A DNA stretch of 64,000 nucleotides from Cephalothrix simula (lineage: Eukaryota; Nemertea; Palaeonemertea; Archinemertea; Cephalotrichidae), in contig JAXIUW010240284.1 of NCBI GenBank assembly GCA_035591015.1, positions 48,442 through 112,441 of the forward strand, read 5' to 3'. Made by a program: the position numbers and the translations under genes. The notes beneath the pieces were generated by a model that worked only from the letters and a program-made list of their open reading frames with translations, did no database searches and had not been told where the DNA came from. This document shows, one piece after another, positions 1-64,000 of this stretch. How positions within the stretch are numbered: the stretch's first letter is position 1; every line of letters begins with the position of its first letter.

Positions 1-1
1 C

Positions 2-1342
2 AATCACCCCCTAGACTGTCCCATCTGTGACCAAGCCGGAGAGTGCGAACTGCAGAACTATTCGCATCGTTATGGAACGGGTAAATCTGAGATGGACTAC
101 GAAAAGCGAGTTTATGGACTGCGTGATGTGGGTAGTTTTATTGCCCTAGAGCGTAATCGCTGTATTCATTGCTCACGCTGTGAACGCTTTAGCCGTGATA
201 TAGCTGGCGGGCATGACTTTGGAGCCTTCCTGCGTGGCCATGAGCTAACCTTTGATACATTCTCTGACAACTTTATAGAGCATAAGTTTCAAGGTAATTT
301 AGCTGATTTGTGTCCGGTGGGCGCAATTACTAATCGTGATTGGCGTTTCAAAAAACGAGCATGGAAGCTCAACAAGACCAAGTCTGTTTGTCCTTCGTGT
401 TCAATGGGTTGCAACATAACTATAGAGCAGCACGATAATAAGGTTTATCGCTTTATGCCACGTCAAAACCCAAGTGTTAACCGTTGGTGGATGTGTGATG
501 AGGGCAGAATTTCTTTTGCCGAACACGCTAAAAACCGCCTTAATCAGCCCTTGGCACGTGTTAAGGGTCGGTTTGTGCCTTCTAGCTGGTCGGCCAGCAT
601 TGGAGCTTTAACCAGCAAGCTAGAAAGCCTCGCACTTAAGGCTGCTGATGTTTTGGTCATTGCCTCAACTTGGAACACAACCGAAGAGCTTTATGCCTTC
701 AAAAAATACGCTCAGCAATCTTTGGGAGCCAGCGATGTGTACTTTCCGTGGCAAGATTCTCAACCGCAAGAGCAAGCTCCGCCGTTATTAGAAGACGCCT
801 TTATCTACAGCCTTATTCAAACTGATAAGTCGCCCAATACCCAAGGAGCGTTATTTGCTGGACTAAAGCCACTGAAAACACTGGCTGAGTTAGATAAGTT
901 AGCGACTGGCAAGCCCAAGCTGGTGTTCTTTTTGGGCAATCCAATGCAAGGACAGTTTAGCGATGCTCAGTGGTCAGAATTAATTGGTGCTTCTGAACTA
1001 GCGGTAATCATTGACAGCCAAATCAGCCCAGTTAGTGAAGGCTGCGATTTAGTTTTGCCGTGCTTTAATTATGCCGAAAAGTATGGCAGCTTCATCAATC
1101 ATCAACGGCGAGTGCAATTGATTAAGAAGGCTTTAAGACCGCCAGCTGAGGCACGTTCAACGCTACAGATAATAAAGATGCTCGCCACGGGCAACATAGT
1201 TAAAGAACAGCCGATTAGCATTAGCACTGAAGAGGATTTAACCGAGATCAAGGCGGCCTTTGCTGAGGCTTATCAAGCAGCTAAGAACAATGGCAGTGCG
1301 CTTAAATGGGATGATGTTGATGAAGATGGCTTGCAGCTGTAA
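2..1342 (+). CDS. nuoG: NADH-quinone oxidoreductase subunit G, 5' partial
   Basis: This is the large Fe-S subunit of the complex I peripheral arm. The frame is open from base 2, upstream of the first ATG at 92, so the true start lies outside the window. Visible cluster ligands, in order, are HPLDCPICDQAGEC (the His+3Cys site, N5 type), CIHCSRC with a later LADLCPVGA (N4 type), and CPSCSMGC followed by WWMCDEGR (CxxCxxxC...C, N7 type, present only in some bacteria). After the N7 segment only about 270 residues remain, so the molybdopterin-like domain is shorter than in most NuoG proteins. The next gene is nuoJ, with nuoH and nuoI absent. Identity is certain; the shortened C-terminal domain is my estimate from length. 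Confidence 0.95.
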   Translation, partial: NHPLDCPICDQAGECELQNYSHRYGTGKSEMDYEKRVYGLRDVGSFIALERNRCIHCSRCERFSRDIAGGHDFGAFLRGHELTFDTFSDNFIEHKFQGNLADLCPVGAITNRDWRFKKRAWKLNKTKSVCPSCSMGCNITIEQHDNKVYRFMPRQNPSVNRWWMCDEGRISFAEHAKNRLNQPLARVKGRFVPSSWSASIGALTSKLESLALKAADVLVIASTWNTTEELYAFKKYAQQSLGASDVYFPWQDSQPQEQAPPLLEDAFIYSLIQTDKSPNTQGALFAGLKPLKTLAELDKLATGKPKLVFFLGNPMQGQFSDAQWSELIGASELAVIIDSQISPVSEGCDLVLPCFNYAEKYGSFINHQRRVQLIKKALRPPAEARSTLQIIKMLATGNIVKEQPISISTEEDLTEIKAAFAEAYQAAKNNGSALKWDDVDEDGLQL

Positions 1343-1458
1343 GCAATTTGAGGGCAGCCTGCGAGCAATTTGAATGAAGTTTATAAGTTATATTAATGAC
1401 TATAGCTAGCCGAACTAATTGCTTTATTTTATAGTCTGATTTTAATAGTTAATAAACT

Positions 1459-1986
1459 GTGATAATTACGTTTTACATAATAGCGGCCTTAGCCATACTA
1501 TTTGCGATAGGCTTGGTGGCCATTAAGAACCCGGTGCGCAGTGCCTTATCGCTGGTGGGCTGCTTAATCATGATTGGCGTGCTGTTTATTGTGCTGCGCA
1601 CAGAGTTTATAGGCGCAGTGCAAATTTTGATTTATGCCGGAGCAATCATGGTGCTGTTTTTGTTCATCATCATGCTGCTGAATGTGCGTAGCGCAAGGCC
1701 AGAAGGCTGGGTATTGCGCAAAACTATGGTGATTGGTGTATTGTTGGTGTTTGCGATTTTATTTGAGTTGATTGCGGTTATTCAAAGTTTTGAGGTGCTT
1801 AATAGTACCTCTGATAACTTGACTAAGCTGATGGCTGATGGCGAAATTAAAATGTTTGGCAAGTTATTAGTGTATGACTACCTGCTGCACTTTGAAGTAA
1901 TTGCGATTTTATTGATTATATCGGTGATGGGGGCTAATCTTTTAGCCAAGCCGAGCAAGTCTGAAACAGAAGAAGAGCCATCATGA
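1459..1986 (+). CDS. nuoJ: NADH-quinone oxidoreductase subunit J
   Basis: This is the complex I membrane subunit NuoJ (ND6 type), 175 residues with about five hydrophobic segments. The family pattern NPVRSALSLVG is near the N-terminus, followed by EFIGAVQILIYAGAIMVLF, which contains the conserved pi-bulge helix region. The only sensible start is a GTG at 1459. The 116-bp gap to nuoG is AT-rich, contains no gene, and replaces nuoH and nuoI. The gene overlaps nuoK by 4 bases (ATGA), indicating translational coupling. Confidence 0.96.
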   Translation: MIITFYIIAALAILFAIGLVAIKNPVRSALSLVGCLIMIGVLFIVLRTEFIGAVQILIYAGAIMVLFLFIIMLLNVRSARPEGWVLRKTMVIGVLLVFAILFELIAVIQSFEVLNSTSDNLTKLMADGEIKMFGKLLVYDYLLHFEVIAILLIISVMGANLLAKPSKSETEEEPS

Positions 1987-2285
1987 TTCCGCTGACACAC
2001 GTCTTGGTTTTAAGTGCCATTTTATTTTCTATAGGCCTGTGCGGATTGTTTATTCGGCGCAATATAATCGTTATGTTTATGTGCGTTGAACTAATGCTTA
2101 ATGCCGTCAATGTAGCTGCGGTGGCGTTTGCGATGCACAGCGGCTCTGAACACGGCTTAATGCTGGTCTTTTTTGTGCTGATTATTGCTGCGGCTGAGGC
2201 CGTGGTCGGGTTGTCAATTATCATGAGCATTTACAAAAACTTTTCCAGCCTTGATGCAGAAAAGGCCGACCTTATGAAATGGTAG
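1983..2285 (+). CDS. nuoK: NADH-quinone oxidoreductase subunit K
   Basis: This is the complex I membrane subunit NuoK (ND4L type), 100 residues, the usual length, with three transmembrane helices. The conserved MCVELMLNAVN carries the key helix-2 glutamate of the proton path, and LIIAAAEAVVGLSI carries the second. The ATG overlaps the nuoJ stop, and nuoL follows after 20 bases. Confidence 0.96.
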   Translation: MIPLTHVLVLSAILFSIGLCGLFIRRNIIVMFMCVELMLNAVNVAAVAFAMHSGSEHGLMLVFFVLIIAAAEAVVGLSIIMSIYKNFSSLDAEKADLMKW

Positions 2286-2305
2286 TTTATTAATTGGTTT
2301 GATTG

Positions 2306-4219
2306 ATGGAAAACCTACTGGCATACATTCCACTGCTGCCCTTGCTGGGCTTTCTATTTTGCGGATTAGGCAATAATAGATTGCCGCAGCGTGTGGTCTC
2401 AATTGTGGCACCGGCAATGGTGCTGCTGAGCTTTATAATTGCGCTGTTCTGCTTTGTCGCTATGCTTAGTGCTGAAGATGCTCGGTTATCGCAAACTCTT
2501 TATGTTTGGGTTGCGGTAGATTGGTTTGAGGTGCCCATTGCCTTTACTTTTGACAGACTAAGCGGCCTCTATACCTTAATGGTAACCGGAATAGGCTTCT
2601 TAATTCATGTATATTCAACAGGTTACATGAAGCATGAAGAAGGCTACAACCGTTATTTTGCCAGCCTTAATTTGTTCATATTCTTTATGTTATTGCTGGT
2701 TTTGGGTGATAACATGCTATTGCTATTTATTGGTTGGGAAGGCGTGGGGCTGTGTTCATACCTCCTGATTGGGCATTACTTTAGCCGCCCAGCGGCAGCC
2801 AAGGCAGCTAAAAAAGCCTTTGTTGTCAATCGCATTGGTGACTTCGGCTTTTTGGCGGCCACCTTGATGCTGGCCTATACCTTTGGCACGTTGAATTTTG
2901 AAGATATCAATAACAACGTTGGCTACTATCTTGATTACAATTCTGATTATCTAACTATAGTAACTTTGTTTTTACTGCTAGGAGCCGCCGGTAAAAGTGC
3001 ACAAATTCCGCTTTATGTGTGGCTTCCGGATGCGATGGAAGGTCCAACTCCTGTTTCAGCATTAATTCATGCGGCGACCATGGTTACGGCGGGGCTGTAC
3101 TTGGTGGCACGTCTTAATCCATTGTTTATACAAGCACCAACAACTATGGCGGTTATGGTGGTGATTGGTGCAGCAACGGCCTTGTTAACGGCGGCGATTG
3201 GCATGGCGCAGTATGATATAAAGCGAGTTTTGGCGTATTCAACGGTCAGCCAGCTCGGCTATATGTTTATGGCCATGGGCGTAGGCGCATTTGCATCGGG
3301 CATATTCCATGTTGTAACACATGCGGCGTTTAAGGCGCTGCTCTTTTTAGGTTCTGGTTCAGTGATCTACGCCATGCATCATGAGCAAGACATGCGTAAG
3401 ATGGGTGGCTTATCAAAGAAGATGCCCATCACTTCGCTAACCTTTTTAATAGGCGCTCTAGCCATTAGCGGCTTTCCGTTATTATTTGCCGGCTTCTATA
3501 GTAAAGATGAAATACTTTGGAATGTATTTACATCGTCCTTGGGCAGTCCCTTGCTATGGGGCGTTGGAGCCCTAGTCAGTGGAATGACGGCCTTTTATAT
3601 GTTTAGAGCCACCACGATGACTTTTTACAGCCCACAACGTTTTGAAGACAAGTTAAAGGTAGTAGAGTCGCCATGGTCAATGACCATGCCACTGATCATA
3701 TTGGCTATTTTAGCGATAATTACTGGTTGGTTGGGTATTCCCCATGCCTTTGTTGTCTTTCCGCATGTATTAGAGAATTATTTTGAGGGCTTCTTTGCTG
3801 CTCCGCCGGCCAGCCTTATGCATCATGGTATAGAGCTTGAGCTAACCCTAATGGCCATAGTAACTACGTTGGCCTTGTTTTGCATGGGGATTGGATGGTG
3901 GCTGTATTCGGGCAAAAATAACCTGCCCGAAGTTTTGAGGCAACGCTTCGCCCCTCTGCACAAATTGATGCACAACAAGTTTTATGTTGATGAACTTTAT
4001 CAGTATTTAGTGATTGCGCCAATGGTTAAAGGCTCACGCCAAATACTATGGCGAATTGTGGATGTGCTGATAATTGATGGATTAGTCAACCAAGTTGCTT
4101 TTGCATTGCGCCGTGTTGGCAATGGCTTAGGTTATTTGCATAATGGTCGTGTGCGGAGTTATTTGCTGGGCATTGTGGCCGGTGTATGCCTTGTGTGGTT
4201 GGTTGTTCTGGTGGTTTGA
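2306..4219 (+). CDS. nuoL: NADH-quinone oxidoreductase subunit L
   Basis: This is the distal antiporter-like proton-pumping subunit of complex I, 637 residues with about 16 membrane helices. Visible conserved elements are GWEGVGLCSYLLIGHY (the antiporter glutamate), GAAGKSAQIPLYVWLPDAM (the lysine and broken-helix region) and a C-terminal hydrophobic stretch after the lateral helix. A TTG codon directly precedes the ATG chosen at 2306; the ATG gives the usual MENLL-type start. It lies in the nuoJ-K-L-M-N transcription unit. Confidence 0.96.
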   Translation: MENLLAYIPLLPLLGFLFCGLGNNRLPQRVVSIVAPAMVLLSFIIALFCFVAMLSAEDARLSQTLYVWVAVDWFEVPIAFTFDRLSGLYTLMVTGIGFLIHVYSTGYMKHEEGYNRYFASLNLFIFFMLLLVLGDNMLLLFIGWEGVGLCSYLLIGHYFSRPAAAKAAKKAFVVNRIGDFGFLAATLMLAYTFGTLNFEDINNNVGYYLDYNSDYLTIVTLFLLLGAAGKSAQIPLYVWLPDAMEGPTPVSALIHAATMVTAGLYLVARLNPLFIQAPTTMAVMVVIGAATALLTAAIGMAQYDIKRVLAYSTVSQLGYMFMAMGVGAFASGIFHVVTHAAFKALLFLGSGSVIYAMHHEQDMRKMGGLSKKMPITSLTFLIGALAISGFPLLFAGFYSKDEILWNVFTSSLGSPLLWGVGALVSGMTAFYMFRATTMTFYSPQRFEDKLKVVESPWSMTMPLIILAILAIITGWLGIPHAFVVFPHVLENYFEGFFAAPPASLMHHGIELELTLMAIVTTLALFCMGIGWWLYSGKNNLPEVLRQRFAPLHKLMHNKFYVDELYQYLVIAPMVKGSRQILWRIVDVLIIDGLVNQVAFALRRVGNGLGYLHNGRVRSYLLGIVAGVCLVWLVVLVV

Positions 4220-4257
4220 GTTAAGGCGATTATCTGGTTTTAGTCTGCTGATTTTTT

Positions 4258-4500
4258 ATGTTTTTTGCTGGGATGCAGTCAGAATATGATCAAAATACAA
4301 GCGAAATACAAGTAAGAGCAAGCACCAGAATGTTTTTAGAGTTTGTTAAGCGGTTACCGTTGATGATTATTTGCCGAACAGCTGAAATGTTTTTTGAGCT
4401 ACTAAGAGCCTGCTCTGCGCTGCATCAAGACTACCGATTGCGGTTATATCGCAAGTTATTTAAGGCTAGATTATCTAAATTGATTAACCAGCTAGCTTAA
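4258..4500 (+). CDS. Hypothetical 80-residue protein between nuoL and nuoM
   Basis: An 80-codon ATG frame sits in the 309-bp gap between nuoL and nuoM, which are normally adjacent. The product is rich in Arg, Leu and Met with one moderately hydrophobic stretch (LPLMIICRTAEMFFELL) and a basic C-terminus. I do not recognise it. There is no clear Shine-Dalgarno sequence. It could be a lineage-specific gene, or chance coding in an expanded spacer. Confidence 0.3.
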   Translation: MFFAGMQSEYDQNTSEIQVRASTRMFLEFVKRLPLMIICRTAEMFFELLRACSALHQDYRLRLYRKLFKARLSKLINQLA

Positions 4501-4528
4501 ATTATTAATATGTGTTGGCTATAGAATA

Positions 4529-6049
4529 ATGCCTGATTTTCCAATTTTATCTACTGTGCTGTTCATGCCTCTGGTGGGGGTGGTCATCATTTTGGCTTTG
4601 AAGAATGCCGAAGCCATTAAGTGGACGGCCTTAATCGTTGCATCGGTAACGTTTTTAACCTCGTTAACGTTATATTTTGGGTTTGAAAATCGGTTAGGGA
4701 TGCAGTTTGTAGAGCACCAGCCATGGATTGATTTGTGGGGCGTTAAGTATGCCTTAGGCATTGATGGCATAAGCCTATTTATGGTTTTGCTGACCACTTT
4801 TTTGAGTATTCCAACCATAGTCGGCACTTGGCAGCAAGCCCAGCCGCACACCCGTGAATTTATGATTTGCCTGCTACTGTTGATGGTGGGTACTAATGGC
4901 GTGTTCATGGCTCAAGACATGTTTTTGTTTTTTCTGTTTTGGGAAGTCATGCTGTTTCCGATGTATTTTTTAATTGGTGTTTGGGGTTCTGAGCGGCGTT
5001 TGTATGCGGCTATAAAGTTTGTTATTTATACGATGATCTCATCGGCCTTTATGCTCATTGCCTTGGTTTATTTAGCCTATATGCATTATGAGCACAGCGG
5101 TGCATTCTCATTTTTAATTGAAGACTGGTACGGTTTAACCATTGGAGCTGGGGCGCAATTTTGGTTGTTTTTAGCCTTTGCGTTGGCCTTTGCGGTGAAG
5201 GTGCCAATGTTTCCCTTTCATACATGGTTGCCCGATGCGCATGTTGAGGCACCGACTGCTGGTTCAGTAATTTTGGCCGGCGTCTTGCTGAAGATGGGTT
5301 CTTACGGCTTTATTCGTATTGCATTGCCCATGTTCACTGATGCGGTAGATATCTTCTGGCCGTGGCTGGTAGGATTGTCAATAATTGGAGTGCTGTACGG
5401 TGCATTGGTCTGTATGGTGCAAAAAGATATGAAGAAGCTCGTGGCTTATTCATCAGTGGCGCACATGGGTTTTGTGATGCTGGGCATTTTCTCTTTAGAT
5501 GAAATTGGCATGAGCGGTGCTGTTTTGCAGATGGTCAATCATGGCATTAGTACGGGCGCACTGTTCTTGCTGGTGGGAATGCTCTATGAGCGACGCCATA
5601 CTAAGATTATTGCCGAATATGGAGGCATTGCTAAGACTATGCCGGTGTTTACCGTGATTTCAGTGATTGTGGTGTTGTCTTCAATTGGCCTTCCGGGATT
5701 GAATGGTTTTGTAGGTGAGTATTTGATTTTACTTGGATTTTATAATCAAAGCCCGGTGTGGGCAATTATTACTACTAGCGGAGTTATTTTTGCGGCCGTC
5801 TATTTGTTGTGGATGGTAGAGCGGGTTTATTTTGGACAGCTTAATAATCCTGCTAATGAAAAACTGAATGATTTAAGCAAGCGAGAGTTTTTTGCACTGC
5901 TGCCCTTAGTAATTATGGCGGTGTGGATTGGAGTTTATCCGCAAATGTTTCTTGATAAAATAAAGCCTTCGGCTAAGTATGTGTTATCCATCAATAATGA
6001 TGCAGCGCCTGAGCAGGCCTACTATTCTTTGACAACAGAGGCCAAGTAA
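4529..6049 (+). CDS. nuoM: NADH-quinone oxidoreductase subunit M
   Basis: This is the second antiporter-like complex I subunit, 506 residues with about 14 membrane helices. Diagnostic segments are FWEVMLFPMYFLIGVWG (conserved Glu), KVPMFPFHTWLPDAHVEAP and the following GSVILAGVLLKMGSYG. Length is normal for the family. It is followed after one base by nuoN, in the standard order. Confidence 0.96.
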   Translation: MPDFPILSTVLFMPLVGVVIILALKNAEAIKWTALIVASVTFLTSLTLYFGFENRLGMQFVEHQPWIDLWGVKYALGIDGISLFMVLLTTFLSIPTIVGTWQQAQPHTREFMICLLLLMVGTNGVFMAQDMFLFFLFWEVMLFPMYFLIGVWGSERRLYAAIKFVIYTMISSAFMLIALVYLAYMHYEHSGAFSFLIEDWYGLTIGAGAQFWLFLAFALAFAVKVPMFPFHTWLPDAHVEAPTAGSVILAGVLLKMGSYGFIRIALPMFTDAVDIFWPWLVGLSIIGVLYGALVCMVQKDMKKLVAYSSVAHMGFVMLGIFSLDEIGMSGAVLQMVNHGISTGALFLLVGMLYERRHTKIIAEYGGIAKTMPVFTVISVIVVLSSIGLPGLNGFVGEYLILLGFYNQSPVWAIITTSGVIFAAVYLLWMVERVYFGQLNNPANEKLNDLSKREFFALLPLVIMAVWIGVYPQMFLDKIKPSAKYVLSINNDAAPEQAYYSLTTEAK

Positions 6050-6050
6050 G

Positions 6051-7511
6051 ATGTTTGAAACAAGCTATATAATCAGTATATTGCCCGAGTTGTTTTTATC
6101 GTTGTGGGGCGTTTTAATTGTGGTCGTTGACCTCTTCAGAAAAAAGGCAACTGGCAGCGGTCTTATTGCTCATCTAACCATTGTCGGCTTACTGATAACT
6201 ATTCTGATTGGGGCACTGTTCTTATTGACTAGTCAGTATTCAACAGGTTTTTGGGGTAGCGTGGTGGTCGATCGTTTCTCGGTAAGCATTGAGATTATCT
6301 TTTTAATCATCGCTATCTTTTCGTCAATGCTGGCCTTGCCCTACCTAGCATTGAAAAGGTTTCATAAAGATGAGGTCTACTGCCTGCTGATTTTTTCTAC
6401 GGTAGGCATGATGCTGATGCTCTCGGCAACGGATATGTTGTTGATGTTCATTGGTTTAGAGATACTTTCTATCTCTAGCTACATAATGTGCGGCATGTTT
6501 CAGACTGATGCCAAAAGCAGCGAATCGGCACTAAAATACTTTTTGCCGGGAGCGGTGGGTTCGGCCATACTACTTTACGGCATCGTGTTTGTGTATGGCC
6601 ACACCTCAAGCCTGAGCCTTTATGCAACGGTTAGCCCCAGCGAGCAGAGCTGGATGTGGTCGGCGGGCTTGGTCATGCTGTTAGCAGGATTTAGCTTTAA
6701 GGTCGCTTTAGTTCCTTTTCATATGTGGACGCCCGATGTATACGAAGGCGCACCCACCTCAATAGTTGCCTTTTTATCTACGGCACCCAAGGCAGCTGGA
6801 TTTGCGGCCTTAGTGCGCATACTGCATGGACCCTTAGGTTCTTTAGATTTAGAATGGCAGCCTGTTTTGTGGATTCTGGCCATTTTAAGTATGACCTTGG
6901 GCAACCTCGCCGCCCTGCGCCAGAGCAACATTAAGCGCATGATGGCCTATTCTTCTATTGCCCATGCGGGTTACATAGCTTTGGCAATCGTTGCCGGAGA
7001 TGCCGAAGGCTTGGCCGCATTTATGTTCTATACGCTGATTTATTCAATAACCACTTTTGGAGTTTTCGCCTGCATTGTTTTGACTTCGCGCAATACTGGC
7101 ACAGAAAATCTTAGCTTTGATGACTATCGCGGGCTTGGTTACAAAATGCCCTTTGTGAGCATTGGCATGTTTATCTTTATGCTAACCTTGGCGGGCATAC
7201 CACTTACAGCTGGATTTATTGGTAAGTTTCAGATATTTAGAGCCTTGATAGAAAGCGACTTGCTATGGCTGGCCTTAATTGGAATTGTGAATAGTGTAAT
7301 CTCTGTTTTTTACTACCTGCGAGTAGTGGTAGCCCTGTACATGCAGCCTAAAGAATCACCGTCAGAGGCAACAGTAGCGATTCCCTTTCAATACGGCCTA
7401 TATTTGGTGGTGGGTCTTTGCGTGATAATCTCTATTGTGGCAGGTCTGTTTCCAGATGCTCTTTTCACCTATAGTTTTAGAGCAGTGAGCCTGCTCATTG
7501 CGGCCTACTAG
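6051..7511 (+). CDS. nuoN: NADH-quinone oxidoreductase subunit N
   Basis: This is the third antiporter-like complex I subunit, 486 residues with about 14 membrane helices. It contains GLEILSISSYIMCG (conserved Glu) and FKVALVPFHMWTPDVYEGAP followed by the broken helix with APKAAG. It is the last gene of the nuo cluster; no accessory or biotin-ligase gene follows. It begins one base after the nuoM stop. Confidence 0.96.
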   Translation: MFETSYIISILPELFLSLWGVLIVVVDLFRKKATGSGLIAHLTIVGLLITILIGALFLLTSQYSTGFWGSVVVDRFSVSIEIIFLIIAIFSSMLALPYLALKRFHKDEVYCLLIFSTVGMMLMLSATDMLLMFIGLEILSISSYIMCGMFQTDAKSSESALKYFLPGAVGSAILLYGIVFVYGHTSSLSLYATVSPSEQSWMWSAGLVMLLAGFSFKVALVPFHMWTPDVYEGAPTSIVAFLSTAPKAAGFAALVRILHGPLGSLDLEWQPVLWILAILSMTLGNLAALRQSNIKRMMAYSSIAHAGYIALAIVAGDAEGLAAFMFYTLIYSITTFGVFACIVLTSRNTGTENLSFDDYRGLGYKMPFVSIGMFIFMLTLAGIPLTAGFIGKFQIFRALIESDLLWLALIGIVNSVISVFYYLRVVVALYMQPKESPSEATVAIPFQYGLYLVVGLCVIISIVAGLFPDALFTYSFRAVSLLIAAY

Positions 7512-7936
7512 TCGGTTACTTGCTCATTGATTCAGCAAAAGCACCTAGTAATAAAACTAGAGACAAGACCAGAACCAACTCTAAAACCAATACTATTGCA
7601 CTTAAGAAGCTCTAAAGATAGCTATTTTTTGACTAGCCTCGCCAGTAAAAGCGAGTGGTGTTGTTTTTGAGCTGAGAGGCAGTTCTTGTAGTACTTTGAT
7701 GATTATCGGCAATGAATAAGAGTTATTCTAGTAGCAGAACCTCACTACCGCTAAGAGGCATTAGCCATGTTAGATGCGTTATCGGAGTGCTGGTTTGTTA
7801 GGATTTGGTAAGCATTGTTAGTATTGTTTTAACAGCCTTGTTTGAATAGTATTGATAGCATCGCCTTCATATTAATGGCGTTACGCCAGTGCGCCACTGC
7901 TTTTACCTTGATTGGTATTGCTTAGTAATTGCAATT
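7512..7936. other. Non-coding spacer between nuoN and mutM
   Basis: About 425 bases with no convincing gene. The only structure seen is a weak inverted repeat, CTCGC at 7638-7642 and GCGAG at 7651-7655, followed by a T-rich stretch, which could be the nuo terminator. No tRNA-like fold was recognised. The mutM promoter should lie at the right end, but no strong -35/-10 pair stands out. Confidence 0.4.
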
Positions 7937-8749
7937 ATGCCCGAACTACCTGAAGTTGAAACCATTGTCAAAGAGCTTAAACAGGCTATTGTTGGGCGAA
8001 CTATTCAGAGCATAGAGGTTTTTAGACCGAGCGTTGTCAAAACTGAGTTAGATCAATTCATGGCCAGCACCAGCCTAATCAAAGCTGCCCAACGCCGTGG
8101 CAAATTTATTTTGATTGAGCTAGAGCCTCAAGCCTATCTAATATTTCATCTGCGTATGACGGGCAAGTTGGTTTATTCAAAGCTGCCCAAAAAACCACAT
8201 CAATATGATCGGATTTGGTTTAAGCTAGATGGTGAAGATTTACTATCTTACCAAGACACCCGCTGCTTAGGCCACGTTGGCCTATATGCTCAACCAGCAG
8301 ATTGTAAGTCTTTAAGCAGAATTGGCATAGAGCCGATTTCTACCGATTTTAGCAAAGTTTGGTTGTATGATATGCTGCAGCAGTCAACACAAAATATTAA
8401 GCATTGGCTGATGGATCAATCAAAAATTGCCGGATTAGGCAATATCTACGTGGCTGAGATTTTGTTTGATTCTAAAATATCGCCCCTAATAAAAGTCAAT
8501 TCTGTTTCAAAGGCAGAAGCCCATAGACTTTATAAGAGTATTACCAAGATAATCAAGCTGGCCATTGGTTTTAACGGAACAACCATCAAAGATTTCCGGA
8601 GAGTAGATCTTAAAGATGGAAACTTTCAACACCATCTTAAAGTTTATGGTAAGCAGGGCTTGCCGTGTGCGGTATGTAATACACTGATAATGCGCATAGT
8701 TCAGCAGCAGCGCAGCACCTTTTATTGTCCAACCTGCCAAACGTTTTAA
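7937..8749 (+). CDS. mutM: Formamidopyrimidine-DNA glycosylase
   Basis: This bifunctional base-excision repair glycosylase/AP lyase removes oxidised purines such as 8-oxoguanine. The start is set at 7937 because the catalytic proline must be residue 2 (MPELPEVETI); the frame extends further upstream, but that would bury it. Other family features are the beta-hairpin lysine (RRGKFILIE), HLRMTGKL, GLGNIYVAEILF and a C-terminal zinc finger C244-x2-C247-x16-C264-x2-C267. At 270 residues it has the usual length. Its stop overlaps the start of the next gene by one base. Confidence 0.97.
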   Translation: MPELPEVETIVKELKQAIVGRTIQSIEVFRPSVVKTELDQFMASTSLIKAAQRRGKFILIELEPQAYLIFHLRMTGKLVYSKLPKKPHQYDRIWFKLDGEDLLSYQDTRCLGHVGLYAQPADCKSLSRIGIEPISTDFSKVWLYDMLQQSTQNIKHWLMDQSKIAGLGNIYVAEILFDSKISPLIKVNSVSKAEAHRLYKSITKIIKLAIGFNGTTIKDFRRVDLKDGNFQHHLKVYGKQGLPCAVCNTLIMRIVQQQRSTFYCPTCQTF

Positions 8750-9948
8750 TGCCTAAAACATTCACCATTATTATTTGCACTGTATTAATAGTATGTTATG
8801 CAGATGTAGCCCGGGGCGATGCAGTTCAAGAAAGCATCAAAAAGCATGTTGATAATGGCGTGATAGCCGTGGCTTGCTCTGCGGAGCAGTCTTTATTCAA
8901 CTATGGTAGTGGAGCTTATCCGCCAGCATCTGTTATTAAAATAGCTACGGCCTTAGTCAACCTTAAAGAATTTGGTTCTAACTATCGTTTTACAACTGAT
9001 ATTCTTCTTGATGAACAAGATAATCTTTACGTACGAGGCAAGGGTGATCCAACTTTAATTTCAGAGGCTTGGAATAATTTAGGCTTAGAGCTTACCAATT
9101 CGGGCTTACTAAAGAGTAACTTAGAGCAGCTTATTTTTGATGAAAGTTTGTTTCAACCATGGCAGCCCATTCATGGTACGGGCAGCAGCGATAACCCCTA
9201 TGATGCCTCTGGCGGTGCCTTGGTGACAAACTTTAATACTATCAATGTATTGGTTAAGCCATCGGGTGAGGTTGTCAGTGGTGAAGAGCAAACCCCACTA
9301 ACGCCCACCATCAAAAGATTGGCTAAAGATCTGCCTCCCGGGGTGCATAGAGTGAATATCTCACATAATCAAGCTGATTCTCAAAGCTATACCAGAGAAG
9401 TTGCCAGCTATTTTTTGACTAGCCATGGATTGCGCTTTGCTAAAGTGTCACAGCAGGGCGCAGCTCCCCAAGACTTAGAGCCGATTTTTGTTTACCAAAG
9501 CCCGTATACCTTGGCCATAGTTATAGAAGGCATGCTCAAGTATTCAAATAATTTTGTTGCTAATCAGCTAGTTATGAACTTAGATGTCAACTCAAGCACT
9601 CCGCCGTTCAATTTTGAGCGGGGCATGGAGGTTTATCGCAAGCTACTTTATGAATTGATTGATTTCAAGACTAAGCCAACTATTGTTGAGGGGTCAGGCA
9701 TATCACGGCGTAACAGTATTACGGCTGAGGCTATGCTGCAGATTTTATTTGCTTTTAAGCCCTATAAAAACTTACTTAGTCCCTATCGTAATTTAGGTTT
9801 ACCAGCTAAAACAGGCACTTTATTAGGAGTTTATAACGTGGCCGGCTATTGGAATGATGTGGCTTTTGTGATTATGCTCAAGCAGCGCAGAGATACTCGC
9901 ATTCCCATCGTTAAGATTTTGCGCAAGGCTTTTCCAGCCTGCCCTTAA
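8749..9948 (+). CDS. dacB: D-alanyl-D-alanine carboxypeptidase/endopeptidase, PBP4 (S13) family
   Basis: This is a periplasmic penicillin-binding protein of peptidase family S13, acting on peptidoglycan cross-links. The N-terminus is a signal peptide (hydrophobic TFTIIICTVLIVCYA). The three active-site motifs are visible: SVIK (SxxK), YSNN (SxN) and AKTGT (KTG). The protein has 399 residues, shorter than E. coli DacB (about 477), so the inserted domains are reduced. ATG at 8749 shares one base with the mutM stop, making a two-gene unit. The gene symbol is by family, not proven orthology. Confidence 0.87.
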   Translation: MPKTFTIIICTVLIVCYADVARGDAVQESIKKHVDNGVIAVACSAEQSLFNYGSGAYPPASVIKIATALVNLKEFGSNYRFTTDILLDEQDNLYVRGKGDPTLISEAWNNLGLELTNSGLLKSNLEQLIFDESLFQPWQPIHGTGSSDNPYDASGGALVTNFNTINVLVKPSGEVVSGEEQTPLTPTIKRLAKDLPPGVHRVNISHNQADSQSYTREVASYFLTSHGLRFAKVSQQGAAPQDLEPIFVYQSPYTLAIVIEGMLKYSNNFVANQLVMNLDVNSSTPPFNFERGMEVYRKLLYELIDFKTKPTIVEGSGISRRNSITAEAMLQILFAFKPYKNLLSPYRNLGLPAKTGTLLGVYNVAGYWNDVAFVIMLKQRRDTRIPIVKILRKAFPACP

Positions 9949-10116
9949 TCAAGCCTAGCCATAATTTTGGTGCTTTCAGATGTCTAAATTAAATCTAATG
10001 TCGCCCCTAACCCAAGTCTGTCGGCATGTCTAGTAAACTATCACTAAGCTATGGTTAAGCTCTGACTAAAATAGGCCTAAACCATGTCTAAATTATATCA
10101 GAACCACTTCTAAATT

Positions 10117-10812
10117 ATGTCCAAACAAGAACAAGCCAAGGCAAACATAGCTCGCTATGTAGTTGAAAACTATGTGAAAGACGGCATGTTGCTCGGATTA
10201 GGTTCAGGCAGCACCGCCGATTTGATGATTGATGAGATTGGCCGCCAAGCCAAAGCAGGCTTGAATATTCGTGCAATAGCTTCATCGGAGGCATCGGCCA
10301 AGCGAGCCCAAAGCTGGGACTTACCGCTGCTTGAATTGACGGCGACAACAACCATAGACATCACCCTAGACGGCGCTGATGAGATTGACCCCAAGCTCAA
10401 CATGATTAAGGGCGGCGGTGGCTGCTTGCTTCGTGAAAAAATAATAGCTCAAGCCTCGCAACGCTTTGTAGCTATGATTGATGAGAGCAAGCTCTCGCCG
10501 AGTCTCGGTTCTTTTCCATTGCCAATAGAGATAGTTAGCTATGGGTGGGCAAAAACTGCAACTCAGGTTAGCCAACTTTTGCAGCAGCACGCCTCTACGG
10601 TAGAGATTAGCCTGCGGGGTGGATTAGAAAAGCCCTTCATCACTGATAATCATAACTACATCATTGATTGCAAACTAGAGCAACTTGGCGATTTATCAAT
10701 GCTCGCACCAAAGCTGTTAACCATTGCCGGCGTTGTAGAAACGGGACTGTTTATGGGCATAGCCAAGTCGGCAGTGGTTGGTTATTGGGATGGTCGTATA
10801 GAAGTTTTATGA
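10117..10812 (+). CDS. rpiA: Ribose-5-phosphate isomerase A
   Basis: This enzyme interconverts ribose 5-phosphate and ribulose 5-phosphate in the pentose phosphate pathway. Visible family motifs are GLGSGSTA near residue 27 (phosphate binding), TLDGADEIDP (catalytic Asp) and IKGGGGCLLREKI (catalytic Glu/Lys). At 231 residues it has the normal length. It stands alone, preceded by a 168-bp spacer with repeated TCTAAATTA-like words. Confidence 0.97.
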   Translation: MSKQEQAKANIARYVVENYVKDGMLLGLGSGSTADLMIDEIGRQAKAGLNIRAIASSEASAKRAQSWDLPLLELTATTTIDITLDGADEIDPKLNMIKGGGGCLLREKIIAQASQRFVAMIDESKLSPSLGSFPLPIEIVSYGWAKTATQVSQLLQQHASTVEISLRGGLEKPFITDNHNYIIDCKLEQLGDLSMLAPKLLTIAGVVETGLFMGIAKSAVVGYWDGRIEVL

Positions 10813-10922
10813 TGCTCCTCCGCCAAACCATGCCTTGAGCATAGCAACGCTAAATAGCGATTCTATCAAGAGTAGTTCTAAGGGTAGGAGGCCACAGTTC
10901 TATGGCGCAAGAGGCGACTTTG

Positions 10923-11207
10923 CTAAAAAATGATTACTCCGAACAACTTGGCTAGTCGTTCTCGTGATTGCTGGGCTTCATCATCATTAGATGGGCTGCC
11001 TCTATCGGTGGCTTTGAACCAGTCGCAAAGATTGCGATGTGCCGTATCACGAATGGCCTCGGCTTGGGGTTCGGTACAGCGTTCGGCTTGCGCATCAAAG
11101 GCATGGCACATTTGGCAGCAATGCAGCCAAGCCATGCAATGCGGGCAAGTTTCTTGAAAGCCAATCTTGGTGATAGTTAGCGGTTTGTGGCAGGCGTGGC
11201 AGTGCAT
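10923..11207 (-). CDS. Small zinc-ribbon protein downstream of ydiJ
   Basis: A small cysteine-rich protein of about 94 residues. The pairs CHAC, CPHC and CCQMC near the N-terminus suggest one or two treble-cleft or ribbon zinc sites. The C-terminal half is charged and helical (DTAHRNLCDWF, then a Ser/Asp-rich linker). I chose ATG at 11207, two bases after the upstream gene's stop, over a farther start at 11228 that would overlap it. The tight coupling to the YdiJ-like gene suggests a shared function, perhaps metallocentre or redox related. The role is unknown. Confidence 0.6.
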   Translation of the reverse strand: MHCHACHKPLTITKIGFQETCPHCMAWLHCCQMCHAFDAQAERCTEPQAEAIRDTAHRNLCDWFKATDRGSPSNDDEAQQSRERLAKLFGVIIF

Positions 11208-11209
11208 GG

Positions 11210-14044
11210 CTAGTTGTTTGGAATACATTTAGCAATAAATTCAATAAAGTGAAGTGAATCTTTATTGGTTCCATCCTTAATTTGATGGCGACATGACATC
11301 CCATCAGCAAGAATAATAGCGCAATTATCAGCATTGCGCAGTGCGGGAAAGAGCTTGCTGTTGCCCATGCGCATTGATATTTCGTAATGCTCCTTTTCAT
11401 AGCCAAAAGAGCCAGCCATTCCGCAGCATCCGGCGGCTATTTCAGTAGCGGTTACGCCTTGAATAGAATTGAGTACCTCCAGTGTAGGCTGCATTCCAAT
11501 AATTGATTTTTGATGGCAATGACCATGCACCAAAACTTGCTGGGGTTGCGCTGAAGTTAGTTGAGGCCGTGTGCGCTGTAGCCATTCGGGCAGGCTTAAA
11601 ACCTGTGCGGCTACTTTACGACTTAGCCCACCGGGTACGAGGTCTGGATAGTCATCTCTAATGGTGCATAGGCATGATGGTTCTAGGCCAATCATCGGCA
11701 TATCGGATAAGCCTTCAAGCTGTTGCAGATTGAATTTGGCCAGCTGTCGTGCCTCATCCAATAAGCCCTTAGACAATAACGGCCTGCCACAACAACGTAG
11801 TTGCGGAGTGATAATCTTGTTATTTTTCAATACTTTCCATGCTGCCTGCCCTATTTGTGGAGCATTGTATTCGGTGAGGCAGTCTACTAGCAAGACCACT
11901 GGTGGCGATTTTATAGCTTGAGGCTGTCGCCTAATCCAAGCACTCAATGATTGTGTGGCTACCGGTGGCAATTTGCGCTGTGGAGCGATGCCCAAAAGAG
12001 AGCCAATTTTTTTATTTGGCCAAGAGTTTAGCCAATGATTACTGAGCCAGCGTGTGCGATAAAGCCAACGATTGATGCTAGCTACATTACCAAATAGCCT
12101 ACTGCGTAAGGGTACGCCATGGGCTTTATTGTACTCATGCAAAAAATGGTACTTCATCTTGGTCATGTCAACTCGTGATGGACACTCTGTTTTACAAGCC
12201 TTACATTCTACGCACAGCTCCATGACAGAGTAGAGGTCTGCCCCGCTAAAATCTTCTATGCCTAATTGCCCAGATACAAACCCACGCAGAGCATTAGCTC
12301 GGCCACGAGTAGAATGGCGTTCATCTAAGGTGGCCTGATACGATGGACACATCACGCCATCCTTCTTACGACAATGAGCATTGCCATTACACATGCTTAA
12401 CGCAAATTGATAGCCATCATCACGGGTAAAATCTATCTGTGGTGAGGCTATGGGAACCATGCTCGTCAAAATGGGCTTGCGCAAATTATCTAATGGTGAT
12501 GGCGGTTTAACCACCTTGCCCGGATTTAGCAAATGCTGTGGATCAAAGGCCGTTTTCAGGTCATAGAATGCCGTGGTAATTTTGCTGCCAAAAAATTGCT
12601 CTAGTAACCATGATCGAGCGAGGCCATCGCCATGTTCGCCAGTCATAGCGCCGCCATAGGCTTGCACAAGCGCAGCGACCTCTTTGAAGATAGACAGCAT
12701 CTGCTGGCGTCCGCTCTGTTTTTCAAGATTTATCAGCGGGCGAACGTGCATACAGCCCACTGAACAATGGCCATAATATCCAGCAGTGGTCTTGTGGCTG
12801 GCAATGATACGATCAAACTCACGCATAAATTCCCGAAGATGACGGGGTTCAACGGCAGTATCTTCTACAAAGGCCACCGGTCGTTCAGGCTTTCTAATTC
12901 CCATCAACAGTCCTAGCCCGGCCTTGCGCAAGTCCCAAACCTGCTTTTGTTGCAGTGGATTAACAAATCCCTGATGCCCATAGCCTAGTTTTTGTTTAGC
13001 CAGACTAGCTTTTAGGTTGTCAAGCCTAGATTGCACTTCGGCACTACTTTCACCATAAAATTCAACAATAAGAGCCGCCCCGGTTTGCTGCGGCAGTAAA
13101 TCAGTTTTACCACGAAATGCCGGTGAGGCTAAGGCCTGCTCAATCACTTGATTGTCAACCAATTCGGCAGCGGCGGGCTGATGCTCTAAAGAGGCATTGC
13201 TGGCATCAATGGCTTCATAAATATCTTGGGCGCTAATCAGCAACACACCACGATGCTGCGGTGCGGGCGAAATGCGCAGCTTGAATGAGGTGGCCAAGGC
13301 CAGCGTTCCTTCAGAACCAGCCAGTAATTTAGCTAAATTCCACTCTGTATCGGGCTTGAAATCAACTAGATTATAGCCTGATACACGGCGCATCAATTTA
13401 GGATAGTGCTGCTCTATCTCGTCAGCATTGCGGTCTACAATGCGCATTAATTCACGATAAATCAGCCCTTCTCTAGTCTCGGTGGCCATTCTATGTCGCA
13501 CTAGATCAGCTCCGGCCTTATCAAAGGTCATGCAGGTGCCATCACTAAGAACAGCCTCGGCCTCTAGGATGTGGTCTGAGGTTTTGCCATAAATAACCGA
13601 GCGCGCTCCACATGAATTATTACCGCACATTCCGCCAATGGTGGCCTGCGCACTGGTTGAGGTATCTGGACCAAACAAATAGCCATACTGAGCCAGATAG
13701 CGGTTTAAGTCGTCTTGCACTACGCCGGGTTCTGCTCTAACCCAGCCTTCTTCAAGATTAAGCTCAAGAATCTTGTTCATGTGAGTGCTTAGATCAACAA
13801 TAATCGCCTCACCAACGCACTGCCCCGCCAATGATGTTCCACCACCACGAGGAATAATTGGACTAAGCGATTGCTTGGCCACCTCTATCAATGCCCCAAC
13901 ATCTTCGGCATCACATGGATGCACTACTCCCATGGGCATTATCTCGTAGATGCTGGCATCGGTGCTGTATTGCTGTCTGGTGATGCGATCAAAAAAGACT
14001 TCTCCACGCACAACTTTTCTAAGATTAGCCTCTAACTCTCTCAA
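11210..14044 (-). CDS. ydiJ: YdiJ-type FAD-binding and Fe-S oxidoreductase (D-2-hydroxyacid dehydrogenase)
   Basis: A 944-residue fusion. The N-terminal FAD-binding PCMH domain has IPRGGGTSLAGQC at about residue 64, and is followed by the FAD-oxidase C-terminal domain. Then comes a GlpC-like Fe-S part with CNGNAHCRKKDGVMCPS (about 550), CVECKACKTECPS (about 615) and two CCG motifs (CCGRPLL about 758, CCGMAGSFGYE about 875). The architecture matches the YdiJ/D-lactate or D-2-hydroxyglutarate dehydrogenase group, which passes electrons to the quinone pool. The exact substrate cannot be read from sequence. E. coli YdiJ is somewhat longer. Confidence 0.9.
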   Translation of the reverse strand: MRELEANLRKVVRGEVFFDRITRQQYSTDASIYEIMPMGVVHPCDAEDVGALIEVAKQSLSPIIPRGGGTSLAGQCVGEAIIVDLSTHMNKILELNLEEGWVRAEPGVVQDDLNRYLAQYGYLFGPDTSTSAQATIGGMCGNNSCGARSVIYGKTSDHILEAEAVLSDGTCMTFDKAGADLVRHRMATETREGLIYRELMRIVDRNADEIEQHYPKLMRRVSGYNLVDFKPDTEWNLAKLLAGSEGTLALATSFKLRISPAPQHRGVLLISAQDIYEAIDASNASLEHQPAAAELVDNQVIEQALASPAFRGKTDLLPQQTGAALIVEFYGESSAEVQSRLDNLKASLAKQKLGYGHQGFVNPLQQKQVWDLRKAGLGLLMGIRKPERPVAFVEDTAVEPRHLREFMREFDRIIASHKTTAGYYGHCSVGCMHVRPLINLEKQSGRQQMLSIFKEVAALVQAYGGAMTGEHGDGLARSWLLEQFFGSKITTAFYDLKTAFDPQHLLNPGKVVKPPSPLDNLRKPILTSMVPIASPQIDFTRDDGYQFALSMCNGNAHCRKKDGVMCPSYQATLDERHSTRGRANALRGFVSGQLGIEDFSGADLYSVMELCVECKACKTECPSRVDMTKMKYHFLHEYNKAHGVPLRSRLFGNVASINRWLYRTRWLSNHWLNSWPNKKIGSLLGIAPQRKLPPVATQSLSAWIRRQPQAIKSPPVVLLVDCLTEYNAPQIGQAAWKVLKNNKIITPQLRCCGRPLLSKGLLDEARQLAKFNLQQLEGLSDMPMIGLEPSCLCTIRDDYPDLVPGGLSRKVAAQVLSLPEWLQRTRPQLTSAQPQQVLVHGHCHQKSIIGMQPTLEVLNSIQGVTATEIAAGCCGMAGSFGYEKEHYEISMRMGNSKLFPALRNADNCAIILADGMSCRHQIKDGTNKDSLHFIEFIAKCIPNN

Positions 14045-14341
14045 AACTGCTCCTCTGTAAAGCTCTCATGTTAATAGTTTTTATCATATAGTTCGTATGA
14101 TGACACCCACTATGCTAGCATTATTAAACCTAGTCTAGATTAAACTTTATTTAATAATAGATAGCAGTTACATATAATATTACTGACAACATTTATAGAC
14201 TGCGTTTTTAGATAACCCTTATAAGCAGTATTTATAGGCGGTATTTATAGACAGTATTTAGCGAGTTCACCAATGATTTTCTGCCAAGATTTCTTATTGA
14301 GCATTGCGGATGCGCTTTAGGTATTTGTAGATATACACTTA
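14045..14341. repeat. Divergent spacer with degenerate short repeats
   Basis: This is the 297-bp region between the divergent ydiJ-like and lolC/E-like genes. From about 14195 to 14263 the word CAGTATTTATAG and variants recur (gcagtatttata, gcggtatttatag, acagtatttag). It probably holds both promoters; no strong consensus pair was identified. Confidence 0.45.
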
Positions 14342-15607
14342 ATGTTTAACTATCTTTCTAACAAACTGCATTCAGTCTTAATTATTCTGATTGCACTGCG
14401 CTTTCTGAGGTCTAAACGTTACTCACAAAGCCTGTCGTTGATAACTTGGATATCTCTATTAGGCATATTGCTTGGAGTAACCGCTTTAATTATAGTAACT
14501 TCGCTGATGAATGGCTTCCGCGATAACATGTATCTAGCTCTGTTGGGTACTAGTGCCAACACAATTGTTTATCGCAGTGATGGCCAGCCGGTAGACCCGA
14601 AACTAGCTGAAGTGCTGGCTGATTATGCTGGCGTAGTTGCCGTTGCTCCCTATTTTGAGCGTCAGGCTTTTCTAAGTTTCGGAAATCGCTACCGAGCGCT
14701 CACTCTGCGTGCCATCAATCCAAGCCTAGAGAGCGATGTAACGGCAATCAATCATTTTTTGAAATCAAGATTAATTTTTTCTGAACAAGATGACCCAGCA
14801 CTGCTTGAAGAGTTAAAAGAAGGCACAGGCATTATTATTGGTAGCGGCATAGCCAAGCATCTTGGCGTAATTAAGGGTGAAACGGTAACCGTAATTTCAC
14901 CCAATATGCGCATGACGCCTATCGGCTCGGTGCCAATAATGCGCACAGCAAAGGTAGTCGGCTTTATAGAAACCGGCTTCAGCAATGATGATGAAGCCAT
15001 CGCCTACATGACTCAAGAGGCCGTTGCTCCGCTATTCAGAGGCATGGCCTTAGATGGATTTTCTGTACACACCAAAGATCCACAGCAAAGGCTAAATCTT
15101 AGCCATGACCACAGATTTGATGGCTTTAACATTAAACACTGGTCAGAGGCTTCAAAAAATACGCTCTATGTGCTTGCGCTAGAAAAAATAGGGCTTACAT
15201 CATTAATATCATTGATAATAATAGTGGCCATGTGCAATGTTACTAGCTCATTAATTGTGCTGGTGCTTGAAAAAAGTAGAGCCATTGCAATTTTGCAAAC
15301 AACGGGCATGAGCCAGCGGGCTATTCATCGCATATTTGCTTTTCAAGGTCTGTGGATTGGTAGTATTGGCACATTAGGTGGGGCAGCTCTGGGTTTGCTG
15401 GGCTGCTGGGTGTTAGGTAGTTTTTATATTATCAGCCTGCCAAGGGGCGTTTATCCATTAGCAGATAGCTTGCCTATACGGATAGAGCCCTTAGAAGTGC
15501 TAGCCATTATTGCGCTGTCTTTTATTGTATCGGCCATTGCCACTATGATTCCGGCCAGCCGCTCAACCCGTGTCAATGTTATTCGCAATCTTGAGGCAAC
15601 CCTTTAG
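14342..15607 (+). CDS. lolC: Lipoprotein-releasing ABC transporter permease, LolC/LolE family
   Basis: An inner-membrane permease subunit of the Lol system, which extracts outer-membrane lipoproteins from the inner membrane. The 421-residue protein has the FtsX-like layout: an N-terminal helix (about 28-52, after ALRFLRSKRYSQSLSLITWIS), a large periplasmic domain, then three helices near 275-300, 320-350 and 380-405. The motif FRSKR/SxIxxISxLGIxLGVTAL is characteristic of LolC/E. No lolD ATPase or second permease lies next to it, so it may be the single LolCE-type (LolF) permease. LolC and LolE cannot be told apart here. Confidence 0.85.
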   Translation: MFNYLSNKLHSVLIILIALRFLRSKRYSQSLSLITWISLLGILLGVTALIIVTSLMNGFRDNMYLALLGTSANTIVYRSDGQPVDPKLAEVLADYAGVVAVAPYFERQAFLSFGNRYRALTLRAINPSLESDVTAINHFLKSRLIFSEQDDPALLEELKEGTGIIIGSGIAKHLGVIKGETVTVISPNMRMTPIGSVPIMRTAKVVGFIETGFSNDDEAIAYMTQEAVAPLFRGMALDGFSVHTKDPQQRLNLSHDHRFDGFNIKHWSEASKNTLYVLALEKIGLTSLISLIIIVAMCNVTSSLIVLVLEKSRAIAILQTTGMSQRAIHRIFAFQGLWIGSIGTLGGAALGLLGCWVLGSFYIISLPRGVYPLADSLPIRIEPLEVLAIIALSFIVSAIATMIPASRSTRVNVIRNLEATL

Positions 15608-15664
15608 AGGTGAACAGTGTCTAATTATCCACCCAGTTTCTATAATTTTATAGTGGCAGACTAA

Positions 15665-15754
15665 TCATATCAGATGAGCAACTCCCGCTGATACAAATAA
15701 AATAACGCCCATCAATAGCATGATGATAAGGTTAAACTTTTCGAATGTATTCAT
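15665..15754 (-). CDS. Possible 29-residue single-span membrane protein
   Basis: A short minus-strand frame with ATG at 15754 and TGA ending at 15665. The predicted peptide has a polar N-terminus (MNTFEKFN) and one hydrophobic segment (LIIMLLMGVILFVSAGVA). An AGGT element lies about nine bases upstream of the ATG. Peptides of this shape are often small subunits of membrane complexes, but this one matches no family I can name. It could be chance. Confidence 0.3.
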   Translation of the reverse strand: MNTFEKFNLIIMLLMGVILFVSAGVAHLI

Positions 15755-16029
15755 TTTATTACCTAAATCTACAAGATGCCTAAACAACTCTGTGGTGCTG
15801 AATATTACACGTACGACATGCGCTGATTATCAAGCACGCTGACAAGCATCATTCAATAATCATGCCTTATGGAGCAAGGTTTCAACTATGTGTGATATAA
15901 GCATTGACACCGAGTAGCCTCATCTATAGAATACTCTGTCTTCGCCTGCCAACGCAGGCTAGTGCATTAATCAGATGCAGTAAATAATAACGTACTACAC
16001 TACTACGCCACCACTGCTAAAAAAGTTTT
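15755..16029. other. Leader region of the carbamoyltransferase gene
   Basis: The rest of the 422-bp spacer 15608-16029 has no further gene. It carries the promoter listed separately and, 11 bases after it, a perfect 6-bp hairpin GCCTGC-CAAC-GCAGGC at 15944-15959 that would lie in the 5' leader. No arginine-box-like operator was recognised. Confidence 0.4.
15904..15932 (+). promoter_or_regulatory. Sigma70-type promoter for the carbamoyltransferase gene
   Basis: TTGACA at 15904-15909, a 17-base spacer and TAGAAT at 15927-15932, about 97 bases before the ATG. This matches the sigma70 consensus at 11 of 12 positions. Confidence 0.6.
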
Positions 16030-16980
16030 ATGAACACCAAGCATATACTGAACTTAGATGAGCTAACTAGCGAAGAAATAAGAGGATTACTAGGACTAGC
16101 CCTTGATGTAAAGCAGCGTCCGCATAAGTATGATAGTGCCTGCCTTGATAAATGGCTGGTGATGCTATTCCAAAAAACTTCTACACGCACTAGAATTTCT
16201 TTTGATATGGGCATGCAGAAGCTGGGCGGGCGCACCGTGGTTATGAATTGGAAAGAGAGCAACGTGTCTATTTCGCCACTGCGCTATGAGCTAGGCTATA
16301 TCTCTTCGCAATGCGATTTGATTATGGCGCGGCTCATCAAGCACCAAGATTTGCAAGAGATGACAATGGTCTCGCCAGTACCGGTGATCAATGGTTGCGA
16401 TGATGTATTTCACCCCTGCCAAGCCTTAGCTGACATACTCACCATCTACGAGCTGGGCGGCAATTTGGCACAAACCACCGTGTGCTATGTAGGAATACAT
16501 AATAATGTTGCTAATTCATTAATGATTATAGCCTATAAGCTAGGTGTAAAATTATTGCTGGTAACTCCAGAGATTAGTGAAGATGCTTGGCGAGAAGATA
16601 TTTTTCAAAAAGCATTGCAATCGGGCTTAGTACGGCGTGAAGAGAATCTTAAACATGCGGTTGAGCAAGCCGACTACGTATATACCGATACGTGGGTAGA
16701 CATGGAACATGCCGGCAAGCAAGACTCTGCTGAAATGCGACAGCGCATAGAAAAAATGATGCCCTACCAAGTGAATACTAAGTTATTAGCGGGTTCTAAG
16801 GCTTTGTTGTTGCACCCAATGCCTACCCATCCGGGTTATGAGGTAGATGCAGAAATCTTAGAGACCGAGCGTTGCAAGATGTATCATCAAGCCTCTAATC
16901 GCATTTTTGTGCAACAGGCACTGATTCTTTATCTGCTACATAAGGCAGATATTGCTCAATACCGCACTGCCCTAAGCTAA
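16030..16980 (+). CDS. argF: Ornithine-carbamoyltransferase-family protein with atypical amino-substrate site
   Basis: A 316-residue aspartate/ornithine carbamoyltransferase family member. The carbamoyl-phosphate site is intact: KTSTRTRISFD (STRTR) and FHPCQALAD (HPCQ). The amino-substrate side differs from standard OTC: the usual DxWxSMG loop reads DTWVDMEHAG, and the HCLP motif is HPMP at residues 262-265 followed by THPGYEVD. It is therefore a carbamoyltransferase whose second substrate may be ornithine or something else. No other arginine genes are nearby. It has its own promoter and lies just upstream of the phage-derived module. Confidence 0.72.
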   Translation: MNTKHILNLDELTSEEIRGLLGLALDVKQRPHKYDSACLDKWLVMLFQKTSTRTRISFDMGMQKLGGRTVVMNWKESNVSISPLRYELGYISSQCDLIMARLIKHQDLQEMTMVSPVPVINGCDDVFHPCQALADILTIYELGGNLAQTTVCYVGIHNNVANSLMIIAYKLGVKLLLVTPEISEDAWREDIFQKALQSGLVRREENLKHAVEQADYVYTDTWVDMEHAGKQDSAEMRQRIEKMMPYQVNTKLLAGSKALLLHPMPTHPGYEVDAEILETERCKMYHQASNRIFVQQALILYLLHKADIAQYRTALS

Positions 16981-17010
16981 AATTGGGATATATTGGCTAT
17001 CCATAATAAA

Positions 17011-17126
17011 ATAATAGACAGCCAAAAAAAGATATTATATACTTAAATAAGTTCTCAAGAATAATTTAATTATAGCCAGCTAGCATTAGGCTAATGCTTC
17101 AAAAAGATGCACCTATGCTCTCCAAA
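17011..17126 (+). repeat. Promoter-bearing repeat, copy A
   Basis: First copy of an imperfect direct repeat; the partner is 17353-17467. Shared blocks include the A-rich tract, TATTATATACTTAAAT, AGTTCTCAAGAATAATTTAA, then AGCATTA, GCTGATGC/GCTAATGC and AAAATGATGC/AAAAGATGC. It carries TAGACA (17015-17020)-17 bases-TATACT (17038-17043). Confidence 0.75.
17015..17043 (+). promoter_or_regulatory. Promoter P1 of the phage-derived module
   Basis: TAGACA at 17015-17020, a 17-base spacer and TATACT at 17038-17043. It is one mismatch in the -35 away from its duplicate P2. Confidence 0.45.
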
Positions 17127-17352
17127 CCGGCGCAAGCAGCGCAATTTAGCTTAGGCTATAGGCCAAATACTAGCCAATAAAACATCAGAAAATAATAGCT
17201 AAATCGACATAAAGTTCAAGTAAATCAGCTATAAAAGCAGTAAAAGAACATTGTTTGAATGTTGCTCGGAAGTAGCTGTTGGCTTTTAACGCAAAGGCCA
17301 ACACCAGAGCCGTGCGAGGAAAACTTCTCAATAACAGTCAATACATAAAAAA

Positions 17353-17467
17353 GTAATTGACAACCAAAAAAATATATTATATACTTAAATTAGTTCTCAA
17401 GAATAATTTAAGCTCGGTTGCTTTAGCATTAAGCTGATGCCCCAAAATGATGCGTCTAGACTTCAAA
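17353..17467 (+). repeat. Promoter-bearing repeat, copy B
   Basis: Second copy of the imperfect direct repeat at 17011-17126, starting 342 bases downstream of the first. Conservation is highest across the -35 to +20 region, which suggests that the promoter is what is kept. Confidence 0.75.
17357..17385 (+). promoter_or_regulatory. Promoter P2 of the phage-derived module
   Basis: TTGACA at 17357-17362, an ideal 17-base spacer and TATACT at 17380-17385. This is one of the best sigma70 matches in the window, pointing at the terminase gene with no intervening gene in the opposite direction. Confidence 0.65.
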
Positions 17468-17663
17468 GTGTAGTTAGTCAAGGTTATGCGTAGCGCATGG
17501 TGCATCTTTGGGTTGGGCATCAAATTAAATTGATAAGCACCAAAACCACATTCCCAAACGGAATAATCAGTAAAATAAAGCAGCCTATTCAGGCAGTTGG
17601 AAAAGTCGGCAAAAGGTTGCTGCTGAAAGATTTTCAGCAAAACAAACATCACATGGTAAAACT

Positions 17664-17912
17664 TTGGGCAATAAATCCTTAACAAAAAGTGCTTCGGCAG
17701 CTAAATCAACATCTAAATCAAAGGTGTTGAGTAAAAAAAATGCCTCAGCGGTAGAGCAGAGGCAACGCTTGAAGAAAAAGCCTTCTAAGCCAGAGAGTCC
17801 TGCTCAAAAAAGTCAGCTGGGGCAGCCGGTACTAAGAGAGATAATTTATCCTAATCGCACAGAGCAAGAGCTTGTTCATCCTGATAGGGTTAGCCCCAGC
17901 CATGACGGTTAA
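17664..17912 (+). CDS. Small basic protein in terminase-small-subunit position
   Basis: An 82-codon frame with TTG at 17664 (or GTG near 17722) and no in-frame ATG. The product is rich in Lys, Ser and Ala in its first half (KSTSKSKVLSKKN, RQRLKKKPSKP) and looks disordered. It overlaps the terminase start by 11 bases. Its position suits a small terminase subunit or DNA-binding accessory, but it lacks a recognisable helix-turn-helix, and the non-ATG start makes it uncertain. Confidence 0.35.
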   Translation: MGNKSLTKSASAAKSTSKSKVLSKKNASAVEQRQRLKKKPSKPESPAQKSQLGQPVLREIIYPNRTEQELVHPDRVSPSHDG

Positions 17913-19143
17913 AGTAAGTTATCTTGCGCACCAAAAAGAAGTTTTCGTTAATAGTAGCAGCTACGTAGTATATGCAAAAGGCCGTCGCTGCGGCGGAACG
18001 ATGGGTGCGGTAAATAGATTGATTGAGCTCGCCTATCTTAAGCCGGGCAGCAGTCATTTGTGGATTGATACTGTTCATCGCAATATTGAGCGCTACGTAA
18101 AGCGTTATTTTGCCCCAATTTTGGCTAATGAAGGCTATGTATGGCGTTCAGCACTAAAGGTATTAGAGTTTCCAACGGGCTCTTATTGCGATTTTGGTTC
18201 TGTTCAAAAACCAGAGAGTTTAGAAGGATTTAGTTATGATTACATTTGGCTAAACGAGGCCGGAATAATTCTTAAAGATGAAGTTTTGTATTATCAAACC
18301 TTGTTGCCGATGCTGATCAACCGCTCTGATAGTCAAATGTTTATTATCGGCACGCCTAAAGGGCCGGGATTATTCTCAAAAATGTATGAGTGGGGCAAGT
18401 CTAGAAGCATGTCTGATTGGATTAGCTATCGTCATCCATCAAAAACTAACTTTTTGCTTTCTGAACGGCAATTAGAGCGCATTAAGCAGAACATGCCCGA
18501 GCGAGTTTATCAGCAAGAGCTACTCGCCAAGTTTGTCGCCGGTGATGGTGCAGTATTTCATGATATTAAGAGCATTGTTACCGCCAAGAAAAAGCACGCG
18601 GCCACGGCAGAATACAGCTATGTGCTAGGTGTAGATTTAGGCCGTTACCGTGACTATACGGTGATTTGGGTTGGTGAAAAAAACACGAACACAGCGGTTT
18701 ATTGCGATAGATTTCAGGGAGTATCGTGGCCAGCTCAAATACAGCGCATCATGAGGGCATCGCAGCGGTTTAATGATGCGCCTATTTATATTGATGCCAC
18801 TGGCCATGGCGACCCAGCTACTGAAAGCCTTTGCGAGGCTGGATTAACTGTGCATCCGGTGGTGTTTAGTGCGCCATCAAAGCGTATTTTGATTGATAGG
18901 CTATCTATTGGCATTGAGCAGAAAAAGTTTGGCATGTATGCCAATAAAGAAACCATAAGCGAATTAGAGAGTTACGAATATCAATATCTGCCCTCGGGTC
19001 ATATTCAAATGAAGGCTCGGGGAACAGGACACGATGATTGCGTTGTGGCATTAGCCTTGTGCTACTTCGGCATGATCAGCGGTGGTAATGACTACATCTT
19101 AGGCAGAAGAATCTTTACAGATGATGTATTTGGGTATTTATAA
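17902..19143 (+). CDS. Phage terminase large subunit
   Basis: The DNA-packaging motor ATPase/nuclease, 413 residues from ATG 17902 (an upstream TTG at 17872 is less likely). The ATPase half has AKGRRCGGT at residues 25-33 as P-loop and IWLNEAG as the Walker B/catalytic Glu region. The nuclease half is RNase H-like: VDLGRYRDYT with the first Asp near 245, YIDATGHGDP, and GTGHDDCVVAL with the last acidic pair near 378. In the P-loop the usual GK[ST] lysine is replaced and a lysine sits at the front (K26), as in some known terminases. The reading frame is full length. The C-terminus overlaps the portal gene by 23 bases. Confidence 0.85.
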   Translation: MTVKVSYLAHQKEVFVNSSSYVVYAKGRRCGGTMGAVNRLIELAYLKPGSSHLWIDTVHRNIERYVKRYFAPILANEGYVWRSALKVLEFPTGSYCDFGSVQKPESLEGFSYDYIWLNEAGIILKDEVLYYQTLLPMLINRSDSQMFIIGTPKGPGLFSKMYEWGKSRSMSDWISYRHPSKTNFLLSERQLERIKQNMPERVYQQELLAKFVAGDGAVFHDIKSIVTAKKKHAATAEYSYVLGVDLGRYRDYTVIWVGEKNTNTAVYCDRFQGVSWPAQIQRIMRASQRFNDAPIYIDATGHGDPATESLCEAGLTVHPVVFSAPSKRILIDRLSIGIEQKKFGMYANKETISELESYEYQYLPSGHIQMKARGTGHDDCVVALALCYFGMISGGNDYILGRRIFTDDVFGYL

Positions 19144-20320
19144 AAAACTAAGTCAAAAGCTCAAGTTGGGGGGCAACAAGAATATTAATTTAGCTTGGGC
19201 AGATGTTGACAAAATAACCAGTGGCAACGCTGGCCTTGACCTGCAGAATGCTAAGTATGTTTACCCACGCATGCTGAATGATGAGCAGATTAGTGCGCTA
19301 TTGTCATTGAAGCAGTCATTTATTACGGCACGCAAGTGGCGTTTTGAGCATGACAGTCAAGATCCATTGCAAAGCAGTTGCGCTAAATTTTTTAATTTTG
19401 TGCTTACGCGTCAAATTGAGGGTTCGCTTAATGGGATTATTCGAAATCTGTTGACAGCGCAGGTTAGTGGTTTTTCTATACTAGAGAAAATCTATGGCAG
19501 CATTGAGTGGCAAAATAAAACTTTGTGGGGGATTAAGTCTCTAAAACTGCGACCAGCGCACTCTTTTAGGTTTATAGTTGACCAAAACGGAAGCGTACAA
19601 AAGCTAATTCAACAGCAAGATAATCTTGATGTAGAGCTGCCCTATAAGCACTTTGTGCATTACGTTAATCGTTCCGAAATCAGCCCTCATTACGGCGAGT
19701 CAGATCTCAAACCCTGCCATAGACATTGGGTAGCCAAAGAAAAAATCTATAGGCTGTGGGGCATTTACCTAGAAAGAATGTCATCAGGCTTTATTCATGG
19801 CAAGGTCAGCGGCCAAATATCGCCTAAAGACAGAGAAGAGCTAAAGCGGATTCTACACAGTGCCGGTGAGCGTACGTCAATCATCACTCCGGCGTCGGTA
19901 GATTTATCGCTGGTCAGTGCGCCCTCAACCGATGCGTTTGAAAGAGCGATTAGTGCTCGTGATAAAGCCATTGCCAAGGCGTTGCTCGTGCCTAATCTGC
20001 TGGGTTTTTCTGAACAGGGAACAACGGGCAGCTACAGCCAGAGCAAAGTTCAACTAGAGATGTTTTTGATGGTGATGAATAGCATTACGGAATCAATCTC
20101 TGAAACCTTGAATGAGCAATTGTTTCGTGAATTAGCTTTTTGGAATTTTGGTTTAGAGAAGTATCCATTATTGGCCTTTGACCCTCTAAGCGAATCTCAA
20201 AAGCAGCAGATGATTGACACTTGGCTAAAAGCCGTCTTTGGTAATGCTATCAGCACTAGTTCAGCCGATGAGGCTCATATCAGACAATTATTGGGCTTTC
20301 CACAAACAGGCTCCGCCTAA
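19121..20320 (+). CDS. Phage portal protein, Mu gp29/DUF935-like
   Basis: The dodecameric portal through which DNA enters and leaves the head. The 399-residue protein has the DUF935-like order: an LKQSFITARKWRFEH segment, a region YGESDLKPCHRHWVAKEKIYRLW, then DKAIAKALLVPNLLGFSEQGTTGSYSQSKVQ near 280-320. This last segment is typical of Mu-type portals. It follows the terminase in the canonical packaging order and is complete. Confidence 0.8.
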   Translation: MMYLGIYKKLSQKLKLGGNKNINLAWADVDKITSGNAGLDLQNAKYVYPRMLNDEQISALLSLKQSFITARKWRFEHDSQDPLQSSCAKFFNFVLTRQIEGSLNGIIRNLLTAQVSGFSILEKIYGSIEWQNKTLWGIKSLKLRPAHSFRFIVDQNGSVQKLIQQQDNLDVELPYKHFVHYVNRSEISPHYGESDLKPCHRHWVAKEKIYRLWGIYLERMSSGFIHGKVSGQISPKDREELKRILHSAGERTSIITPASVDLSLVSAPSTDAFERAISARDKAIAKALLVPNLLGFSEQGTTGSYSQSKVQLEMFLMVMNSITESISETLNEQLFRELAFWNFGLEKYPLLAFDPLSESQKQQMIDTWLKAVFGNAISTSSADEAHIRQLLGFPQTGSA

Positions 20321-20339
20321 ACCATTGCTAAGAGTATCT

Positions 20340-21386
20340 ATGAGCACAAAACGCATATTTATAGCCGAAATTTTTAGGGTTGGTTGCTGGAATAACCATA
20401 CCTTCGGCCTGAAAGAGCTTGAAGAAATACAGGCAAACTTTTATCGCCTTAAAGACTGGCTTATTCCGCCCTTAAAAATAGGACACTCGCCGCAGCAAAC
20501 ATTGCTAGGACAAGCTGATGGAGACCCTGCCCTTGGTCAGGTAACAGAGCTTCATATAGAAAAAGACCGCTTGTTGGCGTTGTTTTCTGGTGTTCCGCAA
20601 ATTGTGTACGATGCTATTCAAGAGAATCTTTATTCTCAAGTATCCGCAGAAATATTTATTGACTACACATACAATGGTGCCAAATTGGGGCGAGTACTCA
20701 AGGGAGTAGCCATTTTGGGCGCAGACCTGCCCGCCGTTAATGGTTTAAGTGATCTAAGCCATTATCTATCAGCAGGAACTACTGCGCCATCAAACCTAAC
20801 CAAGGGTTTAACAAATTGTTACACCCAAACTTTCACCCAGCATTTACAGCCATTTACTAACAACCATGAAGAGAAATTCACCATGAAAAATAAGCCAGAT
20901 AATCCTAATATTCTTGCTCAGTCTGTTGATGGAGTTAGCCCGTTGCCCGGCCCCGAGCAACCCGCTAGTGATCCCCAAAGCATCATCAAGCGTTATCGTG
21001 AAATTAACGAAGTTTCTGTATTAATTAGGCAACTCACCGGCAAAGGCTTACTGCTGCCGCATGTTGCTCAAACTATAGAAGAAAACTTGCTCACGCAGCT
21101 TAATCAACCCTTTGATGGTTCAGAGATTAAAATCAACCTGCCGCTAAGCGTGCTTAAAAAACTATTAGGTAGCTTTGATAAGCAGCTGCCTCAAACAGAG
21201 GTGGCCTTGTCGCAAATAGAGCAGCCCGCACTTGGCGCAAAAAACGTGTCTGAACATTTGGCACGCAAGGCATCTAACCTAATGATTAAACGTGGAATTG
21301 ACTACGAAGTCGCTGCGGAGTTCGTGTTGCAAGAAGACGGCTCTGTAGTTAACGCTTATAAACAATTTATTAAAGGAGAAGGCTAG
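20340..21386 (+). CDS. Prohead protease with C-terminal scaffold, Mu gpI-like
   Basis: A 348-residue protein from ATG 20340; upstream in-frame codons overlap the portal gene and are less likely. The N-terminal half (IFIAEIFRVGCW, LIPPLKIGHSP, QVSAEIFIDYTYNGAKLGRVLKGVAILG, LPAVNGL) resembles Mu gpI-type prohead proteases. The C-terminal half is hydrophilic with Gln/Leu-rich helices, as expected for a scaffold that is removed on maturation. The assignment rests on position and these motifs; the catalytic residues were not pinned down. Confidence 0.68.
   Translation: MSTKRIFIAEIFRVGCWNNHTFGLKELEEIQANFYRLKDWLIPPLKIGHSPQQTLLGQADGDPALGQVTELHIEKDRLLALFSGVPQIVYDAIQENLYSQVSAEIFIDYTYNGAKLGRVLKGVAILGADLPAVNGLSDLSHYLSAGTTAPSNLTKGLTNCYTQTFTQHLQPFTNNHEEKFTMKNKPDNPNILAQSVDGVSPLPGPEQPASDPQSIIKRYREINEVSVLIRQLTGKGLLLPHVAQTIEENLLTQLNQPFDGSEIKINLPLSVLKKLLGSFDKQLPQTEVALSQIEQPALGAKNVSEHLARKASNLMIKRGIDYEVAAEFVLQEDGSVVNAYKQFIKGEG
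20883..21386 (+). CDS. Probable internal in-frame scaffold start within the protease gene
   Basis: ATG at 20883 is in frame with the protease (codon 182). It is preceded by GAAGAGA at 20868-20874 with an 8-base gap, a good ribosome-binding site. Mu gpI/gpZ and lambda C/Nu3 use exactly such a nested scaffold start. The product would be 167 residues: a Pro/Gln-rich linker and helical scaffold. Confidence 0.5.
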   Translation: MKNKPDNPNILAQSVDGVSPLPGPEQPASDPQSIIKRYREINEVSVLIRQLTGKGLLLPHVAQTIEENLLTQLNQPFDGSEIKINLPLSVLKKLLGSFDKQLPQTEVALSQIEQPALGAKNVSEHLARKASNLMIKRGIDYEVAAEFVLQEDGSVVNAYKQFIKGEG

Positions 21387-21389
21387 ACC

Positions 21390-22181
21390 ATGTCTAAACA
21401 AAAAACTTTTACAATCAATTCTGGCAAGGATTTAAGTAAACCAGAGCACCTCTACCGAGCAATCACCTTTAATGGTGATGCCTTTGCCAATACAGCCAAT
21501 GAGGCCATGGGCAATTTGGTGTTCGGTGCACCGGCCAATGCTAATATTGAGGTCGCCTATTTTGGATTAATGCAGTTCAGAGCAGCTTCTGATATCAAGC
21601 AAGGCGACTTTATAAGCGTAAGTTCAGGTGGTTACTATAGCAAGGCGGCTTCGGGAAGCTATGCCGTGGGTCGCTGCATTGAGCATGATGTTAGCGCGGG
21701 CTGCATAGGTCAAGCCCTGTTCAACTTTACAGCCTATACAAGCATTGCGCCTAGCCCGCTTGCCCGATCAGGCAAGGCTAACTCACCAAACCCAGATGCT
21801 CAAGACGAGCCAAAGACTGAAGACACTGACGCAGCCGACCAGCCCGACAGCGAGCAGCCGAAGACCAGCAACCCTGCCGGTGAGTCTCAACCCAACGGCG
21901 AACAGTCGGAAACCAGCAACTCCGCTGGTGATGCTCAACCCAACGGTGAACAGCCGAAAACCAGCAACCCTGCCGATGAGTCTCAACCCAACGGTGAACA
22001 ACCGAAGGCCAGCAACCCAGCTGATGAGTCTCAACCCAACAGCGAACAGTCGGAAACCAGCAACTCCGCTGGTGATGCTCAACCCAACGGCGAACAGTCG
22101 GAAACCAGCAACCCTGCCGATGAGTCTCAACCCAACGGTGAACAATCTGCAGCATCTAATCAGGATAAGTCAGACCAGTAA
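21390..22181 (+). CDS. Accessory head (decoration-like) protein with 16-residue tandem repeats
   Basis: A 263-residue protein with a strong ribosome-binding site (AAAGGAGAAGG) upstream of ATG 21390. Residues 1-125 resemble small head-decoration/DUF2190-like proteins (AEVAYFGLMQFRAASDI-like beta-rich segments, VGRCIEHDVSAGCIGQALF). From residue 153 to the end lie seven units of a 16-residue repeat with consensus NGEQSETSNPADESQP. The repeats are acidic, Ser/Thr/Asn-rich and likely disordered. It sits between protease and capsid, the normal place for a decoration protein. Confidence 0.65.
   Translation: MSKQKTFTINSGKDLSKPEHLYRAITFNGDAFANTANEAMGNLVFGAPANANIEVAYFGLMQFRAASDIKQGDFISVSSGGYYSKAASGSYAVGRCIEHDVSAGCIGQALFNFTAYTSIAPSPLARSGKANSPNPDAQDEPKTEDTDAADQPDSEQPKTSNPAGESQPNGEQSETSNSAGDAQPNGEQPKTSNPADESQPNGEQPKASNPADESQPNSEQSETSNSAGDAQPNGEQSETSNPADESQPNGEQSAASNQDKSDQ
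21846..22178 (+). repeat. 48-bp tandem repeat array inside the accessory head gene
   Basis: Six complete 48-bp units beginning at 21846, 21894, 21942, 21990, 22038 and 22086, and a partial seventh from 22134. Two unit types alternate: SETSNSAGDAQP at units 2 and 5, and K/E-TSNPADESQP at the others. The unit length is a multiple of three, so copy number can change without loss of frame. Confidence 0.95.
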
Positions 22182-22246
22182 TCTGCGCTGATAAATATAA
22201 ACCTACCGAATGGTAGTCATTAATCTAACCAAAATTGCGAAAAACT

Positions 22247-23221
22247 ATGGAAGAATTACAACAACTTAAACCACAGCTTGATTATCATCTGGCTAATGTG
22301 GCCTTGAATTATAACCCAAGTCATTTTATTGCTGGAAGATTTTTTCCGGTGGTAGAGGTTCCTAAGCAGTCGGATAATCACGTTATTTTCTCTAAGAAAG
22401 ATCTTTTCCGGCATGAAAATACACGCCGCTCACGTGGAACTGAAGCCAATAAAATAACAACCAATATTTCTAATAACTCTTATTATTGCAACAACTACGC
22501 TCTTAAAGTAGAGATAGCCTTAGAAGATCGCATTAATGCCGCAAGTGAATACTTAATGCATCTAGAAAAAATGCACGTGCGCCGCTTGCAAGAAGCATTA
22601 TACCTAGACTGGGAAGGCCGCCTTGCCAATCTGTGTCTCAACAGAAACACGCAGTCCAAAGAAGCGAGCAACTCGCCCATAACCGTAAAAAATCCCAAAA
22701 AATCGTGGTCAAGGGCTGAGGCTAATCCTCTTGATGACGTCTTAGAGGCCATTGATGCCATAGAGCAAAATACTGGCTACCGGCCTAATAATGTTCTTTT
22801 TTCTGGTAAGGCATGGCAGCTGTTTAGACGTAATGAAAGGGTTATCCAACGCAGCACGCCGGTATCATTGGCTCAAAGCAAAATCTATCCCAGTGTAGAG
22901 CAGGCCAGTACCTTGCTTGAAACTAAGGTTTTAGTGGGCAATTCTTGGGTTAATCCAGTAGCAACCAAGTCAGGCATCAAGCCTATTTGGGGCAGTAATG
23001 TGATTGTTTATTACACACCAGAGACGGCATCTACTCATTCGCCATCGTTTGGATACTCTTTTCGCTGGACGCAGTCTGGCCTGCCAAATATGCAGGTAGA
23101 GCGACACCCCTTCAATAGCAGAACTCACTGTTATGAAATAGAAATTGGTTATTATCAAGATGAGATTATAACGGCTCCCGACTTGGGATGCATTATCAGC
23201 AATGTTGCTGATGCTGATTAA
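22247..23221 (+). CDS. Phage major capsid protein, HK97-fold type
   Basis: A 324-residue protein from ATG 22247 (a TTG at 22235 is also in frame). Features expected of HK97-fold capsids are an N-arm with FAGRFFPVVEVPKQSD-like text, a central helix-rich region, NTGYRPNNVLFSGKAWQLFRRNERVIQR (the P-domain spine region) and a C-terminal beta-rich tail. No obvious cleaved delta domain is present in the first 20 residues, consistent with a separate scaffold. Position after protease and decoration genes supports the call. Confidence 0.78.
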   Translation: MEELQQLKPQLDYHLANVALNYNPSHFIAGRFFPVVEVPKQSDNHVIFSKKDLFRHENTRRSRGTEANKITTNISNNSYYCNNYALKVEIALEDRINAASEYLMHLEKMHVRRLQEALYLDWEGRLANLCLNRNTQSKEASNSPITVKNPKKSWSRAEANPLDDVLEAIDAIEQNTGYRPNNVLFSGKAWQLFRRNERVIQRSTPVSLAQSKIYPSVEQASTLLETKVLVGNSWVNPVATKSGIKPIWGSNVIVYYTPETASTHSPSFGYSFRWTQSGLPNMQVERHPFNSRTHCYEIEIGYYQDEIITAPDLGCIISNVADAD

Positions 23222-23233
23222 TCTTAGTAACTA

Positions 23234-26074
23234 ATGTTCAATAAAGCGTGGCGCAATATGCAACAATCATTACACTTTGTAATTTACTGTGCCGGAATAC
23301 CTTTTAACGGCAACAACATTGAGCACAGTCCGCAAGGCTTGGGTGGTTCAGAAAGTATGGCCTATTACCTTGCTTTGGGGTTGGCAAAGATGGGTCATCA
23401 GGTTGATTTATTCACTAGTATTCCTAGAGATGCCGAAGGTGTATGGAACGGAGTGCGTTACCACAGCATCGGCAAGCCTAGTCGTCAGCAGCCTTTGGGT
23501 AATAGTTTTGATGATTTTGCACGCCACGTTCCTCATGATGTTTTAATTATGCAAAGGTTACCCATGGCCTTTCAGCATAGCTTTGCATCAAAGATAAACT
23601 TGTGGTGGGGGCATGATCTAGCCCTGCCTCAAGACTATGAGGCGATGTGTCAGCAAAAATGGAATATAGATGCCTTCGTGGTTACCAGTCAATTCCACCG
23701 CAAACAGCTTTCCGCAGTGCATAAGCTGCCTACCGATGCGATTGAGGTTATTGAAAACGGGGTTAATCTCAATCTTTATGGCGAAGCATCGGGTAATTAT
23801 GTAAGTCGTCATCAAAACGGCCTTATGGTCTACAGTTCCAGACCAGAGCGTGGCTTAAAAAATCTGCTCAAGCCTCAAGGCATTATGGAGCAGCTGCTAA
23901 CAAAAGCACCTCAGTTGCGGCTGGTTATTTGCAATTATGACTTAGTTACGGGTGCTACCAAAGACTTTTATGATATTTTGCGCCAGCGTGCCAGTAAGCT
24001 TCCTAATGTGGTGTGGCGTGGTGCGCTGTCTAAGATTGAGCTAGCAGAGCTTATGCAGAAGTCATGGCTGTGGGTGTACCCGGCAACCTTTGAAGAGGTA
24101 AGCTGTATTTCGGCGATGGAGGCTCAAAGTGCGGGCTTGCCGGCACTAACCACCGATTGCGGAGCGCTTACCGAAACGCTAGCGAGCGGTGGAGCAGTGC
24201 ATATTGCGCAGCAATCTAATGATTGGGAAGAGCAATTTTCCAATCAAATAGTAGCTCTGCACAAAGATCAAGAGCTAGCGCATGGCCTGCATATCAAGGC
24301 TTTGCAGCGTTCATTCAGTTATAACATTGAGCAGTTAAGTATAAAGTTTCAAAACTTGGTAGAAAAATGCTTCCGCAAGCGTTGCCGTAATCCGATAACT
24401 TTGGCCAACCACTTGGCGACCAAAGGCGACCTTGAAGGGATGCACGCCGTTCTTCAAACTACAGTTGAAAAGCACAGGGATTGCTTTAACCCGCAGCCTC
24501 GCCTGCTAGACGATGAATCGGCTGTTCTGCCCACAGAATTGCTACAAGCACTGCACTTGGAATTAGAGCGCCTTAGCCCGCAGAGCAAGGTATTGCTCTA
24601 TGACCTTGGCACGGCCGCCCAAACTCTTCTTGAGCATAAAACAACTCGCTTAGATGTAGATATTATTGAGCCGCATAGTACCGAAGAACAACGTTCAGCA
24701 ACACCTCTGCAGCAGCCAGCACGCATAGATGGTAATGCCGCCGAGCCTAATCCAAATCTGGTTGAAGGCGAAGACTACTCGGTGATAATTGCTCAGTTGC
24801 GCTCAACGAATCCCACCGAATTATTAAATAAGATCAATGGCTATTGCGCTAAGGACGGAACAATATATCTTTTGGTGCCATGGCAGCAACGTGCCAGCCA
24901 AGAGGTGCCATTGATCTTAGAGAAGAATGACTTAGTCAAAATCTTTGCGCAATTCTCAGGGCTTAGCATCAATTATGTTCCCTTGCGCTCAACGCTTGAT
25001 GAGCAGCCCCGAGGCTATCATGTATTGCGCTATTGCGCCCAGCATCAGTCTCAGGCTGAAGCAGTAAATTGGTGGCAAAAAAAACACTATCATGCACCAC
25101 GGCAAACTCTATCAGCCTGTATTCTTTATTCTAAAACTCCAGAATCTCTGCGGCGGACTTTGAATAGCCTGCAAGGCATTGCCCAGCAGATAATCATCGG
25201 CATTGATGCTAAGCATGGTAATGAGGCAGACATAGATGGCCTAGTCAAAGAGTTTGGGGCTCAAACCATCAGGCTCGCCTCACCCCTAGAAACGGGTTTT
25301 TCAGCTGCTCGCAATACACTAGTAAAGGCAGCTTGGGCTGACTGGATTTTGTGGATTGATGATGATGAAGAGTTACAATGGGCTCAACGCATATATAACT
25401 ATTTGAGGCCAAACACTTTTAATGCGCACTCACTGCGTCAGCTCCATTATTCTGTAGAGCCGGCCGGAGTTCTAAAAACAGATTATCCAACACGCTTATT
25501 CAGAAACATCGGCAATATTCAATTTTTTGGCTACGTTCATGAGCATCCTGAAACAGAATTAAATAAGGGGTTAGGTGAAGTTATTGTTCTGCCCGATGTA
25601 GCCATTGTGCATAATAGTTATTCTACTGAAAAAGAAAGACGGCGACGCTTTTGGCGCAATCTGCCCCTTATGCAAAGAGATCGCCTAAAGTTACCTCAGC
25701 GTAATTTGGGCAAAATGCTGTGGATGCGTGATTTAACTTATCTTAATCGCTACGATATTGAGCAAAACAAAGCGTCACAAATAGGCCAGCGTGCTGATGA
25801 GATTATTCGGCTCTGGCGTGAACTTGTGCATGATGGCCAAACACGTTTAGTGCTAGAGTCATTGCCTTTTTATTCAGAGGCGGTGCAGCTTATTTACCCA
25901 CAGCCGGTTAATTTTGAGGTACAAATGTCGGCCGAGCAATCTAATATAATTAGCTCTGCAGATAATAATAAATCTGTTCAAGGGGCTTTTCAGACTAATC
26001 ACGATATTAAAACCCTAGTTGAGTTATTGTTTACTGAAACAACTCACAGATTTGCCGAGGTGCCCAAACTATGA
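23234..26074 (+). CDS. Double glycosyltransferase (GT4-like plus GT2-like) in the head operon
   Basis: A 946-residue protein 12 bases after the capsid gene. Residues about 14-385 are a GT4-like GT-B domain with GLGGSESMAYYLA (about 35) and YPATFEEVSCISAME (about 282; the E-x7-E donor site). Residues about 450-600 look like a degenerate methyltransferase-type Rossmann fold (LLYDLGTAAQTLLEHK, then LLVPW) without a clear SAM motif. Residues about 625-900 are a GT2 domain with ACILYSKTPESLRRTLNS and WIDDDEE near 707 as the DxD metal site. It overlaps the next gene by 4 bases. Likely acceptors are the head or tail proteins; this is inference. Confidence 0.8.
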   Translation: MFNKAWRNMQQSLHFVIYCAGIPFNGNNIEHSPQGLGGSESMAYYLALGLAKMGHQVDLFTSIPRDAEGVWNGVRYHSIGKPSRQQPLGNSFDDFARHVPHDVLIMQRLPMAFQHSFASKINLWWGHDLALPQDYEAMCQQKWNIDAFVVTSQFHRKQLSAVHKLPTDAIEVIENGVNLNLYGEASGNYVSRHQNGLMVYSSRPERGLKNLLKPQGIMEQLLTKAPQLRLVICNYDLVTGATKDFYDILRQRASKLPNVVWRGALSKIELAELMQKSWLWVYPATFEEVSCISAMEAQSAGLPALTTDCGALTETLASGGAVHIAQQSNDWEEQFSNQIVALHKDQELAHGLHIKALQRSFSYNIEQLSIKFQNLVEKCFRKRCRNPITLANHLATKGDLEGMHAVLQTTVEKHRDCFNPQPRLLDDESAVLPTELLQALHLELERLSPQSKVLLYDLGTAAQTLLEHKTTRLDVDIIEPHSTEEQRSATPLQQPARIDGNAAEPNPNLVEGEDYSVIIAQLRSTNPTELLNKINGYCAKDGTIYLLVPWQQRASQEVPLILEKNDLVKIFAQFSGLSINYVPLRSTLDEQPRGYHVLRYCAQHQSQAEAVNWWQKKHYHAPRQTLSACILYSKTPESLRRTLNSLQGIAQQIIIGIDAKHGNEADIDGLVKEFGAQTIRLASPLETGFSAARNTLVKAAWADWILWIDDDEELQWAQRIYNYLRPNTFNAHSLRQLHYSVEPAGVLKTDYPTRLFRNIGNIQFFGYVHEHPETELNKGLGEVIVLPDVAIVHNSYSTEKERRRRFWRNLPLMQRDRLKLPQRNLGKMLWMRDLTYLNRYDIEQNKASQIGQRADEIIRLWRELVHDGQTRLVLESLPFYSEAVQLIYPQPVNFEVQMSAEQSNIISSADNNKSVQGAFQTNHDIKTLVELLFTETTHRFAEVPKL

Positions 26075-26445
26075 CCACCTACGCATCATTAGCAGAATTC
26101 AAAAATCGCTACCAAACCAATCTTGATGACGACCACATTGGCGAGCATTTTTTGCCCTACGCAGCAAGACGGGTTGATGAAATGTTAGCGCAGTACTTTG
26201 AGACGCCTTTTGAGGCAGATAACCTAACCGTTAAAGATTTGACGATTGATATAGCCTATATGCTAATTGTCAAGCGCAGCAAAAATTCATCTAATTATGA
26301 TGACCTAAAACAGTCAATTGAGCAGCGTATTGAGGCACTTATCAACGGCTCGCAAGCCATGATTACCAGCTCTGGCCACAAGATTACCTCTAAATTAAGC
26401 ACTGATTGTGTGTGGAGTTCACAATCAACAGAAAATGCAGACTAG
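26071..26445 (+). CDS. Head-tail connector, Mu gp36/DUF1320-like
   Basis: A 124-residue helical protein. MTTYASLAEFKNRY, HFLPYAARRVDEMLAQYFETPF and DLTIDIAYMLIVKR fit the gp36/DUF1320 adaptor fold that binds below the portal. ATG overlaps the glycosyltransferase stop. A 103-bp spacer without a gene follows. Confidence 0.7.
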   Translation: MTTYASLAEFKNRYQTNLDDDHIGEHFLPYAARRVDEMLAQYFETPFEADNLTVKDLTIDIAYMLIVKRSKNSSNYDDLKQSIEQRIEALINGSQAMITSSGHKITSKLSTDCVWSSQSTENAD

Positions 26446-26548
26446 CTTTGGCTCAAACACAAAACTAGCTAAAAAAGCAAGCACTTACTAGGCACTATAG
26501 GCTAGCTGAGAAGGGCATTATTAACAAAAGAATACCTAAAATATCAAC

Positions 26549-27001
26549 ATGTTTAGCAATCATAGCCACATATTAGCCGGTGAGGTTTTTAATCGGCTGC
26601 TACAACTTGATGGCGAACTTGGCCATGGCGCAAAAATAGAGCTAGGTTCGGCATTGAATGATGACCCAAACTCTACGCCATGGGTTGGGATTAGAGTGGG
26701 CAAATGTAGTGCCGAGCCGTATCTAATTGGAACATCGGGCTGGAAGGCGAAATCTGAGGTACTTGTCTACGCTCAAGCCGCCAGCCTTCAAGATGATTCA
26801 GATGCCCACGCTAAGCTAGAAATCCTGCAAACTAAGCTGGTTAAGGGATTGCTCTGGCCTAATCAGTATCAATCTCATGGGGCGCAGATTATTAAAATTG
26901 AGGTAGCGCCCTTCAAACAAACCCCAGAGCAAGAAGCACTGTTCATAACTACTGAGCTCTGTTTAACATTTACCTTTATCATTCAAACACATTCAACCTA
27001 A
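26549..27001 (+). CDS. Tail completion/neck protein, Mu gp37-like
   Basis: A 150-residue protein. GIRVGKCSAEPYLIGTSGWKAKSEVLVYAQ and the closing ELCLTFTFIIQT resemble the alpha/beta tail-completion (gpU/gp37-like) proteins that cap the tail tube at the head junction. The place between connector and tube gene is the standard one. The family match is weak and rests mainly on order and size. Confidence 0.5.
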   Translation: MFSNHSHILAGEVFNRLLQLDGELGHGAKIELGSALNDDPNSTPWVGIRVGKCSAEPYLIGTSGWKAKSEVLVYAQAASLQDDSDAHAKLEILQTKLVKGLLWPNQYQSHGAQIIKIEVAPFKQTPEQEALFITTELCLTFTFIIQTHST

Positions 27002-27010
27002 GTAAGCACC

Positions 27011-27982
27011 ATGTATTATTCACAAAGCGGACAACTGGCCTTTGCCTTTCAAACTGCGGCTGATGCAGAAACTACCAGTAATATGATTAATATGCCTATA
27101 GTATCTGAGTCGATTGAAGATAAATTCACACCTCTCTATAACAATAACCTCAGCGGTGGCCTACACCAATCGGTGCTGTACAACGGCCCGCATGAGATTA
27201 GCGGTGAGGTAGTCACTGAACCGTCATTGACTACACTGTACTACATGTTTTCTGCGGCCACTAAGCCATACTCGGGGCATCTAAATAAGATTTCTAGTAA
27301 TTATTCTTATGGTTTTGTGTACAATAAAGATACTACAGATTTTAGTGATAATTTGGCTTTGCATCCATTTACTTTGGGCATTAGGCGTGGTGGCGGCGTT
27401 ACTGATGTTTACTATGATATGCAGGCCACAACCCTACAAATGGAGCTGGCCCACGGTCAAATGCTAACCGCCACTATGGGTGTTGTGGGGCGTAGAAGCT
27501 CCACTAGCAACAATTCACCAAAACTGACTGACAATCAACACGCAGCATTGCCATGGAATTCGTTTCAACTGCATGTAAACAGTCATGAAGTGGCTTACGT
27601 GCGCCAGCTCTCTTTGAAGATAGACAATCAACTTACGGCACTGCACACTATAAGTGGCGGCAACTATCCATATTATATAAAGCGCTCCGGCAATATTAAA
27701 GTGAGCGTTGAGGGTAGCATTATCTATCACAACCGGGATCTACTTAATTATTACTCTAATAATAGTGCCTGTAACTTCACCTTAGTTAGCACTAATCAAG
27801 ATGGCAACCTAAGCCTTAACATCCCCAATATGGTGCTCACTGAGTATTCCCCGCATCTAGAAGGGCAAGGCCTAATTGAGGCAGATTTTAATGCCACGGC
27901 CACCACGCCCCTTGGTTCTAGCCAGCCTCTGTTTAGAGCTGATTTAACATCTACTAAGACTGATGCCTCATCTATAGTCTAA
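27011..27982 (+). CDS. Major tail tube protein
   Basis: A 323-residue beta-rich protein. The pattern SESIEDKFTPLYNN, a Gly/Ser-rich middle, HPFTLGIRRGG, and the near-repeat GSIIYHNRDLLNYYSNN/CNFTLVSTNQDG suggest a two-domain tail tube protein of a long-tailed phage. Its location directly before the frameshifted tail-assembly chaperone is a strong positional clue. It is longer than lambda gpV (246). Confidence 0.65.
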   Translation: MYYSQSGQLAFAFQTAADAETTSNMINMPIVSESIEDKFTPLYNNNLSGGLHQSVLYNGPHEISGEVVTEPSLTTLYYMFSAATKPYSGHLNKISSNYSYGFVYNKDTTDFSDNLALHPFTLGIRRGGGVTDVYYDMQATTLQMELAHGQMLTATMGVVGRRSSTSNNSPKLTDNQHAALPWNSFQLHVNSHEVAYVRQLSLKIDNQLTALHTISGGNYPYYIKRSGNIKVSVEGSIIYHNRDLLNYYSNNSACNFTLVSTNQDGNLSLNIPNMVLTEYSPHLEGQGLIEADFNATATTPLGSSQPLFRADLTSTKTDASSIV

Positions 27983-28133
27983 AGAACTATAAAATCAGTA
28001 AATTAAGCATTATGGTAAGTGCTATAGTAAGCATTATAGTAATTATTATAGTAAGTATAATTCTAAAGTTATTGTTCGGTGATGCTGTTGAATCGGCGTT
28101 GTCGGTAAATCTTAATCATTAACTGCATAAACC
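27983..28133. repeat. Spacer with TATAGTAAG short repeats
   Basis: Between about 28010 and 28060 the words ATGGTAAGTGC, TATAGTAAGCAT, TATAGTAATTAT and TATAGTAAGTAT follow one another. This is the same style of degenerate spacer repeat seen beside housekeeping genes in this window. Confidence 0.6.
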
Positions 28134-28523
28134 ATGGATATAGGATTAAATTGGCGACGCCAACAATCTGAAGTGTGGCCAGATGTAAGCTATGCGCTGC
28201 GACCGCTAAAGGTATGGGCTTTCCAAGAACTAGTTAGCCTCTGGAGTAGCTCTGATGAACATGCTAATTTTAATCAGGTTACCAAGAACTTAGCGGTTAT
28301 ATCTGCGGCTGGGCGTGTTTTTAGTGAGCACGTTCGTAACTTGGAGGGCTTGCATATTATTGATGAGCATAACTCACGTGAGGCCATCTCTATAGAAGCA
28401 CTGACTACCGAAGCACTGTGTGCGCCTCTTGCCGCTGAGATAATTGAGCGGCTAATTTCAATATCTAACTTAGGGGATGAAGAAGAAAAAAACTCCGCCG
28501 GGCAGTCAGACGCTGGAGCTTAG
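28134..28523 (+). CDS. Tail assembly chaperone, short form (gpG-like)
   Basis: A 129-residue acidic helical protein (MDIGLNWRRQQSEVW..., EALCAPLAAEIIERLISISNL). It lies between the tail tube and tape measure genes, where the G-type chaperone that coats the tape measure is always found. Its last codons include the slippery heptamer at 28487-28493, so it is also the first part of a longer frameshift product. Confidence 0.72.
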   Translation: MDIGLNWRRQQSEVWPDVSYALRPLKVWAFQELVSLWSSSDEHANFNQVTKNLAVISAAGRVFSEHVRNLEGLHIIDEHNSREAISIEALTTEALCAPLAAEIIERLISISNLGDEEEKNSAGQSDAGA

Positions 28524-28753
28524 GCCTTACAATAGATGCCAAGCCCCGATTGGCTGCCCAAAATTGTGCATACTGGATTAGTTGGTTTACTCTTTGCCAC
28601 CAGCTAATAGATGAAAATTGGATTAGATTAGAATGGCCTACAGCTAGTCCGCTGCTTGAGCAGCCAACGCTGTTGGTCAAAATATTCACATGTATACAGG
28701 ATGAGTGGAATACCCTCCGCAAAAACAAGCTCAATCAGCAAGTTAGGCGTTAG
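28134..28753 (+). CDS. Tail assembly chaperone, -1 frameshift form (gpGT-like)
   Basis: If ribosomes slip by -1 on A AAA AAC (28487-28493), reading resumes at 28493 and stays open to TAG at 28751-28753. This gives a fusion of 120 plus 86 residues. The downstream part (NCAYWISWFTLCHQLIDEN, then KNKLNQQVRR) is the T-like extension; its own ATG at 28550 has no good ribosome-binding site. The zero frame at the heptamer is exactly X XXY YYZ. This is the lambda G/GT arrangement, here inferred from sequence. Confidence 0.78.
28487..28493 (+). other. Programmed -1 ribosomal frameshift site
   Basis: The heptamer A AAA AAC lies in the zero frame of the chaperone gene (codons GAA AAA AAC), ten codons before its TAG. 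A short CTCC...GGAG pairing begins at 28493; it is weak and may not be the stimulator. Confidence 0.78.
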
Positions 28754-29492
28754 ATTAATCTTAGGTGGGCTGTGTATGATGCTCAGCAGCTTAATTTTGG
28801 GCTGCACAACCACGGTATCAACGGTGATTTTGGTGCCTTTGGCTGCAGAACAAACAACAGATTCGCTGACTGTAGCCCCTAATCGCAATGGAAACAACCT
28901 GGGCACTTTTAATGCGTTTCGCAGCACCTCAACGGCGACTCTAATTACTCGTGAGCTGGTTGACAAACTACAACAAGAGAATAATCGGATGTTGCAACGT
29001 TCGCCTGCAGAAATTGAGGCCGTAACCGCCAGCATTGATGAGTTTTTTGATCAATATGTTCTATTCTATGGTCGCTTTATCAGCGATTTTTCGCATGGCG
29101 CAAAGCTAGACTGGTACGATGTCGGCCATATCTATCTTATTGACGACAAGGGCGACAAGTATTTGCCAGAGCTGATAATTGATGCCACTGAACAAAATGA
29201 AGACTTGCGCCTTAAATACCAACATGTACTGATTAGAAATCAAGCCTTCCTTGAACCCAAGCAAGAAGATAGCCTTATCGGTAATTCGTACTTTGGTGCA
29301 GCATGGTTAATTTTTCCGAGGCAAGCTATTAGTTCTCAAGTACGAATGCTGGCCTTAAACTTTGTGGCCTTTCAACGCTTAGCTATCTTTACGTGGTTGT
29401 TTGATAAAGACTATAAAATCAATGCTCCACAGCTAGATAACTCTGCCAGAGGTGGCCTCCCCAGACTTTGGCGTGCTCCTGACAATAATTAG
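28701..29492 (+). CDS. Putative lipoprotein encoded within the tail operon
   Basis: A 263-residue protein from ATG 28701, overlapping the chaperone fusion end. The N-terminus is a lipoprotein signal: a basic start, hydrophobic core (VRLILGGLCMMLSSLIL) and lipobox LILGC before TTTVS. The mature part has a Ser/Thr/Asn-rich linker and then a globular alpha/beta region (FYGRFISDFSHGAKLDWYDVGHIYLIDDKGDKY, then SYFGAAWLIFPRQAIS). I do not recognise the family. A lipoprotein between chaperone and tape measure is unusual and suggests a cell-envelope role such as exclusion or particle release. Confidence 0.65.
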   Translation: MSGIPSAKTSSISKLGVRLILGGLCMMLSSLILGCTTTVSTVILVPLAAEQTTDSLTVAPNRNGNNLGTFNAFRSTSTATLITRELVDKLQQENNRMLQRSPAEIEAVTASIDEFFDQYVLFYGRFISDFSHGAKLDWYDVGHIYLIDDKGDKYLPELIIDATEQNEDLRLKYQHVLIRNQAFLEPKQEDSLIGNSYFGAAWLIFPRQAISSQVRMLALNFVAFQRLAIFTWLFDKDYKINAPQLDNSARGGLPRLWRAPDNN

Positions 29493-29512
29493 TATCTCTA
29501 TAATTGCTAGAA

Positions 29513-30622
29513 ATGGTTTCATCAACAATGCCGCAACTATCGCAGTTGCCAAAGGATAATTCTGCGCTTGATGCAGTTCACAAGACCTTTGGCAAAATCA
29601 GAATATCCAGTCAACTAACCCGGCAATCATTGCTAGAGTCTGGTAAAAAGCTATCTCAATTCAAGGATTTATCCTTGAATGCTGGAGAATCTACCGCTCA
29701 ATCCTTAGCAAACATAACTGCAGCCATTCAGTCTAGCGGAGCAGCAATGCGTAACTCAATTAATGATGCTGGCTACGCGGTCCAAAATATCCAAAGTGGC
29801 ACAACTCAGCAATTAAGTCTATCAATACAGCAGTTAAGCGATTTTGGAGACTTATTGTCTGACTTTCAGCTACAAAACTTGCTTAATGCTGAAGAACGTC
29901 TTAGTGCTAGCTCTGAGCGTCTCTTTATGAGTCAACAGCGCATGTCTGAGCGCACGGCAAATAGCCAACGGCAGCTAAACAATCAGATGGCCGTTGACAA
30001 TAAGGCGCATTATGATCAAATGGGCGTAACCATAAAAAATGCCCATAATCTGTGGGCAACGTCTATGGCAGGCTATCTTAGTGCCAATGCCAGTGCCTAT
30101 AAAACATATAACTCAAAGTTGGTTTCTTCTTCAAAAACTACCAATAAAAAACTATCGGCCCAACTAAAGCTCAGCTCAGTTGCTCAAAGCATCATGAATG
30201 CTTATACAGCGGCTAACAAGACTATGGCCGCTTATCCTGCGCCACTAGCGCAAGTAATGAGTGCCATCGTGCTGGCCAAAGCTCTAGATAATGTTAGTAA
30301 AATTCAATCGGTAGCGGCGGCTCATGGCGGACTGACTAACGTTCCGCATGAAGAAACCTATTTGCTGCAACGTGGTGAACGAGTGCTTAGCCCCAACCAA
30401 AACCGTGATCTAACTCAATTCATGTCGTCATCGCCTCGTAGCGGAGGTGCTCGCATAGATACAGTCAATATCCACGTACTAGAAAATGTGGATAATGCTG
30501 ATTCTCTACTAGAAATAGAGCCAGACAGATTACGTGTTCTAGTGGCTGAAAAGATTGTTCCGGCACTCAACGCTTTGCAAACTATGGGGTTATACAATCC
30601 ACAGGAAACCCGCACTAATTAA
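29513..30622 (+). CDS. Tape measure protein, short
   Basis: About 369 residues from ATG 29513, Ala/Gln/Ser-rich and helical throughout, with many coiled-coil-like stretches. The C-terminal AAHGGLTNVPHEETYLLQRGERVLSPNQN is the segment commonly seen at the end of phage tape measures. In long-tailed phages, tail length scales with tape-measure length at about 1.5 angstrom per residue, so this one predicts a short tail of roughly 55 nm. Two hydrophobic segments (AQVMSAIVLAKAL and around AAIQSSGAA) are modest. Confidence 0.75.
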   Translation: MVSSTMPQLSQLPKDNSALDAVHKTFGKIRISSQLTRQSLLESGKKLSQFKDLSLNAGESTAQSLANITAAIQSSGAAMRNSINDAGYAVQNIQSGTTQQLSLSIQQLSDFGDLLSDFQLQNLLNAEERLSASSERLFMSQQRMSERTANSQRQLNNQMAVDNKAHYDQMGVTIKNAHNLWATSMAGYLSANASAYKTYNSKLVSSSKTTNKKLSAQLKLSSVAQSIMNAYTAANKTMAAYPAPLAQVMSAIVLAKALDNVSKIQSVAAAHGGLTNVPHEETYLLQRGERVLSPNQNRDLTQFMSSSPRSGGARIDTVNIHVLENVDNADSLLEIEPDRLRVLVAEKIVPALNALQTMGLYNPQETRTN

Positions 30623-30624
30623 CT

Positions 30625-32685
30625 ATGACCGATGATTGGGTAATCAACCCTCCGCAGCATAAATTTACCATCGGTAGTAGCGACTACTCTGACTATGTTC
30701 TCAGCTGGCCGGCCTTACAGAAAAGTCAGTCTGGTCTACGCCTTGACACTATGTTTGTTGAACTGGCCGAGAGCAAAGATCTACTTGCATACTTAAACCA
30801 ACCCAACCAACTGCCTTTAAGCTGCGCCATGGGTTACGTGCATAACAGTCAATACAAAACCATAATGCGTGGCAGCGTAGACAGCATATTATTTAATCAT
30901 AGTCAGCAAAGACTGCGCCTCAAGGTCAGTAATCCCATAAGCAAGTTACTACAAGTAACTTTAGGCTCTTCAGGCAGTGTTTTAGATTTATCATCATCAA
31001 GCATTACTCCAGCCGACTTAACTTGGAAGTTACTCACAGAAAAAGCCGGCTTTGACAGCAGAACGGATAGCTCAAATACAGATATAGACTACTCTAGCTG
31101 GCTGGCATGGCGTAATTATAATCTAGCGATGTCAAGTACTTGTCGAGCATACTTTAGCGGTGAAAGTATTTATGAGGTTATTGATAGCCTGCTCAGCATT
31201 GAAGACGTTAACGGCTCATTTCAAGATAAAATGCGCTTTACGTTGCTTAATAACGACTTTGAGACTGTTGCTAATCAAATTAATTATGCAGAACTGATCA
31301 ATCTAGGTTATGAAGTCAGCCTTGACCACGTCTACAACCTGTTTACCATCAATCACTTACAACCAGGTTTTGATATTCCACCGTATCCGCATAAAACTAC
31401 CTTCAGCAATTCAGAATCGATGCTTAGTTATGGTATACGCCCTAAAAACTATTCTCTGAAAGGGTTTTGGTATGAAAATCTAAGCATTCCAATTGCTGCC
31501 CAAACTCAGAGCTACACACAACCGTCAACTAGATATAGAATATCGTTACCAATGCATATAGGCATAGATATGTCTATTGGCGAAACTTTAAGTATTGCCA
31601 AGAATAGCAATTACATACATCCCCATGCTCTGCGTATTTTAGAGAACAAAACAGAACCCAAGGTGGGCCTAACATCGCTTGTGCTAGAAAGAGCGCAGCG
31701 CAAGGCGTGGCAGGTTATTGGCAAAAATGCTGGCAACTATGTTATAAAACCCGGCTCATTAACAGAGATAGACAGCGGTCATTATCTGGCTATTGCCGAT
31801 TTTGGTCACTACCTACTGCGCAGTGAAGGTCTTGAGAAACCTTTTGCTAAAGATAAAAGCAATCTTAATCCAGATCAAATACTGTTCATGGGCAATGGTA
31901 CCGTAGTGGCTATGAGTGGCAGAGGCTCGCTAGAGGCAAGTGTCTCAACCGATAATGGCAAGAGTTTTACACCAGCCAAGGTTCCACCCTATAAATATGG
32001 GTATACCATAAAACACCTAGCACAGGTGTCATCAAATACCTGCATAGCCGACTATTCTTGGGGTAATGTGCTTATATCTAATGACCAAGGGAAAAATTGG
32101 AAAACTCATCAGGCCTTAGGTTATGAATATGGCTTTACACACTTTATAAAGCCTGATGCGCAGCGATTATGGGGTTGGGCATCAAAACTTGATGCTAGCC
32201 AAACATTAATCATGGAAAGCATTGATGAAGGCCAAAACTGGCAAACAAAATTTACCTTACCGGGCGATAATAAAGGCCATGTAACAGATTGCTTTAGAGT
32301 AAACAGTGGTTATATTTTTGCGTTTGATGGAGAACAAAACCGAGGCATGTATCGGCTGACTTATGATATTGATCAACATACAGTGCCGCAAAGTCTCTCA
32401 GTTACTAAAGTAACTGCACAGTCAGTTTTATTTACCAGCATGGTTGATGTTTCGTCAACTCTTTGGAGTTGTTCACGTTACGGCAAATTAAAAAATGCAG
32501 ATATTTATCAATCTAAGAATGATGGTCAAAGCTGGTCATTATTTGACTATGCTCCTGATCATGAAATGGAGCTGGTAGATGCTCAATCAAATCAAGTGCT
32601 GGGCTTGGCCGGCCATAGCGGTTTAGATTCTGCGTACTCATACTGGACAAAGTGGCGTGATCGGTATTTGTCGCTGCCATCCTAA
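30625..32685 (+). CDS. Tail-tip protein with C-terminal Asp-box beta-propeller
   Basis: A 686-residue protein. Residues 1-350 are a structural tail-tip/baseplate-hub-like part (beta-rich, LKVSNPISKLLQVTLG, then SLPMHIGIDMSIGETL). Residues about 360-680 hold four Asp-box motifs (S-x-D-x-G-x-x-W/F): STDNGKSF about 441, SNDQGKNW about 485, SIDEGQNW about 532 and SKNDGQSW about 629. Such repeats form BNR/sialidase-type beta-propellers that bind or cut glycans. The catalytic residues of true sialidases were not found, so binding is the likelier role. It starts two bases after the tape measure stop. Confidence 0.7.
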   Translation: MTDDWVINPPQHKFTIGSSDYSDYVLSWPALQKSQSGLRLDTMFVELAESKDLLAYLNQPNQLPLSCAMGYVHNSQYKTIMRGSVDSILFNHSQQRLRLKVSNPISKLLQVTLGSSGSVLDLSSSSITPADLTWKLLTEKAGFDSRTDSSNTDIDYSSWLAWRNYNLAMSSTCRAYFSGESIYEVIDSLLSIEDVNGSFQDKMRFTLLNNDFETVANQINYAELINLGYEVSLDHVYNLFTINHLQPGFDIPPYPHKTTFSNSESMLSYGIRPKNYSLKGFWYENLSIPIAAQTQSYTQPSTRYRISLPMHIGIDMSIGETLSIAKNSNYIHPHALRILENKTEPKVGLTSLVLERAQRKAWQVIGKNAGNYVIKPGSLTEIDSGHYLAIADFGHYLLRSEGLEKPFAKDKSNLNPDQILFMGNGTVVAMSGRGSLEASVSTDNGKSFTPAKVPPYKYGYTIKHLAQVSSNTCIADYSWGNVLISNDQGKNWKTHQALGYEYGFTHFIKPDAQRLWGWASKLDASQTLIMESIDEGQNWQTKFTLPGDNKGHVTDCFRVNSGYIFAFDGEQNRGMYRLTYDIDQHTVPQSLSVTKVTAQSVLFTSMVDVSSTLWSCSRYGKLKNADIYQSKNDGQSWSLFDYAPDHEMELVDAQSNQVLGLAGHSGLDSAYSYWTKWRDRYLSLPS

Positions 32686-32730
32686 CTTACGTCTCCATCT
32701 ATTTACCTAATTAATTTAACCAGAAGCATC

Positions 32731-33123
32731 ATGAACTTTAAGCTGTGGAAAAAAGAGCTTGGTGAAAAAAGTGCTATAACCATCCGTCCATTGTGGTCAT
32801 TCAAAGAAGACGGCAGACTGATTGATGCACAACTACGCTCGCTAGAAGGCCGTCTTTTCAATTATGTGTGGGGAAGCTATCGCACCTTCAAAATACCGCT
32901 AAAGTTTGTAGATTCGCAGCAACGCAACATCCTTACCGAGTGGTGGAAGAAGCAAAGCCTACTTACGCTGCAAATAACTACTGAAAATGGAAAGAAAGAC
33001 CTTATATACTGTCGCCTACTTAATAAAAGCCTGCCATTATCGGGCTTAAGCATTCCCTACACAGAACTTTATGAAGGCGAACTACAGCTTGAAGAAGTCT
33101 ATGCCTCTAGCTCTAGCAATTAA
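32731..33123 (+). CDS. Small tail-tip protein, last gene of the phage-derived module
   Basis: A 130-residue protein with FKIPLKFVDSQQRNILTEWWKKQSLLTL and a Ser-rich C-terminus. It looks like a beta-sandwich minor tail protein, but I cannot name the family. It is on the same strand as the module, and after a 49-bp gap the tatB-like gene begins. No lysis gene follows. Confidence 0.5.
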   Translation: MNFKLWKKELGEKSAITIRPLWSFKEDGRLIDAQLRSLEGRLFNYVWGSYRTFKIPLKFVDSQQRNILTEWWKKQSLLTLQITTENGKKDLIYCRLLNKSLPLSGLSIPYTELYEGELQLEEVYASSSSN

Positions 33124-33172
33124 TATCTAATACCACCAATATATGCTAAGCTAGCGGTAGCGGAGGTTAATT

Positions 33173-33433
33173 ATGTTTGGAATGGGCTTCAATGAAATTC
33201 TGTTGATTACCATCATCGGGTTGATAGTCATTGGTCCACGCCAACTGCCAGAATTAGCTCGCACTATTGGTCAGTTACTAGCCAAATTCCGCCGTACATC
33301 CAATGAGTTCCGTGACATGGTCAACCATGAAGTCCACGGCCATGAACTTAGAAAAGCTGAGCTACAAATTAAAGAAGTGGCCAGCAGTATTGAAAAAGAA
33401 ATTAAAAATCCCCTAGAAAAAGACCATAGCTAA
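33173..33433 (+). CDS. tatB: Sec-independent protein translocase subunit, TatB-like
   Basis: An 86-residue single-span membrane protein of the twin-arginine export system. GFNEILLITIIGLIVIGPRQLPELART gives the N-terminal helix and the hinge GP motif. The extended amphipathic helix with FRDMVNHEVHGHELRKAEL and the acidic-residue placement favour TatB over TatA, though the family boundary is not sharp. The ribosome-binding site is GGAGG at 33162-33166. No tatC or tatA is adjacent. Confidence 0.82.
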   Translation: MFGMGFNEILLITIIGLIVIGPRQLPELARTIGQLLAKFRRTSNEFRDMVNHEVHGHELRKAELQIKEVASSIEKEIKNPLEKDHS

Positions 33434-33482
33434 GTTATGGTCACCAGCCATCCGAGCCATAACTAGCTAAGTCTAGTTAGCT
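33433..33482. terminator. Possible bidirectional terminator between tatB and rpmA
   Basis: Two hairpins lie between convergent genes: AGTTATGG (33433-33440) with CCATAACT (33457-33464), then AGCTAA (33465-33470) with TTAGCT (33477-33482). Neither is followed by a T-run. Confidence 0.3.
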
Positions 33483-33760
33483 GCTGACAATCCAGCTGCC
33501 GCATCATCTGCCGGAGTAACACCAATATAGCGTCTATTGCCACGCTTGGTGTAAAACCGCACCTTGCCATCGCAAAGAGCGAACAAGGTAAAATCTTTGC
33601 CTTGACCAACGTTTTCTCCAGCATGATAAGTGCTACCACGTTGTCGTGTCAATATATTGCCTGCCCGCACAAATTCGCTTCCATAGCGCTTCAAACCCAA
33701 TCGTTTGCCGATTGAATCTCTACCGTTGCGTGAGCTACCACCAGCCTTCTTGTGTGCCAT
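33473..33760 (-). CDS. rpmA: 50S ribosomal protein L27
   Basis: 95 residues. It begins [16 protein letters not shown] and continues [15 protein letters not shown] and [21 protein letters not shown], all hallmark L27 text; the N-terminus reaches the peptidyl-transferase centre. It shares one base with the rplU stop. The usual obgE does not follow on this strand. Confidence 0.98.
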
Positions 33761-34089
33761 TATTGCTCCGTACTGTCTATGCTTATTATCTCAATTTTGG
33801 TTAAATCTTGACGATGGCCACGGATACGCCGAAAGCCTTTTCTGCGCTTTTGCTTAAAGATTATCACCTTAGGGCCTCTAAAGTGCGCTAGCACCTTGCC
33901 CTTAACGGTTACTCCACTTACAGCCGGAGCACCGACCACAGCCTCGCCGTCATTATTCTTAAAATATAAAACATCTCCAAGCTCTAGCTCGTCACCCTCG
34001 GCAAGAGGCAAACGATTAACATTGATAACCGCACCGGTTTCAACTGCATATTGACTAGAGCCAGATCTTACCACTGCATACTCACCCAT
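33760..34089 (-). CDS. rplU: 50S ribosomal protein L21
   Basis: A 109-residue L21 protein with [19 protein letters not shown] at the N-terminus and the rRNA-binding [24 protein letters not shown] at the C-terminus. It is first in the rplU-rpmA operon, followed directly by L27. The region upstream holds short repeats of the word ATTATCTAAA. Confidence 0.98.
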
Positions 34090-34248
34090 AATCCAACCCC
34101 GTACTAAAAATTATCTAAAAATTATCTAAACTTCAAAATATATCTAAAATAGCAATGTGTTGCTTACAATTTGGTGATAAGTCTCTACCGGTCAGGCTTA
34201 TAATTATCACGCAACACAGCCATAATAAATAGCACAACTAGGGTGGGT

Positions 34249-34277
34249 TTGACAATTCGTTAAAAAGAAAATATCAC
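34249..34277 (+). promoter_or_regulatory. Candidate promoter of the outer-membrane protein gene
   Basis: TTGACA at 34249-34254, 17 bases, then TATCAC at 34272-34277, about 48 bases before the ATG. The -35 is perfect and the -10 partial. Confidence 0.35.
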
Positions 34278-34324
34278 CTATAAGCTATACTACTACGATA
34301 ATTTGATTATTAAACAGGCAATTC

Positions 34325-35728
34325 ATGACCAATTATAGAGCGCTCTTGCTGTGGATCGTTCTAAATACGTTGTTCATTAGTAAAACAGCTTTTGCGCAGG
34401 GCATATTCTATAATGACAGAGCTTTAATTAGCGATATTGGCGGCCTAATGGGTCAGGCTCAGGTTAGCTTGGCTTATGGAACTAGTGCGCTGTGGCATAA
34501 TCCAGCCGGCTTAGTCTTTGCCCCGCATTCAATGGCCATTGGCAATCTTGGACTGCGCTACGATATACTAGACAGCTCAAGCAATCAAAATCTATTTAGC
34601 GTCATGCCCGAGGGCTACTTGGCCTATGCTTGGTCGGGCAGCACCAATTTATTGGCCTCGCCCATGGCGTACGGATTCTCTATTCGCCAAACTTCTAAAA
34701 ACAGTACCAGCTCATCGGTAAGCCTCAACTCTACACTAAATAATCTTGCCAATGTCGGCAGCTTAAACTGGGCAGGGATATTTCCTGATGGCATCAATAG
34801 AAGCCTTAGTATTGACACTAAAAGCAACTACTCTGAAACAGAAGTCAGCTTTGCCATAGCCTTGGCTATCATCCCCGGCCTGCGCCTTGGCATAAAAGAT
34901 AGCTGGACTCGCACCAAAATATCTACACAAGGACGCTATGCAGCCAACTTTCAAGCCGATGCTCAAAGCGGCAACACCGTATCAAATTTGATAGGCAAAA
35001 AGATAACTAATTTCAATTATGAAGGTGAAGTTATCTATCAGAGCATCAGTATTGGACTGCAGGCAGGGTTACCTTATGGTATATCGCTGGGAATAGTCGC
35101 CTCTTTCAATAACTCATTAGGCAGATTTGCCAAGGGTAAGTTTTTAGTCACTCAGTACGAAAATTACCACTATACAAGTCGAGATGCAACGCCTGTTGAA
35201 GCTCAACCAGTTTTAATAACTAAAGATTTGCTATATAAATATGGACAAAGTTTTGGTTTAAGACAGCCTCATTCATTTAGAATGGGCATTGCATGGACTA
35301 GTGATATTGGCGTATTAGAGCTTGATTTTGAATATGAAGCCGCTACCAATGAGGTACTATTTCCATCAGTAATCAGTAGTGCAGAGCCTTTGCTAAGCTC
35401 TGCTGAAGTTATTGATCGGCGAGCAGCATTAATGGGCGGCTCACTAGGTATGGGCTTTGAGATTAACCCTGATCAGGTTTTGCTGATTGGTCTACGCTAT
35501 GCTTCAGCTGGGGCTGAAGGGCTGTTTAGCTCGTTCAAAACGGTCAATGTTACAGCAGGTTACCATGTATCCATCGGTAGATTTTCAATTGAAACGGGCA
35601 TCTTTAGCGAAATACTTAAGGGAAGCCTCAAAGCACCGCAAACACTGTGGGGTGATGACAACATCAACTATGATTTTAACTTTCAATGGCTCAAAGTCGT
35701 GATTAATTTTAGCTATATTTTTGATTAA
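34325..35728 (+). CDS. FadL/OmpP1-like outer-membrane beta-barrel protein
   Basis: A 467-residue protein with a signal peptide (hydrophobic LLLWIVLNTLFIS, cleavage near AFAQG). SLAYGTSALWHNPAGLVFA matches the N-terminal plug/NPAG signature of the FadL/TodX/OmpP1 hydrophobic-compound channels. Alternating beta strands continue to the C-terminus, which ends in an aromatic-rich strand (VVINFSYIFD). The substrate is unknown. It is coupled to the next gene: stop and GTG are adjacent. Confidence 0.72.
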   Translation: MTNYRALLLWIVLNTLFISKTAFAQGIFYNDRALISDIGGLMGQAQVSLAYGTSALWHNPAGLVFAPHSMAIGNLGLRYDILDSSSNQNLFSVMPEGYLAYAWSGSTNLLASPMAYGFSIRQTSKNSTSSSVSLNSTLNNLANVGSLNWAGIFPDGINRSLSIDTKSNYSETEVSFAIALAIIPGLRLGIKDSWTRTKISTQGRYAANFQADAQSGNTVSNLIGKKITNFNYEGEVIYQSISIGLQAGLPYGISLGIVASFNNSLGRFAKGKFLVTQYENYHYTSRDATPVEAQPVLITKDLLYKYGQSFGLRQPHSFRMGIAWTSDIGVLELDFEYEAATNEVLFPSVISSAEPLLSSAEVIDRRAALMGGSLGMGFEINPDQVLLIGLRYASAGAEGLFSSFKTVNVTAGYHVSIGRFSIETGIFSEILKGSLKAPQTLWGDDNINYDFNFQWLKVVINFSYIFD

Positions 35729-37630
35729 GTGCTTGCTAAGACGTTAAAAATATTAATTTTAATATCAGCCATAGTCAGCTTGAGTGGCTGTGAAGAATAC
35801 CTTAATACAAGCTCTGCGTACTCAACCGATTGGGTAGGCAACTGGCGTTTAATTAGCCGTGGCGGTAACTGCTCGCAAGACTTAGAGCTTTCTGATGATG
35901 GCAAGTTTAGGCTTTCAGCGCATTATACTTTCTCTAAGAACGCCATTACCTACAGTGGTTGGGGTGACTATTCTAGCGGAACAAACTCAACGATTATCTT
36001 TGATAATGCTCAGCAATCGTCTTCATCATGGCTTCTCTATTGCTTTTTAACCACCCAAAGTTTGAAGAAGTTTTGGCCTATTGCCGACATTAGTAAGCTG
36101 AAAGTATTTACAACCTTTTCAACTGTATTGGGAAAAGTGCTAGTGCTTAGCAATGCCAAAAATAAAAAGCAGGCGGCCATTGCCATGACTCCCGACAAGG
36201 GCATAATCATCTTTGATATACGCGGAGAACCGCTGTATACAAAGTTTAAGCTAGATAGCTCTGGCGAGATACTTGAAAAAGATGTTAATCAAGTATTGCC
36301 ACACCCACTACAGACCGTATTTATCTCTAAAAGCCCTCAGCAATACACTTTAGATATTCTTGGTTCAACGACGGCTACATTTACCCTCCGTAATCCTCAA
36401 CAGGGTCAAACATGCACTTTGCAATATAGCCTTGACGGCGTAGTTACTAAGACTTTTATATTAGGCACTAACCAGAAATCAATTAGCGTTGACTTAGAAC
36501 GCTTAGACCGCTCTCTTAAAAACCTTACACTAGATGTTTTTACGTTTTCAGTTACTCCCAATACCCATGGTGTAACCTGTGAGATTGTGCTTAGCAGCAC
36601 CATTCCTGTGATAACCGAGATTGAGGCACTCTATAAAAGAAATAACTTTACTACACTGTACGCAGAAAAAAATAATAAATGGCTACAGTGGCGAACCATT
36701 CATGGGCAAGAATTTTTTAAGCAAGCCTATATACCAATGCTCAGCAATCTATGGCGGTTATTGCCGCCAACCTATGCGCTATTGCCTGAAAAACAGCTTT
36801 ATAAAATCAACTTGGTGGGCATTAATACCAGCCTACCCAGTAGCTTACGCATAAAGAACATTGCCCCGCAGATTATCAACTTAGAATACAAGGGCTCTAG
36901 CAGTAGTTTGCAGCGTAACCATGGCATCGCTCAGCCGACGACTAGTTTAGAGTCAAATGAATTCAGCTTAGCCAGCACTCAAAATGTACGCATAGTTATG
37001 AATGGAGACGTACAAGATTATCAACTATATAGCCAAACTGCTGATTTCACACCGTCATTTAGACCGCTGGGAGCTAACACTGTAATTGGTCAGCGTTTGC
37101 CAAAGGGTAAGTACACCATCAAGGCTTCATTCAAAACCCCTAGCCCAAGCATAAGCTACACAGTAGACCCCAGCCCTATAATTGATGGTGCTCTGCTTAA
37201 CTGTATCTATCAGCACTCAGAACCCAGCATAAGTTTGCATCTAGTCTGCCCCGCCTATCAGATAACTTCATTAGCAGGGCTAGAGCAAGTTATGCCCCGT
37301 CTAACACAAGTTATTCTAAGCGATAATACTGTCAGTGACCCCAGTCCATTGCATAAATTAAGTCTGAGTAACATGAAGGCGTTGTCTTTAGATTACAATA
37401 AAATCAAAAGATTAGATCAGCTAGAGAAGTTTCCAATCAAAAAACTTTCACTAGCGGGTAATCCGCTAGAAAGCGTGGCCTTGACGAAGGGTTCACCGCT
37501 ACAACTAAGCCTACAGTTCTTAGACTTGTCCAATACAAATATGCTTTCTAAAGCAGAGCTTTTAACACTAAAAAGTAAGCTGCCGGAGGCATTGGTTATC
37601 GGCTCTGATGGTATGGTTATTTTGCCTTAG
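35729..37630 (+). CDS. Lipoprotein with C-terminal leucine-rich repeats
   Basis: A 633-residue protein starting with GTG at 35729, directly after the preceding stop. It has a lipoprotein signal (ILILISAIVSLSGC). The central region is unrecognised. From about residue 510 on there are leucine-rich repeats of roughly 20-22 residues: LAGLEQVMPRLTQVILSDN, LSNMKALSLDYNKI, FPIKKLSLAGNPL and LQFLDLSNTN. The LRRs resemble the SDS22/internalin type used for protein binding. Pairing with an outer-membrane barrel suggests a surface complex. Its 3' end overlaps the convergent secF by 14 bases. Confidence 0.75.
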   Translation: MLAKTLKILILISAIVSLSGCEEYLNTSSAYSTDWVGNWRLISRGGNCSQDLELSDDGKFRLSAHYTFSKNAITYSGWGDYSSGTNSTIIFDNAQQSSSSWLLYCFLTTQSLKKFWPIADISKLKVFTTFSTVLGKVLVLSNAKNKKQAAIAMTPDKGIIIFDIRGEPLYTKFKLDSSGEILEKDVNQVLPHPLQTVFISKSPQQYTLDILGSTTATFTLRNPQQGQTCTLQYSLDGVVTKTFILGTNQKSISVDLERLDRSLKNLTLDVFTFSVTPNTHGVTCEIVLSSTIPVITEIEALYKRNNFTTLYAEKNNKWLQWRTIHGQEFFKQAYIPMLSNLWRLLPPTYALLPEKQLYKINLVGINTSLPSSLRIKNIAPQIINLEYKGSSSSLQRNHGIAQPTTSLESNEFSLASTQNVRIVMNGDVQDYQLYSQTADFTPSFRPLGANTVIGQRLPKGKYTIKASFKTPSPSISYTVDPSPIIDGALLNCIYQHSEPSISLHLVCPAYQITSLAGLEQVMPRLTQVILSDNTVSDPSPLHKLSLSNMKALSLDYNKIKRLDQLEKFPIKKLSLAGNPLESVALTKGSPLQLSLQFLDLSNTNMLSKAELLTLKSKLPEALVIGSDGMVILP

Positions 37631-38552
37631 CGGTTACTGCTTTGGTGGCTACGTGATTAGTAGCCTTAGTTTCTTTAGCAAATAAGTAGGCCAGCGGTGC
37701 GGCTATGAATAATGATGAGTACGTCCCAACGATAACCCCTGCAGTGAGTACAATCGCAAAATCTCTAATTAATTCGCCACCAAAAATAAGCATAGACCCT
37801 AAGACTAACAGCGTTGTACCCGAAGTAATCAGAGTTCTGCTTAACGTATTAGAAAGACTGATGTTAATAATTTCATCAAGTTTCTTTTTGCTGGGTAGGC
37901 GTTGATGCTCACGAATACGATCGAAGATAACCATGGTGTCATTAATTGAATAACCACCCACGGTTAGAATGGCTGCTACCACCGGCAAAGAAACATCAAT
38001 GCGTGCAACTATAAGTACGGCTAACGCCATTAGTACATCATGGATTAAGGCTATTAATGAGGCTGCCCCAAAACGCCACCCAAAGCGCAACCATATATAA
38101 AGCCCAATGGCCACTAAGGCCATTAAAACCGCCTTTTGCGCCGATGAACGCAATTCTCCACCAACTTTCGCACCAACGCTTTCTATGCGGGCTATTGTAG
38201 CATTAGGCAAGTTGTTGCTGACGTAGTCTTCAAGTTCTTCTCCCTCTATCTGTAGCTGTTGTATTGTTGCGCCCAAGGTGATTAATACAGAGTTTTCATC
38301 AATAGAACCAAAGCGTTGCACCAATACTTCGCCAAGCTCGGGCTGGTTGAAGTAACCACGCAGGGGTTCAATATCTACAGGCTCTTCAAACTCAAGCTGA
38401 ATAACTGTTCCGCCCTTAAAATCAATTCCATAATTAAGCCCTATTGCAAAGTAGGCAACAACTATAGCCAGCATTAACAGCCCCGAAACAGCAAGATAAA
38501 TATTCTTAAAGTCTAAAAAGGGTATGTATAGATTATCTTTAATTATCTTCAT
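37617..38552 (-). CDS. secF: Protein translocase subunit SecF
   Basis: A 311-residue inner-membrane protein with six helices that uses the proton motive force to help Sec-exported proteins leave the channel. NYGIDFKGGTVIQLEFEEP is the SecF N-terminal signature, and GGYSINDTMVIFDRIREH carries the conserved D-T-(V/M)-V-x-F-DR(I/V)RE motif. It is last of yajC-secD-secF. Confidence 0.97.
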   Translation of the reverse strand: MKIIKDNLYIPFLDFKNIYLAVSGLLMLAIVVAYFAIGLNYGIDFKGGTVIQLEFEEPVDIEPLRGYFNQPELGEVLVQRFGSIDENSVLITLGATIQQLQIEGEELEDYVSNNLPNATIARIESVGAKVGGELRSSAQKAVLMALVAIGLYIWLRFGWRFGAASLIALIHDVLMALAVLIVARIDVSLPVVAAILTVGGYSINDTMVIFDRIREHQRLPSKKKLDEIINISLSNTLSRTLITSGTTLLVLGSMLIFGGELIRDFAIVLTAGVIVGTYSSLFIAAPLAYLFAKETKATNHVATKAVTAKAK

Positions 38553-38574
38553 TATAATTCAGTAATTTTTGGCC

Positions 38575-40152
38575 TTAAATCTTAAAGCGTGATAAACGGC
38601 GCCGATTGGGGTAGAAGAGATCAAACAAATAGCGACTAAAGATAATTGCCGTAAACAGACTAGCAATTATGCCCACGCTTAAGGTTACGGCAAAACCCTT
38701 AATAGGGCCTGTTCCGAAGGTGAGCAAGGCCATTGCCGCAAATAGAGTAGTAACGTTGGCATCAAGAATAGTCCATGTCGCCCGCTTAAAGCCCTTATCT
38801 ATAGCTGTGCGAGCTTCTTGCGCTCCAGCGGCCAGCTCTTCTCTAATGCGCTCAAATATAATCACATTAGCATCAATAGCTATGCCCATGGTTAAGACAA
38901 TTCCCGCCAAGCCCGGCAGGGTTAGCGTAGCTCCCAATACGGCCAGCGCAACCAATATCAGCAACAAGTTAAAGATTAAAGCAAGGCTGGCAAAAAAGCC
39001 CGGCAGACGATAATAGATAATCATAAACACCACAATCAGCAAACTGCCCACCAATAGCGACATTACACCCTTACGGATAGAATCTTCACCTAATGATGCT
39101 CCAACCGTGCGCTCTTCTCTAATCATCAATGGTGCCGGTAAGGCTCCAGACCTTAACACTACAGCCAGATTGCCGGCTTGCTCAAGAGTAAATTGTCCGC
39201 TGATTTGCGCCTCACCACTGGCAATAGCATCGCGAATAACCGGTGCTGACTGCACCTTATCATCTAAAACAATGGCCAACTGCCGCCCCCGGTTCCGAGA
39301 TGTAATATCAGCAAACTTGCGTGCGCCAACAGCATTAAAGCTGATGCCCACATAGGGTGCGCCATCATAGCTGCTGATAGACACAATGGCATCGCTTACG
39401 GTTTCTCCAGAAAGTACCGCACGCCGCTCTAGTACATAGGGAATAGTTTCAACTATCTCAGTATTGGTTAGTTCGTCACGGACATCTTGATACTTTACAA
39501 TGTGCCGATCAGGATCCATCGTTTGCGGTGTTACGTTGTCAACTACCAAGAAGAACTCAAGTGTGGCCTGTGTGCCAATGGCAGCCAAGGCACTTTCACG
39601 ATCTTTTAAGCCCGGCAGCTGCACAATGATGCTATCAGATTGATTTTTTTGGATACTTGGTTCGCTAACCCCTAGCGAGTCGACTCGGTTACGAATAACC
39701 TCTAGGGCTTGGTCTAGAGCATTGTTGCGGATACGCTCAAGCTCGGTGTCTGACAGATATATTTTGTACTGCGTTGGGTCAATCTCATCTACGGTAAATA
39801 TACTCAGTATTCGCCCCATTTCGCCGATATTCCAATCTACCTTTGAGCCCGGTGCGAGCTCAACGATAATGCTGCTTCCGTCATTACCAATATCTAGGTA
39901 TTGTACGCCGTCATCAATAAGGCCGTATTCTACTTCTTGCTCGGTGCGGTCAAGAATACGTTTAATGGCAGCATCATAGTCAACATCGGTATCCAGATAC
40001 ATTCCACCTTGCAAGTCTAGCCCGAGGTGCAAATAACCACTTAGTTGCTCAGGCTCCTCGCCTTCAATATATACCTGATAACTTGGATACAGAAAAAATC
40101 CACAACCAGCTATTACTGCTAGAAAAAGAATACTTCGTGATTTTAGTCCCAT
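38575..40152 (-). CDS. secD: Protein translocase subunit SecD
   Basis: A 525-residue partner of SecF with one N-terminal helix, a large periplasmic domain and five C-terminal helices. LHLGLDLQGGMYL (start of P1) and LPGLAGIVLTMGIAIDANVIIFERIREEL are diagnostic. It lies directly after yajC and 22 bases before secF. Confidence 0.98.
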   Translation of the reverse strand: MGLKSRSILFLAVIAGCGFFLYPSYQVYIEGEEPEQLSGYLHLGLDLQGGMYLDTDVDYDAAIKRILDRTEQEVEYGLIDDGVQYLDIGNDGSSIIVELAPGSKVDWNIGEMGRILSIFTVDEIDPTQYKIYLSDTELERIRNNALDQALEVIRNRVDSLGVSEPSIQKNQSDSIIVQLPGLKDRESALAAIGTQATLEFFLVVDNVTPQTMDPDRHIVKYQDVRDELTNTEIVETIPYVLERRAVLSGETVSDAIVSISSYDGAPYVGISFNAVGARKFADITSRNRGRQLAIVLDDKVQSAPVIRDAIASGEAQISGQFTLEQAGNLAVVLRSGALPAPLMIREERTVGASLGEDSIRKGVMSLLVGSLLIVVFMIIYYRLPGFFASLALIFNLLLILVALAVLGATLTLPGLAGIVLTMGIAIDANVIIFERIREELAAGAQEARTAIDKGFKRATWTILDANVTTLFAAMALLTFGTGPIKGFAVTLSVGIIASLFTAIIFSRYLFDLFYPNRRRLSRFKI

Positions 40153-40527
40153 CTAATCTACTTTCTTAGGTTCTTCGTCATCAGCATGGTCATCATCTAC
40201 CTTTGGCTTCTTACTATTCTGAATAACGCTAGCCACTCGTGAACGAGTAAATTTTACCACCGTATTGGGTGCAATCTCTAATGAAATCTCCTCATTATTA
40301 ATTTTCTTGATAGTTCCACGCATACCGCCATCAGTCCATACTTCATCACCTTTTTGCAGGTTACTGACCATATCACGATGCATACGCACCTTTTTTTGTT
40401 GTGGACGAATGACTAAAAGCCAAAAAATCAGAAAAATAATTATGATCGGCAAGAACTGCATCAAAGCCGAACCTGCTCCTCCATCAACTCCTTGAGCCAT
40501 AAGCAAATAACTGATATCACTGCCCAT
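40153..40527 (-). CDS. yajC: Preprotein translocase subunit YajC
   Basis: A 124-residue protein with one helix (LPIIIIFLIFWLLVI) followed by RPQQKKVRMHRDMVSNLQKGDEVWT, the YajC signature. The C-terminal tail is unusually acidic (VDDDHADDEEPKKVD). It is first gene of the yajC-secD-secF operon. Confidence 0.96.
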   Translation of the reverse strand: MGSDISYLLMAQGVDGGAGSALMQFLPIIIIFLIFWLLVIRPQQKKVRMHRDMVSNLQKGDEVWTDGGMRGTIKKINNEEISLEIAPNTVVKFTRSRVASVIQNSKKPKVDDDHADDEEPKKVD

Positions 40528-40916
40528 ATCTAAACTCTCCTCAAAATCTTTGTGAATATTCTATCTACTATCTAAGTAATTTACCTAAGTAATTTGCCTG
40601 ATCAATTCATCTAAGTAAGCTATCTAATTAATTCACCTAAATAATCCCTGCTAAACAATCTATCTAAGTCTATCTTCTAATTACCCAATAACTACCTTCT
40701 AATCTAGGTTAATTATTTTAACAGACTGCAATGCCACCTAAATAGATGTACAGGGTTAAAACTCACCATGTCGGCCGATTTGCTCTGGCCAACTTAGCTT
40801 GGCTAGAGCTAGGCTACTTCAGCCAATTTATTTTAGCTAGTCAACACGGCCAGCTCTGCCAGTACAGCAACATAGCATAGCATAGCTAGCATTGCTGTAA
40901 CCATTAAAACGCTTAA
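40528..40916. repeat. Spacer with ATCTAAGTAATTT-type degenerate repeats
   Basis: A 389-bp gap between yajC and the protease gene with no gene seen. From about 40560 to 40690 variants of CTAAGTAATTTACCTAAGTAA and TATCTAA recur many times. The yajC promoter should lie here. The left part, near 40780-40910, is AGCTAG-rich with no clear structure. Confidence 0.55.
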
Positions 40917-43850
40917 CTAGTTTTTGCGAGCTTCTAAGTTTATTGATGCCTGCCGTGGCTCGGTTATAAAGAGGCGTTCTAGCACTGCTGCTGCCATATC
41001 TCTATCAAGCTCTTCAACGGCTTTAATCTCTGCACTCACATAGTCAAACTGCTGGTTGTGTTCAAAGGCCATCCAATATAAAAACTTCGCTTGGGCATCC
41101 ATTGACGATGGCCTTCTGAGCTTAGCATCAACCACAGCCTGCTTATAGCTCTGAAATTCAGCATCGGGAATATTCTTAAACTCTTCCACAAACTTAGGAA
41201 TAAACTCTGCGATTCTCTGGTCAATTTCTGCCGGCTGAGCAGTAGATGACTGCACTATCATGCCCGAACCCAGAATATCATCATCTTGCTCCATAAATGA
41301 CCACACCACATAGCCTAACTGTTGCTCTGTACGCATAGAAGCATAAAAGCGTGGCTCTAGGGCACGTTGAATAATTAGCAAAGCTCCACGATCAATAGGA
41401 TTACGCCGACCCAGCTGATGATAAACATAGCTAAGCGAATTATTGCCGCTTAAAGGATAATCAAAACTAAGCGTATCACCACTATTAATATTGATGATTT
41501 GAGGCTTAATGCGCTCTGATTGTGGCAGAGCATTGGCGTAAAACTTCTGGGCTTCATAAAGCTCAAAGCGCAGGGCTTGAAGCGATATGTTGCCGACAAC
41601 CGCCCCGTTTATATAGATGCGGTCAAACATTTTCTCTCTAAAAGCCATTACATCAGCTAGAGTTAGGCCATCTATGGCATCTAGCATTGCCGTAGGCGTT
41701 ATGTAGGGCTTAGTTAAAGCCTCGGCACGGTATGTTGAAATCTGACTCGTAGCTGGAAGCAACTTAGTATTGCCCAGACCACGCCGAGTGTTTTCAACCA
41801 CCCATTCAAAAATGGCGTCATTAAAAGTAATGGTTCTAATATTCCGTAAAAAGCTCGCCATTACTGTTGGCATATAGAATGAGTAGCCCTCAATTGATAA
41901 GTCAACATGCCCATTAGAGAAGGAACCATTCACTGCTATGCCGGCCATGCCCATTGTATAGGCAATTTCGTTCATCTTCTCGGCGAGCATGTCAAAATAA
42001 ATACCAGCCATAAGCGCATTTTTAGCTGATGAGTAGCTATCATTTAGATAAATGCGCAGGAGAATCGCAGCTCGTGGTCCATCAAGCCCCCACGGAGGCA
42101 TGTGCCAAACCTTTCCAATATCCGATGAAAACAGTATTTCAGGAACAGGCTGCAAAGCATCAAGTGTCTGCGCTAGTTGATCTTTATCAAGTCCATCGGC
42201 AGCTTGACTAATTTGAATACTGGCATCTTCTTCAGATTTGAAAACAGAACCAACCAGCGTACCTAACTGTTCAAGCTGACTGGCTGAAAAGTCTTTCTGG
42301 TCTATGTTTAACTGTGATACATAGCTTAGTTTATACTTATTAGGGCGTGGAGTTTGGCGCACCGAGATTTGCAACGGCATAAACGGGTTAGGCTGAGGCA
42401 ACTGCCAGTCTGAGGTATAGCTATTTTTAAGGCGTTGCACATAGCTGGGTTCAAGTACCTCTACTGAATAATCTATTCCGTAATAAACCTCTTTAAGTTC
42501 GCCCTGTGTTTCAGGGGCGGCCAGCACAATCAGCATATTATCAGGAGTAAGTTTGGCTAGTATTTCTTCAATAAGTTGTGGTGAATACTGACTATACAAC
42601 ATATATTCTTCTGGCAGAGCCTTGGCAGGATAACGCAGCATTGCGGCACTTAAAAACTGTGCGGTTCGGCCGGCATTGAGGCGGTCTTTCTGCTCTTTTT
42701 CTAAGGCTGCCATTAATTGGTTTTCTTTGAATATATAGTAGGGCAAGCCCTCATCGGTAAACTTTTTAATGGCACCAAGTACCATCTCTAAAACATCTTT
42801 ATAGAGTTCGGTGCCTTTTTTAGTGAGGCTTACATTAATTGATAATGCAGAATAATTGCGGTGCTGCTGACTAGCTCCGGCCATTAATCCCGTAGCAAGG
42901 CCTCTTTGTTTAAGGTTAGACAATAGACTGCCTGCGCCCTCATGCCCCAGCACAAAACCAATCAAACTCAACGGGTGGCTTTGCCAGTACTCAGCTAGGC
43001 CGGGCAATGGAAACTCTATTTGTAGCGACCGTGTATCTTTAAGGGGCTTCACATGAAAAATGCGCAGTGGCTGGTCGCTTTTGTAGTGTTCTGGTAAGTC
43101 TTTTTGATGATAGTCATGATCAGGGATAGCATCAAAATTTTCACGCACCATTTGCTCTAAAGCATCAAGAGGCAGGCTGCTGACCACTGACAAGGCCATC
43201 ACGTTAGCTGAATAGTATTTTTGATAGAAGGTGCGCACATCGGCTACGCTGGCTTTTTCAAGGGTTTGCTTATTACCCGTGGCAAAGCTAGATAGTGGAT
43301 GATTGGGATTGTAGGCCAGCTTCATAATTTGTAGTTGACGGCGATAGTCGCTATCAATATTTTTATCATGCTCAGATTGAATGGCATTTAACTCACGCTC
43401 AACGTAGTGAGGGTCAAATAAAGGCTTTTTGAAGAACCATGAAAATCGATCTAATGCGCCGGCCAAGCCCGCATCAGAAACCGTAAAAAAGTAATTGGTA
43501 TGATCCATGGCCGTATAGGCATTGCCCCCACCAGAATGAGCGCCTAGGTAGTGTTGATATTCATTCGCTCCGGGATACTTCTGGGTGCCTAAAAACAACA
43601 TATGCTCCAGAAAGTGCGCTAAACCGGCCATGTCTGGCGGATTATTTTCTGAGCCAACCGCCACGCTTAAGCTAGCCGCCGATTGATCAAGTTTGGCATT
43701 GTGTACCAGCATCACTCGGAGCCGATTAGGCAGTGTTAGCTCTCTGTATTCATTTTTACCATACTCGTTAGCCGTAGCCATTGGCGATATGATGGCACTC
43801 CAAAACGCTACCAATAGCGTTGCTAGCAGTACTGTTTGTGTTCTCTTCAT
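40917..43850 (-). CDS. ptrA: Pitrilysin-type M16 zinc metalloprotease
   Basis: A 977-residue periplasmic protease with a signal peptide (TVLLATLLVAFWSAIIS, cleavage after MATA). The inverted zinc motif HFLEHMLFLGTQKYP (HxxEH) is present near residue 82, with the downstream glutamate in the ELNAIQSEHDKNIDSD segment. Length and four-domain layout match E. coli protease III (962). It degrades small peptides. It stands alone on its strand. Confidence 0.93.
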   Translation of the reverse strand: MKRTQTVLLATLLVAFWSAIISPMATANEYGKNEYRELTLPNRLRVMLVHNAKLDQSAASLSVAVGSENNPPDMAGLAHFLEHMLFLGTQKYPGANEYQHYLGAHSGGGNAYTAMDHTNYFFTVSDAGLAGALDRFSWFFKKPLFDPHYVERELNAIQSEHDKNIDSDYRRQLQIMKLAYNPNHPLSSFATGNKQTLEKASVADVRTFYQKYYSANVMALSVVSSLPLDALEQMVRENFDAIPDHDYHQKDLPEHYKSDQPLRIFHVKPLKDTRSLQIEFPLPGLAEYWQSHPLSLIGFVLGHEGAGSLLSNLKQRGLATGLMAGASQQHRNYSALSINVSLTKKGTELYKDVLEMVLGAIKKFTDEGLPYYIFKENQLMAALEKEQKDRLNAGRTAQFLSAAMLRYPAKALPEEYMLYSQYSPQLIEEILAKLTPDNMLIVLAAPETQGELKEVYYGIDYSVEVLEPSYVQRLKNSYTSDWQLPQPNPFMPLQISVRQTPRPNKYKLSYVSQLNIDQKDFSASQLEQLGTLVGSVFKSEEDASIQISQAADGLDKDQLAQTLDALQPVPEILFSSDIGKVWHMPPWGLDGPRAAILLRIYLNDSYSSAKNALMAGIYFDMLAEKMNEIAYTMGMAGIAVNGSFSNGHVDLSIEGYSFYMPTVMASFLRNIRTITFNDAIFEWVVENTRRGLGNTKLLPATSQISTYRAEALTKPYITPTAMLDAIDGLTLADVMAFREKMFDRIYINGAVVGNISLQALRFELYEAQKFYANALPQSERIKPQIININSGDTLSFDYPLSGNNSLSYVYHQLGRRNPIDRGALLIIQRALEPRFYASMRTEQQLGYVVWSFMEQDDDILGSGMIVQSSTAQPAEIDQRIAEFIPKFVEEFKNIPDAEFQSYKQAVVDAKLRRPSSMDAQAKFLYWMAFEHNQQFDYVSAEIKAVEELDRDMAAAVLERLFITEPRQASINLEARKN

Positions 43851-44506
43851 AGCCGTTCCGTTATATTGGGTTGGTGTTGCCGAAAGCTGGTTATTATTAG
43901 TTGATTAGTCGACACTACATTAATGGTCAACATAATTTAGGCAAAATGCAATACTAGAATAATCAAAGACTAGTTATGAACAGGCAACGGGCTATGTTGA
44001 CTATCTCATTAACTATGCATTGATTATTTATTGATTATGTATTTGACTATGCATTGATTGATTATATTTAAGTATATGTAAGCATAAAGGAAGCATAAGT
44101 ATAGGAGTATAATTATATGTAAATTAATGAGCCAGCAGGGCTTAGATGCCTAAATGTATTTGTGCGTGGGCTGCCTTGCTGCGACCTATCAGATTGTGCA
44201 ATTGTGGCAATGTGGCTATTCGTTTATGTGGCTATGCGGTTATGCGCCTATTTGATTATGCATTCTATGCATTCCATATATTCTACGTATTACAGATAGG
44301 CTTGCAGCCCATGGATCTAGCGTATTGAGCTTGAAGACTGCATTAATGAAGACTACACTAATTGTACTTTGGCACTAATTAGCGTTTGATAGCTGCGCAA
44401 TCAAAGCGAACTACGGAGCAAGACTTTTTGGCCACAGACTACCGCCTCTGCAACACCTGCTTTTTGATGAAAGAACTTCTTAGATTGAATCTGACTGGAG
44501 CTGGTT
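43851..44506. repeat. AT-rich spacer with degenerate repeats
   Basis: 656 bases upstream of both the protease gene (leftward) and folK (rightward). From about 44010 to 44115 the words TATGCATTGATTA, TATTGATTATGTAT and AAGCATAAG recur; from 44205 to 44290 GTGGCTAT, GCGGTTATGCG and TATGCATTC recur. No convincing gene or tRNA was found. Confidence 0.5.
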
Positions 44507-44992
44507 ATGTATGATAACCGAGTTTTTTTGGCTTTGGGCAGCAACATTGACCCCGTTTCTAATCTAAAAAGAGCCCTTAGTGAATTAAACAGGGCTGGCA
44601 TCGTGCGCAAACTAAGCCCCTTCTATGAAACTCGGCCTTGGGGCGAGGTAGAGCAACCCAACTATATTAACTGTGCTGTTGAGTTTTGGACAAATCATTC
44701 ACCTCAAAAACTGCTTTTGATTATTAAAGAGCTAGAAAGTAGGCTTGGAAGAGTGCCTACGGTGCGCTGGGGTTCACGAACAATTGATGTAGATATTATA
44801 TTGTTTGGGGGCATTCAGATTAATGTTCCCGGCTTATGCATACCTCATGCAGAGATGGAACATCGTGACTTTGTGCTAAAACCCCTTAGCTGTATTGCGG
44901 CACGAGTGATAGTGCCTAAAACATGCTTTTCGGTGAGCAGACTTTATGAAGCTCTAGAAGAACGACTAAAAACCATTGTTAGAGTATTATAA
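44507..44992 (+). CDS. folK: 6-hydroxymethyl-7,8-dihydropterin pyrophosphokinase
   Basis: A 161-residue folate-pathway enzyme that transfers pyrophosphate from ATP to the hydroxymethyl-dihydropterin. ALGSNIDPVSNLKRAL, SPFYETRPWGEVEQPNYINCAVE, ESRLGRVPTVRWGSRTIDVDIILFG and IPHAEMEHRDFVLKPL are the standard HPPK motifs, including the DVDI metal aspartates. A GGAG ribosome-binding site precedes the ATG. Confidence 0.96.
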   Translation: MYDNRVFLALGSNIDPVSNLKRALSELNRAGIVRKLSPFYETRPWGEVEQPNYINCAVEFWTNHSPQKLLLIIKELESRLGRVPTVRWGSRTIDVDIILFGGIQINVPGLCIPHAEMEHRDFVLKPLSCIAARVIVPKTCFSVSRLYEALEERLKTIVRVL

Positions 44993-45144
44993 AATATAGT
45001 GCAAATAACTTATTTATTGCTGTATAATCGCATAAATCATTAAAGTTACCTTATGCAGCTGTAATAGCTTAAGTGTTCGGCTCTATTTGTAAACTTTGAA
45101 CGTTATACTAAATATATACTCCACTTAGGTTGTGAGTGATTTAG

Positions 45145-46512
45145 ATGAAGACTAGACTTTCTATTAAATACAAAATTATTTTATCGTTGGTGGGCATTGT
45201 TATATTGGCCACCGTGGTGCTTAGCTATGTTGTGCTAACTAGACAGCAGGAGCGTTTGTTTGAACAGACCGTAGAGCGCGGCAAGATAGTTTTGAACACC
45301 CTTCTTAACAATGCTACCGATGCCCTGATTGACGATGATGTTTTATCGCTTAACATTCTATTGCGACAGGTAAGCTCTGTGCCGGGGCTTAGTTATGGGG
45401 TAATAGTTTCAAGAGAATCAATAACCAAGGCGCATACCGACCCTGAAAATATCAACACTGAATACCAGCCGATATTAAACCCAATCTCATCACGTATGGA
45501 TGGCGAGGTAGAGGTTAATGAGTACGATCTTAATGGTGTGTCTATATTGCAGCTTTCGCAGCCCATTAAATTCAATGATATTTTCTTGGGAACAGCCTAT
45601 GTGGGCATCTCATTGAAATTTATTGAAGATATAGCTTTTAGTGAAGCTCTGGTGTTAGGCGGAATAGCCTTTATTGTGATAATGGTGGGCATTGTATTTG
45701 GAATTGTGGTTGGTCTAAGTTTTACAAGGCCAATCTTAGAGCTAGTCAAAGCCACCAATGCCATTGGTAGCGGCAATTTTGAATATAAAATAAGCGAGAT
45801 CCGTAATGATGAGCTAGGCCAGTTAGCCACGGCTGTGAATACAATGAGTGATGAGCTGAATAAAAAACGGCTGATGCAAGACTCGTTTGGTAAATACGTT
45901 GGGTCAGATATTTTAGAGATGATCATGAATGATCCCAACAGCGACTTGCTCCGTGGAACACGTAACCAAGCTACGGTGCTATTTACCGATGTTCGTGGCT
46001 TTACCAAGTATTCTGAAAACAGAGAACCAGAAAAGGTTGTAGAGGCTCTAAATGAATATTTTGCGATTGCTACTCAAGCCATCCTTGATAATTCTGGCTA
46101 TGTTGATAAGTTTATTGGTGATGCTGTGCTAGGAGTTTTTGGGGTTCCAGTACCCTGTGAGAACCATACAGAAATGGCGGTGCGTGCAGCATTGCAAATG
46201 CAAAAAGATTTTGATTTGAAGGCCAAGAAACGTAGTCAAAGCCTGCTAAAGAGCATTGGTATAGGCATTAATACAGGCGTAGTTATGGCGGGAAACATTG
46301 GCTCTCAGGTTAAATTAGAGTATACTGTTATTGGTGATGCTGTTAACGTAGCTTCTCGGTTAAATTCATTGGCCGGCAAACAAGAGACAGTAATCAGCGA
46401 ATCGGTTTTCAAAGAGCTCTCTGCTTCCATAAAGGTAGAATCTATGGGAGAACAACAGGTAAAAGGAAAAGCCGAACCTATTAAGGCTTATAAAGTGTTG
46501 TCATTTAAGTAG
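45145..46512 (+). CDS. Membrane-bound class III adenylate cyclase with HAMP domain
   Basis: A 455-residue signalling enzyme. Helix 1 (about 8-30), an extracytoplasmic sensor (about 30-165), helix 2 (about 168-195), a HAMP domain (about 193-245) and a catalytic domain to the C-terminus. Catalytic residues are visible: metal Asp282 (LFTDVRGFT) and Asp326 (KFIGDAVLG), adenine-selecting Lys322 (VDKFIGD), and Asn401/Arg405 (NVASR). These predict ATP rather than GTP as substrate. It heads an operon with two LysM proteins. Confidence 0.9.
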   Translation: MKTRLSIKYKIILSLVGIVILATVVLSYVVLTRQQERLFEQTVERGKIVLNTLLNNATDALIDDDVLSLNILLRQVSSVPGLSYGVIVSRESITKAHTDPENINTEYQPILNPISSRMDGEVEVNEYDLNGVSILQLSQPIKFNDIFLGTAYVGISLKFIEDIAFSEALVLGGIAFIVIMVGIVFGIVVGLSFTRPILELVKATNAIGSGNFEYKISEIRNDELGQLATAVNTMSDELNKKRLMQDSFGKYVGSDILEMIMNDPNSDLLRGTRNQATVLFTDVRGFTKYSENREPEKVVEALNEYFAIATQAILDNSGYVDKFIGDAVLGVFGVPVPCENHTEMAVRAALQMQKDFDLKAKKRSQSLLKSIGIGINTGVVMAGNIGSQVKLEYTVIGDAVNVASRLNSLAGKQETVISESVFKELSASIKVESMGEQQVKGKAEPIKAYKVLSFK

Positions 46513-46525
46513 TTTAGAATTGGTC

Positions 46526-47809
46526 ATGCATTACTTGCAAGGTTTGCTAGTTTCTAGAAGAGTGCTATTGGCTTTGTTGCCTTCAATACTCTTTATGGGT
46601 TGCGTAGCCCAAAAGGCTTCTGTACGAACTATGCCCGATGTCCCTCAAATTGTGGCTAATGCCAGCAGTAAGTCTGTTTTAATAAGTTGGGAGGCCGACC
46701 CTGTAGCTGCGACCTTTGATCTACATTGGTCTGCTGAAAGTAATTTTCCTAACAACAGCACAACGGTGGTTTCTAATGTGGCAAGCCCCTACCGACAGGT
46801 TACGCCTGAGGTAGGGCAGCCCTATTATTTTTATGTTGAGGCCGTCGGCCCAACCGGTGAAAGAGTTAGATCAAACATAGCTTCGGCCACTCCTTTTATT
46901 CGTGATAAGCGTCTTTCTAACTATATAATTATTGACCCGCAGCCCGGTGATACGCTGTCTGCACTGGCTGAAGAATATCTCGGAAGCCCTGATTTAGCGT
47001 GGATATTATCAAAATTTAATGAAGTTGATGATATTACCGTAGGCGAGCCAATCATCATCCCCCGCAGTATGCCAACTCCGGGTGGCCTTAGCACTCAGCG
47101 CTATCAAACCATACCGGTGCTTTTGTATCATCGCTTGTCCAAGGAGGGCGATACACGGATGTCGGTAGACCCAGATACTTTCAAAGAACAGATGGAGTAT
47201 TTGGCTGCTAATGGATATTCAACCATAACTATAAAAGATTTCTATAACTTTATGAGCTTTAGGTCTTCTGTGCCAGAAAATGCGGTGCTGATTACTTTTG
47301 ACGATGGGTGGTCTTCAACGTTCAACATAGCCTATCCGATTTTGGAAGAGCTTGATCTTAAAGCAACTTTGTTTGTGACTACCGGCATGATTGATGAAGG
47401 TGCTCCAGAAGCTATGAATTGGCGTATGCTGCGCACTCTAAATAATAGCGATGTTTTTGATGTTGAGTGCCATACAGTTACGCACCGCCGATTAGAGCGT
47501 GGCAATGGCGAAGGGCTTGATGCGTACATAGATGCAGTTAAGTTTGAGCTAGAAGAATCACGACAACGAATAGAAGAAGAACTTAATCGCAAGTGCATGT
47601 TTGTGGCCTATCCTTACGGGTATACAAACCACTTGGTAATAGCAATAGCCAAAAAAATTGGCTATTTAGGCGGCTTCACCACCAATAGAGGGGCTAATCC
47701 TTTCTTTTATAATGATTTTAGAGTATTTCGTTCTATGATCTACGGTGAGCATGATTTAGAATATTTTAAGACGCAGTTGTCTGCTTACGGACGGAGAGCG
47801 TTGCAATAA
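46526..47809 (+). CDS. Lipoprotein with fibronectin-like, LysM and NodB deacetylase domains
   Basis: 427 residues from ATG 46526 (a TTG at 46520 is also in frame). It has a lipoprotein signal (LLALLPSILFMGC), a fibronectin-type segment (about 40-125: VLISWEADPVAATFDLHWSAES), a LysM (about 133-178: IDPQPGDTLSALAEEYLG) and a NodB polysaccharide deacetylase domain (about 195-420) with TFDDGW (Asp259-Asp260) and the metal His316/His320 in CHTVTHRR. It likely deacetylates peptidoglycan or an exopolysaccharide at the envelope. It is in one operon with the adenylate cyclase (14-base gap) and the next LysM gene. Confidence 0.85.
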   Translation: MHYLQGLLVSRRVLLALLPSILFMGCVAQKASVRTMPDVPQIVANASSKSVLISWEADPVAATFDLHWSAESNFPNNSTTVVSNVASPYRQVTPEVGQPYYFYVEAVGPTGERVRSNIASATPFIRDKRLSNYIIIDPQPGDTLSALAEEYLGSPDLAWILSKFNEVDDITVGEPIIIPRSMPTPGGLSTQRYQTIPVLLYHRLSKEGDTRMSVDPDTFKEQMEYLAANGYSTITIKDFYNFMSFRSSVPENAVLITFDDGWSSTFNIAYPILEELDLKATLFVTTGMIDEGAPEAMNWRMLRTLNNSDVFDVECHTVTHRRLERGNGEGLDAYIDAVKFELEESRQRIEEELNRKCMFVAYPYGYTNHLVIAIAKKIGYLGGFTTNRGANPFFYNDFRVFRSMIYGEHDLEYFKTQLSAYGRRALQ

Positions 47810-48972
47810 TGAAACTACTAAAGCCACTCATCTGCAGTATAACTCTGTCGCTTATGTGGGCGGGTTTTGTGCAGGCACAGGTTGACGAACAATTTTCACG
47901 CTTCATTGGCGACTTTAAGGAGCAAGCAGCTCTTTATGAGGCTGATAATGATTGGCACAGCGCGCTGGCTCGTTGGGAAATCATCAAAGAGCTTGACCCT
48001 ACCGATGAAGAAGCTCAGCAGAGATTTGCTGAGATTGAACAGTTTATTTTTGATCGTGGCGAAGAGCAAATAGCCCTTGGGAATGAGTTGCAAGCCGAGG
48101 GTAGAACTTGGCCTGCCTTTAAGGCATATGTTAAAGCATTGAGTTTTAACCCCAATCATAAAGACGCCCTGCGCTATGTGAAGAGAGATCTTAATTCACG
48201 CGAGTATGTTGAGTATATTGTCAATCCCGGTGATACGTTAGAAACCATTGCTGAAGCCGAATATGGAGACCCCAAAAAGGCCTCTTTACTATCTTATGTA
48301 AACGGCATGGTTGAAGGTGCCAAACCTACTGCTGGAGCGACCATCAAAGCCCCCATACTGCTTGGAGTCCTAACTGAAAAAGAGCAGTTACTTATTCCAG
48401 ATACTGCAAAAAGCGTAGTCAAATCAACAACATCTGTTGCTGGTACTGATGTTAAAACTACCGAGTCGCCGACTGGCGAACAGCCGGGTGATGCAGCCAT
48501 TGCCGCAGTGGCTCAACAACAAGCGACAGAAATTACTGAAGAAGAATTAGCGTATCAGAATATTGAAAGTCTAATTGAACAGGGCGATTATGATGCAGCA
48601 ATAGTTGCCTCTGAAGCGGCTATAGCGCAATATTCATCACTGGCGTCTAATAGTTACTTGAATGAGGCTTATTTTCAAAAGGGTATAGCATTGCGCCAGA
48701 AAAAAGATTTACCCGGTGCGCTTGATGCCTTTGATATGGTTGACCCATCCTATGGAAATCTTATTGAGGTTGTCTCTGACTTAGAGCTGCAAATTAGTGA
48801 AGAAGCTAATCGGCGTTATTCAGCTGGTGTGCAGTATTTTGTTAACCAAGACATTGACAATGCTATTGCAGAATTTCAGTCGGCCTTATCACTTAATCCA
48901 GATCATATTCGCGCTCGCAAAGACCTGCGTAATGCCGAAGATTTTAAGAAGAAACTTGAGATCTTTCAGTAA
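47809..48972 (+). CDS. Periplasmic TPR and LysM protein
   Basis: A 387-residue protein with a signal peptide ending near VQAQV. TPR-like helical repeats (about 25-105), a LysM-like segment (about 130-180: YIVNPGDTLETIAEAEYGD), a low-complexity linker, then two more TPRs near 255-385. It binds peptidoglycan and a partner protein; no enzymatic motif. ATG shares one base with the preceding deacetylase stop, so the two probably work together. Confidence 0.75.
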   Translation: MKLLKPLICSITLSLMWAGFVQAQVDEQFSRFIGDFKEQAALYEADNDWHSALARWEIIKELDPTDEEAQQRFAEIEQFIFDRGEEQIALGNELQAEGRTWPAFKAYVKALSFNPNHKDALRYVKRDLNSREYVEYIVNPGDTLETIAEAEYGDPKKASLLSYVNGMVEGAKPTAGATIKAPILLGVLTEKEQLLIPDTAKSVVKSTTSVAGTDVKTTESPTGEQPGDAAIAAVAQQQATEITEEELAYQNIESLIEQGDYDAAIVASEAAIAQYSSLASNSYLNEAYFQKGIALRQKKDLPGALDAFDMVDPSYGNLIEVVSDLELQISEEANRRYSAGVQYFVNQDIDNAIAEFQSALSLNPDHIRARKDLRNAEDFKKKLEIFQ

Positions 48973-49016
48973 TAATCGCCTTTTATCTCTAGTTTACTGA
49001 CCATGCCTGTTTTGAT

Positions 49017-49616
49017 ATGTTCTCTGTCGCATTGACCGACAAAGAGCTAACAGAGTTGCTCGCCTCGGGGGGAGTGCTTGTTTTTCCTACAGAAACCCAG
49101 TACGCAGTGGGTGGTTGCGCTCTTAATAGTTTAACGCATCAGCGTATTATTGAACTTAAGCAGCGCAATAGAGCAAAGGTTTTTCCGTTACTGATTGATG
49201 GACAAAACTCTTTGGCTTATGTGGAGTGGCCTAGTGAGCGATTACAGAGCTATATCTTAAAAAAATTTTGGCCTGGGCCGCTAACTTTGGTGCTGCGTTG
49301 TGGTGCAGATTTACCGGCATTTGTAGGTGATAATCATGGCCGAGTAGCGGTGCGCTGGTCGTCTTCTTCGGTGGTAAGTAGATTGTTGCGTTGCAATTCA
49401 GGCCGCCCGATTATTGGAACTAGCGCTAATCTAAGTGGCGAAGGTGGCGTAAATGATCTCAAAAAAATTAAATTTTTAGATGCGGTTGATCACGCTATTG
49501 ACGGTGGAGTATTGGTTGAGCAACCGCCATCAACCATAGTTGATGTTACCGTTAAGCCCTTTCAAATTATCCGCCAAGGCTTGCTAACAGTGAATCCTAG
49601 TGAATGGGAAGTATAA
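49017..49616 (+). CDS. tsaC: L-threonylcarbamoyladenylate synthase TsaC
   Basis: A 199-residue YrdC-domain enzyme making threonylcarbamoyl-AMP, the first step of tRNA t6A37 synthesis. VLVFPTETQYAVGG, FWPGPLTLVL and PIIGTSANLSGEGG are family motifs. It is the short (TsaC) form rather than Sua5. It overlaps tsaE by 17 bases. Confidence 0.95.
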   Translation: MFSVALTDKELTELLASGGVLVFPTETQYAVGGCALNSLTHQRIIELKQRNRAKVFPLLIDGQNSLAYVEWPSERLQSYILKKFWPGPLTLVLRCGADLPAFVGDNHGRVAVRWSSSSVVSRLLRCNSGRPIIGTSANLSGEGGVNDLKKIKFLDAVDHAIDGGVLVEQPPSTIVDVTVKPFQIIRQGLLTVNPSEWEV

Positions 49617-50028
49617 AATCAATTCATTAAATGAGCTTAGTGCGCTGGCGAGCCGTTTTGTAAGCGAGCTAGAGCATGACTTGGTCTTGCTCTGCGGCGA
49701 ACTGGGTAGCGGTAAAACAACGCTAACCAAGCTGATTTGCGCCGAGTTGGGCATAGACTCTAATGTGGTAATATCACCAACCTACACTTTGCTAAACATC
49801 TATCCGCTACCCAATGGTAAATGTGTTCATCATTTAGACCTCTACCGTCTAAGCAGTTTTAGTGTTTTGGATGAGTTTGAAGAATGGCTTAATGCTGACG
49901 GACTAACCCTGATTGAGTGGCCTGAATTAGCCTTAGACTACCTTAGTCAGCGCCCGTATGTTAGGGTAAGCATAAGCCATCTGCCCAACCAAGAGCGGTT
50001 ATTTAATATTGAGTGTTCTAATATTTAG
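49600..50028 (+). CDS. tsaE: tRNA threonylcarbamoyladenosine biosynthesis ATPase TsaE
   Basis: A 142-residue P-loop protein of the t6A complex. Walker A GELGSGKTTL, SPTYTLLNIY and HHLDLYRL are TsaE signatures. The start is GTG at 49600 within the tsaC end. Confidence 0.94.
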   Translation: MNGKYKINSLNELSALASRFVSELEHDLVLLCGELGSGKTTLTKLICAELGIDSNVVISPTYTLLNIYPLPNGKCVHHLDLYRLSSFSVLDEFEEWLNADGLTLIEWPELALDYLSQRPYVRVSISHLPNQERLFNIECSNI

Positions 50029-50069
50029 TCATCGCAGAATGTTATCTTTTAAGTGCCCTTAATCAAGTA

Positions 50070-50726
50070 TTGAACAATAACATGCACAGCGTAGGACTAG
50101 CTCTATACACGGCGGGCAGCCACTTAGAGGCGGCTCAGCTGAGCCAGCAAAATATATTGCTTGAGCGCACTACTGCCGACTTAGCCGGAGATTTTCCTTT
50201 AGCCATCTTACAGAAATTCTGTGCTGATTCACGCATGCAGTGGTTGGCCTGTAGCATTGGCCCCGGCTCATTTACAGGAATTAGAATTGGCTTGGCCATT
50301 GCCAAGAGCTTGGCTTTAATCAATAATATCCCTCTCATTGGTTTAGATAGTTTAAGCATCCTCGCCCAGCTTGCTCCAAAGGAAGAACCACAGCTCAATC
50401 TCAGTCTAAAACTGACGCACAAAGATTTTTATACTGCCCAATTCAAACTTAGCGCAGATGGCTACTATAGGCGCAATTCAGACATTCAGCGAAGCTCAAA
50501 CGCCTCTAAGCAATCGGCACTCACCTTTGACAGTAATGGCCGAGGCTATGCTACGGAGCATCTACTAGATGATGCAGCTTGCCCTCAATTAGATAGCGTT
50601 TCACCTTTAGTAGATGGCTCGCCGGCTCAGGCTTTGGCTCAATTGGCCAGAGAGTGCTATGAACGGCAAGATTTTGACCCTTTGCACGATGTTCAAGCTC
50701 TATATCTCAAGGCTGAAGTCTCATGA
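50070..50726 (+). CDS. tsaB: tRNA threonylcarbamoyladenosine biosynthesis protein TsaB
   Basis: A 218-residue (or 214 from ATG 50082) member of the ASKHA fold that dimerises with TsaD. SIGPGSFTGIRIGLAIAKSLAL is the TsaB hallmark. The usual first strand ending in an IDTST motif is missing: the chain starts at about the second strand (SVGLALYTAG). The frame is open upstream only to a stop near 50018, without an ATG. It overlaps tsaD by 4 bases. Confidence 0.88.
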   Translation: MNNNMHSVGLALYTAGSHLEAAQLSQQNILLERTTADLAGDFPLAILQKFCADSRMQWLACSIGPGSFTGIRIGLAIAKSLALINNIPLIGLDSLSILAQLAPKEEPQLNLSLKLTHKDFYTAQFKLSADGYYRRNSDIQRSSNASKQSALTFDSNGRGYATEHLLDDAACPQLDSVSPLVDGSPAQALAQLARECYERQDFDPLHDVQALYLKAEVS

Positions 50727-51751
50727 AAAAAATTGGATTAGCCATTGATACAACCTTTGACGATACCTCAGTTGCCATCATTGAAGGCGAGCGCAATTTA
50801 CTAGCTAACTCGGTATTGTCGCAATACGCTGACCATGCTGAATTTGGCGGTGTAGTCCCCGAAAGGGCTTCACGTAAGCATATTGAGGCCATTCATCCCC
50901 TTATACAGGCTAGCCTAAAAGAAGCCCAACTGACTTTGCAAGACTTAGACTGGATTGCTGCCTCAAACATGCCGGGCTTAATAGGCCCGCTTATGGTGGG
51001 GATAACCACGGCTAAAACTCTAGCTTTTGGGCTAAATATACCCTTTATCGGTATTAACCATATTGAGGCGCATCCCTATGCCAACTTTTTGGTGCATAAA
51101 GATATTAGCTATCCACTGCTGCATCTGGTAGCGGCCGGCGGACACACTTTAATACTTGAAGAAAGCGCAATATTCCAGATGCGCATTATAGGGCGCAGCA
51201 TTGATGATGCTGCCGGAGAATGCGTTGATAAAGCCGCACGGATGTTCAATTATGCCATGCCCGGTGGTCGTCAAGTTGATGAACTAGCGCAAAAACACCC
51301 CCGAGATGCCTATAACTTTCCACGACCAATGCCCAAGGGCTTGAATTTATCTTTTAGTGGACTAAAAACGGCTCTACTCTATCATGTAAGAGATCACGGA
51401 ACAGCAGACGCCCCGGCCGTATTGGCAAGTTTTTTACAGAGCGTGATAGACGTGCTTACCTACAAGGTGTTCAAGGCCGCTAGGCAGTTTCCTCAGCACC
51501 AAATAACCCTGTCCGGAGGGCTATGCGCCAGTCAATGCCTGCGAGAAGCCTTCTATGAGCTTGGTCGGCAAAACCAAGTTAAGATTTACTGTCCCCCGCC
51601 GGCATTATGCACAGATAATGCTGCTATGGTAGCCTGTCTAGCTGCCAAGCGTTTTAAGCACGGACTAATTGATAACTTACAGCTTAGTTGTGAGGCCAAT
51701 CTACCGGCTCAATTGCACCAGCGACAAATAACGGCAAAGGTACACTCGTAG
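50723..51751 (+). CDS. tsaD: tRNA N6-adenosine threonylcarbamoyltransferase TsaD
   Basis: The 342-residue catalytic subunit of t6A synthesis. AIDTTFDDTSVAI, GVVPERASRKHIE, the metal site INHIEAHPYAN (HxxxH), GGHTLIL and FSGLKTALLY are diagnostic. It is last of the tsaC-E-B-D run, ending seven bases before the convergent gcvH. Confidence 0.98.
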   Translation: MKKIGLAIDTTFDDTSVAIIEGERNLLANSVLSQYADHAEFGGVVPERASRKHIEAIHPLIQASLKEAQLTLQDLDWIAASNMPGLIGPLMVGITTAKTLAFGLNIPFIGINHIEAHPYANFLVHKDISYPLLHLVAAGGHTLILEESAIFQMRIIGRSIDDAAGECVDKAARMFNYAMPGGRQVDELAQKHPRDAYNFPRPMPKGLNLSFSGLKTALLYHVRDHGTADAPAVLASFLQSVIDVLTYKVFKAARQFPQHQITLSGGLCASQCLREAFYELGRQNQVKIYCPPPALCTDNAAMVACLAAKRFKHGLIDNLQLSCEANLPAQLHQRQITAKVHS

Positions 51752-51758
51752 CGACTGG

Positions 51759-52130
51759 TTAATCTTCTATTAATGACTGATATTCGTCATTAGACATGCC
51801 TTCCATAGAGCTTGATGGATGCACTTCAACCAACCAGCCATTATCATAGGGTGAATCATTGACCAGTGATGGTTCATCAGACAATGCCGTATTGACCTTG
51901 GTGATGGTACAATCGCAGGGGGCATAAACATCAGCAACAGATTTTACTGATTCAAGCACTACCAAAGGCTCGCCAGCCTTAACCTCTTTGCCGACATCAG
52001 GCAATTCTACAAAAACAATATCAGTCAGCTGCTCTTGAGCATAATCAGTTATGCCGATACGATAGTTGTTATCAGCGGTACTCATAAACCATTCATGTTC
52101 TTTAGTGTATTGGCGATCTTTTGGAATCAT
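51759..52130 (-). CDS. gcvH: Glycine cleavage system H protein
   Basis: A 123-residue lipoyl-carrier protein. YTKEHEWF, IGITDYAQEQLTDIVFVELP and the lipoylation site ESVKSVADVYAP are visible. No gcvT or gcvP is adjacent; instead it follows fabF by one base. In bacteria GcvH also acts as a carrier in lipoate assembly from octanoyl-ACP, which would fit this fatty-acid context. Confidence 0.96.
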   Translation of the reverse strand: MIPKDRQYTKEHEWFMSTADNNYRIGITDYAQEQLTDIVFVELPDVGKEVKAGEPLVVLESVKSVADVYAPCDCTITKVNTALSDEPSLVNDSPYDNGWLVEVHPSSSMEGMSNDEYQSLIED

Positions 52131-52131
52131 T

Positions 52132-53367
52132 TTAGTTACCGGTTAGTGTTATTATGGCATTTGCACCCCCAAACCCAAATGAAGTTGAGACGACATTCTT
52201 AACTTTACAGCCTTCACGGGCCGTATTTGGAACAACATCTAAACGACATTTTTCATCAAGGTGCTCAATATTAATTGTTGGCGGAATAACGCCTGTTTTC
52301 AAAACCATTACCGAAATTACTGCTTCAATACCACCTGCACCACCCAGTAAATGCCCTGTCATTGACTTGGTAGAACTCAACATTAGCTTTTGGGCACTTG
52401 CTCCAAAAACCTCTTCAATAACGCTTAACTCGTTGATGTCTCCTGCGGGTGTTGATGTGCCATGGGTATTAACATACTGAATGTCTTCGGTATTTACGCC
52501 AGCATCTTTCAGGCAATTGCGTAAAGCATAAATCTGCCCCGGTGCTGAGGGGTCAGTAATATGATGAGCATCAGAACTTGCACCAAAGCCAGTCAATAAG
52601 CAGTATATTTCTGCTCCACGTTGGCGAGCATGTTCGTAGTCTTCTAAGATGAGTATTCCGCAGCCCTCACCCATAACAAAGCCATCACGATCGCGATCGT
52701 AGGGACGAGACGCAGCTTGTGGATTATCATTGCGGGTTGATAAGGCATTCATGGCTGCAAAGCCATTTACGGCAACCGAAGATATGGTAGACTCGGCACC
52801 GCCAGCAATCATTATCTTGGCATCGCCACGTTCTATCAGCATCTTAGCCAAGCCAATTGAATGGTTAGAGCTAGCGCAGGCCGAGGCTACTGCCGCCGAG
52901 TAATTTTTGCAGTTATAGCGAATCGAGACATGCCCCGCACTCATGTTACTGATAATGCGTGGGATAAAAAATGGAGACACTCGCTTGCCCTCAAGCAATC
53001 GGCTATGAGTCTCTTCAATACTGGCCATGCCACCCAAGCCCACACCAATGCAAACACCGGCATGATAGCTCATCTCTTCATCAAAAACATCTAAACCAGC
53101 ATCACGCATGGCCTCATCGGCGGCGACTAAAGAAAACAGGGTAAATAAATCCTGCTTACGGACTTCCTTAGCCGGAATAACCGCTTCTGGATTAAAGTTT
53201 TTAACTTCACCGGCAAAGCGAACTTTGTCGTTAGAGGCATCATAGTGAGTAATATCGGCGATGCCCGATCGACCATTGATCAAGGCATCCCAAGATTCGG
53301 CAACACTACAACCCACTGGAGATACAGCTCCTAAGCCGGTAACAGCGACCTGTCTATACTTTGCCAC
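52132..53367 (-). CDS. fabF: Beta-ketoacyl-ACP synthase II
   Basis: A 411-residue condensing enzyme of fatty-acid elongation. The catalytic Cys is in SAACASSNH-type text (ASACASSNHSIG), and the two His are in THGTSTPAGD and KSMTGHLLGG. Start overlaps the acpP stop by one base. With fabH missing next to fabD, it may be the only condensing enzyme in this cluster. Confidence 0.97.
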   Translation of the reverse strand: MAKYRQVAVTGLGAVSPVGCSVAESWDALINGRSGIADITHYDASNDKVRFAGEVKNFNPEAVIPAKEVRKQDLFTLFSLVAADEAMRDAGLDVFDEEMSYHAGVCIGVGLGGMASIEETHSRLLEGKRVSPFFIPRIISNMSAGHVSIRYNCKNYSAAVASACASSNHSIGLAKMLIERGDAKIMIAGGAESTISSVAVNGFAAMNALSTRNDNPQAASRPYDRDRDGFVMGEGCGILILEDYEHARQRGAEIYCLLTGFGASSDAHHITDPSAPGQIYALRNCLKDAGVNTEDIQYVNTHGTSTPAGDINELSVIEEVFGASAQKLMLSSTKSMTGHLLGGAGGIEAVISVMVLKTGVIPPTINIEHLDEKCRLDVVPNTAREGCKVKNVVSTSFGFGGANAIITLTGN

Positions 53368-53600
53368 TATCCCATTTTTTCCGTTATGTGGTGCACAGCA
53401 TCTTTAACGGTTACGATTTTTTCGGCCACGTCATCAGGAATTTCAACGCTAAATTCTTCTTCAAATGACATCACCAACTCAACCGTATCTAGCGAGTCTG
53501 CGCCCAAGTCATCAATAAAACTTGAATCCATATTTATGGTATCAAGCTCAACACCCAATTGTTCGGCAATAATGTTTTTGACCTTGCCCTCAATATCCAT
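53367..53600 (-). CDS. acpP: Acyl carrier protein
   Basis: A 77-residue ACP with the phosphopantetheine serine in [13 protein letters not shown]. It is acidic and four-helix. It sits between fabG and fabF as in most proteobacteria. Confidence 0.98.
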
Positions 53601-53698
53601 AATAAAGCTCCTTATTATTAGCCCACAAGACCACTGATTTATACAGAGATGCTTGCAGTATAGTTATTCAGTTTAAATATTTCAATAGTGCAGATTAA

Positions 53699-54430
53699 CT
53701 AATATAGTCCTCCGTTCACATGTAGCACCGCACCCGTTATGTAATTAGCGTCGGGGCTAGCCAAAAACGCCACTGTTTTAGCAATATCTTCTGGCGTTCC
53801 AATCCGGGCCAGCGGTATTTCTTTAGTTAATGACTGCTTTTGTTCAGCCGTTAGCTCATCAGTCATATCGGTTTCTATAAAGCCCGGTGCAACCACGTTG
53901 CATCTGACATTACGTGAACCAAGCTCTAAAGCCAAAGACTTTGAAAAACCAACTATAGCAGACTTACTACTAGAATAATTAACCTGCCCGGCATTGCCCG
54001 TAAAACCCACGATTGAGCTAATATTAATTATTACTCCATCACGTTGCTTAACCATGCCTCTAATAACGGCCTTGGTAGTATGAAATATACCTGAAACATT
54101 AGTATTAAGTACACTGTTCCAGTCATCTTCAGTCATGCGCAAGAAGATTTGATCACGAGTTATCCCAGCATTATTTACCAAAACATCAATTCTTTTGAAT
54201 TGCTGCAAAGCCTCGGCAATACCCGTCTGCACCTGTTCTGGAACGCCAATATCAGCCTGTATTAAGCTGGCTGAGCCACCGCCTTTGATTATTTCGTCAA
54301 CGGTTTTTTGACCTCTTTCTGCGCTACGGTTTAGGCATAGCACCATATAGCCTGTGCGCCCTAATTCTAGGGCAATAGATTTGCCGATGCCCCTTCCAGA
54401 ACCCGTTACTAAGGCTACTCTTTTATCCAT
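53699..54430 (-). CDS. fabG: 3-oxoacyl-ACP reductase
   Basis: A 243-residue SDR enzyme reducing 3-oxoacyl-ACP with NADPH. GSGRGIGKSIA (Rossmann), NNAGITRDQIFLRM, the catalytic Ser of NISSIVGFTGNAGQ and YSSSKSAIVGFSK (YxxxK) are present. It lies 3 bases after fabD. Confidence 0.97.
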   Translation of the reverse strand: MDKRVALVTGSGRGIGKSIALELGRTGYMVLCLNRSAERGQKTVDEIIKGGGSASLIQADIGVPEQVQTGIAEALQQFKRIDVLVNNAGITRDQIFLRMTEDDWNSVLNTNVSGIFHTTKAVIRGMVKQRDGVIINISSIVGFTGNAGQVNYSSSKSAIVGFSKSLALELGSRNVRCNVVAPGFIETDMTDELTAEQKQSLTKEIPLARIGTPEDIAKTVAFLASPDANYITGAVLHVNGGLY

Positions 54431-54433
54431 TAT

Positions 54434-55354
54434 TTAACCTTCAAGTAGGTTGATTAGTTCGGTCAGTTCTTGGTCATTACTCACCGAAATATTTTTTGCC
54501 TTAGGAACAATGCGCTTATTCAAACGTGATAAAACCTTGCCATGCCCTATCTCAACAAAGGTTTCTATGCCCCACGAATTAATTAATTTAATAGACTTAT
54601 CCCACAAAACCGGATGATAAACCTGATGATAAAGACTATCTAGTATATCTTGAATGGCAGTTACGGGCTGGCAACTGTAATTGCTGACTACGGGTGCTGC
54701 TGGAGCGTCAAACTCAAGCATTGCTAGCACGGGGCGCAACTTATCGGCGGCGGGCTTCATCAGCGAGCAATGAAAGGGAGCGCTTACCGCTAGTTTTTTG
54801 CCTTTAAGACGCGCTAAAACTCTATCTACGGCAGCATTATGGCCTGATACAACCACCTGCCCCGGCGAATTATAATTGGCCGCAGCCACAACATCATCAT
54901 GGGCTTCTTCGGCGCAAATCTTTTCTATATCTTCGGCAGAGCTGCCTAATATGGCCGCCATGCCACCGGTTCCGACCGGTGTGGCTTCCTGCATCAGGCG
55001 TCCTCGCACATGCACTGCATAGGCGGCACTAGAGGCTTTGAGGCTTCCCGAGCAAACTAAGGCACTGTATTCACCCAATGAATGGCCGGCAAAGTAGCTG
55101 GGATTGATGTCTACTCTAGTCGCAATGGCCTTCCAAATAGCGCAAGAAAGAGTCTGAATGGCAGGCTGTGAATACTGAGTAAGACCTAGTTTTTCAGCGG
55201 GACCATCTAAGCACAGCTTTTGAAGATCAAACTCTAACCGTTCGCTGGCTTCTTCAAAAACTAGACGTACCTCGCTGTAACGACTGATAAAGTCGCTGCC
55301 CATGCCCACTTCTTGGGTGCCTTGACCGGGAAAGATAGCGGCGAATCTATCCAT
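54434..55354 (-). CDS. fabD: Malonyl-CoA:ACP transacylase
   Basis: A 306-residue enzyme that loads malonate onto ACP. IFPGQGTQEVGMG, the nucleophile AGHSLGEYSALVCSG and the catalytic-His region SAPFHCSLM are visible. It follows rpmF directly; plsX and fabH, usually between the two, are not here. Confidence 0.97.
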   Translation of the reverse strand: MDRFAAIFPGQGTQEVGMGSDFISRYSEVRLVFEEASERLEFDLQKLCLDGPAEKLGLTQYSQPAIQTLSCAIWKAIATRVDINPSYFAGHSLGEYSALVCSGSLKASSAAYAVHVRGRLMQEATPVGTGGMAAILGSSAEDIEKICAEEAHDDVVAAANYNSPGQVVVSGHNAAVDRVLARLKGKKLAVSAPFHCSLMKPAADKLRPVLAMLEFDAPAAPVVSNYSCQPVTAIQDILDSLYHQVYHPVLWDKSIKLINSWGIETFVEIGHGKVLSRLNKRIVPKAKNISVSNDQELTELINLLEG

Positions 55355-55362
55355 AGATGAGC

Positions 55363-55533
55363 TTATTCAACGATGCGAGCGCCACGATAATGGCCGCATT
55401 CTGCACAAATGCGGTGAGGCTGTGTTATTTGAGCACAATTACTACAGCGACTGGCTGCAGGAGCCTGTAACGCATGATGGCTACGGCGTTGCCTTTTAAC
55501 GCGCTTAGATGTTTTCCGTTTGGGAACTGCCAT
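55363..55533 (-). CDS. rpmF: 50S ribosomal protein L32
   Basis: A 56-residue protein, start ATG 55533, stop 55363. The N-terminus MAVPKRKTSKRVKRQRRSHH is nearly universal for L32; two CxxC pairs (CSNC and CAEC) form the zinc ribbon. The start overlaps the YceD gene by 29 bases, and it precedes fabD by 8 bases. Confidence 0.97.
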   Translation of the reverse strand: MAVPKRKTSKRVKRQRRSHHALQAPAASRCSNCAQITQPHRICAECGHYRGARIVE

Positions 55534-56041
55534 TAATCTTAACCTTGCTTAAAAAATCAACAAATGGATTATTAACTGCCTTAGGCTGCTCAATGCGTGG
55601 TTTACAACATTTTAAGCACCGCCCGTCATCATCAACGGGTATGCGTTGCTCATCAGCCCACAGCAAGACCTCATCCTCTATAATACTGGCGAGGTCTATG
55701 TTCTCTCCGTTGAAGGGTAGCACACTCAAACCAACACTGTCCATGTAAAATTCACAACTGTTGCCCTGAGCCTCATCTGCAGAAAGTATCACCTCAAAAC
55801 TCTCCGCATAGCGAGCCGTAACCGGATCAGCACAACGATGGCATTGTAGGCTAATTTTGCCCTCAAGGCTACAATTAATCCGCACCTGTTCGCCATGTAC
55901 GGCGAAGTGCGCCATGCCTAACAGACTGCCCGATTGCTGACCGTGCAACTCAGCTAAACGCTTGAAGATATTTACTGAAAAATTTAATTGCTGCTTGAGG
56001 CCTGCTTCAGGCAAGGCCGAATACTTAAAATTTAGATTCAT
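55505..56041 (-). CDS. yceD: YceD/DUF177 family protein
   Basis: A 178-residue protein of the YceD family, normally found before rpmF and linked to 23S rRNA maturation. CHRCADPV and a second CLKCCKP pair suggest metal binding. Family features include SLQCHRCADPVTARYAESFEV and the closing NPFVDFLSKVK. It overlaps rpmF. Confidence 0.9.
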   Translation of the reverse strand: MNLNFKYSALPEAGLKQQLNFSVNIFKRLAELHGQQSGSLLGMAHFAVHGEQVRINCSLEGKISLQCHRCADPVTARYAESFEVILSADEAQGNSCEFYMDSVGLSVLPFNGENIDLASIIEDEVLLWADEQRIPVDDDGRCLKCCKPRIEQPKAVNNPFVDFLSKVKINGSSQTENI

Positions 56042-56331
56042 GCTACCCCAATACTTATTAATACCCTTGCTAAAAGACCCTTACCAAAAGTATTTTGATT
56101 AAAAGTCTCTTACCCGTAAGTACCTTGCCTAAAAGCCTCTTACCTAAAAATCTTTGCCTAAAAAACTATGCCTAAAGTGGACTATCAAAAACCTAGCCGC
56201 TGGCAGTCAGTTTGGTCAACATCCAACATATTTGTCCATGGTCTGTCCGCAAGACTTAAACGGTGCTTGCCAACTAAATCAAAGCCGAGCATCACTCTAA
56301 CTGCATCAACGAATTATAGCACAAAGCTATG
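56042..56331. repeat. Spacer with CTTGCCTAAAAG-type degenerate repeats
   Basis: 290 bases between yceD and fmt. From about 56065 to 56175 the words CTTGCTAAAAGACCCTTACC, TTGCCTAAAAGCC and TCTTACCTAAAAA recur six or more times. No gene. Confidence 0.55.
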
Positions 56332-57261
56332 TTAAATACCCAGCCGTTGCCCTATCAGCTGCGGGCGACCACGAATAAAATCTGGCCAAGCCATAGCGGT
56401 TTTACCTTGGGGCTTAACGCAAATCAGCCTAAGATTGCCACCTATTGTTTTAATTATGCCGCCTAGGGTTATTTGCCCTACGTCAGCATTTGGTTCAGAT
56501 TGATTAGTCATCTCTACTGTAACTAGTTGTAAACGTTGACCAAGCACAAAACTATAGCAACCCGGCCAAATATCAAAGGCACGTGTCATGCGTTGAATGT
56601 ATAAGGCTGAGTACTTTTGCCAGTCAATGCAGCCATCTTCTTTTTTAATCAGTGGGGCATAGGTGGCCAGATGCTCATCTTGCTGTTCTAGTTGGGGATT
56701 AGGGCTAAGCATTTGTGGCAGACTAGCCTCAAAGAGTAATCGGGCTTGGTGGCTGAGTTGCTCAAAGAGCTGCGCAGTACCTAGCTGCTCAGTAATGGCC
56801 ACAGGATTGCTTTTGGACAGCACAGGCCCTTGGTCAAGGGCTTTAACCATGCGCTGAATACTAACGCCCGTTGTCGTGTCTCCATTAAGAATGGCGGCCT
56901 GAACGGGGCTTGCTCCACGCCAGCGCGGCAGCATTGAAAAATGAACATTATAGGCTCCGTAGCAGGAACTATTGAGTACGACTTCGGGAATAATCCGCCC
57001 ATAGGCAGTAACTATAATTAAATCTGCGGATTGCTGTTGCATAATTGCGCTTAATTCGGCCTTAGTAGCTGGTGTAGCAACGGCAATATTCATGCTGATA
57101 GCGGCTTGCTTAACCGCACAGGCTTCCATTTTATGGCCTCTGCCAACCCGCTTGTCAGGCTGAGTTAGGGCGCAGATAACCTCGGTTTGGGAGTGATTAG
57201 CCAAACATTCTAAAATAGGAACGGCAATCGCTGGACTGCCCATAAAGATCACCTTGACCAT
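56332..57261 (-). CDS. fmt: Methionyl-tRNA formyltransferase
   Basis: A 309-residue enzyme that formylates initiator Met-tRNA. VIFMGSPAIAVPILE, LTQPDKRVGRG, YNVHFSMLPRWRGASPVQ (catalytic Asn-His) and GDTTTGVSIQRM are standard. No def (deformylase) is adjacent. Confidence 0.97.
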   Translation of the reverse strand: MVKVIFMGSPAIAVPILECLANHSQTEVICALTQPDKRVGRGHKMEACAVKQAAISMNIAVATPATKAELSAIMQQQSADLIIVTAYGRIIPEVVLNSSCYGAYNVHFSMLPRWRGASPVQAAILNGDTTTGVSIQRMVKALDQGPVLSKSNPVAITEQLGTAQLFEQLSHQARLLFEASLPQMLSPNPQLEQQDEHLATYAPLIKKEDGCIDWQKYSALYIQRMTRAFDIWPGCYSFVLGQRLQLVTVEMTNQSEPNADVGQITLGGIIKTIGGNLRLICVKPQGKTAMAWPDFIRGRPQLIGQRLGI

Positions 57262-57264
57262 GCC

Positions 57265-58149
57265 TTAATCTGTCCTTAATCCAAAAAACTTTATTGACTG
57301 TGGGGTATAGGCGAACAATGCTGACAAAAACTTATTGTCATCCGCATCTAGTTGTAGAAAAAGTTTATTTTTGATATGCGCTAGAGTTTTTAGGCCATAG
57401 AGAGTGCTCAAAAACTTAGCGATTAATTCTGGCTTAGTATCAGCCGTGGTAACCACTAACCAGTAGTTAGATAGTGAGCGAATAGAATCTAAAACGGGCA
57501 ATGGTGCTGGAATAAGCCACGGATGAGCCAAGCCAAGCCGCTCTAGCAGGGCATTATTAATGGGTACTATGCGCATGTTAGGGTTCTGCGACATTATGGA
57601 GGTGCTTTGCTGTGATGGAAAACTATCTTCAATAATGTAATTCGCCGGCAGATTGACCCCAGTTAGCGGTAGAATAAGCGAGCGTTGTTCGCTGGCCGAC
57701 CACTCAAGCAGGCTAGTATAAATATAGTCGGCCACAGTTGACACGTAGGTTGGATTGCGTAATGGTAAATTAATTGAGTTACTTACTGAACTTAGGCCAT
57801 AAATGTAGCGTGGCCACAGTGCTGCTACGACCAAAATAGAGTTATTATCGGCCATAGAATACAGCTCACCCGATGCTACAATGGCAAATTGAGTCAGCTG
57901 ACGCTCAAGCGAGCGTTTTTGAGCATAGGTGCTATGGATGGTTTTTACTCGCAGGGCATCGGGGCTGATTAAACGGTGATTGTTCCAGATAACCGATAGT
58001 TGGTCGCCAAAGCTGGCTAAATCTGGTTGGTCGGCCGGTACCGATAGCTCAGCTATGGGTTTAGCCTGAGCAGAAAAAGCACTTAATAATATCAGTCCGA
58101 TTATGTATGCGCTAAACTTAGTTTTAGTTGAGGCAATCATCTTAATCAA
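57265..58149 (-). CDS. Putative periplasmic binding protein (TAXI-like)
   Basis: A 294-residue exported protein with a signal peptide (YIIGLILLSAFSAQA). GELYSMADNNSILVVAALWPRYIYG and MRIVPINNALLERLGLAHPWLIPAPLP are reminiscent of TAXI-type TRAP solute receptors, but the match is weak and no TRAP permease is near. It ends 3 bases before fmt, so it may share its transcript. An alternative ATG is at 58140. Confidence 0.4.
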   Translation of the reverse strand: MIKMIASTKTKFSAYIIGLILLSAFSAQAKPIAELSVPADQPDLASFGDQLSVIWNNHRLISPDALRVKTIHSTYAQKRSLERQLTQFAIVASGELYSMADNNSILVVAALWPRYIYGLSSVSNSINLPLRNPTYVSTVADYIYTSLLEWSASEQRSLILPLTGVNLPANYIIEDSFPSQQSTSIMSQNPNMRIVPINNALLERLGLAHPWLIPAPLPVLDSIRSLSNYWLVVTTADTKPELIAKFLSTLYGLKTLAHIKNKLFLQLDADDNKFLSALFAYTPQSIKFFGLRTD

Positions 58150-58195
58150 AAATTAGCAATGTCAGCTAATCACTATAACATACACGCCATCTGAA

Positions 58196-59302
58196 ATGGT
58201 TGAACCACAGGCAACCAAAAGTATTCGCTCGGGCTTTATAAGCGTAATCGGACCGCCCAATGTGGGCAAATCAACGCTGATTAACAGAATTGTCGGCCGA
58301 CCGGTATCAATTACGGCTGATAAGCCACATACCACTCGCCAGCGCATTTTAGGAATTCGTACGTCTGATCAGGCACAAATGGTTTTTATTGATAGCCCCG
58401 GCATTCATCTAGCGCGCGATGACTTTAATAAGAACATGGTTAATCAGGCTCTTCTAGCGATTGCTGAGGCTGATTTGACTTTGCTTGTAGAAAGCATTGA
58501 TGGTTTGCGTCTGCAGTCGCCAATTTGGGAATACATCATTCAGCATCTTTCTGGTCGGTGCTGGCTGGTGCTGAATAAAATAGACTTAGCCCGCCCTAAT
58601 GAAATCCATACTGCGCTTGAAGTTATTAATCAAAAAGTCGCCTGCAAAGAAACGCCCAACTTGAATAACCTAAATAATTCAGCCGACTTAGATAACTTAG
58701 ACACCTCAGACAACTTAGTTAGAAACGGGATGATTGATGCAAAACCAAACCATAACAGCACTGCGCCTGAAGACTCAGCCCTAAGTCATGCAGAACAAGA
58801 ACAGTCGTCTACTACCTCTGCCACTGCGCTAGGCGCAAAGACTGAGTTTGAAAAGATTTTCACCATTTCTGCCAGCCGTGGTTATGGTGTAAAGAAGCTG
58901 GTTAAAGAATTAGAACAAAAATTAGACCACGGACCGCTGTACTTTCCACCTGATGTTAATAGCGACCAAACCTTAGCGCAAATTATTGCTGAATGGGTGC
59001 GTCAAGAGATTTTTCGTCAAACTCATGAGGAAGTTCCGTATCAGACTACGGTAAGGGTGAGCAGCCTCACGCAGAGCCCAGAGCTAATCCGTGCTGAAGC
59101 CGATATAATTGTTGGTACGGCATCGCAACGGGGCATTATTATTGGTCGGGGTGGCAAAATGCTTAAATCAATCGGCTCTAAGGCTCGTCAAAACCTAGAA
59201 TATGTGTTGAATACCAAGGTTTATCTGCGTAATCAAGTTCGGGTCAAAAAGAATTGGCAGGCTGAGTATTGGCCGGCTCTAACCGATGAAGATATCATCT
59301 AG
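58196..59302 (+). CDS. era: GTPase Era with an insertion in the G domain
   Basis: A 368-residue GTPase for 16S rRNA maturation and 30S assembly. G1 GPPNVGKSTL, G2 TTRQRILG, G3 DSPGIHL, G4 NKID (about 127) and G5 SASRGYG are all present, and the C-terminal KH domain has IIIGRGGKMLKSIGSKARQNLE. Era is usually about 300 residues; the excess is a Asn/Asp/Ser-rich stretch at about residues 150-218 between G4 and G5. Confidence 0.96.
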   Translation: MVEPQATKSIRSGFISVIGPPNVGKSTLINRIVGRPVSITADKPHTTRQRILGIRTSDQAQMVFIDSPGIHLARDDFNKNMVNQALLAIAEADLTLLVESIDGLRLQSPIWEYIIQHLSGRCWLVLNKIDLARPNEIHTALEVINQKVACKETPNLNNLNNSADLDNLDTSDNLVRNGMIDAKPNHNSTAPEDSALSHAEQEQSSTTSATALGAKTEFEKIFTISASRGYGVKKLVKELEQKLDHGPLYFPPDVNSDQTLAQIIAEWVRQEIFRQTHEEVPYQTTVRVSSLTQSPELIRAEADIIVGTASQRGIIIGRGGKMLKSIGSKARQNLEYVLNTKVYLRNQVRVKKNWQAEYWPALTDEDII

Positions 59303-61204
59303 CGAATTGTCTTCTAGCTGCTGAAAAAGTTTCTCTAAGCTGCTCAAAAAAGGCTCTCTGAGCCAATAATCTCCGTTATGAATACCCGTTACAAAGTGGC
59401 GATAGAGGTCTAGCTGGGCAATTATGCTTTGACTGGGAGCAATGCGTGGTCGTCTGTGGGCAATATCTTCTAACAAGCGCACCGCAAAGCCCGGTGAAGC
59501 GGCTCGTCTAAACTGATCAAGCACCAAAAAGGGTGCAATGGTTAGGGCATCAACTATCGTGGTCGTGGGAATGGTATAGAGCATTTTAGAGACCATTGGC
59601 CGTTGCAGACCATATACCAAGTGCCGTAGCGGAAAGTGCCGCTCAATCAAATTATCAAGCAGAGCGCATTCAAATTCGCTCCGCTGGCGCAACCATAGCA
59701 GCAGCGGTTCGCCAAGCCAATCAAGGTCTTTGCGCTGGGCGATTTTGCGTAGAGCCAACAATAATTCTTGGTTACAGTGCTGAGGCTCGCCATAGAGCTT
59801 TTGGCCAGATTTCAGCCGTTCTTCTGCTGATAACGGCAGTGCTTCAAGCATATTCTTGCCGGAAACAAAGGGCAGCTGCTCATAGAAGTATTGCAGAGTT
59901 CCTAAGCCGACCGACAATTCTTCAAGTGCCTTAACCAATAGGCGAAACTGACTTACTGAGTAGTCTCCAAAGCAAGTTTTCAGCGGAATTCCATTAGTCA
60001 TCCATTCTAAGGGCGGGGGTAGGCTTGGTTTGGCATCGGCCTGCGTAGGCAAACTAACCCGAGCCTGCCTATAGCTAATATTTTGGAGCTCGCCATCTAA
60101 CTCTGGCTGAATAAGAGCAAACCACTCAATAAAGCCTTCACTAAGGCGCAGACGATGATTAATAATCTGAACCTGCTCATAGCCCAAAATCTGGCTAACA
60201 AGTCGCTTGTTGACGGGCATAGACTTAGCCTTCGTCCACTTACTTTGCCACATGGCCAAGGTTTGCGAAAAAATAAGTCTGAAAAAATTTCTTATGAAGG
60301 CATCTTGAGGGTGCTTGCTAAGACTAAGCAGAGTTTTTTGACTGGCGGCACCCACAATAATCACTAAGTGCTGATTATCATTAGCTAAACGAATGGCTAG
60401 ACCGTCATCGGGCAAGGCATTTTCTGGAACTAGCATTGACTGGCAAAAGGCTGGTTGCCCAAAAACTCTACTAAGCAAGGGCATCGTATTCAACACAAAA
60501 AATGTTTGACGCCACACTAAATTGGCCTGCTCGCTCATTAAAATACGCTCATCAGCACTGCGTTGCTGGGGTTCTACTCGTTTTGGTTGAGGCTGATAGG
60601 CGCCTTCAACAATGGTTTGCAGAGTCCGATTAAGCGCACTCTTTGAGCTGGCTTCTTCTATAACATCACGGGTGTTCGTATCAACCAACAGACTAAGGCT
60701 AAATGCCTGACCACCATCGCCCTGCACATGGGCGGTGATCATACTAAAGCTAGTTGAGGCCGGCAGTAGTCGTGGAATAATCTTTATTAACCCCGGCGCA
60801 ACCAACACCGATTGCAGGGGATTACTCTCTCTGGTTATAAATTGAATAATCTCGCTGCCATAGCTCAAGGCATGGTTGAAAATCTGCTTTAGGTCTATAT
60901 TATGGGGCTTATTACCGGGTTTATTGCCATTCTGATTGCTATTCTGATTAGACTGCTTCGCTAGGTGTTTCAGAGCTTCTTCATCTTTTTCTGCAATTTC
61001 TATAACTAGGGCTAGTGATGCGCAGTTTTGATAATTAGGCGCAATCAGTTTATTTTTGCGCTGGCTAAGGCGTAAAATGTTGGTTTGCTGACCGCTACAC
61101 TCGATTATGCTAAGAGGGATGCCAAATTGTGCTGCGAGGCCATTCAAAGCTGTCCGAAGGTAGGCATGACTGAATAGCTCAAGATAAGTTGTGTATTTTT
61201 TCAT
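59279..61204 (-). CDS. Unrecognised 641-residue protein between era and lnt
   Basis: An intact 641-codon frame. The product has no signal peptide or membrane helix, is rich in Leu, Gln and Arg, and contains an Asn/Gln-rich low-complexity patch at about 84-100 (NQNSNQNGNKPGNKP). The last third (LERHFPLRHLVYGLQRPMV..., LLEDIAHRRPRIA) is helical. I cannot assign a family. It overlaps the lnt end by 4 bases and so is probably co-transcribed downstream of lnt. Its 3' end also overlaps the era end by 24 bases. Confidence 0.7.
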   Translation of the reverse strand: MKKYTTYLELFSHAYLRTALNGLAAQFGIPLSIIECSGQQTNILRLSQRKNKLIAPNYQNCASLALVIEIAEKDEEALKHLAKQSNQNSNQNGNKPGNKPHNIDLKQIFNHALSYGSEIIQFITRESNPLQSVLVAPGLIKIIPRLLPASTSFSMITAHVQGDGGQAFSLSLLVDTNTRDVIEEASSKSALNRTLQTIVEGAYQPQPKRVEPQQRSADERILMSEQANLVWRQTFFVLNTMPLLSRVFGQPAFCQSMLVPENALPDDGLAIRLANDNQHLVIIVGAASQKTLLSLSKHPQDAFIRNFFRLIFSQTLAMWQSKWTKAKSMPVNKRLVSQILGYEQVQIINHRLRLSEGFIEWFALIQPELDGELQNISYRQARVSLPTQADAKPSLPPPLEWMTNGIPLKTCFGDYSVSQFRLLVKALEELSVGLGTLQYFYEQLPFVSGKNMLEALPLSAEERLKSGQKLYGEPQHCNQELLLALRKIAQRKDLDWLGEPLLLWLRQRSEFECALLDNLIERHFPLRHLVYGLQRPMVSKMLYTIPTTTIVDALTIAPFLVLDQFRRAASPGFAVRLLEDIAHRRPRIAPSQSIIAQLDLYRHFVTGIHNGDYWLREPFLSSLEKLFQQLEDNSLDDIFIG

Positions 61205-62775
61205 CGCTCCAAGTTTGACCGATTATAAATACTTACCGCTCTTAACGCCGCAAGTGCCAAGAACAGCAATGCCAAAAACAATAGCCATGCATAATCTCCC
61301 CAGCGGGCTTGAACGGTTATTTGATTGTTCAGCTGAGGATAAACCACTGCCAATTCATTGGGCTGATAAAGTTTTATGGTTCCAGCTGATATAAAAGCAG
61401 AATAACCATGATTACTCACAAAGACCATATCACGTTTAACCGCCACCGATTGCACTGCGCTGGCCAGCAAGTGATGTCGGCTAATGAGGGGGCTAAACCA
61501 AGCATGATTAGAAATTACCGTAATCCATTCAGCCCCATCACGAACAAGAGCGTGGTAAGCATCACTAATCAAACTATCTGAGCAAATCATTACTCCTAAA
61601 CGGTAGTCTGCCATGTAACCCCAAGTTTCGCCTCGGCTATAGCTAAAATCTACTCCGCTGATGCTGTGGGGCATAATCCATCGTAACGCCGCTGGAATAT
61701 ACTCGCCTAACGGAACTAAACCACGCTTGTTATACTGCTGATAGCCTAACTCATCGGATTGAACCAAAAAGGCCGCATTAAAATATTTGTCGCCTCGCCA
61801 GTGGTCGGCACCAAATAAGATATTCGTCTGCAAGACCTTCGCCAAGGCTGCACTGTCAACAAAAACTTTTTCAGAAAATAGCCCCAAGGCACTTTCTGGC
61901 CACACTAGTAGATCAAGCTGCTCTGAGCCACCCAAACTGTGCCTCGCATAATAATTAAAGGCATCGCCGGCTGCATCAAGCTCAATATCTCCGGGCATAA
62001 TGCCAACTCTGTAGGTACTTGTATAGGCATCGTTAGGGCTGCCACTGGGGCTTTCGCTAATTTTTGTTGATGCAGCAACGCCTGACGGTGTGGCTGGAGG
62101 TGCTATAGGCTGCACTAGTATTACAAGCATTGTCAGCAATACGGCTAATGCTGGCCATCGGCGATTGAGCTTTTCTAGCGACCACAGCACCAATCCGCTG
62201 AAGATTACCATCAGGCACACATAGCCTTTGGCACCAATATATGGTAGCAGTAGCCATGCACCCCAAGTTGCACTTTGTCCAACAACTATGCTGCCCCAGC
62301 TTAATCCACCAAATGCAATAGCTACGGCCGCCTCTTTTAGGCTGTAGAATATCGCCAGCAAACCAAATAAAGACAGCCCCGTCCAACGCCAAATATAGCG
62401 TGGCGCAACCAAGCACAGCACCTCAATCGCGACCAAAAGCGCTCCTAATGCAACCAAGGCAACAACGAACACAAATCCATTTGTATCGCCCAAGACCACT
62501 GCGGTATGGTAGCTCCAGCCATAGCGGATGATAAAGCTGGCTGCTGAAAACCCCCAAGCCGTCCACCACAACCACGGGCTTTTCGCTATACACCATAACA
62601 AGGGCATACTAACCAACCAAGCCCAAGCCGGCCACACAGACCAATAAACAGGAATAGCCTGAATGACTGCTGCCAATAAGCCTAACAGCAGTGCTCTTAC
62701 TTGTGGCTTCGCCCAGAAAAAATCAGTTTTGCTATTAGTCAAAATCAGTGCTCCTTTTGGCTGGTACATACTCAT
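61201..62775 (-). CDS. lnt: Apolipoprotein N-acyltransferase
   Basis: A 524-residue inner-membrane enzyme adding the third acyl chain to lipoproteins. The N-terminal half has six to seven helices; the C-terminal half is a nitrilase-fold domain. The catalytic Glu lies in LVWPESALGLF, the Lys in YNKRGLVPLGEYIP and the Cys in GVMICSDSL. The glutamate that usually follows two residues after the Cys (CYE) is Ser here. There is one more helix at the C-terminus. Confidence 0.92.
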   Translation of the reverse strand: MSMYQPKGALILTNSKTDFFWAKPQVRALLLGLLAAVIQAIPVYWSVWPAWAWLVSMPLLWCIAKSPWLWWTAWGFSAASFIIRYGWSYHTAVVLGDTNGFVFVVALVALGALLVAIEVLCLVAPRYIWRWTGLSLFGLLAIFYSLKEAAVAIAFGGLSWGSIVVGQSATWGAWLLLPYIGAKGYVCLMVIFSGLVLWSLEKLNRRWPALAVLLTMLVILVQPIAPPATPSGVAASTKISESPSGSPNDAYTSTYRVGIMPGDIELDAAGDAFNYYARHSLGGSEQLDLLVWPESALGLFSEKVFVDSAALAKVLQTNILFGADHWRGDKYFNAAFLVQSDELGYQQYNKRGLVPLGEYIPAALRWIMPHSISGVDFSYSRGETWGYMADYRLGVMICSDSLISDAYHALVRDGAEWITVISNHAWFSPLISRHHLLASAVQSVAVKRDMVFVSNHGYSAFISAGTIKLYQPNELAVVYPQLNNQITVQARWGDYAWLLFLALLFLALAALRAVSIYNRSNLER

Positions 62776-62864
62776 AGCATAGCCTGAAAATCAAAGTAGG
62801 TGGCTTTTATGCTATGATGTTCCGCTTAGGATTGAATATAGCAATATGCAGACCGTAGCCGATT

Positions 62865-63701
62865 ATGCGCTTTTGGAAATATCATGGCTTGGGCAATGAT
62901 TACCTAGTCATTCATGCTACAAAAAAAGAACTAACCCCCGCTGAAGTGCGCCTTATTTGCGATAGGCACTATGGCGTTGGTGCTGATGGTATTATGTGGA
63001 TTAGTCCTCATAGTGGCACGGCGACCTATGCGACCATAATCTATAATCCCGATGGTAGTATTGCCGAGCGCAGCGGCAATGGCCTACGTATTTTTGCCTG
63101 CCATTTATGGCAGAACAAGCTAGTTAAGCAGCGTGATTTTTATCTAGAAACTCAGAGCGGGGCCATCCACGCCAGTGCCATTAACGAGCATGAATTCTCT
63201 ATACAAATGGGGCGTGCGTCATTCTATAGTCAAGACATTCCAATGAGTGGCGCACCGCACGAGGTGGTGGCTGAAGAACTGCTAATCGCTGATCAAAAGT
63301 TGAGCATAACCGCCGTAAATGTTGGCAATCCGCATTGTGTGGTTGCCTGCTCAACACTTGATGAGAGCTTTACGCAGTGCATTGGGAGCCTGATTGAGCG
63401 CAATCAACGCTTTCCGCAACGCACCAATGTGCAGTTTATGAAGGTAGACAGTCGCCATCAAATTAGTATTCAAATCTGGGAAAGGGGCGCAGGCTATACC
63501 CTAGCCTCCGGAAGCAGTAGCTGCGCTGCTGCTGCTGCTGCCATGCGCCAAGAATTGTGCTCTAGCCCGGTTACCGTCTGTATGCCCGGCGGGCAACTCA
63601 AAGTAGCCATTAGCACTGACTACCACATTACCCTCACCGGGGCTGTTCAATTTGTTATGCATGGCGAGCTATCGGAAAATTTGTTGCAATCAATACAGTA
63701 A
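62865..63701 (+). CDS. dapF: Diaminopimelate-epimerase-family protein with serine in both catalytic cysteine positions
   Basis: A 278-residue DapF-fold protein: KYHGLGNDYLVI at the start, YGVGADGI, NPDGSIAE, VNVGNPHCVV and WERGAGYTLASGSSSC near the end. In true DapF the two acid-base cysteines lie in the CGNG and ACG[ST]G motifs; here those positions are Ser70 (RSGNGLR) and Ser215 (LASGSSS). The rest of the DAP-binding framework is retained. Either the enzyme works with a changed mechanism or substrate, or it is not an epimerase. Confidence 0.8.
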   Translation: MRFWKYHGLGNDYLVIHATKKELTPAEVRLICDRHYGVGADGIMWISPHSGTATYATIIYNPDGSIAERSGNGLRIFACHLWQNKLVKQRDFYLETQSGAIHASAINEHEFSIQMGRASFYSQDIPMSGAPHEVVAEELLIADQKLSITAVNVGNPHCVVACSTLDESFTQCIGSLIERNQRFPQRTNVQFMKVDSRHQISIQIWERGAGYTLASGSSSCAAAAAAMRQELCSSPVTVCMPGGQLKVAISTDYHITLTGAVQFVMHGELSENLLQSIQ

Positions 63702-63731
63702 TAGGGAGTTGTCTTGCTCGGTCGTGGAAGA

Positions 63732-64000
63732 AAGGTGATGCTCCAAAGTGGCTGACGTTAGGGGTTCTACCCCAGCAAGGCAATAGAGAATTGCCTTTCA
63801 CCAATGTAAGTAAGCAAGGCGATGCGCCAAAGCGGCTAGGGTTAGGGGTTCCACCCAGCAAGATGATAGAGAATTGCCTTGCACCCATGCAAGTAAGCAA
63901 GGTTGTGTGCCAAAATGCTTAGTGTTAGGGGCTCTGCCCCTAACAACCCCGACAGAGGGCAATGCCCTCTGTACTCCCGGACTTGGCCGAAGGCAAAGCC
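63732..64000. repeat. Structured direct repeats with hairpins at the window edge
   Basis: Two full imperfect units (63732-63815 and 63816-63898, 84 and 83 bp) and the start of a third (63899 on). Each holds a G-run/C-run hairpin; in the third it is GTTAGGGGC-TCT-GCCCCTAAC (63924-63944), perfect over 9 bp. Another perfect 9-bp hairpin, ACAGAGGGC-AAT-GCCCTCTGT, follows at 63952-63972. The array probably continues past the window. No gene is seen here. Confidence 0.8.

Follow-up and report, generated by a model that had tools for sequence, protein, structure and literature searches.

The closest described systems are the RcGTA-like gene transfer agents (Rhodogtaviriformidae), in which a head-tail cluster comes with no genes for replication or integration, inheritance is vertical, and the tail is short (49 nm in RcGTA; PMC9662315). 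Sections of a 2024 review present the agents of Bartonella, Brachyspira, Desulfovibrio, and Methanococcus as separate domestications of different phages, and hold that gene transfer agents (GTAs) far from the Rhodobacter type are not yet reliably detectable from sequence (PMC11841831). For the SAR324 lineage, no report of a GTA was found among open-licence PMC papers. This article describes a module from that lineage, lying in a 64,000-nucleotide stretch of DNA (“the window”) presented under the name of the nemertean Cephalothrix simula. The module has in common with the RcGTA-like agents the three features listed above, as read here from genes alone. It differs from them in phylum and adds a glycosyltransferase and a propeller tip, while the Bartonella, Brachyspira, Desulfovibrio, and Methanococcus agents belong to other hosts and are set beside it by description alone.

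An earlier note on this DNA had proposed a candidate GTA. On balance, and with moderate assurance, we favour a vertically inherited domesticated particle that is most likely a GTA. Domestication is well supported, because the ordered genes are intact, the neighbourhoods conserved, the capsid clade free of viruses, the proteins under constraint, and parts of the particle remodelled; gene transfer itself appears likely. The proposal of the earlier note is partly supported: it gains from conserved chromosomal places and constraint, and loses from a linked M15 peptidase in two of four relatives and from a locus that varies. As in a GTA, the head, tail, and terminase genes are intact and derive from a tailed phage, with no replication or integration genes of their own recognised. 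They also stand apart from viral homologues, the capsid by its tree and the large terminase subunit (TerL) by a search that, at its sensitivity, gave no viral relative.

An RcGTA capsid has presumably been deposited in the PDB. Profile searches of that database with the module capsid and TerL returned no RcGTA chain; the single significant match of the capsid was 3bjq, and homology to the RcGTA capsid was not detected in this search. RcGTA-like agents favour energetically cheaper amino acids, whereas the SAR324 module, compared for its capsid only, goes the opposite way: proteins of the capsid clade have 4.99 carbons per residue, against 4.89 in homologues (54 and 64 non-independent proteins, with P0055 and P0056 excluded from both groups).

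The module and its bacterial host

Phage packaging, head, and tail genes form an intact module at 17.35–33.12 kb of the window, with 14 recognised genes on one strand (Table 1). It is 15 kb in size, its genes all lie on the plus strand and contain no internal stops, and the intergenic gaps range from −41 to 151 nt. PHROGs and Pfam recognise TerL, the portal, the protease, the decoration-type protein, the capsid, the adaptor, the tube, and the tape measure protein, while the completion, chaperone, tip, and last genes were placed through synteny with a relative. Family searches recognised no integrase, replication, or lysis genes among the module proteins, nor among 24 scanned flanking proteins (a set that excludes at least 13 ORFs at 49–64 kb). 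Direct repeats between 15500 and 34500 fall into at least 60 families; in the 20 largest of these, no long pair brackets the module. The earlier note had described the architecture well: the intact same-strand packaging, head, and tail genes, the lack of recognised mobility and lysis genes and of recognised attachment repeats, and the flanks (a carbamoyltransferase gene and tatB, found here as argF and a TatA_B_E gene) all reappear. It had overlooked the glycosyltransferase, a 48-nt repeat array, the likely lipoprotein gene, and, upstream, a promoter-like element present in two copies. No RNA family was matched when the window was scanned, and two large host ORFs at 34325–37630 (467 and 633 aa) are without an NCBIfam match.

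Table 1. Features of the module and its flanks (positions in the window).
Feature	Position	Strand	Remarks
argF	16030-16980		upstream flank of module
Promoter-like element, copy 1	16999..17069	+	TAGACA-17-TATACT at 17015-17043
Promoter-like element, copy 2	17341..17411	+	TTGACA-17-TATACT at 17357-17385
Lysine-rich 82-aa ORF	17664..17912	+	occupies TerS-like gene position of four relatives
TerL, terminase large subunit	17872..19143	+	PF03237, PF17289; true start probably at 17902
Portal, Mu type, 399 aa	19121..20320	+	PF06074; without MuF domain
Head maturation protease	20238..21386	+	
Decoration-type head protein	21390..22181	+	C-terminal 16-aa repeats; weak head-scaffolding match, E 7e-5
Major capsid protein	22235..23221	+	phrog_1005, E 1.7e-53
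Glycosyltransferase, 946 aa	23234..26074	+	GT4/GT1 N-terminal part, GT2-like C-terminal part
Head-tail adaptor, Mu gp36-like	26071..26445	+	weak, E 4e-4
Tail completion protein	26549..27001	+	position and synteny
Tail tube protein	27011..27982	+	PF18906
Tail assembly chaperone, zero frame	28134..28523	+	synteny
Chaperone −1 frame extension	28492..28753	+	86 residues
Likely lipoprotein	28776..29492	+	lipobox read by eye; homologue in G003 only
Short tape measure protein, 372 aa	29504..30622	+	
Tail tip/hub protein	30625..32685	+	C-terminal BNR beta-propeller
Last tail gene of module	32731..33123	+	phage homologues
TatA_B_E gene (tatA/B-type)	33173-33433		downstream flank of module

The upstream element is 71 nt long, and its two copies, 342 nt apart, each carry a sigma-70-like site. 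The region holds 37 such sites against a shuffle mean of 33.8, and the two in the element rank best; no further copy of the element turned up when the 8.6-Mb assembly was searched. Separately, a palindrome (AGCATTA-N3-TRATGC) follows each promoter-like site at a distance of about 40 nt, at 17082–17098 and 17425–17440, and could be an operator. It was dropped as evidence: it occurs only at these places in the window, yet 4 of 100 shuffles equal that (the count has three rows, one palindrome being scored on both strands).

To which organism does this module belong? The RpoB of the assembly has top database matches at 67% identity, and the named sequences near it, within the 120 best of the 8000 that were scored, come from metagenome bins labelled SAR324 or “Deltaproteobacteria”. 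A 12-row clade of the RpoB tree (support 100/100) unites the window with the genomes G001, G002, G003, G007, and G010, and on the basis of RpoB the host is assigned to the SAR324 lineage. A further capsid gene of phage type (PF05065, E 1.2e-28) is present elsewhere in the assembly, at G000:C352:4772-5614, from which it follows that other phages visit.

A capsid search reached 300 proteins with E values of 0.001 or lower, 120 of them among the matches listed, and one scan of a genome collection found four loci, all in SAR324 or Deltaproteobacteria bins. The distribution was surveyed in 52 genomes of the GTDB phylum to which G003 belongs. Four of these (G001–G004) gave strong capsid matches and two more gave weak ones, and strong TerL matches likewise occur in four (G001, G002, G003, and G007), with weak ones in three more; taken together, five of the 52 hold module genes. 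All five are among the seven genomes with an RpoB identity of at least 64% (G001–G004, G007, G008, and G010, the RpoB of G004 and G008 being partial). The other two, the drafts G008 and G010, gave no module match. The remaining 45 genomes, of which seven lack an RpoB match and are unplaceable, contain no strong match.

Parts remodelled against related phages

Uncultivated phages in IMG/VR display the same portal-protease-decoration-capsid-glycosyltransferase-adaptor order, with capsids 31–42% identical to that of the window. This order was found in 16 viral loci (L002–L013 and L018–L021), 15 of which have the glycosyltransferase; the remaining locus stops short of its position. Since near phage relatives exist, the steps of domestication can be compared part by part: a shorter tail, a lost portal domain, a swapped terminase, and an added tip and lipoprotein.

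The portal measures 743–805 aa in five phage loci and 399–443 aa in the bacterial modules, and the one phage portal scanned, that of L002, has a MuF domain. The tape measure protein is similarly reduced, from 672–808 aa in four phage records to 372 and 329 aa in the bacterial modules, which retain its C-terminal part. The tail tip has instead grown, from 392–400 aa in the phages to 686 and 693 aa: it has gained a BNR/YCF48-like propeller, while the remainder is hub-like. The structure model of the tip has a modest pLDDT (54.7 overall, highest in the propeller) and low whole-chain TM scores, so it is read at the level of domains only. Four classified phage TerLs fall in other groups than that of the window, and two phage records that were scanned contain polymerase, helicase, or primase genes.

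A lipoprotein-like gene precedes the tape measure gene in both the window and G003, the two proteins being 27% identical. At the corresponding junction in three phage records there is no ORF of at least 70 aa, and no homologue of the lipoprotein was found at E 0.01 among 590 candidates. Its structure model was unusable (mean pLDDT 34.6).

The decoration gene ends in a 48-nt tandem array (21843–22144, 6.3 copies) encoding a Ser/Thr/Asn-rich repeat of 16 residues, and its product reaches 263 aa in the window vs. 133 aa in the G002 and G003 homologues. Such repeats, together with the adjoining glycosyltransferase, suggest a sugar-coated head. G001 has no glycosyltransferase between capsid and adaptor.

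Packaging, release, and the likely use of the particle

The window has no recognised small terminase. TerS-like genes are present in four relatives (G001, G002, G003, and G007), and their proteins look complete and could give sequence choice; the 82-aa ORF of the window has no recognisable homology to these genes, nor a homologue in G003. In the PDB, the TerL profile hits phage TerL domains of solved structure, which we take to be Thermus-phage proteins, and the TerL of Thermus phages P74-26/P23-45 is among the named phage matches (28% identity, covering 68% of the protein). The phages whose terminases it resembles fill their heads by headful packaging. Without strong site choice, such a motor could take up host DNA, a mechanism already proposed for known agents (PMC11841831).

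With regard to release, the upstream side of the module could be read in four relatives, and an M15 peptidase gene adjoins it in two. In G003 this gene (L033:11143-11832) sits next to the terminase genes, and its homologue in G002 likewise adjoins the module; none is present beside the module in G001 or G007. It is a candidate lysis gene in these two relatives. A linked lysis gene is what the earlier note had named as contrary evidence, and here these two relatives would speak against its reading. The window itself has no M15 peptidase beside its module and no recognised endolysin, and the two lysis-type families searched in the assembly (Peptidase_M15_3 and Phage_lysozyme) gave no match.

How might such a particle work? 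We picture a former tailed phage retained as chromosomal genes in one branch of the SAR324 lineage. The operon would be transcribed from a strong promoter that is probably switched on in few cells, and the capsid and protease would build the head. TerL, resembling the headful-packaging terminases, would then load the head with host DNA, no recognised small terminase being there to select phage DNA. The glycosyltransferase may attach sugars to the repeat-bearing end of the decoration protein and so coat the head; the short, noncontractile tail would attach through its propeller tip to a surface glycan of kin; and the lipoprotein may have a role in release or in self-protection. Taken further, the module could represent an independently evolved SAR324 family of GTAs, with a sugar-coated repeat-brush head made by a built-in glycosyltransferase, a halved and propeller-tipped tail, and an envelope lipoprotein serving release, self-protection, or reception; this fuller picture is tentative, and we lean slightly against it as a whole. 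Points against a GTA are the costlier capsid residues, the lack of a recognised small terminase or endolysin in the window, the two of seven close relatives without a match, and the existence of two neighbourhoods.

A domesticated phage particle could also have a different job, e.g., killing, or delivering proteins or sugars instead of host DNA. Conservation and remodelling do show use by the host and not which use, and the added propeller tip and lipoprotein gene have no explanation. We nevertheless think this unlikely, as the terminase, portal, and maturation protease have all stayed intact with pN below pS, and a headless killing particle needs none of them. If the particles of the favoured GTA do carry host DNA, GTA-mediated transfer would reach a lineage that is often met in marine metagenomes.

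Chromosomal places, capsid ancestry, and constraint

Homologues of all 14 module proteins, in the same order, are found on a 982-kb contig of G003. There, two sets of genes lie within 80 kb of the module, both inverted: nuoG and nuoJ-N about 18 kb upstream, and argF about 1–3 kb beyond the module end. The window likewise has nuo genes (92–7508) and argF near its module. In G001, G002, and G007 the genes preceding the module are an aminotransferase gene, atpB, and a conserved one of 101 aa, which we take as atpE (the aminotransferase and atpB families were scanned in G002 only). One neighbourhood is therefore common to three genomes and the other to two, which means that the module moved at least once. 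The earlier note had expected the same argF-tatB locus in relatives and counted variable insertion sites, or a linked integrase or replication gene, against itself. The chromosomal places did prove to be conserved, if not always at argF-tatB; they are two, hence few rather than scattered; and no integrase or replication gene was recognised beside the module of the window.

The capsid tree has 56 rows: 35 of the 120 listed proteins, 16 viral capsids, the window, and G001–G004. Half of the rows (28 of 56) form a capsid clade with support 100/99 that includes none of the 16 viral rows. The window capsid groups with P0025, P0001, and P0009 (96/95), and the capsids of G002 and G003 group together (96/93). 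A pattern scan for TerL confirmed none of 84 candidate viral stretches and found no viral relative at that sensitivity. For six-taxon trees of RpoB and capsid, the P0009 capsid and the P0144 RpoB were taken as one contig, and P0004 and P0140 likewise, since the longest contig has equal length within each pair of clusters (1,599,138 and 70,279, respectively). The window and the P0009/P0144 contig split off together in both (80/81 for RpoB and 97/94 for the capsid). Two host splits are missing from the six-taxon capsid tree and are not rejected by it: G002 with G003 (AU p 0.243) and G001 with the P0004 contig (p 0.524). Conserved neighbourhoods and this agreement between trees point to a module handed down vertically with the host genome, though the trees span only six taxa and the neighbourhoods are two.

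Could the module still be a phage or satellite that moves among SAR324 relatives, with a helper phage lending replication, integration, and lysis? The pair of neighbourhoods, the M15 peptidase of G002 and G003, and the second capsid gene of the assembly would fit. This is nonetheless improbable, given that G001, G002, and G007 share the same site despite a TerL identity of 54–59%, that no integrase family was recognised in the module, that the trees agree, and that the 16 viral capsids all stay out of the clade.

A vertically inherited particle is also consistent with the constraint on its proteins, which the earlier note had suggested checking as dN/dS per gene. Constraint was indeed found: in each of the 33 pairs, drawn from seven genes, pN is lower than pS (0.157–0.490 against 0.559–0.920), and with synonymous sites saturated or nearly so, this shows long-kept frames and not a precise dN/dS. 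A defective prophage caught before decay sets in, which would account for head and tail genes without recognised lysis, replication, or integration genes, is accordingly disfavoured already and has little to recommend it, since the same genes persist in relatives whose capsids are about 50% identical, every pair has pN below pS, and a slippery site is conserved.

That site confirms the frameshifted chaperone of the earlier note as real. The slippery heptamer A AAA AAC lies at 28487–28493 in the chaperone ORF of the window, where a −1 slip adds the extension. Slippery sites stand directly before the chaperone stop in G003 (A AAA AAC) and in G001 (A AAA AAA) as well, and the −1 ORFs of both relatives are homologous to the extension of the window.
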